Source: Eubacteriales Family XIII. Incertae Sedis bacterium (lineage in GTDB: Bacteria > Bacillota > Clostridia > Peptostreptococcales > Anaerovoracaceae). From it: a stretch of 39,633 nucleotides of DNA. The stretch's first letter is position 1. Each line of letters begins with the position of its first letter. Both the position numbers and the translations under genes were made by a program. Below, in pieces: positions 1 to 39,633 of the stretch. The notes beneath the pieces were generated by a model. It was not told the DNA's origin. It saw only the letters and a list, made by a program, of their open reading frames with translations, and searched no databases. The stretch is taken from positions 1 to 39,633 of the forward strand of contig JAISMX010000032.1 of assembly GCA_031276515.1 (NCBI GenBank), written 5' to 3'.

Positions 1-240
1 TTTTACACGGTGTATTCCGCCGAAATCCTGACGGGCAAGGGCGCGGACGATTTGGAATACATGACCTACCCGGCCGCTTACGCGGATGAGCTGTACCTGC
101 CGACCGACCATACCTACGACACATATGGCGTTTGGTGCCAAAGCGTTCCGGGGACGGGGCTTTCGGTGCTAATTTCCGCGGAAATCAACAATTGCGCGGC
201 TGAGCTTTTGTCCCGTTTGCTCGGCGCCGCCATGGCGTAA
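1..240 (+). CDS. Unknown protein, C-terminal part (5' end outside window)
   Basis: The frame is open from base 1 to a TAA at 238-240, so about 79 residues of a longer protein are probably visible. A GTG at position 10 could be a start but has no ribosome binding site in view, so truncation by the window edge is more likely. The visible part is acidic and rich in Tyr and Asp, has no evident membrane segment, and ends in Leu/Ala-rich sequence. I recognise no family. It lies 12 bases before the cap gene in the same direction and probably belongs to the CIS operon. Confidence 0.55.
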   Translation, partial: FYTVYSAEILTGKGADDLEYMTYPAAYADELYLPTDHTYDTYGVWCQSVPGTGLSVLISAEINNCAAELLSRLLGAAMA

Positions 241-252
241 AGGAGTACAAAA

Positions 253-840
253 TTGGCAGATTATTCAATTATTTCCGATGTCAGCGCGCACATCGTGCGA
301 ATGCTGCGCGAGAAGATGTGTCCCGAGCCGATTCCCTCGCCGAACAACATCGAGGTGTCGTCGCCGGCGGAGCAGGACGTCGACTACATCCTGGGTCTCT
401 ACTTGTACGACATCCGCGAGGAGGGCGAGATCGCCCTGCGCTCGATCCGCGTGGGCAACGCGCGTTCGAGGAAGCCGCCCAAGCCCTACAGCCTGTACTA
501 CATGATCTTCATCAACGGATCGTCGCAGATGGGCCTGAAGGCGCACGACATACAGAAGATCATCGGGCGGGCGGCGCAGATCGTAAACGACGGAAACACG
601 GTTTCCCCGAACGCGCTGCAGACCTGGCTGGAGGCCGAGGAGTCGCCCGTCATCCTGTCGCCGGCCAAAATCAGCTTGGACGACAAGGTTCGCGTATGGT
701 CGGCCATAAACAAGCCCTATCAGGTCAGCCTGTTCTACAGGGCGGCGCCGGTGTTCCTCTCCAGCGAGATCGTGATGGAGGACACGCCCGTTCGGGAGGC
801 GCGGTTTACGCTCGCTTCGACGGGCGAGGAGAACGTATGA
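253..840 (+). CDS. DUF4255 / Pvc16-Afp16-like CIS cap (tail terminator) protein
   Basis: 195 aa. Pvc16/Afp16-type proteins cap the distal end of the sheath-tube in extracellular contractile injection systems. The N-terminal pattern (ISDVSAHIVRMLREKM, then an acidic region and the strand LGLYLYDIREE) and the later LYYMIFING segment are typical of DUF4255. The start is TTG at 253, chosen because AGGAG at 241-245 is correctly spaced and no ATG fits. The family assignment is from sequence appearance. The cap role comes from the family and from the sheath, tube and baseplate genes that follow. In Afp/PVC loci this gene is last, whereas here it precedes the sheath. Confidence 0.82.
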   Translation: MADYSIISDVSAHIVRMLREKMCPEPIPSPNNIEVSSPAEQDVDYILGLYLYDIREEGEIALRSIRVGNARSRKPPKPYSLYYMIFINGSSQMGLKAHDIQKIIGRAAQIVNDGNTVSPNALQTWLEAEESPVILSPAKISLDDKVRVWSAINKPYQVSLFYRAAPVFLSSEIVMEDTPVREARFTLASTGEENV

Positions 841-928
841 AGCGCGGATTGCCGCCGCTCAAAGATATAAGCGCCAACCGCGGATTCGCACGTTCGTTTT
901 GGGCGCTTGCCGCAAAGGAGAAATGGAT

Positions 929-1747
929 ATGCCTTCTGTAATCACTCATAAACTCGCCTTGGCGCTCAGATTTTCGGACGCCATCGACGGCAGGATCATA
1001 GAAAACGACATTCAATGCTCCATCGATGGGAAACAGCGCAGACCCGCGCCCAAGTCGGGCGGATATTTCGCCTTTCTGACGGAGGATCTGCCCGAGGAGA
1101 GCTTTGATTTGGAGGTGCGCGCTTCCGGCTACGTGCCGACGAAAAAGCGCGTGCTGCTCGAGGCGCCGGGCATCGGCCCTCCGCTGCTGAACATCGAGCT
1201 GATCCCGGAGGAAAACCCCCTGCTGAACGTGAACTTCGACACGATTTCGGGAAAACGGGAGGGCCTTGCGGCGCTGGACGCGGTGAGGCAGGGAGAAAAT
1301 TCTTGCTTTGTCGGGAGCTTCGACGCGAGAAAGCGAAGGCTCAGCGTATACAATCCACATCGCCTCGAACTCAACCGGGTGCGCTACGCCCTCGTGGACC
1401 CGAACGGCTTGTCCTACGAGCCCTTCGTCATCGAGGAACGCGTCGCCGGAGGAGCGTTTAGGATAGATCATCCGTTTATTGCAAGCGTTTCCGAGGATCG
1501 CCCGATAGCTCCCCTCATCGGCGGCGAGGTGCGCACGGACGGGACATATCTCCTGCGCGTGCGCAACGAGGGAGCGGACAAGCGATGGATCGTGCGCTTC
1601 GCGGAAGCCGAGGGAGACCGCTTCGAACTCGTCGATTTCGACAATCCGGAGACCTTGCGATTCGACGACGGACGGGAGAGCGCACGGCCCGCCAAAGCGC
1701 CGCGCAAGGCAAGCGGAAAGGCGAGCGGAAAGGAGAAGAAGAATTGA
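929..1747 (+). CDS. Unknown CIS-locus protein with beta-rich N-terminal region and Lys-rich tail
   Basis: 272 aa from the ATG at 929, chosen because AAAGGAG at 914-920 is 8 bases upstream; an ATG at 923 is too close. Residues 1-95 read as a small beta domain resembling carboxypeptidase-regulatory or Ig-like modules (SGGYFAFLTEDLPEESFDLEV, then GYVPTKK). Residues 100-235 are a mixed beta region. The last 20 or so residues are a disordered, highly basic Lys/Ala/Ser tail. It has no signal peptide or membrane segment. The gene lies between the cap and PAAR-like genes, 10 bases before the latter. A structural accessory, adaptor or cargo-related role is possible, but none can be shown. Confidence 0.6.
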   Translation: MPSVITHKLALALRFSDAIDGRIIENDIQCSIDGKQRRPAPKSGGYFAFLTEDLPEESFDLEVRASGYVPTKKRVLLEAPGIGPPLLNIELIPEENPLLNVNFDTISGKREGLAALDAVRQGENSCFVGSFDARKRRLSVYNPHRLELNRVRYALVDPNGLSYEPFVIEERVAGGAFRIDHPFIASVSEDRPIAPLIGGEVRTDGTYLLRVRNEGADKRWIVRFAEAEGDRFELVDFDNPETLRFDDGRESARPAKAPRKASGKASGKEKKN

Positions 1748-1757
1748 GGAGGGAAAT

Positions 1758-2141
1758 ATGGCAATCGCCGTCGTTTCGGGCGCCACGTACATGTGCGTCT
1801 TCGGGACCTCGCCCGGAACCTTGAACGTCATGTCGCAGGCCGCCGTCATGGTAGCGGGAAGGCCGGCCGCCACGATCATGGATGTGGCGCCGATGTCCTC
1901 GATTTCACCCTGCGGCATGTGCACGACCGTGTCGAATCCGACGGTGGCCGCCGCCACGGCGGCCGCGCTGGGCGTTCTGACGCCGCAGCCCTGCATCCCC
2001 GTTCCCGTGGGGACTTGGCTCGGCGGAAAAAGCCCCATGATCTCAGGCAAACCCGGGTTGGCAAACGACGCCAAGCTGCTGTGCTCCTACGGCGGTTCGC
2101 TCAGCATCGTTTCCCCCGGACAAACATCGGTCATATTTTAG
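1758..2141 (+). CDS. DUF4280 PAAR-like spike-tip protein
   Basis: 127 aa. The sequence resembles DUF4280, a PAAR-like family: a Gly/Ser/Pro-rich chain with regularly spaced Cys (residues near 13, 52, 55, 79) and the SPCGMCTTVSNP and PQPCIPVP segments. PAAR-like proteins sharpen the tip of the central spike of contractile machines and can carry effectors. No extra C-terminal toxin domain is present. The ATG follows GGAGGGAAAT at 1748-1757, and the gene is 10 bases after the previous one. Its place before the sheath, far from the spike gene at 11415, is unusual compared with Afp loci. Confidence 0.78.
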   Translation: MAIAVVSGATYMCVFGTSPGTLNVMSQAAVMVAGRPAATIMDVAPMSSISPCGMCTTVSNPTVAAATAAALGVLTPQPCIPVPVGTWLGGKSPMISGKPGLANDAKLLCSYGGSLSIVSPGQTSVIF

Positions 2142-2151
2142 CGTAAAGCAT

Positions 2152-2197
2152 GAAAGGAGGATGGTTTAAGTCCCAAAGGTCTTAAACCGGAAAAATT
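2152..2197 (+). promoter_or_regulatory. Sheath leader: strong SD separated from ATG by a hairpin
   Basis: AAAGGAGG at 2153-2160 is the best Shine-Dalgarno near the sheath gene, but the sheath ATG is 37 bases away at 2198. Between them GGTTTAAG (2163-2170) and CTTAAACC (2181-2188) form a perfect 8-bp inverted repeat with a 10-base loop. Folding this hairpin would bring the SD to about 11 bases from the ATG. Only a weak GGA lies directly before the ATG. An 11-codon reading frame (ATG at 2150, stop at 2183-2185) also runs through the SD and hairpin. Confidence 0.5.
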
Positions 2198-3901
2198 ATG
2201 GCAGAATATCTTTCCCCGGGCGTATATGTGGAAGAGTACGATTCTTCCCCGCGCGCCATTGAAGGCGTCGGCACAAGCACGGCGGGCTTCATCGGCATGA
2301 CGGTCAAAGGCCCCGCGGTGGGCGCACCCTCGCTCGTGACGAGCTTCGCCGATTTCACGCGCCAGTTCGGCGGATTCCTGCCCGAACACACGCACGGCGA
2401 GTTCCGCTATCTCCCGAGCTCCGTGGAGCAGTTCTTCGTGAACGGCGGCACGCGCTGCTACGTCAGCCGCGTGATCCCCGAGGACGCGAAGGTTGCGACG
2501 GCCTCGCAGGGGATCCTGTCCCTGCGCGCCGCCAACGAAGGAAAATGGGGCAACAAGATCACGATCGGCTTCATTTCCACGAACAAGCGCAAACTCCAGC
2601 TGATCGCCGCCGAAAGCGATCTCGTGTACACGGCCAAGTCCGCCGCGGGCTTCCGCGAGGGAGACCTCGTGGAATTCGCGGGCGAGATCAACAGCATCGC
2701 GGCGATATCGGAAAACACGATCACATTCGAGAAAAGCTTCGCGGCAAGCCCCGTGGACGACGCGCTGATCCCCAAGACCTTGGTCTATTCCGTCGAGATG
2801 GACATCGTGATCCGCGCCGGCGCCGAGGTCGAGACCTACACGGGCGTGACGCTCAACGAGTCCTCGTCCGCTTATCTCGGCAAGAAGCTGATGGCCAGCT
2901 CCATCGTTGTGGCCACGTTGGAATCGCCTTCCGATCCCCTCGTGAATCCCGTGTCCGCCATCTTCGGCGAAGGGAAGCTGAAAGGCTCGATCTCCTTCGA
3001 GGGCGGCAGCGACGGTTCCCTCGGCGCCGTCAACGCGGGAAGCTTCATCGGCACGGACAACGGCCCCGGCCGCAGAACCGGCCTGCAAGCCTTTGTGGAA
3101 AACAACGTCGCCAGCCTTCTGCTCGCGCCGGGCATCACGATCCCCGAGGTGATCGCCTCCTTGGCCGCGTACTGCGAGCGCGAGAAGAACTGCTTCGCCA
3201 TTCTTGACGTTCCGCGCGAGCTGATCAAGACCGGCGACATCATAGAGTACCGCAATCTGATAGACAGCACCTACGCGGCCTTCTACCATCCGTGGATACA
3301 GGTCTTCGACCGCGAAACCAAAAAGCCGGCATTTTTGCCTCCGAGCGGCGCGGTGGCGGGCGTGTTCTCGCGCACGGACGTGAGCCGCGGCGTGCATAAG
3401 GCGCCGGCCAACGAGATCATCAGCTGCACGGGGCTTTCCATCGGCTATACGGCGGGCGAGCAGGACATACTCAACCCGGCGGGCGTGAACCTGATCCGCG
3501 CGCTGCCCGGACAGGGCATCCGCATCTGGGGCGCGCGCACCGCAAGTTCCAACGCCGCCTTCAAGTACGTCAACGTCAGGCGTCTCTTCATCTTCGTGGA
3601 GCAGAGCATCAAGGCGGCGACGAACTGGGTGGTGTTCGAGCCGAACAATTCCTCGCTGTGGGCGCGCATACAGGTCACGATTTCGGCCTTCCTCGAGACG
3701 CTTTTCCGTTCCGGCATGCTGGCGGGCGAAACCGCCGACGAGGCCTTCTTCGTCGAGATAGGCCCGACGACGATGAGTCAGGACGACATCTTGAACGGCC
3801 GTCTGATCTGCAACATAGGCATAGCGCCGTCGCGTCCGGCCGAGTTCGTGATCTTCAGGCTGACCCAGTACACGGCGGAATCCGGCGCGGCGGCCGAGTG
3901 A
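2198..3901 (+). CDS. Phage-tail-like contractile sheath protein
   Basis: 567 aa. It forms the outer sheath whose contraction drives the inner tube. The N-terminus has the sheath signature (YLSPGVYVEEYDSSPRAIEG, then STAGFIG), and the C-terminal third has the conserved sheath core (NEIISCTGLSIGYT, then GVNLIRALPGQGIRIWGARTA, then the segment with FVEQSIK and FEPNN). The middle (about 120-270) is a variable surface insertion. The length is typical of Afp/Pvc-type sheaths. Only one sheath gene is present here, against three in Afp. It is followed by the tube gene after a 70-base AT-rich gap. Translation may depend on the hairpin-spaced SD described at 2152-2197. Confidence 0.95.
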   Translation: MAEYLSPGVYVEEYDSSPRAIEGVGTSTAGFIGMTVKGPAVGAPSLVTSFADFTRQFGGFLPEHTHGEFRYLPSSVEQFFVNGGTRCYVSRVIPEDAKVATASQGILSLRAANEGKWGNKITIGFISTNKRKLQLIAAESDLVYTAKSAAGFREGDLVEFAGEINSIAAISENTITFEKSFAASPVDDALIPKTLVYSVEMDIVIRAGAEVETYTGVTLNESSSAYLGKKLMASSIVVATLESPSDPLVNPVSAIFGEGKLKGSISFEGGSDGSLGAVNAGSFIGTDNGPGRRTGLQAFVENNVASLLLAPGITIPEVIASLAAYCEREKNCFAILDVPRELIKTGDIIEYRNLIDSTYAAFYHPWIQVFDRETKKPAFLPPSGAVAGVFSRTDVSRGVHKAPANEIISCTGLSIGYTAGEQDILNPAGVNLIRALPGQGIRIWGARTASSNAAFKYVNVRRLFIFVEQSIKAATNWVVFEPNNSSLWARIQVTISAFLETLFRSGMLAGETADEAFFVEIGPTTMSQDDILNGRLICNIGIAPSRPAEFVIFRLTQYTAESGAAAE

Positions 3902-3971
3902 GGGCGCGGTTTCGGGAAATGATAGAAAGTTTTTACTATAATTATAAATTTAGAACAATGGAGGCTGCATT

Positions 3972-4466
3972 ATGGCAACGGTAAATTCGTCGGGATTGTA
4001 TTATCCATTGACAAAAATGAACTTCCTCGTTACGGTGGACGGCGTCAGCGGCGTCGCCGCGTTCAACGAGGTGACGGGCATCGACGCGTCCGTCGACGTC
4101 ATAGAGTTCAGGCAGGGGAACGCGAACAGCTTGGCCCCCGTCAAGATTCAGGGACTCGTGAAGCACGGAAACATCACGCTGAAGATGGGCTACACGCGGA
4201 GTCAGGATTTCAAAATCTGGATTCAGAACTGCGTGAGCGAGCGGCGCGGCGAAACGCCCCGCCACAACGTGACGATAGAGCTGATCGACATCAACGACGG
4301 TTCTCCCCAGACCATCGTCGAAAGCACGATGGACGCGACCTTGACGTGGATACTCAAGGACGCCTGGGTCACGAAGTACACGGGTCCCGATCTCAACTCG
4401 TCCACGAGCGAGGTCGCGATAGAGTCCGTGGAGATCGCCTACGAAGAGCTTACGATTCCGAATTAA
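3972..4466 (+). CDS. Inner tube protein (gp19/Hcp-like phage tail region family)
   Basis: 164 aa. It forms the stacked hexameric rings of the inner tube. The layout matches the conserved phage tail tube family (TIGR02241/gp19): YYPLTKMNFLVTVDGV at the start, then FNEVTGIDASVDVIEFRQGN, then the LKMGYTRSQDFKIW segment, and a C-terminal strand with EVAIESVEIAYEELTI. The start ATG follows GGAGG at 3960-3964. The gap before it is strikingly AT-rich and has a TATAAT at 3936-3941 without a convincing -35 box. A GC-rich hairpin follows the gene. Confidence 0.93.
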   Translation: MATVNSSGLYYPLTKMNFLVTVDGVSGVAAFNEVTGIDASVDVIEFRQGNANSLAPVKIQGLVKHGNITLKMGYTRSQDFKIWIQNCVSERRGETPRHNVTIELIDINDGSPQTIVESTMDATLTWILKDAWVTKYTGPDLNSSTSEVAIESVEIAYEELTIPN

Positions 4467-4467
4467 C

Positions 4468-4516
4468 GCGCGCGGCGCGGCGGGCCGGCGAACGCCTCGC
4501 CCGCCGCCGGGCGCGC
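4468..4516 (+). other. GC-rich hairpin after the tube gene
   Basis: CGGCGGGC (4478-4485) pairs with GCCCGCCG (4499-4506), and flanking GCGCGC tracts (4468-4473 and 4511-4516) extend the stem with mismatches. No T-run follows, so it is not a classical terminator. It may stabilise the upstream sheath-tube mRNA or partly stop transcription, which would favour the highly used sheath and tube over downstream genes. Confidence 0.45.
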
Positions 4517-4531
4517 TGACAGAGGTTCACC

Positions 4532-4894
4532 ATGACAACGGTTTATGATTTTGAACTGCCGAAAGGCTATGTCGATTCGCAGGGTACCGTACACCGCAGA
4601 GGCAAGATGCGCCTCGCGACGGCCGGCGACGAGATCGGCGCCACGCGCGACCCGCGCGTGCTGTCCAATCCCTCGTATCTGACCATCGCGGTGCTGGCCA
4701 AGGTGATTACGGAACTCGAAGGCATGGACGCCGTGGTTCCCAACATCATCGAGCGCTTCTTCACGGCGGATCTGGCCTTTTTGCAGGACATGTACCAGCG
4801 GATCAACAACATCGAGCCGCCGACCATGACGGTCGTGTGCGAGAGCTGCGGGAACAGCATGCAGGTTCCCATAAATTTTACGCGAGAGGGATAA
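4532..4894 (+). CDS. Putative tail assembly chaperone-like protein (G-like)
   Basis: 120 aa. Small acidic protein between tube and DUF6760 genes, the position of the G-type tail assembly chaperone in contractile and long-tailed phages. It contains an N-terminal strand region (YDFELPKGYVDSQGTVHRRG), a helical centre (about 45-95) and a CxxC pair (CESCG) near residues 106-109 that could be half of a metal site. The SD AGAGG at 4521-4525 supports the ATG. The last codons contain an A AAT TTT slippery heptamer, and a -1 shift there enters the DUF6760 frame. Function is inferred from gene order. The family is not recognised with certainty. Confidence 0.6.
   Translation: MTTVYDFELPKGYVDSQGTVHRRGKMRLATAGDEIGATRDPRVLSNPSYLTIAVLAKVITELEGMDAVVPNIIERFFTADLAFLQDMYQRINNIEPPTMTVVCESCGNSMQVPINFTREG
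4873..4879 (+). other. Candidate -1 ribosomal frameshift site (A AAT TTT)
   Basis: In the chaperone frame the codons are ATA AAT TTT ACG, giving a heptamer of the X XXY YYZ type at 4873-4879, five codons before the stop. Slipping back one base reads AAA TTT TAC and continues, without a stop, through YARGITLYPEEA into the DUF6760 protein, giving a fusion of about 188 aa. A perfect 6-bp inverted repeat, CCCGGA (4902-4907) and TCCGGG (4919-4924), lies downstream. At 22 bases from the heptamer it is farther away than usual stimulators. Confidence 0.5.
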
Positions 4895-4914
4895 CGCTCT
4901 ACCCGGAGGAAGCG

Positions 4915-5097
4915 ATGTTCCGGGAAATGTCATTTATTTCCTATTACTTCCATTGGGGCCGCGAGGATGTGCAGTCGCTTTCGCACAACGAGCGCAGGCG
5001 CTGGTGCCGGGAAATTTCGGAGATCAACGCGAGCCTGAATCCCTCGGAGAAAAAAGAAAAAAGCATTTTGGAGCTCGGAAGAACGCCCGTGCGGTGA
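4915..5097 (+). CDS. DUF6760 family small CIS protein
   Basis: 60 aa from the ATG at 4915, with SD GGAGGA at 4905-4910. The core (FISYYFHWGREDVQSL, then HNERRRWCREISEINASLN) matches the DUF6760 family of small proteins found in contractile injection loci. The function is unknown. Its size and position fit the T part of a G/GT tail assembly chaperone pair. The frame stays open upstream of the ATG back to 4837, and the LYPEEA residues just before the Met look like part of the family sequence. This suggests translation may also enter from upstream by frameshifting. The GC-rich stem 4902-4924 overlaps both SD and ATG. Confidence 0.75.
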   Translation: MFREMSFISYYFHWGREDVQSLSHNERRRWCREISEINASLNPSEKKEKSILELGRTPVR

Positions 5098-5146
5098 TTG
5101 TTCGCTGCCGCTCTTTCGAGTGAATATGCGACGGTAAACAAAGGCC

Positions 5147-5611
5147 ATGGCTGAAGACAAAAACACATGGGTGATCAACAAGGGTCTCAACCCGCTCGTA
5201 AACTTCAACTTCCTGCTCCGCGTGGAGGCGATGATAGACCTGCCGTGCAAGAGCGTGCGGGCTTTCACGCGCGAGCTGGAATACGAGCTGATACAGGAGG
5301 GCGGCCTGAACGATTACGTGCACATGCGGCGCAAACCCATTTCGAGGCCCTTTATACTGGAAGTCGAACGCTACGCGGGCGTGGATTACGTGGATCCCCT
5401 GCCCTTGGGCGCGGATCTGGCGCTGCCCGTGATGCTGCTCGTGAGCCGCAGGCAGGACGATTTCCTGTCCACGGCGCGCACCTACGCCTTTACGGGCTGC
5501 ACGGTGATCAAGAAGGTCTACGGGGAGCTCACAGCCGAGCAATCCGGTCTGCTGACGGATACGATTACCATCGCGTATCGCGAGATGGTCTGCGTGGACA
5601 TTCCGATATAG
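5147..5611 (+). CDS. Second tube-type protein (gp19-like, tube initiator candidate)
   Basis: 154 aa, a divergent member of the same tail tube family as the gene at 3972. It has NPLVNFNFLLRVEAM at the N-terminus, SRPFILEVERYAG in the middle, AYAFTGCTVIKKVYGEL-like strands (here TYAFTGCTVIKK), and a final AYREMVCVDI strand. In Afp/PVC a second tube paralogue (Afp5-type) starts the tube on the baseplate, and the position before the baseplate genes fits that role. The SD is weak (AAAGG at 5140-5144, very close to the ATG). The TAG stop lies inside the 9-bp direct repeat that flanks the following insertion. Confidence 0.85.
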   Translation: MAEDKNTWVINKGLNPLVNFNFLLRVEAMIDLPCKSVRAFTRELEYELIQEGGLNDYVHMRRKPISRPFILEVERYAGVDYVDPLPLGADLALPVMLLVSRRQDDFLSTARTYAFTGCTVIKKVYGELTAEQSGLLTDTITIAYREMVCVDIPI

Positions 5612-5783
5612 GTTACTACTCAAACCCCACGCCATTTTTGCCCATCTCGGAACCTGCCACCCCATATTGGCTTCCTCACGTACGTCTGTGTACGCTCCGG
5701 GAGCCAAATGGGTCGGCAGAACCCGATCTGAACAAAACTGACGCGGCGTTCGAGTAGTTTGATTGATATTTTTGAGTGGTAAC
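5612..5783. mobile_element. MITE-like foldback element with terminal inverted repeats
   Basis: The ends GTTACTACTCAAA (5612-5624) and TTTGAGTGGTAAC (5771-5783) are inverted repeats matching at 12 of 13 positions. CCGATATAG occurs on both sides (5603-5611 and 5783-5791), as expected for a target duplication of 8-9 bases. The interior is also an imperfect palindrome: the TTGGCT at about 5675 pairs with AGCCAA at about 5702, and outer arms such as CTGCC/GGCAG continue the match. There is no transposase frame. Removing the element restores a direct join between the tube stop codon and the next gene's SD region. Confidence 0.75.
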
Positions 5784-5812
5784 CGATATAGAGTTCCGGC
5801 GCAAGGAGAGAT

Positions 5813-8575
5813 ATGCTGACACTGGATCGTCCCATAACCCTCACCGTTCGGGCGGACGCGCTCGCTCCGGCCGACGCGTTCGGCGAGAGGATCAAGGCGA
5901 ACTACGGGATCATGACGGCCGGCTTTTCCACCGAGGAACTGCTGTTCCTTCTGGTGAATCCGCCGGAGATACCCTATCAAGAAGGCGATTTCATCAACAT
6001 CGCGATGGGGAATGTCCGCCGGGACACGCAGAACATCGTGTTCGGCGTCGTGAACAACATCGTCAACCGCATATTGCTCGAGGACAAAAGCGCGCTCAGC
6101 TATCAGGACATCGTGTATCTGGATATGGCGCTGCGAAAGCTCGGCGTGGAAAACGTCGCGTCCTTCATGGAGCAGGTGCGCGTGCTTCGCGCGGAAGCGG
6201 GGAGCGCGCACAGCTTGACGAAGTTGTATGAGGACAACCTGCGCGTGCTGCGGGAAACGCTGACGCGCGAGTTTGCGCCGCGCGGCGGCGGCGCGAAAAC
6301 GGCGGACGCGGAAAGCGAAGCCCCGGGCAAGGATCGCGCACTCTACCTGTACGGCGAGATATACAAGAGGCTGCGCGTGCCGGAAATCGTTCGCTCGTTC
6401 GCGCGCTTCGCGCGGAGCGCTTCGGAGCTGCATTCGCGCGTGGACGCGCGCGAGATGCGAATCTCGGAACACCTGAAAGCCACGATGGTCTTCGCCTTGA
6501 ACGAGTATAGGCGAGAGATCCCGGCCTTTGGATACGGAGACGCATATTATAATAGAAATCTCTACGAAACGGGCGATGTCCTCGCCCCGCCCGGCGACGA
6601 AAAATCCGCGCTGCGCCGGGCGTTGTCGGCCGCCCTGCTGCAGGTCGTCGACAATGTGACGACGACGCGGGCGGAGTATCCGGCGAACCGGCGGGCCGTT
6701 TGGCTCGACGTCACGGAAGCCCTGCGCGAATCGGCGCGAAGCTCCGTGGAACGCTTCTTGTCCTTCCGCGAATACGCGGCCGCCGGTGCGGACGCGCGCC
6801 GCGAACCGGCGGACCTGCGCAGTCTCACCCTGCTGTCGCAAAGCGAGGAAAGCGTGCTGTCTCACCATCTAAGCGAGCTTCGCGTATTGGACGATCGCCG
6901 GGACGGCAGGGCGGCGGAAGGCGAAGTCGCGGACGAGACCGCGCGGCCGGCGCAGAGCTTCGCGCCCGAAGAAGCCGAAACGCGCGCCTTGCGGGAGCGC
7001 GCGCGGGAAACCCTCCTCGAACTCGCGCGCGTACACAGCGCGCGGCTGCGCTCCTTGGAGACGCCGGCGCCGCGACTGCGGGAGCGCGTCGCGGAAGAGG
7101 CTCCGCCGCAGCCGCTTGCGGAAAGCCGCGGCATCCTTGCGGCGGAGCGGGCCGAGGCGCGGACGCCGCGCGCGGAAGGAGCGGCGATTTCGCTCACGCA
7201 CGCCGAGCGGACGCCCGGCGCGGAGGCCGGGGAGGCCGTCCGCGCCGGAGAGACGGACGCGCGGCGCGCGGAAGAAGCGGGAGCGGCCCCTTTCGCGCCG
7301 GCCCCGGAGGCGGAGACCGGCGCGCCGCGCGCGCCCGTCCGCGCGGCGGCATCCGAGCCTTTCTCGCGCGCGAAAGCGGCGGACGCCGCCGCGCGTGAAG
7401 AACCGGAGGGCGAAACCCTCGTTTTCGCGGGAGAAACGACCCTGATCGAAACCGGCGCGCAAGGGGATGGCAAAGGATACGCGCCCGCGTTTTCCGGCAA
7501 ATCGGACGCGGACGCCGCCGCCCGGGACGAAGCGATTGCGGCGGCGCTGTCGCGCATCATGGAAACGGCGCCCGCGCTCCGCGAAACGGAGCGCGCGGAA
7601 ACCCTGCTTTCCGAAATCGAGCGCGAGACGCGCATCCTCGCTTCCGAAGCGGCGGCGCCGCGCGCGGAAGGAAGCGCGGACGCCGCCGAAAGCGCGCCGC
7701 GCGCGGAAGCGGGCGGCGCCGAGCGGGACGAAAAAGTCCTGCGCGAAATGCTGGATCGCGTCGACAGGGAGAACAAGGAGCGCCTGGAACGTCTGCGGGA
7801 ACTGCAAACGAACACCGCGCATGCCGAACGCGCCGCGCCGCGCCCCGACAAACGCCGCATCATGCGGGACGCGCTCAAGGCCATCGAAGACCCGGAGACG
7901 GTCTTTTTGGAAGCCTTTGCGGGGGAGGATGCCGCGCCGGAGAGGCTCTCCGGGGAAGCCGGCGGCGAACCCATGGTTTTCGCGGACGAAGCCTCGCGCA
8001 ATGTCGTGGAACTCCTGCGGCTTTTAGAGAAGGATCCGGCGGCGGCCGCGGCCGCCGGCGTCACGGTCGCGCAGGACCCCTCCGCGCTGATCGCGGACAT
8101 CGCGGCCGTGGAGAAGGCGCGCGCGGAGACCGCCGCGCCGCCCGCGGCGGCGCTCGGTCACATCGCGCCGCGCGAAGACCGGGAGCGCCTTGTCGAGCTG
8201 AGAACCCTCGCCTCCGAGACGCCGCACGCCGCGCGGACGCAAGCCCCCGGTCCGGCATGGGAGCGGGCGCCCATCATACACAAAAGAACGCCCGAGGCGC
8301 CGGACATGGAAGAATTCCTGCGCGAGCGGCAAGAGCGGCGCGCGATCACGGAGCGCACGGCGCGCGACGAAATCAGGGAGACGACCGTGCGGACGAACGA
8401 AATCGTCACCCACGGCGAACAAATGGCGCAGAACCTCGTCGCCGGCAGAGCCGACGACATCACGGAGATGATCAACAAGACATTGATGCGCCAACTCGGA
8501 ACCATCACGGACAGGGTGTACGGACAGCTCGAAAAGAAGCTGAAGAACGAAAAATCCAGGAGAGGCGGGATATAA
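5813..8575 (+). CDS. Large Ala/Glu/Arg-rich CIS protein, tape-measure candidate
   Basis: 920 aa; SD AAGGAGAG at 5803-5810 fixes the ATG. Residues 1-180 look globular. Residues 190-380 are helical. Residues 380-750 are strongly low-complexity (Ala, Arg, Glu, Pro), with recurring APRAE/ARRAE units (for example APRAEGSADA and APRAEAGGAE). The end (about 820-920) is again helical and conserved-looking (MEEFLRERQERRAITERTARD, then DITEMINKTLMRQL). It has no membrane segment and no known enzyme motif. It lies between tube/chaperone and hub genes, the usual place of the tape-measure gene in contractile tails, and no other gene here could set tail length. That role is inferred. Confidence 0.6.
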   Translation: MLTLDRPITLTVRADALAPADAFGERIKANYGIMTAGFSTEELLFLLVNPPEIPYQEGDFINIAMGNVRRDTQNIVFGVVNNIVNRILLEDKSALSYQDIVYLDMALRKLGVENVASFMEQVRVLRAEAGSAHSLTKLYEDNLRVLRETLTREFAPRGGGAKTADAESEAPGKDRALYLYGEIYKRLRVPEIVRSFARFARSASELHSRVDAREMRISEHLKATMVFALNEYRREIPAFGYGDAYYNRNLYETGDVLAPPGDEKSALRRALSAALLQVVDNVTTTRAEYPANRRAVWLDVTEALRESARSSVERFLSFREYAAAGADARREPADLRSLTLLSQSEESVLSHHLSELRVLDDRRDGRAAEGEVADETARPAQSFAPEEAETRALRERARETLLELARVHSARLRSLETPAPRLRERVAEEAPPQPLAESRGILAAERAEARTPRAEGAAISLTHAERTPGAEAGEAVRAGETDARRAEEAGAAPFAPAPEAETGAPRAPVRAAASEPFSRAKAADAAAREEPEGETLVFAGETTLIETGAQGDGKGYAPAFSGKSDADAAARDEAIAAALSRIMETAPALRETERAETLLSEIERETRILASEAAAPRAEGSADAAESAPRAEAGGAERDEKVLREMLDRVDRENKERLERLRELQTNTAHAERAAPRPDKRRIMRDALKAIEDPETVFLEAFAGEDAAPERLSGEAGGEPMVFADEASRNVVELLRLLEKDPAAAAAAGVTVAQDPSALIADIAAVEKARAETAAPPAAALGHIAPREDRERLVELRTLASETPHAARTQAPGPAWERAPIIHKRTPEAPDMEEFLRERQERRAITERTARDEIRETTVRTNEIVTHGEQMAQNLVAGRADDITEMINKTLMRQLGTITDRVYGQLEKKLKNEKSRRGGI

Positions 8576-8578
8576 CGC

Positions 8579-9337
8579 ATGGGCATCAAGGACGATCTCA
8601 AAAGCAGCATCCTCGGAAGCACGGAGCCGGCCTACATCGTCGTGCACGATTTCCGCAAGTCCGCGGCGTTCATCGGCGAAGGCGCGGCGTATTCCGTATC
8701 GGGAATGACGGCGCGGGCTTTGAGCGGCGCGGGAGCGGACGTGGAGAGCTTCGAATCGCAGGACAAGGTGTTCCGCGTGCAGTACAATCCTTCGGAATTG
8801 GAGTTTTACGCCTCGGCGCCGCAGGAGCGGGTGCGGGATCTTCGCCGGAGAGGGAGCGACGAAAACCGCGTCGTGCAGGACAGCCCTCTGCCCGGAAAGG
8901 TGGAGATGAGCATGAGCCTGTGGTTCGACAAGATGTCGCAGGCGAGCTCTTTCGCGCTCGAAAAATCCCTCGCGCCCACGAGCGTCACGGGCGTCACGAA
9001 CATCGCCAAATCGTTCATGAAGGAAGAGACCGTGCGAGATGAGGTGGAGGGCTTTATCGCCGCGCTGCGCAATCGCCACACGCAATGGATCACCCTGCAT
9101 TGGGCGGATATTACGTTCTCCGGCGTGCTCTTCAGCGTCAGCGCGCAGTATACGATGTTCTCCATGTCCGGTCTGCCCGTGCGCGCGCGGGTATCGATCC
9201 GCGTGCGGCAGGAAGCGAACGAGCGGGATATGGCCGACTGGGTCGAGCGCGATTTTGAAGCCGCCTTTGGAGGCGAGCAAAGCAATCTGGTGCTTCCGGA
9301 GCAGCGCGCTTCCAATCTGTTGAACTTGGGTTTGTAG
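8579..9337 (+). CDS. CIS tube-adaptor protein, copy 1 (Afp7/Pvc7 N-domain-like)
   Basis: 252 aa. The sequence resembles the contractile injection system tube protein family (N-terminal part of Afp7/Pvc7): FRVQYNPSELEFYASAP, then KVEMSMSLWFDKM, then TLHWADITFSGVLFSVSAQY, and PVRARVSIRVRQE. Such proteins link the inner tube to the hub and spike. The C-terminal LysM-like domain often present in this family is absent. It starts 3 bases after the 920-aa gene with GGCGGGA as SD. A paralogue follows 13 bases later, and both end in the same NLLNLG(L/F) tail. Confidence 0.8.
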   Translation: MGIKDDLKSSILGSTEPAYIVVHDFRKSAAFIGEGAAYSVSGMTARALSGAGADVESFESQDKVFRVQYNPSELEFYASAPQERVRDLRRRGSDENRVVQDSPLPGKVEMSMSLWFDKMSQASSFALEKSLAPTSVTGVTNIAKSFMKEETVRDEVEGFIAALRNRHTQWITLHWADITFSGVLFSVSAQYTMFSMSGLPVRARVSIRVRQEANERDMADWVERDFEAAFGGEQSNLVLPEQRASNLLNLGL

Positions 9338-9350
9338 GACGGAGTGAGAT

Positions 9351-10133
9351 ATGGGTATAAAGGAAATGGGCGCCAACCTCACGGCGAGCGCCTTCGGGAA
9401 TCCGAAAAAGGCATTTTTGCTCATTCACAAGAGAACGGAAATGGGAATCGGACTCGACGTCGAGACCCTCGCGGAGAAGGCCATCCTTCTGAGCGCGAGC
9501 GTAAACCCGGACACGGCGACGATGTCGGGCATATTCGGAGGCGGGGAAAACACGCACATTTTGCAGGTGCAGTACAACCCCGCGTCCATCGAATTCATGG
9601 CGAATTCGGAGCCTATCCCCGCGAGCAGGCTGCAGCAGAACGTCTTTTCCGACATACCGCCGCAGTTCAACAAGCCGCCTTCGGTGACGATGTCGGTTCA
9701 GCTCGTGTTCGACGCGGTGAACGTCAAGGACAGCTTCATGGCGGACAAATTCAGCCCCAAGGTCTCCGATCTCGTCTCCGTGCCGGCCGCGATCAGAAAC
9801 AGGGCGAACTACACGGTGCAACCGCAGACGAACGCGCTCCTGGCCATGCTGATGCGCAAGGAGACCCAGCACGTGATCTTCTACTGGTCCGGTCTGACGT
9901 TCAACGGAATCGTGGTGGAGGCGCAGGCGAAATACACGATGTTTTCCGTCTCCGGCCGGCCCGTGCGCAGCGTCGTGAAGCTCAGGATATCGCAGAATCT
10001 GGTTGGCAGCGCCGATGAGATGTACTGGAACAAGGCTTTGGACAAGTGCTTCGGCGGCGCGGATATGGGCGGCGCCTTCGGCGGCCAATCCAAGGGGCAG
10101 AACGTCGGCAATCTGTTGAATCTCGGCTTTTGA
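9351..10133 (+). CDS. CIS tube-adaptor protein, copy 2
   Basis: 260 aa. Tandem paralogue of the preceding gene, sharing the order LQVQYNPASIEFMANSEP, VTMSVQLVFDAV, VIFYWSGLTFNGIVVEAQAKY, PVRSVVKLRISQ and the terminal NLLNLGF. The two copies differ between these blocks, so they have probably specialised, for example into separate ring layers between tube and hub. It also lacks a LysM domain. The SD is GGAG near 9341. A small hairpin follows. Confidence 0.8.
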   Translation: MGIKEMGANLTASAFGNPKKAFLLIHKRTEMGIGLDVETLAEKAILLSASVNPDTATMSGIFGGGENTHILQVQYNPASIEFMANSEPIPASRLQQNVFSDIPPQFNKPPSVTMSVQLVFDAVNVKDSFMADKFSPKVSDLVSVPAAIRNRANYTVQPQTNALLAMLMRKETQHVIFYWSGLTFNGIVVEAQAKYTMFSVSGRPVRSVVKLRISQNLVGSADEMYWNKALDKCFGGADMGGAFGGQSKGQNVGNLLNLGF

Positions 10134-10164
10134 GCGGTGCGGCGGGTCCGGCCCGCAAGACCGC
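10134..10164 (+). other. Small intergenic hairpin before the hub gene
   Basis: GCGGT (10134-10138) pairs with ACCGC (10160-10164), and GCGGG (10142-10146) pairs with CCCGC (10152-10156). It starts right after the stop codon of copy 2, and no T-run follows. It may mark an mRNA processing or stability point. Confidence 0.3.
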
Positions 10165-10183
10165 GGCCACAGGAGGTTAAAGT

Positions 10184-11362
10184 ATGGCGGCATTGTCCCT
10201 CGGCGGCCTTTCCGGAGTGGGCGGCGGAAGCAATTTCGACGCGCTCAAAAAAAAATACAAGAACTTCTACTACCCGCAGGTGTTCATCGAGCTGGGCGGC
10301 AAGGAATTCAAGGACAAGAGCGGTCAATTGGCGGTCAACGACGTCAGCGTCGAACTGACCAGCGGCTACGAGGCCTCCGTCGCGAGCTTTCGCATCTACG
10401 GCGTCTACCGGCAGGAGTCGGGCAAGTTCGAGTACGAGGAGCTCAAAAAGCAGGTGCTTCTCGGCAACGCGCTCACGATCAAGCTCGGCTATCTGGGTGC
10501 CTTGGAGACCGTTTTCACGGGCTTCGTGGCGGGCGTGAACTTTTCTTTCGCGCTGGGCGGCCTGCCCTGCGTCGAGGTCACGGGCATGGACGTCAAGGGC
10601 ATCATGATGTCGGGGAGCTACGCCGAACAGCTCGCCGCCACCTCCTACGGGGAGGCCGTGCGGGAAATCCTGCGCAAGACGGCCTACGAACGCTTGCAGG
10701 ACGGCTCGGCGATCACGAGCATCGCCGTCAGCGACACGCCGGATAAGGAAAGCGGCGACCGCGGCGCGTCCTCCTACACCATCGAGATGTCCTCCGAAAG
10801 CGATTACGAGTTCGTCGTGAAGGCCGCGAAGAAGTTCAACTACGAGTTCTTCACGGATCGCGGAAAGGTGTATTTCCGCAAGGCGAAAAGCGGCTCGGAG
10901 ACGCTGCCCGATCTCGGCATCGAAAACGGGCTCATCAACTTCGACATAGGTTACAGCATCACGGGCCTCGCGGAGACGATAGAGGCGCGCTCCGTGGACG
11001 CCGGCACGGGAAAGATCATCTCGTCGAAGAAGAAGTTCACGAACAATATTTCGCTGGGCAATTACGCGAAGAAGCTCATCTCGAAGAGCCGTCACGTGTA
11101 CATCGACCCGACCATAGAGTCCAAGCGGCACGCGGACGCGCGCGCGGATTCGCTGCTCGAAACGATGAGCTATCGCCTCGGCGCTCTGAACTGCGACTGC
11201 ATCGGTCTGCCCGAGCTGCAGCCCGGGCGCTTCATGAAGATCACGGGGCTCGGCTCGCCGGCGGAGAATCGCTTCTATGTCACGAACGTGACGCATACCG
11301 TATCCGCCGAAGAGGGATATCGCGCGAAGCTGGTCGGCTGCGCCGATTCGGTGAAGAAATGA
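10184..11362 (+). CDS. Baseplate hub protein (phage late control D / gp27 / VgrG N-terminal-like)
   Basis: 392 aa. It corresponds to the hub trimer that joins tube and spike. It shows the gpD/gp27 pattern: an N-terminal strand domain with FYYPQVFIELGG and VNDVSVELTSGYEASVASFRIYGV, a second barrel around VFTGFVAGVNFSF and EVTGMDVKGIMM, a linker with repeated ITSIAVSDTPD-type loops, then SDYEFVVKAAKKFNYEFFTDRGKVYFR, typical of late control D. The SD AGGAGG at 10171-10176 supports the ATG. The OB-fold and spike are in the next gene, so VgrG function is divided between two proteins, as with P2 D and V. Confidence 0.88.
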   Translation: MAALSLGGLSGVGGGSNFDALKKKYKNFYYPQVFIELGGKEFKDKSGQLAVNDVSVELTSGYEASVASFRIYGVYRQESGKFEYEELKKQVLLGNALTIKLGYLGALETVFTGFVAGVNFSFALGGLPCVEVTGMDVKGIMMSGSYAEQLAATSYGEAVREILRKTAYERLQDGSAITSIAVSDTPDKESGDRGASSYTIEMSSESDYEFVVKAAKKFNYEFFTDRGKVYFRKAKSGSETLPDLGIENGLINFDIGYSITGLAETIEARSVDAGTGKIISSKKKFTNNISLGNYAKKLISKSRHVYIDPTIESKRHADARADSLLETMSYRLGALNCDCIGLPELQPGRFMKITGLGSPAENRFYVTNVTHTVSAEEGYRAKLVGCADSVKK

Positions 11363-11414
11363 GCGGGCCGGGCGGGCGCGGCGGGCGAAGACGCGGGAAA
11401 GGAATGAAAGAGGC

Positions 11415-12227
11415 ATGAGCCTGTACGATATCATCGATGAAATCAGCGAGCGCGGCGCGACGAAGACCGAGACGGGCGACACGCGCGTCCACGGCGTGAT
11501 GCTCGGCGTCGTCGCGAAGAACTACGACAAGGACATGCCCGGCCGCGTCTGCGTGACCGTGCCGACGCGCGACAAGGACAAGAACGAGCTGAAATGGGCG
11601 CGGCAGGCCGCGCTTTCGAGCGGGGAAAAATGGGGGCATTACTTCCTGCCGGAGGTCGGCGATCAGGTGCTGTTGGCCTTCGAGGGGGGCAACATAGAGA
11701 AGCCCTACGTCATAGGCTGCGTCCCCAAGGACAACGCGAAATTTCTCGGCGGCTCGGTGGACGAGCATAACCAAATAAAGAGAATAGTCACAAAAAACGG
11801 AAGCACCCTCGCCTTCGAGGACAACAAGGAAGGCGACGGCGCCAAGGACAAGATCAGCATAGAGACGGCGGGCGGATCGCACGAGCTGCTGCTCGACAAC
11901 GAAAACAAGCTCATACGCCTGACCGACAAGGCGAAGGAGAACATGCTCGAAATCAAGACCGAGACCGGCCAGATGACGATCAAGGCCAAATCGCGCCTGA
12001 CGATAGAGGTGGGCGACGGCATCAAAATGGTGTTCAACGGGGAATCCGGATCGGTGAAACTGGAAGCTTCGGAGTTCTCGATCCAGACCTCCAATCAGTT
12101 CAAGGCCAAGAGCGACGGCATGATCAAGCTGGACGGGGCGCAGATGAGCCTGAACGCCTCTTCCATGTTCAAGGCGGAGTCGGGCGGGATGGTGAATATT
12201 TCAGGCGCGCCCATCAAGATAGGGTAA
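11415..12227 (+). CDS. Spike protein (baseplate assembly V / gp5-like OB fold plus beta-helix)
   Basis: 270 aa. Residues 20-110 form a gpV/gp5 OB-fold (GVMLGVVAKNYDKDMPGRVCVTVP, WARQA, then VGDQVLLAFEGGNIEKPYVIGCV). Residues 130-270 contain short repeated hydrophobic/polar strands (SIETAGGSHELLLD, then MTIKAKSRLTIEVGDGIKM, SVKLEASEFSIQTSNQFKAKSDG) that would form a triple-stranded beta-helix needle. There is no lysozyme domain and no C-terminal effector. The PAAR-like protein at 1758 would sit on its tip. The SD is AAAGGA about 11 bases upstream. Confidence 0.88.
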   Translation: MSLYDIIDEISERGATKTETGDTRVHGVMLGVVAKNYDKDMPGRVCVTVPTRDKDKNELKWARQAALSSGEKWGHYFLPEVGDQVLLAFEGGNIEKPYVIGCVPKDNAKFLGGSVDEHNQIKRIVTKNGSTLAFEDNKEGDGAKDKISIETAGGSHELLLDNENKLIRLTDKAKENMLEIKTETGQMTIKAKSRLTIEVGDGIKMVFNGESGSVKLEASEFSIQTSNQFKAKSDGMIKLDGAQMSLNASSMFKAESGGMVNISGAPIKIG

Positions 12228-12233
12228 AGTGAC

Positions 12234-12656
12234 ATGAGTGAAAACAACGAAGCTTTCTTGGGAACCGGCATGAAGTTCCCGCCTCGAATCAATAAAAATT
12301 CCGGGCGCTTTGCCGTCAGCTCCGGGGCGGAAAACGTAAAGGAATCCGTCTACATCATACTGATGACGGGGCTCGGCGAGCGATGGCTGGAGCCGAATTT
12401 CGGCAGCCGCATCATGCGCTACACCTTCCTCGACACCTCGCCGGCCATGCTCAACATGCTCTCCTCGGAGATACGGAACGCCATCCTCGGGCAGGAGCCG
12501 CGCATTTCCGACGCGGACATAGACTTTGAGGAAAACCCCGGCGGCGGCAGCCTGATCGTGAACATCTCCTACAGGCTTCGCGAGAGCAATACGATCGAGA
12601 ACATGGTATTTCCTTTCTATCTGGGCTTGGGCGACACGGAGAACGCGGATGAATAA
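12234..12656 (+). CDS. gp25/GPW-like baseplate wedge protein
   Basis: 140 aa. It has the gp25 core: KFPPRINKNSGRFAVSSGAENVKESVYIILMTGLGERWLEPNFGS, then ILGQEPRISDADIDFEENPGG with the family's EPR motif, and a final strand of YRLRESNTIENMVFPFYL. gp25 starts sheath assembly at the baseplate. It starts 6 bases after the spike gene, and its stop overlaps the ATG of the next wedge gene by 8 bases, indicating coupled translation. Confidence 0.92.
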   Translation: MSENNEAFLGTGMKFPPRINKNSGRFAVSSGAENVKESVYIILMTGLGERWLEPNFGSRIMRYTFLDTSPAMLNMLSSEIRNAILGQEPRISDADIDFEENPGGGSLIVNISYRLRESNTIENMVFPFYLGLGDTENADE

Positions 12657-15600
12657 TTTCGAGTTTAAGACGGACGAACGCGGCGCGGCCGAAATCCGCG
12701 CGCAGATCAAGGCGCTGGCGGCCTCCTACACGCCGGAATGGCTTTTCAGCGAGCAGAACCCGGACGTGGGTTCCGTGATAGCCATGATCTTCGCCGAGCA
12801 GATGGAAGGGAACATCCTGCGCCTGAACCGCGTGTTCGAGAAGTTCCATACGGAATTCGTCAATCTGCTCGCCCTGTCTCCGCAGCCCGCGCAGCCCGCG
12901 CGCGGCGCGGTCGTGTTCTCGCTGGTCGGGGACACCGTCTCCGGCGTCGACGTTCGCAGGGGAACGAAGCTGCTCGGATACGGCGAAAACGACGACATAC
13001 CCATCATCTTTGAAACGGAGTCCGATCTGCACATCACGGACGCGAAGCTGCGGGACATCATCTCCGTCTCTCCCGCCGCCGGCAAGATCGTCTCCATCAT
13101 GGGCGCCGCGCGCCGCGTTTCGATCTTCGACGAGGACGCGGCCCCGGCGGAAGCGCCCGCGGCGGACGGGATACCCTCTTTCAGGCTGTTCGACGCCTCG
13201 GGCGCGAACATCGCCCGAAACGCCTTGATCTTCTACCACCGAAGCCTTTTTGACATGACGGCGGGCGGAGAGATCTCCGCGCTGGTGAAGGGCGTCCATG
13301 CGGACGACACGGCGTCGTTTGCCGATCCGGCGCGGTATCGCTGGCTCTACGTCTCCGAGAGCGGTCCGCGCCCCTTCGAGCGCGTCGCGTCGCGCGACGG
13401 CGCGATTTGGCTCGCGCCCGACGCCGACGCCGTAAAGGTCAGCCGCGGCGGCGAGCCGTTTTCCGCCATCATACTCGAAGCGCTGGGTCCGATACGAAGG
13501 AAAACGGACATCGAAAGCGTCGGCTTCAGCTCCTCCCTGGAAAGCGCGATTCCGGATTTCGTCACCCACAACGCCTCCGATCTGGAGGTGGGCGAGTTCA
13601 TGCCCTTCGGCGCCACGGCTTCGATTTTCGACGAATGCTACATCGGCGGCGACAGCGTGTTTGGAAAGCGCGAAGCTTCGGTCTGCATCCGCTTCACATT
13701 GGAATTTAAAGAGAAATTTGTAAATTTTTCCGCAGAGGACGAGATGGCGAATCTGAAGGTCATCAAGCGGAAGCCCAGGTCTGTGAATTTCGACACCGCG
13801 CACACGGCCGTGGAGCGCATCGCCGTCGAATACTTCAACGGCACGGGCTGGCGCCGCGTCGCATTCTCTCACGACATATCCGCGCTGTTTGCGGGCGAAG
13901 CCTCGGGCGAGCTCGCCATCGACTTCATCTGCCCCGAGGACTGGACGCCGCTCACCGTCGGCGGATACACGGGTCGCTGTCTGCGCATACGCGTGACGCA
14001 GGCGGACAACTGCTACATCCAGCCCTGCGTTCACAGGATGCCGCTTCTGCGGAATTTGACGCTCTCCTATCATTATCCCGACGGCTATCGCGCGCCGGAC
14101 GTATTGGAGCGCGTTTCCGGCACCGAGACCACGGACCTCACGGCCGCCGCGCGGAAGAAGCATCCCTTTGCGGCCTTCCTGCCCATGCCCTACGCGCACA
14201 ACGAGCTCTACCTCGGCTTCGACCGCAGGTTTTCCGGGGCGCCGGTCAGTCTGCTGTTCGACATAGAGCGCAGCGCGCGCTTCGGCAGGCGCCGGCTGTC
14301 CTTTGAATATTCTTCGCCTTTGGGTTTCAAGGAACTGAACGCGGCGGACAGCGTGGGAGACATGACGGGGCCGGGGATGCTGCAATTCATTCCGCCGGGC
14401 GATTTCGCGGAGCGCGAGGTGGAGGGCGTGAAGCGCTTCTGGCTGCGCATATCGGACAGGAACGGCAGCTTCGACGCGCCGGAGGCCCACAGGCCGCTGC
14501 TGCGCAACATCTTCCTGAACGCGGCGCAGGTGCTCAACGCCGAAACGCTGCCGACGGAGAGCTATCACATCGACGCCGTCCGTCCCAACATGTCGTTTCG
14601 GCTCCCCGCCGGCGACATCCTGTACGCGGAGGTCTTCGTGAACGAGCTGGGCCTGCACACGGGGGCGGCCATGCGCCGCATGGCGGCGGAAAGACCGTCG
14701 GACGTGCGCATATCCCACAACACCGCGGGCGAGATCAGCGAATTCTTCGTGCGCTGGGAGGAGGTTGAGAATTTCGATCTCTCGGGACCTTCGGACAGGC
14801 ACTACCGCATAGACCGCATGAACAACACGCTGCATTTCGGCGACGGCGTCTCCGTGATGATTCCCAAGGCGGGCGCCGCCGAATCCTTTACGGTGACGCT
14901 GCGCTGCTGCCGGGGCGACGCGGGCAACCTGCCCGCCGGCGCGATCGGCGAACCCATGGGCAGACTGCTGCACATAGACGGCGTATCGAACCCCCTGCCG
15001 ACCTGGGCGGGCGGCAACATGGAGAACAGCGACCGCATGCACGCGCGCAGCGCGAACATCCTCTGCTCGCAGAACAGGCTGCGCAGCGTGCCGGACTTCC
15101 TGCGCGAAGCGAGGCTGTATTCCGAAGCCGTGGTGGGCGCGGCCTGCGCGTCCGGAACGGACAGATACGGGCGCAGGGACGACAGGCGCATCACCGTCGC
15201 CGTCCTGACGCGCGACTATTACAAGGGAACGCACAGTTTCGCGGGCATAAAAGAGGGTCTCGAAAAGCGCATCCTGTCCAAGTGCGACGCGACGATATCC
15301 CGCGACATGCTGACCGTCACGGAACCCGTGTACGTCATGCTGTCCGTTTCGGTGTTCGCGGGCATTTCGGACGAAAGGGATGCCTTTGCGGTGAGAGAGA
15401 CGATCATCGACGCGCTCACGGGCTTCCTGTCCCCCATCGCCAAGGACGGGAGCGCCAATTGGGAGATCGGCCTGCTTCCCGACGAGGTGCAGATACGGCT
15501 TCTGCTGAATTCGCTGCACGTCCCGGCGAGCATCCGCCGCATCGTGACCTCGGCGCGCTACGCGGACGAAAAGGGCTTCAAGGAGCGGAATTTGTCCGAT

Positions 15601-15666
15601 GTCCGCACGGGTCCGTTTATGATCGGCGTGAATGGGCGGCACACGGTTCACCTGATTAGATCGTAG
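12649..15666 (+). CDS. Large baseplate wedge protein (Afp11/Pvc11, baseplate J-like)
   Basis: 1005 aa. The N-terminus (FEFKTDERGAAEIRAQIKALAASYTPEWLFSEQNPDVGSVIAMIFAEQMEGNILRLNRV, quoted only for residues near 1-60) is the type seen in Afp11-like baseplate J proteins. A long beta-rich middle (about 90-800) is followed by a J-like end (SAVPDFLREARLYS-like region here as VPDFLREARLYSEAVVGAACAS, then RRDDRRITVAVLTRDY, then a DATISRDMLTV segment). It builds the wedge ring around the hub together with gp25 and the next protein. The gene overlaps gp25 by 8 bases. Confidence 0.87.
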   Translation: MNNFEFKTDERGAAEIRAQIKALAASYTPEWLFSEQNPDVGSVIAMIFAEQMEGNILRLNRVFEKFHTEFVNLLALSPQPAQPARGAVVFSLVGDTVSGVDVRRGTKLLGYGENDDIPIIFETESDLHITDAKLRDIISVSPAAGKIVSIMGAARRVSIFDEDAAPAEAPAADGIPSFRLFDASGANIARNALIFYHRSLFDMTAGGEISALVKGVHADDTASFADPARYRWLYVSESGPRPFERVASRDGAIWLAPDADAVKVSRGGEPFSAIILEALGPIRRKTDIESVGFSSSLESAIPDFVTHNASDLEVGEFMPFGATASIFDECYIGGDSVFGKREASVCIRFTLEFKEKFVNFSAEDEMANLKVIKRKPRSVNFDTAHTAVERIAVEYFNGTGWRRVAFSHDISALFAGEASGELAIDFICPEDWTPLTVGGYTGRCLRIRVTQADNCYIQPCVHRMPLLRNLTLSYHYPDGYRAPDVLERVSGTETTDLTAAARKKHPFAAFLPMPYAHNELYLGFDRRFSGAPVSLLFDIERSARFGRRRLSFEYSSPLGFKELNAADSVGDMTGPGMLQFIPPGDFAEREVEGVKRFWLRISDRNGSFDAPEAHRPLLRNIFLNAAQVLNAETLPTESYHIDAVRPNMSFRLPAGDILYAEVFVNELGLHTGAAMRRMAAERPSDVRISHNTAGEISEFFVRWEEVENFDLSGPSDRHYRIDRMNNTLHFGDGVSVMIPKAGAAESFTVTLRCCRGDAGNLPAGAIGEPMGRLLHIDGVSNPLPTWAGGNMENSDRMHARSANILCSQNRLRSVPDFLREARLYSEAVVGAACASGTDRYGRRDDRRITVAVLTRDYYKGTHSFAGIKEGLEKRILSKCDATISRDMLTVTEPVYVMLSVSVFAGISDERDAFAVRETIIDALTGFLSPIAKDGSANWEIGLLPDEVQIRLLLNSLHVPASIRRIVTSARYADEKGFKERNLSDVRTGPFMIGVNGRHTVHLIRS

Positions 15667-15677
15667 AGGAAAGAATC

Positions 15678-17798
15678 ATGCTTGAAAGCATCAATCTAAA
15701 CGACCAAAGCTATACGGAACTGCTGGAGGACGCGATATCCAGAATCCCGCTGTACGGCAGCGAATGGACCAATTTCAACCCGTCGGATCCGGGTGTGACG
15801 ATCCTGCAAAACCTGACCGCGTTCAACTATCTGCAACAGACCGCCATCAACACCGTGACGGAGGCGATCAAGTTCAAGCTGCTCGCGCTGCTGGGCTTCT
15901 CGCCGCGCAAGGCGCGCCCCGCCGAACTGCTCGCCGCCTTCGCGGGCGCGCGGGAAACGCGGCTCTGCAAATATCGCAAATTCCTGTCGCAGGATACGGT
16001 GTTCGAGGTCGCGGAGGATGTGCTCTGCCGGCCCCTTGAGGCGGAGGCCATGTACTGCGAAAGCGAGGGCGTTTGCTCCGACGTGACGAGCCTGCTCGAC
16101 AGATCGCTTGGCGTCGGCGCCGTCGCCTTGTTCGGCGCGCCGGCCCGCGCGGGCGCCTCGCTCTGCTGCGTGCTGAACGGGAAGCCCGATCTTTCAAAGG
16201 AATTCATACTCTATGCCGTCGTGCATGGAGAGGATGCGCGCAATCCCTTCGAGGAGGGCGCGGACAGGCCCTTCGCGGAACTCGCCTGGCGGCTGTACAC
16301 CGAAAACGGATGGGAAAATTTGGAATACACGGACGGGACGCACGGTTTCCTCGTGAGCGGCGAAATCGTCCTGAAGCCCGCGCCGGGTCTCGAGCCCGCC
16401 GTGTTCGACGGGATGCCCGTCGCGGGTTACGCGCTGCGCTGCGAGCTGCTCTCCCACGAATATGACCTGACGCCGCGCATTTGCTCGCTGACGGTGAATC
16501 TGACGCGCTTCGTGCAGCGGAACACCATGGCCGCGATGTACGCCTTGCGCGGCGGCGACTCCATTTTCCTCGATCTCGGCCCCGCCTATCCGCACATAAG
16601 CGTTTACGGCCGCGAGAACGCGGCGGCGCCTTATCGCGCTTACAGCGCTTTGGCGGAGAAACCGGAATGCCGCGAAGGCGAGGAGCGCTTCTTCGCCGCC
16701 GACCGGCTCGAGGACGGCAGACTGCGCTTCCGCTTCGGCGAGGAGGGCTTCGGCCCCCCGCCCGGCGAGGGCGAGGGCGATTTGATCGTGCTCTGCCGCA
16801 CGGAGGAGATGGAAAGAGCGCGCTCTCTCGGGTCCGTGTTCGGCTACGTCGATCAGGAATTTGACATCGATCTCGCGGGCGACATCGTTCGCGACGACTT
16901 TGCGCTCATGCTCGAAACGACCGCCCTCTCCGGAGAAAAAACCTACGCTTTCGTGCGGCCGAACGAGCCTTCGCCCGAGGGCTTTGTCTACGAGCTGCTT
17001 CCCGGAAACAACAAGATATGCGTGCGGCGGCCGGAGATCGGCCGCGACTGCAGGGCCTACGTCGCGTCCTGCGCCATGACGCTCGGCGCGGAGGGCAACG
17101 TCCGCGAGGAAAACACGCTGGAGGTGTTCATGGACGCGGAGCGCGCGGGCGTCACCTTCGTGAATCCCGCGCCGGGGAGAGGCGGCCTCACGGCGGAAAC
17201 CCTAACCAACCTGCGCAGCCGCTTTTCCGCTTCCATCAAGACGCCGTGGACGGCCGTCACGGCTTCGGATTACGAGACCATCGTCATGTCCGCGCCGGGC
17301 CTGTGCATCCACAAGGTGAAAGCGCTGCCGAATCCGTCGGAAAACCTCGTCCGCATCGTGGTCAAGCCGCGCGGCGAGGAGCGCTTTCCGGGCCTGTCCG
17401 CGAGCTATATCAGGCGCATAACGGATTTGCTGTCCTCCCGCGTCATGCTCGCGTCCAAGTTCGCGCTGGTGCAGCCGCAGTATCTGCCCATAGACGTGAA
17501 GGGCGCAATCTACGTCAAGAGCCGCTTCGCGGGCGCCCGCGCGGACATCGAGCGCGCGCTCAATGAAGCTTTGGACTTCGTGTCCTCCGACGCGGAATTC
17601 GGCACGCCCGTGCTGTTCGACAAGGTTTTCGGCGCGATATCCGCGCTGCCCTGCGTCATCACGATCATCGACCTCGCGCTGACGCCGGGCGTTAGGGGAC
17701 TCTCCGCGATGAGCGGACCCGACATCATACCGGACGGGCGCTGCCTGTGTTATCCGGGTAAGTTTTCGATAGAAGTCAACGCGCGCGCGGAAAGATAA
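15678..17798 (+). CDS. Second baseplate J-like wedge protein (Afp12/gp47-type)
   Basis: 706 aa. The N-terminus (NDQSYTELLEDAISRIPLYG, then EWTNFNPSDPGVTILQNLTAF) and the C-terminal block (TAVTASDYETIVMSAPGL, then VRIVVKPRGEERFPGLS, then QPQYLPIDVKGAIYVKSRF) are typical of baseplate J/gp47-related wedge proteins. The SD GAGGA at 15666-15670 supports the ATG. Its predicted partner is the large wedge protein just upstream. It is shorter than Afp12 proteins that carry extra domains. No sugar-binding or receptor domain was recognised. Confidence 0.85.
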   Translation: MLESINLNDQSYTELLEDAISRIPLYGSEWTNFNPSDPGVTILQNLTAFNYLQQTAINTVTEAIKFKLLALLGFSPRKARPAELLAAFAGARETRLCKYRKFLSQDTVFEVAEDVLCRPLEAEAMYCESEGVCSDVTSLLDRSLGVGAVALFGAPARAGASLCCVLNGKPDLSKEFILYAVVHGEDARNPFEEGADRPFAELAWRLYTENGWENLEYTDGTHGFLVSGEIVLKPAPGLEPAVFDGMPVAGYALRCELLSHEYDLTPRICSLTVNLTRFVQRNTMAAMYALRGGDSIFLDLGPAYPHISVYGRENAAAPYRAYSALAEKPECREGEERFFAADRLEDGRLRFRFGEEGFGPPPGEGEGDLIVLCRTEEMERARSLGSVFGYVDQEFDIDLAGDIVRDDFALMLETTALSGEKTYAFVRPNEPSPEGFVYELLPGNNKICVRRPEIGRDCRAYVASCAMTLGAEGNVREENTLEVFMDAERAGVTFVNPAPGRGGLTAETLTNLRSRFSASIKTPWTAVTASDYETIVMSAPGLCIHKVKALPNPSENLVRIVVKPRGEERFPGLSASYIRRITDLLSSRVMLASKFALVQPQYLPIDVKGAIYVKSRFAGARADIERALNEALDFVSSDAEFGTPVLFDKVFGAISALPCVITIIDLALTPGVRGLSAMSGPDIIPDGRCLCYPGKFSIEVNARAER

Positions 17799-17814
17799 GT
17801 AAGGAGGGTTCGCT

Positions 17815-18927
17815 GTGGCGTCCGTAATCAAGAAATTTCCCATCGGCAGGAGCCGGTTTCAAAACGCCGTTCTGGAGGGCTTTGTGCGCTTGGACGCGGG
17901 CGGCATCGCGACGGACGAGACGGCGGCGCGTCACATCTGCTTCCCGGAGCGCCTCGACGGCGGGCGCGGCGGCTGCCGCTGGGGCCGGCTGCGCTTCAAG
18001 GCGGAGCTTGCCGAAGGCGCCATTCCCGTCGTCCACGCCTTTGCCACGGACGACGACATGCTGATCGTGAGCGGCAAGACAAAGACCTACGAAGCGGTCC
18101 TCCTCAACCCCTACGAGTCGGTGCGGCGAAAGCGCAGGCTCTTTGAGCTGGCCGGCGCGTCGAAGTTCGTCGGGAAGAACGACGTGCTGCTCTATGAGCA
18201 GGAGGGGCGCTATCTGTGGCTGTGCGTGGAGCTGATCGGGCAGGGCGGCGGCGTCTTGCGCGACTTCGAGGTGTTCGCGCCGCGCGACAATTTCCTCGGC
18301 GCCTTCCCGGAAATCTACCGCGTAAACGGAGAATTTTTCCACAGGTATTTGGCGATCTTCTCCTCGCTGTACTACGATTTGCAGGAGATCATCGATTCGC
18401 TGGACAGCCTGATCGACGCGGATACGGCGCCGAAGGACGCGCTGCCGATTCTGGCGGCTTGGCTCGGACTCGATCCGGACGACGGCGCTTTGGACGAAGC
18501 GCAGTTCAGGCGGCTGCTCAAGACGGCCTTCGCGACGATACGCGCGAAGGGTACGCGCGCCGCCGCGGAGGACGTGCTGCGCGTGTTCTTGGACGAGCCC
18601 TTCTTCATAGTCGAGGGGCGCACGGTGCGCGAGATTGCGTCCGAGGACGACCGAGAGGTCTGCGAGCGCCTGTACGGCGGCAATCCCTTCGATTTCACCG
18701 TGCTCATAAAGCGCGCGGCGGACGACCGGCTGCACGCGCGGCTCAAATACCTGATCCGGCAGTTCTCTCCGCTGCGCGCGCGGGCGGAGATCGTATTTTT
18801 GGGCGACACGAGCCGCTTGGACGAGTACGCGTACTGCGACGTCAACGCGCGCGTCGCGGGCTTCGACGCGGGCCGGCTCGACGGGCTCGCGGCGCTGGAC
18901 GGCGTGTACTACATCTCCGCCGAATAG
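17815..18927 (+). CDS. Phage tail protein I-like baseplate protein
   Basis: 370 aa; GTG start with GGAGGG at 17803-17808. Residues about 155-300 match the P2 gpI/TIGR02242 tail protein family (FLGAFPEIYRVNGEFFHRYLAIFSSLYYDLQEIIDSL, quoted as residues near 160-196, then ALPILAAWLGLDPDDG, FRRLLKTAFATIRAKGTRAA, then VLIKRAADDRLHARLKYLIRQFSPLRARAEIV). Residues 1-150 are a beta-rich region of unknown family. In phages gpI links baseplate and fibres. It is the last gene of the locus, and no fibre gene follows. Confidence 0.85.
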   Translation: MASVIKKFPIGRSRFQNAVLEGFVRLDAGGIATDETAARHICFPERLDGGRGGCRWGRLRFKAELAEGAIPVVHAFATDDDMLIVSGKTKTYEAVLLNPYESVRRKRRLFELAGASKFVGKNDVLLYEQEGRYLWLCVELIGQGGGVLRDFEVFAPRDNFLGAFPEIYRVNGEFFHRYLAIFSSLYYDLQEIIDSLDSLIDADTAPKDALPILAAWLGLDPDDGALDEAQFRRLLKTAFATIRAKGTRAAAEDVLRVFLDEPFFIVEGRTVREIASEDDREVCERLYGGNPFDFTVLIKRAADDRLHARLKYLIRQFSPLRARAEIVFLGDTSRLDEYAYCDVNARVAGFDAGRLDGLAALDGVYYISAE

Positions 18928-18943
18928 ACGGCACGGGCGAATG

Positions 18944-18987
18944 GACGGGCGAAAGCGGGCGGGAAAACCCGCCCGCTTTCGCCCGTC
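18944..18987. terminator. Bidirectional terminator, perfect 20-bp stem
   Basis: GACGGGCGAAAGCGGGCGGG (18944-18963) is perfectly complementary to 18968-18987 across an AAAA loop. It ends the CIS operon and, from the other side, the convergent SLH gene, whose stop codon is two bases away. No T-run is present on the CIS side, and only a short mixed run on either side. Confidence 0.75.
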
Positions 18988-18988
18988 G

Positions 18989-20134
18989 CTATTTGATCGC
19001 CTCGGCGAACCTATGCAGCATAGCCGCGACCTCGGCGCGCGTGGCGCTCTTTGCGGGAGCGAAGGCGTTGTTGTCCATGCCGTTTATGATCCCGCCCGCG
19101 TACAGCGTCCTGATCGCGTTCTTGGCGTAGCCCGCGATCTGCGATTGATCGCCGAAGGTGATGGGCTGCCGCGTCGAGTGGATCGGCTTCTTCACGAATT
19201 CCGCGTAGCGCACGAGGATCACGGCGAAATCCTGCCTTGAAACGTCCCTGTCGGGTGCGAAGCTGTTCTCGCCGACGCCGTTCACGATGCCGTTCGCCTT
19301 TGCCCATTCGACGTAGGCGGTGTAATACTGCCCCGCCGCGACGTCTTTGAAGGAGCCGGCCGCGTACGACTTTGTGTCCACGCCGTTCAGCCTGCCGAGC
19401 GCGGTTACGATCATGCCGCGCGACATGGGCGTGTTCGGGGCGAAGGACGTGGCGCTCACGCCGTTGAACAGGCCATTTTTCACGACGAACTCCACGTCGG
19501 CGTAGAACCAGTCGCTCGGCTTGATGTCATGGAAGGCGCTCGCGCCTCCGCTCGTCCCCGTACCCGGTTTGGGCTTGTCGGCCGGCTTGGTGGTGGCATC
19601 CGGCTTCTTCGGCGGAGTGACGCCGCCGCCGCTGCCTGTGCCGCCGGAGCTTGAGCCGCCCGTTGCGACGGTGATGAGTTTGCTGAAGATCTGACTGTCT
19701 TTTACGTTTCCATCTCTCGCATTGATTGTGATCTGTTCGTTTGCCTTCAACGCCGAACCGCTGACGATGCCCAAATAGACGGTCTCGGCGCGCCATGTTA
19801 GGCTGCTCTTTGTGGGAACATCCAAAACAACGGAGCGTTTAGGCTCTTTTGGATTTAAGTCCTTCGGATCCTTCGTCAGAAAGAATTTGCTTACGGCGCT
19901 TCCGGTAATAGAGAGATCAATCGCTTGCGTTGTGGTCGTGCCTTGCGGCACCTCGACGTCCAGATGTAAGGGCTTTAGACCGATGTTATTGGTCTGCTTG
20001 TCCACAAACGACGGCACAGGTGCTCCAAATGTAATTTTCGAAATGGCCGCGAACGCCGAAGGCACCGCGGTCGTCATCAAGAAAACAAGCGCGATGAGCA
20101 GCGCCAGATTTCTTCTAAAAGTTGTTTTTTTCAT
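18989..20134 (-). CDS. Secreted S-layer homology (SLH) domain protein
   Basis: 381 aa from the ATG at 20134, preferred over the ATG six bases upstream because AAAGGG lies 9 bases before it. It has a Sec signal peptide (MKKTTFRRN, a Leu/Val-rich core, PSAFA). An unrecognised beta-rich domain (about 30-160) is followed by a Gly/Ser/Pro/Lys linker (160-205) and three SLH repeats (FHDIKPSDWFYADVEFVVKNG, FKDVAAGQYYTAYVEWAKANG, and a third around AKNAIRTLYAGGIINGMDNN). SLH domains bind pyruvylated cell-wall polymers, so the protein is probably displayed on the cell surface. It is monocistronic with its own consensus promoter and is convergent with the CIS operon. Confidence 0.93.
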   Translation of the reverse strand: MKKTTFRRNLALLIALVFLMTTAVPSAFAAISKITFGAPVPSFVDKQTNNIGLKPLHLDVEVPQGTTTTQAIDLSITGSAVSKFFLTKDPKDLNPKEPKRSVVLDVPTKSSLTWRAETVYLGIVSGSALKANEQITINARDGNVKDSQIFSKLITVATGGSSSGGTGSGGGVTPPKKPDATTKPADKPKPGTGTSGGASAFHDIKPSDWFYADVEFVVKNGLFNGVSATSFAPNTPMSRGMIVTALGRLNGVDTKSYAAGSFKDVAAGQYYTAYVEWAKANGIVNGVGENSFAPDRDVSRQDFAVILVRYAEFVKKPIHSTRQPITFGDQSQIAGYAKNAIRTLYAGGIINGMDNNAFAPAKSATRAEVAAMLHRFAEAIK

Positions 20135-20294
20135 CCCCATTTTCCCTTTCGAATTTTAAAAGCAATACACGCGGTTGTTTCGGGAAAAGACGGACAATGC
20201 CGTTCACATTCGCCGGCCCGGCAATTCGGGGCGGCGTTTTAAATGAAGAACGGCATGGCGCGACGCGTCCCGATTCAACTTTATGTCCCCTATC

Positions 20295-20323
20295 ATTATA
20301 CGAGAAACGAAGGGTTTTGTCAA
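20295..20323 (-). promoter_or_regulatory. Consensus sigma-A promoter of the SLH gene
   Basis: On the minus strand TTGACA (20318-20323), 17 bases, TATAAT (20295-20300), a perfect match to both boxes at ideal spacing. It leaves a leader of about 150 bases before the SLH start, in which no known riboswitch was recognised. Confidence 0.88.
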
Positions 20324-20352
20324 TTTGAAAAGGCGCATTTTTTGATGAAAAA

Positions 20353-20368
20353 TGTTGAAATTTCAACA
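20353..20368. promoter_or_regulatory. Perfect 16-bp palindrome upstream of the SLH promoter
   Basis: TGTTGAAATTTCAACA is fully self-complementary and lies about 30 bases upstream of the -35 box. It could be an operator or activator site. No regulator gene sits beside it. Confidence 0.4.
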
Positions 20369-20462
20369 CTTTAAGGCAGGTCTTGGGGCGCTCCCGGAAG
20401 ACCCGGAGGATACTTGAAAATATGTCTGCCGGCCGGGGCGAAGACGCGGCGGCCCGCGTGGA

Positions 20463-20520
20463 GATCCCGTGCGAAAATCCGGCGCGAAAATCCGATGGCG
20501 CGCCGGCCGGCGCCGGGATC
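20463..20520 (-). terminator. Possible terminator structure after the radical SAM gene
   Basis: GATCCCG (20463-20469) and CGGGATC (20514-20520) enclose a region that contains two copies of GCGAAAATCCG (near 20471 and 20484) and the palindrome GCGCCGGCCGGCGC (20500-20513). It begins at the stop codon of the minus-strand gene. No clear T-run is present, so the terminator role is uncertain. Confidence 0.35.
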
Positions 20521-21883
20521 AGCCTTCGAGCAGGGCGGCGCGAACGCCTATCGCGCACTCGACGCGCTTTTTCTCGAGCGCGCAGCCGAGCGCGTAGGGT
20601 TTCAGGATATCTCCGTTCGCCAGCAGGGCGTTCGCGTGGCAGCCGCCGCCGCAGTGAAATTTCGCCCAGCAGCCGCCGCAGGCGGGCTTGTTCCCGATGT
20701 GCGCGCGGTTGAAAACGTCGTAGAAGGGGTTTTCAAAGCCCGCGTCTTCGATGCTGCCCATGCGAAAAGCCGGATTGCCGACGAAGCGGTGGCAGGGGTA
20801 GACGTCGCCCTCCGGAGACACCGCGACGTATTCCGTACCCGCGCCGCAGCCCGCGATGCGCTTGAACACGCAGGGCCCCCCGTCGAGCTCCATATTAAAA
20901 TGAAAGAAAGATATATCCTCGCCGCTTCGCGCGCGCTCGACGCAGAACGCGGCCAAGCGGTCGTACTCCGACAGTATGCGCGGAACGTCCTCGTCGCGCA
21001 GCGCGAAATCGTGCTTTTCGTCCGCGACCACGGGTTCCTCGGAAATGTTGCGAAAGCCCAGCTCGGCCAGATGCCGCACGTCCTCGCAGAAGTCCAAATT
21101 GCGCCGCGTGAAGGTGCCGCGAACGTAATAGCTTCCCTCCCTGGCCCGCGCGAAGCGCCGGAAGTTCTTCAGAACGCGGTCGTAGCAGGAGGCGCCGCCC
21201 GCGGTTTTGCGCATCGCGTCGTTGACCTCGCGCCTGCCGTCCAGGCTCAGGATCACGTTGTCCATGTGCGCGTTGAAAAAGGCGTCCTTCTCCTCGTCGA
21301 GCAGCAGACCGTTCGTCGTGATCGTGAAGCGTATGCGCTTGCCGAAGGCCTTTTCGCGCTCCCGGCCGTAAGCGACGAGCTTTTTGACGACGGAGAAGTT
21401 GAGCAGGGGTTCGCCGCCGAAGAAATCGATCTCGAGGTTGCGCCTCTTTCCCGAGCGCTCGAGCAGGAAATCGATGGCTCGCGCGCCCGTTTCCTCGGAC
21501 ATGAGCGACCTCCTTCCCTCGAAGGCGCCATCGTCCGCGAAGCAGTAGCGGCAGGACATGTTGCAGTCGTGGGCGACGTGCAGGCACATGGCCTTGACGA
21601 CCGCGCCGCGTCCGTCGATCTCCTCGTCCGAGATCGGCGTCTCGCCGCTGAGCAGCGTTCCTTCTTCGATCAGCGCGTCGATCTCCGCCAGCGCCTCCGA
21701 AAGCTCCGGCGCGGGAAATTCCGCCGCCAGCGCGGCGCGCGCCTTCTCCGCCGCCTCCCGCGCGTCCGCCGCGCCCTCAAAGAAGGCGAGCGCGCGATAC
21801 GCGGCCTCGCCGGCGAGATGCACGGCGCCGCTGTTCACGTCCAGCACGATGTTCAAATTGTCAAATTCATAACGATGTATCAT
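20519..21883 (-). CDS. scfB: SCIFF peptide maturase, radical SAM/SPASM thioether-forming enzyme
   Basis: 454 aa. Radical SAM enzymes of the CteB/ScfB type form Cys-Thr thioether bonds in the six-cysteine SCIFF peptide. It has the family N-terminus (IVLDVNSGAVH, residues 12-22), the radical SAM cluster motif CNMSCRYCF (CxxxCxxC), FFGGEPLLNF, TITTNGLLL, YYVRGTFTRRNLDF, EPVVADEKHDFALR, and a SPASM Cys-rich end (GCGAGTEYVAVSPEGDVYPC, then CGGCWAKFHCGGGCHAN, then a last Cys at GCALEKKRVEC). The start ATG follows GAGGGG. It has its own promoter 78 bases upstream, which leaves no room for the SCIFF precursor gene normally found just before it. Confidence 0.93.
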   Translation of the reverse strand: MIHRYEFDNLNIVLDVNSGAVHLAGEAAYRALAFFEGAADAREAAEKARAALAAEFPAPELSEALAEIDALIEEGTLLSGETPISDEEIDGRGAVVKAMCLHVAHDCNMSCRYCFADDGAFEGRRSLMSEETGARAIDFLLERSGKRRNLEIDFFGGEPLLNFSVVKKLVAYGREREKAFGKRIRFTITTNGLLLDEEKDAFFNAHMDNVILSLDGRREVNDAMRKTAGGASCYDRVLKNFRRFARAREGSYYVRGTFTRRNLDFCEDVRHLAELGFRNISEEPVVADEKHDFALRDEDVPRILSEYDRLAAFCVERARSGEDISFFHFNMELDGGPCVFKRIAGCGAGTEYVAVSPEGDVYPCHRFVGNPAFRMGSIEDAGFENPFYDVFNRAHIGNKPACGGCWAKFHCGGGCHANALLANGDILKPYALGCALEKKRVECAIGVRAALLEG

Positions 21884-21960
21884 GATTCCCCTCGCGCGCG
21901 CATTCGCGCCGCGGCGCGAACCGACATCGACGCGGTCTCCGCGCCGCGTCCCTCCGCATT

Positions 21961-21989
21961 ATTGTAAGCGAAACCGGGAGAAGAATCAA
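21961..21989 (-). promoter_or_regulatory. Promoter of the SCIFF maturase gene
   Basis: On the minus strand TTGATT (21984-21989), 17 bases, TACAAT (21961-21966). It is divergent from the MreB/Mbl promoter, with 23 bases between the two -35 boxes. Confidence 0.75.
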
Positions 21990-22012
21990 GCCCTCCGTTC
22001 CCAAAAATAAAT

Positions 22013-22041
22013 TTGAAATGCACATGCGGAACGTGTATAAT
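22013..22041 (+). promoter_or_regulatory. Promoter of the MreB/Mbl gene
   Basis: TTGAAA (22013-22018), 17 bases, TATAAT (22036-22041). It gives a leader of about 65 bases before the GTG start. Confidence 0.82.
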
Positions 22042-22112
22042 AGGGGCGAGGGTCTGCGGGTCGCCCCGTCTTTGGGCGCGCCCCGCCGTCCGAATGAAAG
22101 GAGTTGGTTTTC

Positions 22113-23135
22113 GTGGCGTTTTCCGGCGAAGTTGGAATAGATCTCGGCACCGCGAACGTGCTGGTTTACATAAAAGGAAAGGGCGTCGTTTTGAACGAGC
22201 CGTCCGTCGTCGCCATCAACAGGGACACCAATGAGATCGTGGCCGTGGGCGAGGAGGCCCGGCAGATGCTCGGCCGCACGCCGGCCAACATCGTCGCGGT
22301 GCGTCCGCTCAAGGACGGCGTGATCTCCGACTACGAGATCACCGAGCGCATGCTGAAATACTTCATACGCAAGACCTGCGGGGCGAGCAAGCTGTTCAAG
22401 CCCAAGATCATGGTCTGCGTGCCGAGCGGCGTCACCGAGGTCGAGAAGCGCGCGGTCAGCGAGGCCGCGACGCAGGCGGGCGGCAAGTCCGTCTATCTGA
22501 TGGAAGAGCCGGTCGCGGCCGCCATAGGCGCCGGGCTCGACATCACGAAGCCGGACGGCATCATGGTCATAGACATAGGCGGCGGCACGACGGACATCGC
22601 GGTGATCTCCCTCGGCGGCATCGTCGCGAGCATGTCCGTGAAGGTCGCCGGCGACCGCTTTGACGAATCCATCATCAAATACATGCGCAAGGAGCACAAG
22701 CTCTTCATCGGCGAGCGCACCGCCGAGGAAATGAAGATCAGGATCGGCACGGCTTTCGCCATGGAGACGCCCCTCACCATGGAGTGCAGGGGGCGCGACC
22801 TCGTGACGGGTCTGCCGCAATCCGTCGACGTCAGCTCCGCCGAAATGCTCGAGGCCCTCGACGAACCCTTGCAGGTGATCTGCGAGGCCGTGCATTCCGT
22901 GCTGGAGAAGACGCCTCCCGAGCTGGCCGCCGACATCAGCAACAGCGGCATCGTCATCACGGGCGGGGGCGCGCTGCTGAACGGCATCGACAAGCGCATC
23001 AACAAGCGGACGGGCATACAGGTGATCATCGCCGAGGACCCAAAATCGTGCGTGGCGGTCGGCACGGGGAAGGCGCTCAACTCCCTGCCCGCCATGGAGT
23101 CGCGGCACGTGAACAGGCGCAAACCTTACATCTGA
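22113..23135 (+). CDS. mreB: Rod-shape-determining protein, MreB/Mbl family
   Basis: 340 aa; GTG start with AAGGAG at 22098-22103. It is a bacterial actin that forms membrane-associated filaments guiding cell-wall synthesis. All actin-fold motifs are visible: phosphate 1 (GIDLGTANVLVYIKGKG), connect 1 and the VCVPSGVTEVEKRAV segment, phosphate 2 (VIDIGGGTTDIAVISLGG), and the adenosine motif (GIVITGGGALLNGIDKRI). The N-terminus (ANVLVYIKGKGVVLNEPSVVA) is closer to Mbl, other parts to MreB, so the paralogue cannot be fixed. There is no mreC/mreD beside it. It ends at an intrinsic terminator. Confidence 0.94.
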   Translation: MAFSGEVGIDLGTANVLVYIKGKGVVLNEPSVVAINRDTNEIVAVGEEARQMLGRTPANIVAVRPLKDGVISDYEITERMLKYFIRKTCGASKLFKPKIMVCVPSGVTEVEKRAVSEAATQAGGKSVYLMEEPVAAAIGAGLDITKPDGIMVIDIGGGTTDIAVISLGGIVASMSVKVAGDRFDESIIKYMRKEHKLFIGERTAEEMKIRIGTAFAMETPLTMECRGRDLVTGLPQSVDVSSAEMLEALDEPLQVICEAVHSVLEKTPPELAADISNSGIVITGGGALLNGIDKRINKRTGIQVIIAEDPKSCVAVGTGKALNSLPAMESRHVNRRKPYI

Positions 23136-23169
23136 CATCGTCCCCGCCGGAGAGCGGGGTTCGCCGATC

Positions 23170-23194
23170 AAGCAGGCAAAGAGCCTGCTTTTTT
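23170..23194 (+). terminator. Intrinsic terminator after MreB/Mbl
   Basis: AAGCAGGC (23170-23177), loop AAAGA, GCCTGCTT (23183-23190), then TTTT. A second hairpin, CCCCGC/GCGGGG (about 23142-23158), lies just upstream. The SD of the next gene begins three bases after the T-run, so the structure may also act as an attenuator for that gene. Confidence 0.8.
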
Positions 23195-23212
23195 CAAAGG
23201 GGGATAAGCGTT

Positions 23213-23896
23213 ATGCGATACGAAGAATACATCAAACAGATCATGGACGAATTCGCCGAAATCGGTCCGGTCAAGCCCGACGCCTTTCCGTCCATGGAGC
23301 TCTACGCGGACCAGGTCGCGGCGTTTTTCGGCGACAAGCTGCGCGCGTACGCCGCGGAGGCCTCGGGGGCGCCGGGCGCGGTGTTCACGGAAGCCGGCGT
23401 CGCCGCCCTCGTGAAGCGCGGCGTGCTGCCCAAGCGGGCGGGAAAGAAATACACGCGGGATCACCTCATCATCCTGACCATGCTGTTCTACCTGGAGAGC
23501 GTCTTTCGCGCAAACGAGATCGAGCGCCTCATGCGGCCGTTCATGGACAATTATTCCTCGGCCTTCGACGACAAGATAGATTTTCACAGGCTGTACGCGG
23601 CCATAGAACCCGTTTTGACGCGAGACAGGGCGCGCTTTTCGCGGGAAATGCAAGACGGCGTCGCGGACGTGAAGGCCGCCATACGGGGCGAGGGGCTGGA
23701 GGACGACGACAGCACGGAGTTGCTGCTCCTGATTTTGAGCCTCGCCGCGCGCGCCGACGCGGCGCGTTACGCGGCGCGGAAGCTGCTGAACGAATACTTC
23801 GCGAAGCCGGGGAAGGCGCGCGGCAAGGCGTCCAAGCCGGCGGCCGCGCCGCCGCCGAAAGAAACGGCTTGCATAAAAATAAGTGACGATGTATAA
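23213..23896 (+). CDS. DUF1836 domain-containing protein
   Basis: 227 aa; ATG after AAAGGGGG at 23196-23203. DUF1836 is a Firmicute family with a predicted DNA-binding N-terminal part. Here the helical region FTEAGVAALVKRGVLPKRAG, then KYTRDHLIILTMLFYLESVF, then IERLMRPF matches that pattern. The C-terminal 25 residues are a Lys/Ala/Pro-rich tail. The gene follows the mreB terminator without a clear promoter of its own. The promoter of carA lies within its last codons. Function is unknown. Confidence 0.8.
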   Translation: MRYEEYIKQIMDEFAEIGPVKPDAFPSMELYADQVAAFFGDKLRAYAAEASGAPGAVFTEAGVAALVKRGVLPKRAGKKYTRDHLIILTMLFYLESVFRANEIERLMRPFMDNYSSAFDDKIDFHRLYAAIEPVLTRDRARFSREMQDGVADVKAAIRGEGLEDDDSTELLLLILSLAARADAARYAARKLLNEYFAKPGKARGKASKPAAAPPPKETACIKISDDV

Positions 23897-23897
23897 T
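23869..23897 (+). promoter_or_regulatory. Promoter of the carAB operon
   Basis: TTGCAT (23869-23874), 17 bases, TATAAT (23892-23897). It lies across the 3' end of the DUF1836 gene. The leader to carA is only about 35 bases, too short for a PyrR-type attenuator. Confidence 0.78.
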
Positions 23898-23937
23898 TAT
23901 ACTTATTTGCAATAAACATAACGACAAGGAGCGAAAT

Positions 23938-25032
23938 GTGAAAGGAATTCTATACCTCGAGGACGGAAGCGTTTTCACGGGCAAGGGTTTCGGCGCGCGC
24001 GCCACGCGCGTCGGCGAGCTCGTGTTCAACACGTCCATGACCGGCTATCAGAAGATCCTGACGGATCCTTCCTACAAGGGGCAGATCCTCAACATGACCT
24101 ATCCGCTGATCGGCAATTACGGCGTCAACGAGACGGATTACGAATCCGAGGGCATACACGCCTTCGGTCTCGTCGCGAAGGACATCGCGTCTTCCCCCTC
24201 GAACAACCGCTCCGTCATGAACATAGACGAATGGCTGACGCTGCAAAACGTGCCGGGCGTGTGGAACGTCGACACGCGCATGATCACGAAGAAGATTCGC
24301 GACGAGGGTACGGTGAAAAGCGTGATCAGCACGGAGGACATCGGCCTCGCGGAGGCGAAGCGGCTCTGCGGCGAAAGCGCGCTCAGGCAGGACTGGATGA
24401 AGGAAGCCGGCGCGAAAAAGCGCTTCCGCATAGAGGGCGAGGGTCCGCGGGTGGCGGTTTTGGATTTCGGCGTCAAGACCTCCATCCTGCGCGGCCTCTC
24501 GTCGCGGGGGCTCGATCTGCACGTGTTTCCCTACGGAAGCTCCGCCGAGGAACTGCTCTCCGTAAGCCCCGACGGGATCTTCCTCTCGAACGGCCCCGGC
24601 GATCCGGCCGAGGCGACGGAGGGCGTGGAAACGGCGCGCGCGCTCCTCGGAAGGGCGCCCGTCTTCGGCATATGCATGGGACACCAGATCCTGGCGCTGG
24701 CCGTCGGCGGGCGCACGTACAAGATGAAATACGGCCACAGGGGCGGCAACCACGGCGTCTTCGACGCGGACGCGGAGCGCTCGGCCATCACCTCGCAGAA
24801 TCACGGTTTCGCCGTGGACGGAGAGAGCCTGACGGGCCGCGGCATGATCGTCACGCACGTGAACCTGAACGACGGCACGGTGGAGGGGATGCGCCACGAA
24901 AACCTGCCCGTCTTCTCCGTGCAGTACCACCCCGAGGCTTCGCCGGGGCCGAACGACTCCGCGTACCTCTTCGATCGCTTCGTCGCGATGATGAAAGGCG
25001 GTAAGGCGCAATGCCGAAAAACGACGCGCTGA
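23938..25032 (+). CDS. carA: Carbamoyl-phosphate synthase small (glutaminase) subunit
   Basis: 364 aa; GTG start with AAGGAG at 23927-23932. It hydrolyses glutamine and passes ammonia to CarB for carbamoyl phosphate, used for pyrimidines and arginine. The N-terminal CarA domain (GVGELVFNTSMTGYQ-type, here RVGELVFNTSMTGYQKILTDPSY) is followed by a class I amidotransferase domain with LSNGPGDP, the nucleophile Cys in GICMGHQILA, and the His/Glu pair in VQYHPEASPGP. It is full length. It overlaps carB by 22 bases, as expected for co-translation of the two subunits. Confidence 0.97.
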   Translation: MKGILYLEDGSVFTGKGFGARATRVGELVFNTSMTGYQKILTDPSYKGQILNMTYPLIGNYGVNETDYESEGIHAFGLVAKDIASSPSNNRSVMNIDEWLTLQNVPGVWNVDTRMITKKIRDEGTVKSVISTEDIGLAEAKRLCGESALRQDWMKEAGAKKRFRIEGEGPRVAVLDFGVKTSILRGLSSRGLDLHVFPYGSSAEELLSVSPDGIFLSNGPGDPAEATEGVETARALLGRAPVFGICMGHQILALAVGGRTYKMKYGHRGGNHGVFDADAERSAITSQNHGFAVDGESLTGRGMIVTHVNLNDGTVEGMRHENLPVFSVQYHPEASPGPNDSAYLFDRFVAMMKGGKAQCRKTTR

Positions 25033-28000
25033 AAAAACTGCTGATCATCGGCTCGGGTCCCATCGTGATCGGGCAGGCGGCGGAATTCGACTACGCCGGC
25101 ACGCAGGCCTGCAAGGCCATACGCGAAGAAGGCATCGAAACCATACTCGTGAACAGCAATCCCGCCACCATCATGACGGATCCCGGCATAGCGGACAAGG
25201 TGTACATGGAACCGCTGACCGAGGAAGCCCTGATCGCGATACTCGAACGGGAGCGGCCGGACGGCATACTGGCGGGCTTCGGCGGGCAGACGGGCCTGAA
25301 CCTTTCCATGGTGCTCGAGGAGAGCGGCGCGCTCGCGCGTCTCGGCGTCCGCCTTTTGGGCGTGAATCGCGACAGCATCAAGCGCGCGGAGGATCGCGAG
25401 GCCTTCAAGGAGCTGATGCTCGCGATCGAAGAGCCCGTGCCGCAGAGCGCGATCGCCACGGACATGGAGAGCTGCAGGGCCTTCGTCGCCGAGGTGGGCT
25501 ATCCCGTCATCATACGGCCGGCCTACACGCTCGGCGGCACGGGCGGCGGCATGGCTTCCCGGGACGCGGAATTAGAACTGCTCGCGCGGCGCGGCATGGA
25601 GAACAGCGCGATCGGGCAGATCCTGCTCGAACGCTCCGTGGCGGGCTGGAAGGAAATAGAATACGAGGTGATGCGCGACGCGAAGGACAACTGCATCATC
25701 GTCTGCGGCATGGAGAACTTCGACCCCGTGGGCGTACACACGGGCGACAGCATCGTCGTCGCGCCCATACAGACGCTGCGCGACGAGGAATACCAGATGC
25801 TGCGCGACGCTTCGCTCAAGATCATCCGAAGCCTCGAAATAGAGGGCGGCTGCAACGTGCAGTTCGCGCTGAACCCCGAGAACAGCGACTACGTCGTGAT
25901 AGAGGTGAACCCGCGCGTGAGCCGCTCGTCGGCCCTCGCCTCCAAGGCGGCCGGCTACCCCATAGCGAAGCTGGCGGCGAAGATCGCCTTGGGTTACAGC
26001 TTGGACGAGCTGAAAAACTACGTGACGCACAAGACGAGCGCCTGCTTTGAACCCACGCTCGACTACTGCGTCGTGAAATTCCCCAAATGGCCCTTCGACA
26101 AATTCGGCGCCGCGTCGCGCAAGCTCGGCACGCAGATGAAGGCGACGGGCGAGGTCATGGCCATATCGCGCAATTTTGAGGACGCCCTGCTGAAGGCGGT
26201 CACCTCCCTCGAAGTCAAGCTCGAGGGTCTGCGCGTCGATTCCATAAGCCGTCTAAACGACGAGGCGCTTTTGCACAAGATCGACGTCTGCGACGATGAA
26301 CGTCTCTTCGCGATCGTGGAGGCCATGCGCCGGGGGGAGAGCGTGGAGGCCCTGCACGCGAGGACGCGCGTGGACCCTTGGTTTCTGAACAAATTGGGCA
26401 ACATCGTCCGCATGGAAAAGGCGCTCGAGAAGGAGGAGATGACGGTGGAGCTCCTGCGCGAGGCGGAGCGGATGGGCTTCGTGGACGACGAGATCCTGCG
26501 GCTGTCCGGCGTTTCCGGCAAGCTTTTGCAGGATATACGAGACTACCACAACATATTTCCCGTGTACAAGATGGTCGACACCTGCGGCGGCGAATTCGAG
26601 GCCGTCACGCCGTATTTCTATTCCTGCTTCGACGCCGAGGACGAAAGCCGCGTATCGGACCGGGAAAAGATACTCGTCGTGGGTTCCGGCCCGATTCGCA
26701 TCGGGCAGGGCATAGAATTCGACTACTGCTGCGTGCAGGGCGTGTGGGCCATCAAGGAGCTCGGCTACGAAGCCATCATCATAAACAACAACCCCGAAAC
26801 GGTCAGCACGGATTTCGACACCTCCGACAAGCTCTACTTTGAAGCCCTGCACACGGACGACGTGATGAACGTCGTAAAGAAGGAAAGACCGCTCGGCGTC
26901 GTGCTGCAGCTCGGCGGGCAGACCTCGCTGAACATCGCCGAAAACCTCGCGAAGCGCGGCATACCCATACTCGGCACGCAGTTCAATGCCATAGATCTGG
27001 CCGAGGATCGCGAAAAACTGCGGAACCTGCTCGGCGAGATGGGCATACCCACGCCGGCCGGCAAGTCGGTGACGAACGAGGCGGAAGCCTTCGCGGCGGT
27101 CAAAGAGTTCGGCTATCCGCTCGTCGTGCGGCCCTCCTACGTCATCGGCGGCCGCGCCATGCAGGTCGTCTACGGCGACGAGGAATTGAAGAAATACCTG
27201 GAAGAAGCCGTGTCGCTCTCGAGCGAGCATCCCGTGCTCATAGATCAATACATAGAGGGCAGGGAAGCGGACGTGGACGCGATCGCGGACGGCGAGGACA
27301 TATTGATCCCGGGGCTGATGGAGCACATCGAACGGACCGGCGTGCATTCCGGCGACAGCATATCCGTCTATCCGCCGCACACGATCGCAAACGAGGTCGC
27401 CGATCTGCTCGTGGAATACACGCGGCGAATAGCGCGCCGCCTGAACGTCGTCGGCCTGATCAACGTGCAGTACGCCTGCTCCGGCGACAAGGTCTGCGTT
27501 ATAGAGGTGAACCCGCGCGCCTCGCGCACCGTACCCATACTCAGCAAGGTGACGGGCGTTCCGATGGTGAAGCTGGCCGTCGCCGCGATGCTCGGAAAGA
27601 GGCTGCGCGACTCCGGCTACGGCGTCGGCCTGTACCGCAAGATGCGGCTCCACGCCGTGAAGGTACCCGTGTTCTCGGGCGCGAAGCTGACGGACGTCGA
27701 TGTGGCGCTCGGGCCTGAGATGCGCTCCACGGGCGAGGTGCTCGGCGTGGCCGGGGATTTTGCCGCCGCCGTCTACAAGGGCTTCCTCGCCGCCGGCATG
27801 CGCATACCCCTCGAAGGCGGCTTCTACGTCGGGCTCAGAGCGCCGGACCAGAGCGCGGAAGCCGCGGAAACGCTGCGGGAGTACGTGCGCCTGGGCTTCA
27901 AGCTCTACGCTTCGGAGGGAACCGGCCGGTTCATGGAAAAATATGGAATAAGCGCCGAGACGCTGCGCTTCGAAGATGTTTTGCAAAAGACGGGCGAGGA

Positions 28001-28205
28001 AATTCTCGGCTTGATCAACGTGCCGGAGGTGGCGAACAAGCCCGGCAGCAATTCCTTCGACATACGCAGGAAGGCCATAGAGCGCGGCTTGCCGGTGCTG
28101 ACCTGCATGGACACGGCGAAAATCTTTCTCGAAGCCATCAAGCTGAAAAAGAGCGGCGCCGCGCCGAAATACGCGACATTGGAGGAATACCTCGGAGATG
28201 CTTGA
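25011..28205 (+). CDS. carB: Carbamoyl-phosphate synthase large subunit
   Basis: 1064 aa, the usual length. It has two homologous ATP-grasp halves. The first has GSGPIVIGQAAEFDYAGTQA, NSNPATIMTDP, IRPAYTLGGTGGG and EVNPRVSRSSALASKAAGYP. The second has GSGPIRIGQGIEFDYCCVQ, NNNPETVSTDFDTSDKLYFE, RPSYVIGGRAMQVVY and EVNPRASRTVPILSKVTGVP. Residues from about 940 form the MGS-like allosteric domain (LRLGFKLYASEGTGRF-type segment, here VRLGFKLYASEGTGRFMEKYG). The ATG lies inside carA, and the end overlaps the J-domain gene by 8 bases. Confidence 0.97.
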   Translation: MPKNDALKKLLIIGSGPIVIGQAAEFDYAGTQACKAIREEGIETILVNSNPATIMTDPGIADKVYMEPLTEEALIAILERERPDGILAGFGGQTGLNLSMVLEESGALARLGVRLLGVNRDSIKRAEDREAFKELMLAIEEPVPQSAIATDMESCRAFVAEVGYPVIIRPAYTLGGTGGGMASRDAELELLARRGMENSAIGQILLERSVAGWKEIEYEVMRDAKDNCIIVCGMENFDPVGVHTGDSIVVAPIQTLRDEEYQMLRDASLKIIRSLEIEGGCNVQFALNPENSDYVVIEVNPRVSRSSALASKAAGYPIAKLAAKIALGYSLDELKNYVTHKTSACFEPTLDYCVVKFPKWPFDKFGAASRKLGTQMKATGEVMAISRNFEDALLKAVTSLEVKLEGLRVDSISRLNDEALLHKIDVCDDERLFAIVEAMRRGESVEALHARTRVDPWFLNKLGNIVRMEKALEKEEMTVELLREAERMGFVDDEILRLSGVSGKLLQDIRDYHNIFPVYKMVDTCGGEFEAVTPYFYSCFDAEDESRVSDREKILVVGSGPIRIGQGIEFDYCCVQGVWAIKELGYEAIIINNNPETVSTDFDTSDKLYFEALHTDDVMNVVKKERPLGVVLQLGGQTSLNIAENLAKRGIPILGTQFNAIDLAEDREKLRNLLGEMGIPTPAGKSVTNEAEAFAAVKEFGYPLVVRPSYVIGGRAMQVVYGDEELKKYLEEAVSLSSEHPVLIDQYIEGREADVDAIADGEDILIPGLMEHIERTGVHSGDSISVYPPHTIANEVADLLVEYTRRIARRLNVVGLINVQYACSGDKVCVIEVNPRASRTVPILSKVTGVPMVKLAVAAMLGKRLRDSGYGVGLYRKMRLHAVKVPVFSGAKLTDVDVALGPEMRSTGEVLGVAGDFAAAVYKGFLAAGMRIPLEGGFYVGLRAPDQSAEAAETLREYVRLGFKLYASEGTGRFMEKYGISAETLRFEDVLQKTGEEILGLINVPEVANKPGSNSFDIRRKAIERGLPVLTCMDTAKIFLEAIKLKKSGAAPKYATLEEYLGDA

Positions 28206-29379
28206 CCGAGAACCCGATTATTACAACATATTGCAGGTACACCACGACGCGGAGAAGGATGTCATCGACGCCGCTTACAAATGCCTGTCGAAGATGTACC
28301 ATCCCGATCTGAACCGCGCCCCCGTGGCGGCGGAGCGCATGAAGGAGATCAACGCGGCCTACCGCGTCATAGGCGACGAGGCGCTTCGCGAGACCTACCA
28401 CAGGGATTGGATGCGGCGGAACGCGTGGAAGACGCTGTCCGAGCTCGAAACGGTGGGACGGCGCGCCGTCGAGAACAAGGAAGCCCACGACGCGTACGCC
28501 ATGCTGGATTCCTTCTTCCGCGAGACGATGAACGAGAAATGGGAGAACGCCTATCTGCGATTGACGATGTCCGACCGCGAAAGCGTGGATTTCGGCGCCT
28601 TCCTCGAATGGAAAAAGGCCGTTCACGCCGTGTACAGGCTGGGCAACTACCACATAAGCTATTTCAGGAAGTACAACGGCTGCCGCTACGGCGACAAGGT
28701 TTATCCCAAGATATACCATTTTATCGTGCGCGTCACCGAGCTGCAGCAGGTGACGGGGCGCATCGTCGAGAGCAGCAGCCACAAGTACGTGGCCGCCGAC
28801 GGCGAGGGTTTGCGCGTCTGTCTCGGCACCGGCGACCTCGGACCCGTCACGGAGAAGTTCCGCAAGCTGGCCCGCATGATCCCGAAATCCTCCGATCTCG
28901 ACGATGTGTACGTGAAGGCCGTCAGCAAGATAGACGCCGGCACCGGCGTGCTGACGCGCGCGGGCTGGATAGAGGAGGCGGAGCGGGAGCTGCACCGCAG
29001 CAGGCGCTATGGCAGCCGCCTGTGCTTCGGCGTTTTCGGCTTTGCGCCGCGGCTGTCCGAGGACGGTACGCTGCACGGGGAGGAAACGCTCGAAAAAAAC
29101 ATCGCCCACATCTCCGAATTCCTGACGAGCCACATGCGAAAGACGGACGTGCTGGGGCGATGCTCCGACCTGGCGCTCGCGCTGCTGTTTCCCGAAACCG
29201 CGCCGCGCGACGGAAAGCGCGCGCTCGAAAAGCTGACGCGGCTCCTGGAAAACGACGGCTACGTCAAGGCCAATTTCCCCTGCCGCATATCGGCGGCCGT
29301 CAAGCGGCCCCCGGCGGACGAAGGCGCGGAAGAAACGCTGAACGCGCTGCTGAAAAAGGTCGGCGCGACGAGCGCGTAA
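28198..29379 (+). CDS. J-domain protein with degenerate GGDEF-like C-terminal domain
   Basis: 393 aa. Residues 6-68 are a J domain (YYNILQVHHDAEKDVIDAAY, with the HPD motif at 35-37), which would stimulate a DnaK partner. Residues 75-240 are unrecognised and rich in aromatic residues. Residues 246-370 read like a GGDEF fold: DAGTGVLTRAGWIEEAEREL matches its start, and RKTDVLGRCSDLALALLFPE aligns with the active-site segment. Where GGDEF should be, the sequence is SDLAL, so diguanylate cyclase activity is unlikely. The gene starts inside carB and ends at a strong terminator, so it is the third gene of the carAB operon. Confidence 0.8.
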   Translation: MLDREPDYYNILQVHHDAEKDVIDAAYKCLSKMYHPDLNRAPVAAERMKEINAAYRVIGDEALRETYHRDWMRRNAWKTLSELETVGRRAVENKEAHDAYAMLDSFFRETMNEKWENAYLRLTMSDRESVDFGAFLEWKKAVHAVYRLGNYHISYFRKYNGCRYGDKVYPKIYHFIVRVTELQQVTGRIVESSSHKYVAADGEGLRVCLGTGDLGPVTEKFRKLARMIPKSSDLDDVYVKAVSKIDAGTGVLTRAGWIEEAERELHRSRRYGSRLCFGVFGFAPRLSEDGTLHGEETLEKNIAHISEFLTSHMRKTDVLGRCSDLALALLFPETAPRDGKRALEKLTRLLENDGYVKANFPCRISAAVKRPPADEGAEETLNALLKKVGATSA

Positions 29380-29380
29380 A

Positions 29381-29424
29381 AAGGAGCGGGGGCGGCCGGC
29401 TCCGGCCGGCCGCCCCCGCTCCTT
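29381..29424. terminator. Bidirectional terminator, perfect 20-bp stem
   Basis: AAGGAGCGGGGGCGGCCGGC (29381-29400), loop TCCG, and its exact complement at 29405-29424. It ends the carAB operon on one side and the flagellar operon on the other. The left arm is preceded by AAAAA, which gives a T-run for the minus-strand transcript. Confidence 0.8.
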
Positions 29425-29441
29425 GCGCGAAGGCATTGCGC

Positions 29442-29837
29442 TTATTGTTTTTCGTTCAGATATCTGCCTTTGTCCGAATCCATCGCGGCGGAATAGCCCG
29501 TGAATTTGCGCTCCATCATATTGGAGCGTATGGAGCCGAGCAATTCGCGCTGCGCGCCGCGCACCGCGCCTTCTATCCTCTCGTCGAGGCTCAATATCAG
29601 CCGCAGCTTGGAGTCGAAAGCGTTCGCCGCTTCCTCGGGGCAGGCGTCTTTCGCCGCGCCCGCGTCGGCGTCGAGCGTCTCGAGCTCCTTGATCGTTTCC
29701 ATCCGCAGGTCGAGCAGACCCGGAAGCGCCTCGGGATCCCCGCCGACGCCGCTGTAGATGTCCTCCGTGAGCCGCAGACATTTCGTCAGGAGCGCGTCCT
29801 TCTTTTCGATGTAGGTTTCCGCGGTATAGCCGGCCAT
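29442..29837 (-). CDS. FliT/FlgN-like flagellar chaperone candidate
   Basis: 131 aa, predicted almost wholly helical (YIEKKDALLTKCLRLTEDIY, then LLDLRMETIKELETLD, then KLRLILSLDERIEGAVRGAQ). The position directly after fliS, with the ATG overlapping the fliS stop codon (TGATG), is where Firmicutes keep a FliT-type export chaperone for FliD. Sequence similarity is too weak to name it firmly. It is the last gene of the operon before the terminator at 29381. Confidence 0.6.
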   Translation of the reverse strand: MAGYTAETYIEKKDALLTKCLRLTEDIYSGVGGDPEALPGLLDLRMETIKELETLDADAGAAKDACPEEAANAFDSKLRLILSLDERIEGAVRGAQRELLGSIRSNMMERKFTGYSAAMDSDKGRYLNEKQ

Positions 29838-30286
29838 CAGAATCTGCCCGCCCGCGCCATTCTCTCCGCTTGGCGGAAGGTGACTTTCAGCTCGTCCACC
29901 ATGCCGAGCATGGACTTCATGAGAGATATGTCCTTTGTGCCGATCGCCTTGCCCAGCTCGCCGTGGATGAACTCGTACAGATCGCTGAGAGACAGCGAGA
30001 TGCCGTAGCTCATGTCGAGCGACAGGGAAAGCGTCGAGATGACCTTTTGCGCCTTGGATATGCAATTGAAGGCTTTTACGTCCTCGTTTTGGCTCGTGAG
30101 GAAAATCGCCGTGCTGATCTGTTTGGAGGCTTCCTCAAAGAGCCTGACGATGATCTCGCCGTTGGTCATGGTTTCCAAGGACTGCGCCTTGTACTGCGCG
30201 TATGGGTTGTTGGCCGGAAGCGTCAATTTGATTACCTCCATTTTTTCGGCGGCGGCGTCTTTTGCGTCAATGGGTCCGAGACTCAT
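29837..30286 (-). CDS. fliS: Flagellin export chaperone FliS
   Basis: 149 aa. FliS binds flagellin in the cytoplasm and prevents early polymerisation. The core NPYAQYKAQSLETMTNGEIIVRLFEEA, quoted for residues near 26-52, and the later SLSDLYEFIHGEL segment fit FliS. The start ATG at 30286 overlaps the fliD stop (ATGA). An alternative Met 15 residues in has no SD. The first 18 residues before the usual FliS core are an N-terminal extension. It lies between fliD and a FliT-like gene. Confidence 0.88.
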   Translation of the reverse strand: MSLGPIDAKDAAAEKMEVIKLTLPANNPYAQYKAQSLETMTNGEIIVRLFEEASKQISTAIFLTSQNEDVKAFNCISKAQKVISTLSLSLDMSYGISLSLSDLYEFIHGELGKAIGTKDISLMKSMLGMVDELKVTFRQAERMARAGRF

Positions 30287-32607
30287 GATTTCTTCTGTCC
30301 GAGGTATTGCGAGAGATAGTTGCCCTGTTCGTTCAGCTTGGCGAGGGCCGTTTCCATGGCGGAGAACTGTCTCCACAGGCGATCCTCCTCTTTCTTGAGC
30401 GATTCCTTCAAAGAAGCGATGCGCTTGCTGTGATTCGCCATCTGCGTGTACAAGGTGTTTTCCGTCTCGGAAAGCGTGGACGGCAGACCCGCGATTTCGA
30501 CCAGAGACCCGCGATGCCCCTGTCCGCCCGTCGTGCGGACCGCGTCGTCGATGATCTTGTCGAGCTTCGTGGACACGCCCTTGCTCGCGTTTGTGAAGAA
30601 GTCGCGCACTTGGTCCGGATTCGCTTCCAGCGCGGACTGCAGCTTCGCTTCGTCCGTGACCGTCAGCTTGCCGTAGGACTTCCAGCTGTCCGTCGCGTTG
30701 CCGTAGGTGATGCCCATGTTGAACAGGCTGAAGCCGTCCGTGGACGTGAGGAAAGCCTGACGCATGGACGAGAGGATCTTGTTGACCGTGCTGTCGCTGC
30801 GCAGTATGCCGGACTTCGCCTTCTCCTCCCACAGCTTGACCTGGCTCTCGGACATCGCGGCGCGCTGCTCTTCCGTCAGCGGTTCGTAGTCGGAGAACAC
30901 CTCCTCGTTCGTCATGCCGTGAATCAGATCGACCAGCGCGTTGTAGTCCGTCACGAAGTTCTTGATCGATTCCTTGAGGTCGGTCACGTCGGGGGAGAGG
31001 GAGACCTCAGCTGCCGGATCGCTTCCTATGAAGTTGTTCGCTGTCGCTGTGGAATCGTAATTGTATATAGCCTTCAGCGAGTAGGCGACGCCGTTCACCG
31101 TGAACTCGTTGCTCGACCGTTCGATCTTCTGATTGTCAATGTAAGCGATTGCGTTCTGGCCGGATGTCACACTTCCTGCGACGTTTGTGATAGGGCTGGT
31201 CGAGAGTGGGGCGGTGGAACCGTCGGCTTTTAATTTGAGGCCTACATTGACAGGCGCGGGACTTGTCTTGCTCAGCCCCAGAGCCGCGAGCAGGTTGCGG
31301 TTCGTGTCGCCCATCACGATGTGCTCGCCCGTACCCTGCTGCTTGGACGTGAGCGTGAACTTGTCCGTGACCTCCGAATAGCTGAGCGTGACGCCCGCCG
31401 TACTCGAATTGATCTTGTTCATCACGCTCGAAAGGGACTCGTTCTGGTCGATGGAGAAGCGCACGTCGTTTATGATGAAATTGAAATTGGTGTTCGTAAG
31501 CTCGCGAAAATTACCGGCGGCGTCGTAGTATCCGTATTGATTGCCGCTGGAATCGAGTCCGGCCAACACGAACTTGCCGTTCGTGTCATTGTCGCTTATG
31601 ATTTCCGCGAGGGACTTGTTGAGGTCGACCCTGTTGCTCTGCCCATCCTTGAAACCGAGCGCGCCGAGACCCGTGGCGTTGTGCGCAAGCCTTTCCTCTT
31701 CTTTAACCCTTGCGGTGTAAGAATCCAGGGATTCGCCGCTGTTCCGCGTAAGCGCAACGGGCGTAGGCTGGGTCGCGTAGCCCACGCTCAGCTTGGAGCC
31801 GGCCCGGGTCGTCTCGAAATTGAAGTTGATGTCCGAGACTGTGGGGGTGGCGGTCACAGTAATTGTACGCTCTGCAGGTGGAGTGCCGGGGTTGTCGAAC
31901 AGCTCATTTATGCGCCCCTGAAGGGCTTCTTGCAGATATGCGGCCTGTTCATTTTTGTCCGTGACGCTCGCCAGATCGAAAGCGGCTATATTAGAATCGT
32001 TTATCGCTGCTATGTAATGGGAAGATGACGGATCAGACATCGCAATCGTCTTCAAATCCTTCACAAACGCGTCGTCGATGACGATGGTGCGCGAGACGCC
32101 GTCCAGCGTGACCATGAAATCCTTCGCGTGGCCGTCCACCTGCGCGACGAAGTTCTTCAGATCGGTGAACTGCGCGGGCTTCTTGCCCGTGAGGTCTTTG
32201 GACGCCGCAGCGGTGTTCGTGACGGACTGCGCCGTCGCCAACTGCCGTATGCTGTTCACATAAGCCTTGCCCGCGACCGCGTTCGACTGCGCCGTCGCCG
32301 TGAAAAAAGCCTTCATGTCGTCATCGACGGTGGCGCGTATCGTGTTAAAGAGAGTGGTACCCTTGAAATTGGTCTTCGACAGGCTGTCGAAGTACTTGGT
32401 GCGAAACTCCGTCAGCGCCTTCGCAACCGACCTGTACGCGGTCTGCTTCCACTCCAACTTTTGCAGGCTCTGCTCCTGCTTCGTGACCTTCGCCCTGCTC
32501 GCCGCCGTCATCTTCAGAATCAGGCCGTCTATGTCCATACCCGAGGCGAGCCCGCCTATGCCTGTTTTCGCCGTTATTCCCGACGCCACCGAACCGACAG
32601 TAGCCAT
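30283..32607 (-). CDS. fliD: Flagellar hook-associated protein 2 (filament cap) FliD
   Basis: 774 aa; SD GGAGG 9 bases before the ATG. FliD caps the growing filament and folds incoming flagellin. The N-terminus GIGGLASGMDIDGLILKMT, then QKLEWKQTAYRSVAKALTEF, and a C-terminal coiled-coil (about 700-770, ALAKLNEQGNYLSQYLGQK at the end) are typical. The middle 330-560 is a large variable insertion, which makes the protein longer than many FliD proteins of about 450-650 aa. It is probably read from the sigma-28-like promoter at 32669-32695 and is coupled to fliS. Confidence 0.94.
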   Translation of the reverse strand: MATVGSVASGITAKTGIGGLASGMDIDGLILKMTAASRAKVTKQEQSLQKLEWKQTAYRSVAKALTEFRTKYFDSLSKTNFKGTTLFNTIRATVDDDMKAFFTATAQSNAVAGKAYVNSIRQLATAQSVTNTAAASKDLTGKKPAQFTDLKNFVAQVDGHAKDFMVTLDGVSRTIVIDDAFVKDLKTIAMSDPSSSHYIAAINDSNIAAFDLASVTDKNEQAAYLQEALQGRINELFDNPGTPPAERTITVTATPTVSDINFNFETTRAGSKLSVGYATQPTPVALTRNSGESLDSYTARVKEEERLAHNATGLGALGFKDGQSNRVDLNKSLAEIISDNDTNGKFVLAGLDSSGNQYGYYDAAGNFRELTNTNFNFIINDVRFSIDQNESLSSVMNKINSSTAGVTLSYSEVTDKFTLTSKQQGTGEHIVMGDTNRNLLAALGLSKTSPAPVNVGLKLKADGSTAPLSTSPITNVAGSVTSGQNAIAYIDNQKIERSSNEFTVNGVAYSLKAIYNYDSTATANNFIGSDPAAEVSLSPDVTDLKESIKNFVTDYNALVDLIHGMTNEEVFSDYEPLTEEQRAAMSESQVKLWEEKAKSGILRSDSTVNKILSSMRQAFLTSTDGFSLFNMGITYGNATDSWKSYGKLTVTDEAKLQSALEANPDQVRDFFTNASKGVSTKLDKIIDDAVRTTGGQGHRGSLVEIAGLPSTLSETENTLYTQMANHSKRIASLKESLKKEEDRLWRQFSAMETALAKLNEQGNYLSQYLGQKKS

Positions 32608-32668
32608 ATCACAATCCTCCGTTCGTCATCCGTGACCAAATGGGCCTTCCCATAATATATCAATTATA

Positions 32669-32695
32669 TTATCGACGGATACCGTAATAACTTGA
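32669..32695 (-). promoter_or_regulatory. Sigma-28 (FliA/SigD)-like promoter of fliD
   Basis: On the minus strand TCAAGTTA (32688-32695), 11 bases, GTCGATAA (32669-32676). This matches the flagellar consensus TAAAGTTT-N11-GCCGATAA at 6 of 8 and 7 of 8 positions. It lies in the cheR-fliD gap, so the late genes fliD-fliS-fliT could be switched on after hook completion, apart from cheA-cheR. Confidence 0.65.
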
Positions 32696-32721
32696 GTGAT
32701 TTTAGATGTTATTTTTGATTG

Positions 32722-33528
32722 TTATTTTTGATAGACGGAGGGCATGACGTAGCGGAACCTGTGCGTGCAGCCCGACAGCGACTCGCTGTGGCCGATGAGC
32801 AGATAGCCGCCCGGCACGAGCCAATCGTAATACTTGTTGATCAGCGTGTTTTTCGTCGGAATATCGAAATAGATCATAACATTGCGACAGAAAATCGTTT
32901 GAAATTGTTTCTTGAACGAAAAATTGTCCAACAGATTGAAACGCCGGAAAGCGAGGCTCCTTTTCAACTTTTCGTTGACCGAATACTGATTTTCGTCGAA
33001 AGAAGCGAAATACTTCTTCACCCATTCGGCGGGCATCTCCTTGAAATCGCTCTTGGGGTACAGCCCCTTCTTCGCCACCGCGAGCGCCCGGTCCGAGATA
33101 TCCGAGGCCAAGATGGTGTGATCCCACGAGGACGCGGCCGCCCCCAGATATTCGAGCGTCAGGAGGGCCAGCGTGTAAGGCTCTTGGCCCGTGGAGCAGC
33201 CCGCGCACCACACGCGCAGATCCTTCGTGCGCAGATCCTTGTCGATCCAAGGCAGAATGCTGTTTGCATAAAAATCGAAGTGCTCGCGTTCCCGCATAAA
33301 ATACGTGTAATTCGTGGTCAGCCTGTTCAGCAGCGTGACCAACTCCTCGCCCGACTTATCGTTCTTCGCGAATTTGAAATAGTCGCCGAAATTGTCGTAG
33401 CCGAGGCTCGGTATGTAATTGCCGAGACGCCCCTCGATCAGCGCCCGCTTCTTGTGCAAATCGACGCCGTAATTGTCATGTATAAACGCGACCAAGTCGC
33501 GGAATTCGTTGTCCTTGATCTTCAGCAT
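32722..33528 (-). CDS. cheR: Chemotaxis protein methyltransferase CheR
   Basis: 268 aa. It methylates glutamates of chemoreceptors using S-adenosylmethionine. The N-terminal helical domain has EFRDLVAFIHDNYGVDLHKKR and RLTTNYTYFMREREHF. The methyltransferase domain has motif I as VWCAGCSTGQEPYTLAL, then ILASDISDRALAVAKKGLY, then FNLLDNFSF and IFCRNVMIYFD. All the usual CheR motifs are present and the length is normal. It has a weak SD and lies 51 bases after cheA in the same direction. Confidence 0.96.
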   Translation of the reverse strand: MLKIKDNEFRDLVAFIHDNYGVDLHKKRALIEGRLGNYIPSLGYDNFGDYFKFAKNDKSGEELVTLLNRLTTNYTYFMREREHFDFYANSILPWIDKDLRTKDLRVWCAGCSTGQEPYTLALLTLEYLGAAASSWDHTILASDISDRALAVAKKGLYPKSDFKEMPAEWVKKYFASFDENQYSVNEKLKRSLAFRRFNLLDNFSFKKQFQTIFCRNVMIYFDIPTKNTLINKYYDWLVPGGYLLIGHSESLSGCTHRFRYVMPSVYQK

Positions 33529-33579
33529 AAATGCGCTCTCTCTATTTTAAAAATCGCGTGGCGTTTGAGCGGTTGTCTC

Positions 33580-35784
33580 TCAATACTGTGTCAAGATGCG
33601 GGGTACATCCAATATCAGACTGATGCTCCCATCGCCCAGTATCGTGCAGCCCGCGATGCCCGTGGACTTGACGTCGTAGTGGCTGAGGTAGCTCGGCAGC
33701 GGCTTGACGACGACCTGGTGCTTGCCGAGCAGCTTGTCGGCGAGAATGCAGGCCAGCCTGTCGCCGGAATCCACGAGCAGCAAGATCCCGTCCACGACGT
33801 TCTCGATGCAGCCGTCTATGTTGAATATCCTGTGCAGACGGATGATCGGGTAGGCCGCGCCGCGTATCATGATCATCTCGTTGCCGTCGGGGTCCGAGAG
33901 CAGCTGGCTCTCCGCCGCCTTGAACGACTCGCGGATGTTCACGATCGGGATGGCGTAGGTGTTGCCGCCCGCCTCGATCTCCATGCTCGCGATGATGGCG
34001 AGCGTCAGCGGTATCTTGAAATATACGGTGGTGCCGCGCCCCTTGACGCTTTCGATGGTGACGATGCCGCCGATCTTCTCGATGTTCTTCTTCACGACGT
34101 CCATGCCGACGCCCCTGCCCGAAAACTCCGTCACCTGCTCCTTCGTGGAAAAGCCGGGGAGCATCAGGAGGTTGAAAATCTCCTTCTCGCTGTATTCGCT
34201 CTCGGGCTTCGTGAGCAGACCGCGGTCGCGCGCCTTTGCGATGATGTACTCCGCGTCGAGACCCTTGCCGTCGTCGCTCACGGAGATCAGGATGTCCCCG
34301 CCGACGTTCTGCGCCGAAAGCACGATGCTGCCGACGGGCGGCTTGCTCGTGTTCGCGCGGTCGGCCTTGAGCTCTATGGCGTGGTCCATGGCGTTGCGCA
34401 CGAGGTGCATCAGGGGGTCGCCGAGGGCGTCGATGATGGTCTTGTCCACCTCGGTGGACTCGCCCTCGAGCGTGAGTTCGACCTCCTTGTCGAGCTGCTT
34501 GCCCATATCGCGGACGATGCGGCGCATCTTTTGGAAGGTCGTGGCCACCGGCATCATGCGGACCGACATGACCGTGTCCTGTATCTCGTCCGTCAGCTTG
34601 CGAAGCTGGCGCGCCGCCTTGTGAAAGTTTTCGAGCTCGAGTCCCGCCAGATCGGGGCTTCCCGACACCATGGACTCCGTGATGACGAGCTCGCCGACCA
34701 AGTTCATCAGCACGTCAAGCTTGTTCAGATCGACGTTGATGAGATTTTGTTTTGTGGGTTTGTGCTCGCTCTTGTCGCCGTCCGCGGCCTTGGGCGCAGA
34801 CGCTTGCGCTTTTGGGGCTTCGGCCGGCGGCGCGGGGGCTTCGGCGGGGGCTTCGGCCGGCCGGTCGGGGGCCCGCTCCGGCGTCTGCGCCTGTGCCGGC
34901 GCCGGCGGCGCGTCGTCCGCGGCGGGCGCTTCCTCGTCGGGCAGCAGGTCGACGAAGGACACGGTGTCGACGGAGAGCGTCGCCTTGGCGTTCGCCTCCA
35001 CCTCGTCGCGCGACAGGGCGGTCACAAAGGTGCAGAAGAAACCGCGCTCCTTGATGATGTCGGCCGCCTCGGGATTCCCTTCGAGGTCGTCGGGTATGAT
35101 GCGCAGCACTTCGCCCATGGTCTGCAGCTTGCTGACGAGCATGAAGGCGCGGATGTTCTCCATCTGGCAGTCCTCGGTGAAGTAGACGTGCAGCCGGAAC
35201 ATGCTTTCGCCTTCGAGGAGTTCGGCGGGCGCGTCGTCTTCCGCCCGCTCCGGCGCCGGCGCTTCCGCCTTGGAACCGGCCTTCGCCCCGGCCTTTGCGC
35301 CGGCTTTGCCCTCGGACTTCTTCCCGGCTTTGCTCCCGGCCTTCGCCGCCGGCTTCGCGGCCTCCGCTTCGCCGCCCTTCATCGCCGCGATCAAATTCAA
35401 TATCTCATCCACCAGAGGCGGCTTCTCGTCGGAAAGCTCCTCGCCCTGTTGTATCTTGTCCACCTCGGTTTTAAGAAAATCCGAAACGCGCAGCACGAGG
35501 TCGAACAGGACCTCGAAGTAGTCCTCGTCCACGCCGCCGCGATCCCGGACGATGAAGAACAAATCTTCCAGTTTATGGGAAACTTCGGCGATGATGTTGA
35601 ACGACATCATGGCCGAAGAACCTTTTATGGTGTGCATTGTGCGAAATATCTCGTTTATGTTGTCTTGCGAGAGGTTTTTGTCATGCTCGGATTGCAGCAA
35701 TATCTCATCCAGCTGCTCAAGCAGCGTCGTTGATTCGAACAGGTACAATTCCAGCATGGAATCGTTGGTATCGTAGTCGCTCAT
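33580..35784 (-). CDS. cheA: Chemotaxis histidine kinase CheA
   Basis: 734 aa from the ATG at 35784, which has GGAGG 6 bases upstream; the ATG at 35796 lies at that SD. P1 (1-110) has the phospho-acceptor His51 in MHTIKGSSAM. A Lys/Ala-rich linker (about 140-180, KAGSKAGKKSEGKAGAKAG) precedes P2 (195-285), and a Pro/Ala/Glu linker follows. P3 (345-410), P4 ATPase (HLVRNAMDHAIE, SDDGKGLD, GFSTKEQV, GRGVGMDVV) and P5 CheW-like domain (to 734) complete it. No CheW, CheY or CheB is adjacent. Transcription probably starts from the promoter at 35878-35906. Confidence 0.97.
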   Translation of the reverse strand: MSDYDTNDSMLELYLFESTTLLEQLDEILLQSEHDKNLSQDNINEIFRTMHTIKGSSAMMSFNIIAEVSHKLEDLFFIVRDRGGVDEDYFEVLFDLVLRVSDFLKTEVDKIQQGEELSDEKPPLVDEILNLIAAMKGGEAEAAKPAAKAGSKAGKKSEGKAGAKAGAKAGSKAEAPAPERAEDDAPAELLEGESMFRLHVYFTEDCQMENIRAFMLVSKLQTMGEVLRIIPDDLEGNPEAADIIKERGFFCTFVTALSRDEVEANAKATLSVDTVSFVDLLPDEEAPAADDAPPAPAQAQTPERAPDRPAEAPAEAPAPPAEAPKAQASAPKAADGDKSEHKPTKQNLINVDLNKLDVLMNLVGELVITESMVSGSPDLAGLELENFHKAARQLRKLTDEIQDTVMSVRMMPVATTFQKMRRIVRDMGKQLDKEVELTLEGESTEVDKTIIDALGDPLMHLVRNAMDHAIELKADRANTSKPPVGSIVLSAQNVGGDILISVSDDGKGLDAEYIIAKARDRGLLTKPESEYSEKEIFNLLMLPGFSTKEQVTEFSGRGVGMDVVKKNIEKIGGIVTIESVKGRGTTVYFKIPLTLAIIASMEIEAGGNTYAIPIVNIRESFKAAESQLLSDPDGNEMIMIRGAAYPIIRLHRIFNIDGCIENVVDGILLLVDSGDRLACILADKLLGKHQVVVKPLPSYLSHYDVKSTGIAGCTILGDGSISLILDVPRILTQY

Positions 35785-35877
35785 TCTTGCCTCCATCGAC
35801 GGCTTGTCGACCGCTCACAAGCCCGCAGTACGGTAAATGATTTTCATCGGATTCGCAAAACGCGTTGTATATATCTG

Positions 35878-35906
35878 ATTTTATCATATTGTCCCTCAAA
35901 AATCAA
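35878..35906 (-). promoter_or_regulatory. Promoter of cheA-cheR
   Basis: On the minus strand TTGATT (35901-35906), 17 bases, TAAAAT (35878-35883). Its -35 box is the mirror image of the -35 box of the divergent XRE promoter. Confidence 0.7.
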
Positions 35907-35914
35907 AAAACTTT

Positions 35915-35942
35915 CGCAAAAAGCAACTCGCAAAAAGCAACT
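35915..35942. repeat. Two tandem 14-bp repeats between divergent promoters
   Basis: CGCAAAAAGCAACT occurs twice without a gap (35915-35928, 35929-35942). The pair lies between the two outward-facing -35 boxes. It is a candidate operator for the XRE regulator encoded at 36041. Confidence 0.65.
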
Positions 35943-35943
35943 C

Positions 35944-35972
35944 TTGATTTTGCAACAAATAGAACATATAAT
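35944..35972 (+). promoter_or_regulatory. Promoter of the XRE-fliK-like-flhB-C operon
   Basis: TTGATT (35944-35949), 17 bases, TATAAT (35967-35972). The tandem repeat ends one base before the -35 box. In the leader, the palindrome CTCCGCGCGCGGAG (36015-36028) could hide part of the SD of the first gene. Confidence 0.78.
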
Positions 35973-36040
35973 GCAATAAGAACGGCAAGCCGGCATTTGC
36001 ACGCAGTGGGCGCGCTCCGCGCGCGGAGGAAGCGAGGGAT

Positions 36041-36412
36041 ATGGACGCAATAAACAATATTGCAAGGAACAACATCAAAATCTATCGCAAGATGAGAAGG
36101 ATGACGCAAAAGGAATTGGCGGACGCGCTCGAGGTCACGCACAGCTCGGTTTCGGCCTGGGAAATCGGCAAGAACTCGATAGACCTCGAAAGGCTCAACG
36201 AAATCTGCCATGTGCTCGGCATCACGCTGTCGGAACTGCTGTCGGAAAATCTCAGCGCGGAGACGGCCGTATTGAACGAGGAAAACAAGAAGCTCGTCGA
36301 ATACGTCGGCAAAAGGCCCGAGGTCAAGAAGCTCATCGACGTGACCGCGGATTCGAGAAGCAGCGACATACTCGTTGCCATAACAGTGCTTGAAGCTCTG
36401 AAAAGGCGGTAA
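36041..36412 (+). CDS. XRE-family helix-turn-helix regulator
   Basis: 123 aa. Residues 8-65 are an XRE/Cro-like HTH (NIKIYRKMRRMTQKELADALEVTHSSVSAWEIGKNSI, quoted as residues near 12-47, then LNEICHVLGITLSELL). The rest is a helical C-terminal part with no recognised ligand domain. The gene is read divergently from cheA and is followed 5 bases later by a FliK-like gene, so it probably regulates itself and nearby motility genes through the 14-bp repeats upstream. GAGGG lies 4 bases before the ATG. Confidence 0.9.
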   Translation: MDAINNIARNNIKIYRKMRRMTQKELADALEVTHSSVSAWEIGKNSIDLERLNEICHVLGITLSELLSENLSAETAVLNEENKKLVEYVGKRPEVKKLIDVTADSRSSDILVAITVLEALKRR

Positions 36413-36417
36413 TTCCC

Positions 36418-38019
36418 GTGGTCGACATTTTAAAGATCACATCCGCGATCCCCGCGGCGAACAGGGTGGACAACCTGCAAAAACAGCTGCCCGGCGACGC
36501 CGTCTTCGACATAAACAACTTGGAGGAGACGCCCAAGTACAGGGTGACGGAGCGGGAGCACGGGGAGGATCCGCGCGAGGCCTTGCTGCGGAACCTGAAC
36601 AAGGAGTTTTTCGCGCCGCTCAAATCGGATGTCTCCGCGCAGGCGGAGGCCTTGAAGAAGCTCATCCTTTTTTTGCGCTTTTTTGACAATCCGGCGCTCG
36701 CCGCGAAGCTTGGGGACCTCGAGGGGCTGTTCGTGGACTCGAAAGACCTGCTCGACGCGCTCATGCGCGGCGACAGGGACGCGACGGTGTTTCGGGGCGA
36801 ATTGTTCGACGCGCTCCGCGTCTTGGCGAAGGCCGAAGGCTTTCCCAAGCTGCGCGAAGCCATCGTCAATCTGCTTCGCGCCTTCGACAGCCAAGTCAAC
36901 AGGGAAAATTCGCTCAAAGCCATTCTGTCGCTGGGCGCGCGCTTCGCTTCGCTCCTGCGGGAGGAAGACGCGGCCCGCGTCACGGAGCTTCTGAACCGCC
37001 TCGAAACCTTGGCGAATCGGCCCGAGCGGACGCCGGACCTGCAAAAGGAGCTCGGCGCCCTCATCAAATCGGAGCTTCTGCCGCTGCTTCGCGCCATGGC
37101 GGGCAAATATCAATTCACGAACGGCGAAAGGCTGCAATCCAATCTCATGGAGCTCATACACCGGGTGGTGCGCTTCGACAAATCCGACATCAGGCTGCTC
37201 GAAAACGCCATGGCAAAGCTCGGGGACGAGCTCAAATCCTTCGGCAAGCTGACGGACGACGACGTGGTCGACATGCGCCGCATGCTCTTTGCCCATCTGC
37301 GCGAGGCGAAAGACCCGGGTGCGCGGACGGCGGGCGAAGCGGGAGCGCGCGCGGCGGCCGGCCGGGGCGAGGGCGCGGCGGATGCCGGCAAGGCGGCCTT
37401 CCTCGGGCGCGCCGCGCCCGAGGAAGGCCGCCGCGAGCTCCTGTCGCCGGACCGGCTGCGGGCCTATCTCGCGGGCGCGGCGGACGGCGAAGAAGCGCCG
37501 AAACCCGAAGACGGCCGTCCGGTCAAGGATATAGCCGACGCCCTCAAACGCGCCATGGAGATGAGCGCGTCGACGAAAGCCAACACGGCGGCGCAAAACA
37601 TGCTCACACAGCTCATCGACAACGAAAGTCCCGTTTTCGCGCTGATGCACCTGCTCTTTCCTATTAAATACCGGGGGGAGGAAGTATACGCAGAGGTCTA
37701 CGTGGACAAGGATTGCGAGGAGAAAAAGAAGGACGCTTCCGACGCGCAGAACATATTTTTCGTCATTCGCTCGGAAAAATTCGGCAATTTCGAGGTGGAC
37801 CTGCTGGCGCGGGATCGCATGATCGAGCTAAACATCAAGTGTCCGAGTCTGCTCACCGAGGACGTGCGGGACATAAAGGGCGATCTGAGGCTCATGATCG
37901 AAAACCTCGGCTATCGTCTCACGGCCTACACCGTGGACGATTATCGCGAGGACAAAAGCGTGCTGCAGCGATTCCCCAAGCTTGCAATGAGAAAGGCCGG
38001 AATAGATGTCAGAATTTGA
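36418..38019 (+). CDS. FliK-like (hook-length control family) protein, tentative
   Basis: 533 aa; GTG start with AAAGGCGG upstream. The N-terminal two thirds (1-290) are helical. Residues 300-350 are a low-complexity Ala/Gly/Arg/Glu linker. Residues 390-525 are a beta/alpha domain (KYRGEEVYAEVYVDKDCEEK, then NIFFVIRSEKFGNFEVDLLA, then LRLMIENLGYRLTAYTVDD) with the pattern of the FliK C-terminal (Flg_hook) domain. The next gene is an FlhB-C protein, the natural partner of FliK-type proteins. This matches the ylqG-ylqH arrangement of Bacillus. The identification rests mainly on this pairing. Confidence 0.62.
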   Translation: MVDILKITSAIPAANRVDNLQKQLPGDAVFDINNLEETPKYRVTEREHGEDPREALLRNLNKEFFAPLKSDVSAQAEALKKLILFLRFFDNPALAAKLGDLEGLFVDSKDLLDALMRGDRDATVFRGELFDALRVLAKAEGFPKLREAIVNLLRAFDSQVNRENSLKAILSLGARFASLLREEDAARVTELLNRLETLANRPERTPDLQKELGALIKSELLPLLRAMAGKYQFTNGERLQSNLMELIHRVVRFDKSDIRLLENAMAKLGDELKSFGKLTDDDVVDMRRMLFAHLREAKDPGARTAGEAGARAAAGRGEGAADAGKAAFLGRAAPEEGRRELLSPDRLRAYLAGAADGEEAPKPEDGRPVKDIADALKRAMEMSASTKANTAAQNMLTQLIDNESPVFALMHLLFPIKYRGEEVYAEVYVDKDCEEKKKDASDAQNIFFVIRSEKFGNFEVDLLARDRMIELNIKCPSLLTEDVRDIKGDLRLMIENLGYRLTAYTVDDYREDKSVLQRFPKLAMRKAGIDVRI

Positions 38020-38395
38020 TGAAGAAAAAAAGGGCGCGCCGGACATCAAGGCGGCCGCGCTGAAATACGACGCCGACCGCGACCGCGCGCCGCGCGTGGT
38101 GGCCGCCGGTTCCGGCTATGTGGCGCAGAAGATATTGCAGGTGGCCATGGAGAACGGCATCTCGATCTACCACGACGACAGCGCCGCCACCATGCTCGCC
38201 AAGCTTGGCGCCGGCAAGGAGATACCGCCGGAGCTGTACCAAATCGTCGTAAACATCTACATCTCGCTGCTCGACACCGCCGACAAGCGTCACAATCCGC
38301 GCAAATACTTCAGCGAGGAGCGCGCGGAGGCGGAAGCGCCGGCGACGCCCGGGGCGGACGAAGCGCCCCCGGCGGGCGAAGCGCCCGATTTTTGA
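38006..38395 (+). CDS. FlhB C-terminal-domain protein (EscU/YscU/FlhB family, FlhX-like)
   Basis: 129 aa. It has the sequence of the cytoplasmic domain of FlhB alone: KAAALKYDADRDRAPRVVAAGSGYVAQKILQVA, quoted as residues near 15-47, then GISIYHDDSAATMLAKL and EIPPELYQIVVNIYISLLD. It has no membrane part and no NPTH autocleavage motif. Such stand-alone FlhB-C proteins accompany the flagellar export gate and can partly replace cleaved FlhB. The last 25 residues are a Pro/Ala/Glu-rich tail. It overlaps the FliK-like gene by 14 bases. Confidence 0.88.
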   Translation: MSEFDEEKKGAPDIKAAALKYDADRDRAPRVVAAGSGYVAQKILQVAMENGISIYHDDSAATMLAKLGAGKEIPPELYQIVVNIYISLLDTADKRHNPRKYFSEERAEAEAPATPGADEAPPAGEAPDF

Positions 38396-38398
38396 ACG

Positions 38399-38560
38399 TC
38401 ATTCGTCGCGCAATCGCTCCGCAAGCGCGTCCCGGAGCGTCTTGGAAAAGTTGATGCCCCTGTTTGTCGCCATCTTGTCCATCCATTGAGGTATGGTAAG
38501 CGTTTTTTTGACGGATTTGTCGTTGAAGTTTTTGCGGTATGCGAGAGTGTCGCAGGCCAT
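38399..38560 (-). pseudogene. hicB remnant: DNA-binding tail only
   Basis: 53 codons; ATG at 38560 after AAGGAAG. The product (AYRKNFNDKSVKKTLTIPQW, then MDKMATNRGINFSKTLRDAL, then AERL) corresponds to the C-terminal ribbon-helix-helix/HTH part of clostridial HicB antitoxins. The N-terminal HicA-binding half of about 80 residues is missing. The reading frame is intact, so a small DNA-binding protein may still be made. It ends 3 bases from the convergent FlhB-C stop codon. An inverted repeat, CGCTCCG/CGGAGCG (38415-38439), lies in its end and could act as a terminator. Confidence 0.75.
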
Positions 38561-38596
38561 GTTGCTTCCTTTCACGATGCGAATCGATATGCGTGT

Positions 38597-38665
38597 CTAT
38601 TTCAGCCCGGCGTCTTTCAATATCTTGTTCTTTCTCAACATTTTCACGATATCACTCGTCTTCAT
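38597..38665 (-). pseudogene. hicA remnant with internal deletion
   Basis: 22 codons. The product MKTSDIVKMLRKN + KILKDAGLK joins the first 13 residues of a HicA mRNA interferase directly to its last 8 or 9. The centre, with the catalytic His of the dsRBD-like fold, is lost. The ATG and stop are intact. The gene lies just before the hicB remnant under the shared promoter at 38688-38716, which is the normal hicA-hicB order. Confidence 0.7.
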
Positions 38666-38687
38666 ATTGCGCGCCCCTTCACGATTC

Positions 38688-38716
38688 ATTATATACGTGC
38701 GCGCACGTGTTGTAAA
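38688..38716 (-). promoter_or_regulatory. Promoter of hicAB remnant with palindromic operator
   Basis: On the minus strand TTTACA (38711-38716), 17 bases, TATAAT (38688-38693). The spacer contains the perfect 14-bp palindrome ACGTGCGCGCACGT (38695-38708), placed as an autoregulatory operator would be. Confidence 0.72.
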
Positions 38717-38744
38717 ACGGAATTGTGTTCATTTTTGCGTAAAT

Positions 38745-38770
38745 GGGGAAAAGTGTGACTTTTGTTCCCT
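38745..38770 (-). terminator. Possible terminator after the HEPN gene
   Basis: AAAAGT (38749-38754), loop GTG, ACTTTT (38758-38763), with outer GGG/CCC pairs and a small bulge. It starts 8 bases after the HEPN stop codon. No strong T-run follows on the minus strand. Confidence 0.4.
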
Positions 38771-38777
38771 GCGACAG

Positions 38778-39176
38778 CTATAATGTTTTTAGGTATGCTT
38801 CCACCGCCAAAAGAAAAATTTTCGCGTTTTCAAGCTGATCCTTCACTTCGGATTTGGAGATTACATAGAAATCTTCATAATCGCTGTTGTTGCGCACATC
38901 AAAAGCATTTTCGATTATTTTGGACAGTTCGTGCGAGAATACATCGGTTTTGACATATCGCTGCCTAAACGCCGAAATGATACCGGAATGCCGTTTCGAG
39001 TCAAACCCGTCCAAAGCCAATACCGCACGCATCGCATGAAAGATGCAGTAATATGAACGATTTGCGGAATCCTTGCACAAATCCGCGTTCACAAGCGATT
39101 CCGCGGCAGCCAGACAACTCCGAGCTTGCTCAATGCGCGCTTTGGCCAATGCAATTTGTCGTATGTCAGGCGGCAT
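38778..39176 (-). CDS. hepT: HEPN-domain protein (HepT-type toxin candidate)
   Basis: 132 aa from the ATG at 39176, with GGTGG about 8 bases upstream and overlap with the MNT stop; a frame extension to 39203 has no SD. The all-helical HEPN pattern is clear (KARIEQARSCLAAAESLVN, then ANRSYYCIFHAMRAVL, then FDVRNNSDYEDF). In HepT RNases the active motif is RX4-6H, often RX4HXY. Here it is R95-NNSD-Y100, with Tyr in place of His, as in the MNT-linked HEPN branch of Pfam HEPN proteins. Ribonuclease activity is therefore uncertain. Its partner is the MNT protein encoded upstream. Confidence 0.87.
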   Translation of the reverse strand: MPPDIRQIALAKARIEQARSCLAAAESLVNADLCKDSANRSYYCIFHAMRAVLALDGFDSKRHSGIISAFRQRYVKTDVFSHELSKIIENAFDVRNNSDYEDFYVISKSEVKDQLENAKIFLLAVEAYLKTL

Positions 39177-39510
39177 ATACTTCCACCCCGTCTTTAACCA
39201 CATTCATGTAGAACGGCAGCACATCGGCATACTCATAGAACGTCTTGCAATCCGTGACATGCAATGATACAAGAATATCGTATTCCAAACTCAGGTCGCC
39301 GGTGGCGTCATGAATTTCGCGCGTAATCTTCAAAGCGTCCTCCCTTGCGATATCCGCGAGTATCATAATATCGACGTCCGATTCGTCGTCATAATCCCTG
39401 CGCGCATAGGAACCGTAAAGAATCACCTTGTCAAGCCTTTTGCCCAGACTGCCCTTTGCCGCTTGTACGACCTTGCGCGTTATCTCATTCAGCGCGGTTT
39501 GCGTACACAT
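39166..39510 (-). CDS. mntA: Minimal nucleotidyltransferase (MntA-type antitoxin)
   Basis: 114 aa; ATG with AAGGAG 6 bases upstream. It shows the nucleotidyltransferase motif GSX10DXD exactly (Gly33, Ser34, Asp45, Asp47 in GSYARRDYDDESDVDIMIL), with Asp78 in LEYDILV as the likely third carboxylate. In MntA/HepT pairs the enzyme transfers AMP to a Tyr of the HEPN toxin and inactivates it. The gene overlaps the HEPN gene by 11 bases, and the pair forms one transcription unit. Confidence 0.9.
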   Translation of the reverse strand: MCTQTALNEITRKVVQAAKGSLGKRLDKVILYGSYARRDYDDESDVDIMILADIAREDALKITREIHDATGDLSLEYDILVSLHVTDCKTFYEYADVLPFYMNVVKDGVEVYAA

Positions 39511-39555
39511 AAGAAACTCCTTGCGTTTGATTTGGTTTGTCGATGTCTTAGTGTT

Positions 39556-39584
39556 ATTTTATACCGATAAGCCAAAAGGCACAA
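39556..39584 (-). promoter_or_regulatory. Likely promoter of the MNT-HEPN pair
   Basis: On the minus strand TTGTGC (39579-39584), 17 bases, TAAAAT (39556-39561), giving a leader of about 40 bases before the MNT start. The -35 box is only a moderate match. Confidence 0.5.
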
Positions 39585-39633
39585 GGGATTTTTTGTCCTC
39601 TTCGATTTTAATAACGATTCGCGCAAACGACAA

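Follow-up and report, generated by a model that had tools for sequence, protein, structure and literature searches.

Probable programmed -1 ribosomal frameshifting as the source of DUF6760 domains in contractile injection systems of cellular genomes

In the current analysis we have identified, in a 39,633-nucleotide stretch of DNA from an Eubacteriales Family XIII bacterium (contig JAISMX010000032.1; the whole stretch is referred to here as the window), a junction of two overlapping reading frames at which the domain DUF6760 is very likely made by programmed -1 ribosomal frameshifting, in a manner like that of gpG/gpGT of phage lambda, as part of a cellular contractile injection system (CIS). 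The junction has a defined anatomy which is conserved among relatives, lacks a conserved start codon for the second frame, carries one of three kinds of slip site and, in one class, is followed by a covarying hairpin. On the basis of sequence comparisons, frameshifting is proposed with high confidence as the origin of DUF6760 in the window and its relatives in Clostridia, and with good, somewhat lower confidence for the whole family. With the latter degree of confidence DUF6760 may be regarded in general as a frameshift-made C-terminal domain of the CIS assembly chaperone and not as an independent gene, in Bacillota, Actinomycetota, Cyanobacteriota, Pseudomonadota and Spirochaetota, the slip sites G GGG GAA with hairpin, A AAT TTT and T TTT TTN having replaced one another while the recoding was kept. 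A role of the two products as a ratio-controlled chaperone pair is suggested by analogy and is favoured with moderate confidence.

The features of the window locus are listed in Table 1. The codons ATA (4871-4873), AAT (4874-4876) and TTT (4877-4879) of ORF1 give the X XXY YYZ phase, and four codons (ACG CGA GAG GGA) lie between TTT and the ORF1 stop; the in-phase A AAT TTT that a preliminary description had placed five codons ahead of the chaperone stop is thus read directly at 4873-4879. Following a shift of -1, reading would continue with TAC at 4879 and meet no stop before the TGA at 5095-5097, YARGITLYPEEA preceding the ATG at 4915. The predicted fusion comprises 116 + 72 = 188 residues, in agreement with the stop-free passage and 188-residue product expected in that description. 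The match to PF20546 (DUF6760; E 1.1e-16, 61.1 bits against a curated cut-off of 27) starts at an isoleucine, codon 4891, which is eight codons upstream of the first ATG of the frame, and the domain therefore begins upstream of ATG 4915.

Table 1. Features of the window at and around the ORF1/DUF6760 junction
Feature	Position	Strand	Remarks
ORF1, tail-assembly-chaperone-like, 120 aa, upstream (G-like) product	4532..4894	+	ATG 4532, TAA 4892-4894; PHROG 508
Slip site A AAT TTT	4873..4879	+	0-frame ATA AAT TTT; -1 frame AAA TTT TAC
TAA stop, unshifted product	4892..4894	+	four codons past slip site
-1 frame segment, 72 codons + TGA: YARGITLYPEEA + DUF6760 domain (T-like part)	4879..5097	+	PF20546
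Whole putative recoding unit: 120-aa product normally, 188-aa product on -1 shift	4532..5097	+	
Rival ATG start, GGAGG at 4905-4909	4915..4917	+	SD 5 nt upstream
Inner tube protein, same operon	3972..4466	+	TIGR02241, Phage_T4_gp19
Contractile sheath	2198..3901	+	
Second tube-like / tube adaptor protein	5147..5611	+	weak match
Pvc16_N tail-terminator-like protein	253..840	+	marks locus as contractile injection system
Baseplate part: two CIS_tube proteins, Phage_base_V spike, gp25, Baseplate_J	8579..17798	+	

The pair of ORF1 and DUF6760 adjoins the tube gene, directly 3' of it. The window encodes the eCIS set of Pvc16-type terminator, sheath, tube, spike, gp25 and baseplate J, and no head, capsid or terminase families were found among the window ORFs scanned. 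No gene of the window was recognised as that of a tape measure. A protein of 920 residues (5813-8575), rich in Ala, Glu and Arg and with no Pfam match, is encoded in the interval that separates the second tube-like gene from the CIS_tube genes and could possibly be a tape measure or scaffold.

The survey of DUF6760 junctions comprised 133 loci, reduced to 127 distinct junctions, that were collected from whole genomes of the phylum and class of the window, from 80 named GTDB contigs (mainly Lachnospiraceae, Oscillospiraceae and Family XIII) and from plasmid records, with Streptomyces, Rhodococcus, Nostoc, Pseudanabaena, Brasilonema, Rhizobium, Paraburkholderia, Paenibacillus, Treponema and Haloferax. 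In 122 of the 127 distinct junctions an in-phase slip site precedes DUF6760, which occupies the -1 frame; this supports the G/GT-like frameshift arrangement suggested earlier. These 122 fall into an A class (A AAT TTT, 89 junctions), a G class (G GGG GA(A/G) or G GGG GGA, 29) and a T class (T TTT TT(A/G), 4), to which later sampling added four T TTT TTT loci (L136-L139) and one more A AAT TTT locus (L134). An in-phase XXXYYYZ is present at the right place in all 93 A- and T-class junctions; the chance level, taken from the rest of the ORF1s, is 76 of 15,549 codon positions (0.5%). The pattern is already present in the DUF6760 loci from the genus, family and order of the window, and conservation of the heptamer, on which the preliminary description had made its proposal depend, was found throughout the Clostridia sampled together with its phase and the stop-free -1 overlap. 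In other lineages the heptamer is replaced by other known slip sites with the -1 relation unchanged, and the arrangement reaches Actinomycetota, Cyanobacteriota, Pseudomonadota and Spirochaetota, the loci outside Bacillota being represented by plasmid records only. The earlier description is in this respect too narrow, as the arrangement is general for DUF6760 and not particular to the window locus.

A few junctions depart from the pattern or are incomplete. In one locus (L128, reverse strand, around position 1500) ORF1 and DUF6760 share one frame and are separated by a single TAG (GYIKD*HYQEAAF), as if stop-codon readthrough served as the recoding event or the gene were in decay. Two loci (L020 and L112) have the G site and a broken ORF1, and another (L081) lies at a contig end and has the slip site. 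In L053 and L094 the ORF1 stop immediately follows the slip site (AAT TTT ACT TAA) and the -1 frame is unchanged.

The letters of the slip site are constrained beyond the amino acids that they encode. Synonymous codons were shuffled within each ORF1 of the 89 A-class loci, and among the 115 columns the heptamer codons NTA and AAT rank as the top two (z 26.8 and 26.2). In this class the third letter of the codon that precedes Asn is A without exception. Where this codon encodes Leu it is CTA or TTA in 33 of 33 loci (CTA makes up only 1% of Leu codons elsewhere), Ile is always ATA (23% elsewhere) and Val always GTA (20% elsewhere); likewise Asn is always AAT (46% elsewhere) and Phe always TTT (78% elsewhere). 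All 29 loci of the G class use GGG for the Gly (39/199 elsewhere), and in all 29 G is the last letter of the codon before it (128/274 elsewhere), the amino acid of that codon varying among Leu, Trp, Ala, Thr, Ser, Met and Pro; since the loci are related, these codon counts are not independent observations, and kinship is controlled in part by reference to the remaining columns of these genes.

The main alternative is the production of two separate proteins, with DUF6760 initiated at a start of its own that is coupled to the end of ORF1 (ATG 4915 with GGAGG in the window; ATG, GTG, ATA, ATC or CTA near the stop elsewhere). We consider it improbable. ATG 4915 does have a well-placed Shine-Dalgarno sequence, databases list the Streptomyces pair as separate genes, and the ORF1 stop is overlapped by a GTG in Streptomyces and by an ATG in Rhizobium; such an overlapping GTG is found in five Streptomyces-type loci and an overlapping ATG in two other loci, so coupled initiation may still operate in those seven. 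The junction of an archaeal relative on a Haloferax plasmid (L111) is a plain ATGA with a normal separate start and no slip site, so separate existence of the two proteins is apparently possible. However, the equivalent of ATG 4915 is kept in only 15 of 81 A-class loci, and 87 of 123 loci are devoid of any ATG, GTG or TTG in the stretch from the stop at which the -1 frame opens to an invariant YP motif, the sole invariant ATG of the DUF6760 frame lying past this motif. Both the domain and the coding selection begin upstream of ATG 4915: directly past the ORF1 stop the entropy by codon position in the DUF6760 frame is 0.53/0.24/1.42 bits, which is the pattern of selected protein-coding sequence upstream of any conserved start. 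Separate initiation also leaves unexplained the AAATTTT frozen at synonymous sites and the hairpin of the G class. In public annotation the DUF6760 frame is either missed or given ATA or ATT starts (a Brasilonema plasmid, L107 1501-1647; L103 and L106), as is expected of an unrecognised frameshift.

Two further explanations retain the overlap of frames and dispense with ribosomal slippage. Dual coding, in which the -1 frame would be translated from further upstream and the letters conserved for other reasons, is extremely improbable for the window, where a GTG at 4837 falls in the -1 frame and this frame stays open over more than 300 nt upstream of the stop, and it is already refuted at the family level. 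In 66 of the 89 A-class loci the -1 frame is blocked by a stop no more than 30 nt ahead of the site (median 9 nt) with no start between, and in L136, L137 and L139 a TGA stands directly before the slip site. Transcriptional slippage at the A/T or G run, yielding mixed mRNAs that fuse the frames, is highly improbable. The runs consist of three As and four Ts or of five to six Gs, which is short for polymerase slippage, and the codon-phase constraint and the architecture of spacer and hairpin fit ribosomes, although cases of transcriptional slippage are on record for genes of bacterial secretion (PMC5009743, PMC4256274).

Frameshifting by the ribosome accords with the structure that follows the G-class site. 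In members from Bacillota, cyanobacteria, Rhodococcus, Paraburkholderia and Treponema the site is followed after 5 or 8 nt by a hairpin GGCTACC/GGTAGCC, and spacers of 5-9 nt are the most studied for -1 frameshift sites (PMC5009743). In the alignment of this hairpin 90% of the cells are paired and 5 of the 10 pairs have changed on both sides; slid versions are 33-64% paired, and the true register stands above both slid and shuffled controls. The Streptomyces-type G loci share no hairpin register, single loci often folding strongly in other registers. A conserved downstream hairpin was rejected as a stimulator of the A class, which shows no strong structure conserved past the site (mean z -0.3 with dinucleotide shuffles and -0.7 with synonymous resampling); a structure 5-9 nt past the slip site is not clear in the window and not conserved in the class. 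The GC-rich stem noted earlier over the Shine-Dalgarno sequence and ATG is present in the window (-19.6 kcal/mol, z -1.4) but is not conserved in the A class. An upstream stimulator resembling a Shine-Dalgarno sequence was also considered for the A class, and the weak stretch found is mostly explained by the amino acids FEVP. Phage P2 E/E+E' slips at T TTT TTG with no downstream hairpin (PMC3091744) and in this resembles the T and A classes; a 3' structure is not required for frameshifting, because P2-type sites are also without one.

A tree of the joined ORF1 and DUF6760 sequences requires six changes of slip-site class (the minimum possible is three) with the -1 phase kept throughout, the tree being rooted at the midpoint only and having several long branches and some unsure placements. 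The G class forms a broad base, and the A and T types lie within Bacillota. The recoding is retained while the letters that cause it were exchanged.

The ORF1 of the window matches PHROG 508, 'tail assembly chaperone' (E 4.6e-7), a result obtained for 29 of 29 ORF1s tested from the window and its relatives, and the identification of ORF1 as an assembly chaperone in the preliminary description is thereby supported. Weak matches to Phage_TAC_7 (E/41/14) and Gp41_Mu were obtained for a few relatives. By fold the ORF1 model (pLDDT 87) is closest to phage proteins, among them the hub assembly proteins of T4-like baseplates (best viral match E 2.8e-7), with weaker matches to Mu FS-gp41 (E 0.05) and the HK97 tail assembly chaperone. 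Because of these family and fold matches, the likeness to the frameshifting phage chaperones holds for the first part of the fusion, ORF1. No sequence relative of ORF1 was found among GenBank phages. Comparison with the PDB by sequence gave no convincing relative. The DUF6760 model consists of three helices (mean pLDDT 76.5), the first of which starts ahead of ATG 4915, at the tenth residue encoded by the -1 segment. DUF6760 has no tblastn match in 50,697 phage records, no confirmed relative in IMG/VR viral contigs and no fold match in the PDB; T domains, to which it might still be related, diverge widely.

From these comparisons we infer the occurrence of the shift in vivo, its efficiency and the binding partners of the products. 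The majority of ribosomes would stop at TAA 4892 and release the 120-residue chaperone. A minority would slip back by one base at A AAT TTT, with tRNA-Asn and tRNA-Phe pairing again on AAA TTT, and would add the 72-residue DUF6760 extension to give the 188-residue fusion. Lambda gpG/gpGT, P2 E/E+E' and Mu gp41 serve as models for the roles of the two forms. On this analogy the tape measure or hub protein would be coated by the short form, tube subunits would be recruited via the DUF6760 domain of the scarce fusion, and assembly of the injection tube would be tuned by the relative amounts of both.

The lambda slip site is G GGA AAG, and frameshifting is also known for the Mu tail chaperone (gp41). 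The arrangement described here shares with lambda gpG/gpGT and the chaperone frameshifts of dsDNA phages, in which the mechanism is well known (PMC5009743), the two overlapping ORFs with a -1 slip near the end of the first, the short chaperone with its C-terminally extended form beside the tube gene, and a first ORF of the tail-chaperone class; it differs in belonging to headless injection systems of cellular genomes and in having DUF6760 as second domain. The similarity in sequence of P2 E/E+E' and Mu gp41 to ORF1 is marginal, and A AAT TTT and G GGG GAA differ from their slip sites. GGGGGAA (the 'fivetwo' motif) is a recurrent site in actinophage tail chaperones (PMC10885494) and is found in corynephage phi16 with a predicted 3' RNA structure (PMC5506516); the slip letters of the G class are identical, whereas the actinophage chaperones are phage genes with another second domain. 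The use or annotation of G GGG GAA (PMC10885494) and of the P2 site T TTT TTG (PMC3091744) in phage tail chaperones supports frameshifting here. A AAT TTT was not found among the efficient E. coli sites named in one review (PMC5009743). A large survey of frameshifting contains, for tail chaperones, a phage HK97-like cluster (PMC3711429). The mechanism is thus known from phages and has here an unusually wide distribution with switching of slip sites.

The Streptomyces plasmid loci have the order sheath, tube, ORF1 and DUF6760 in common with the Streptomyces CIS (CISSc) and other eCIS, for which no frameshift is described. SCO4251, a protein of unknown function, is present in purified Streptomyces CIS particles (PMC10020575) and may, by gene order only, be the counterpart of ORF1. 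A literature search that covered few subscription journals found no description of frameshifting in contractile injection systems and no paper on DUF6760.

Contractile injection systems are studied and engineered as devices for protein delivery, and their assembly chaperones are hardly characterised. If frameshifting is the origin of DUF6760, the current annotation as two genes, with ATA or ATT starts or with a gene missing as in Brasilonema, would be wrong for the whole family, and any expression construct in which the two ORFs are split up or recoded would no longer yield one of the products. The model of the gpG/gpGT ratio from lambda would become testable in a machine that is not a phage, in workable hosts such as Streptomyces, and the replacement of slip sites offers a natural experiment on the requirements of a frameshift signal. 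Should the general reading hold, control of chaperone stoichiometry by recoding would be an ancient and general feature of injection systems.

ORF1 of the window (4532-4891) and its relatives have a single C-terminal CxxCG knuckle that immediately precedes the slip site, and a His and a Cys are invariant in DUF6760. It is conceivable that these residues form a shared metal site in the fusion. At the far end of the window (38778-39510, minus strand) a HEPN protein is encoded beside a nucleotidyltransferase (MNT), a pair that resembles HEPN/MNT toxin-antitoxin systems.
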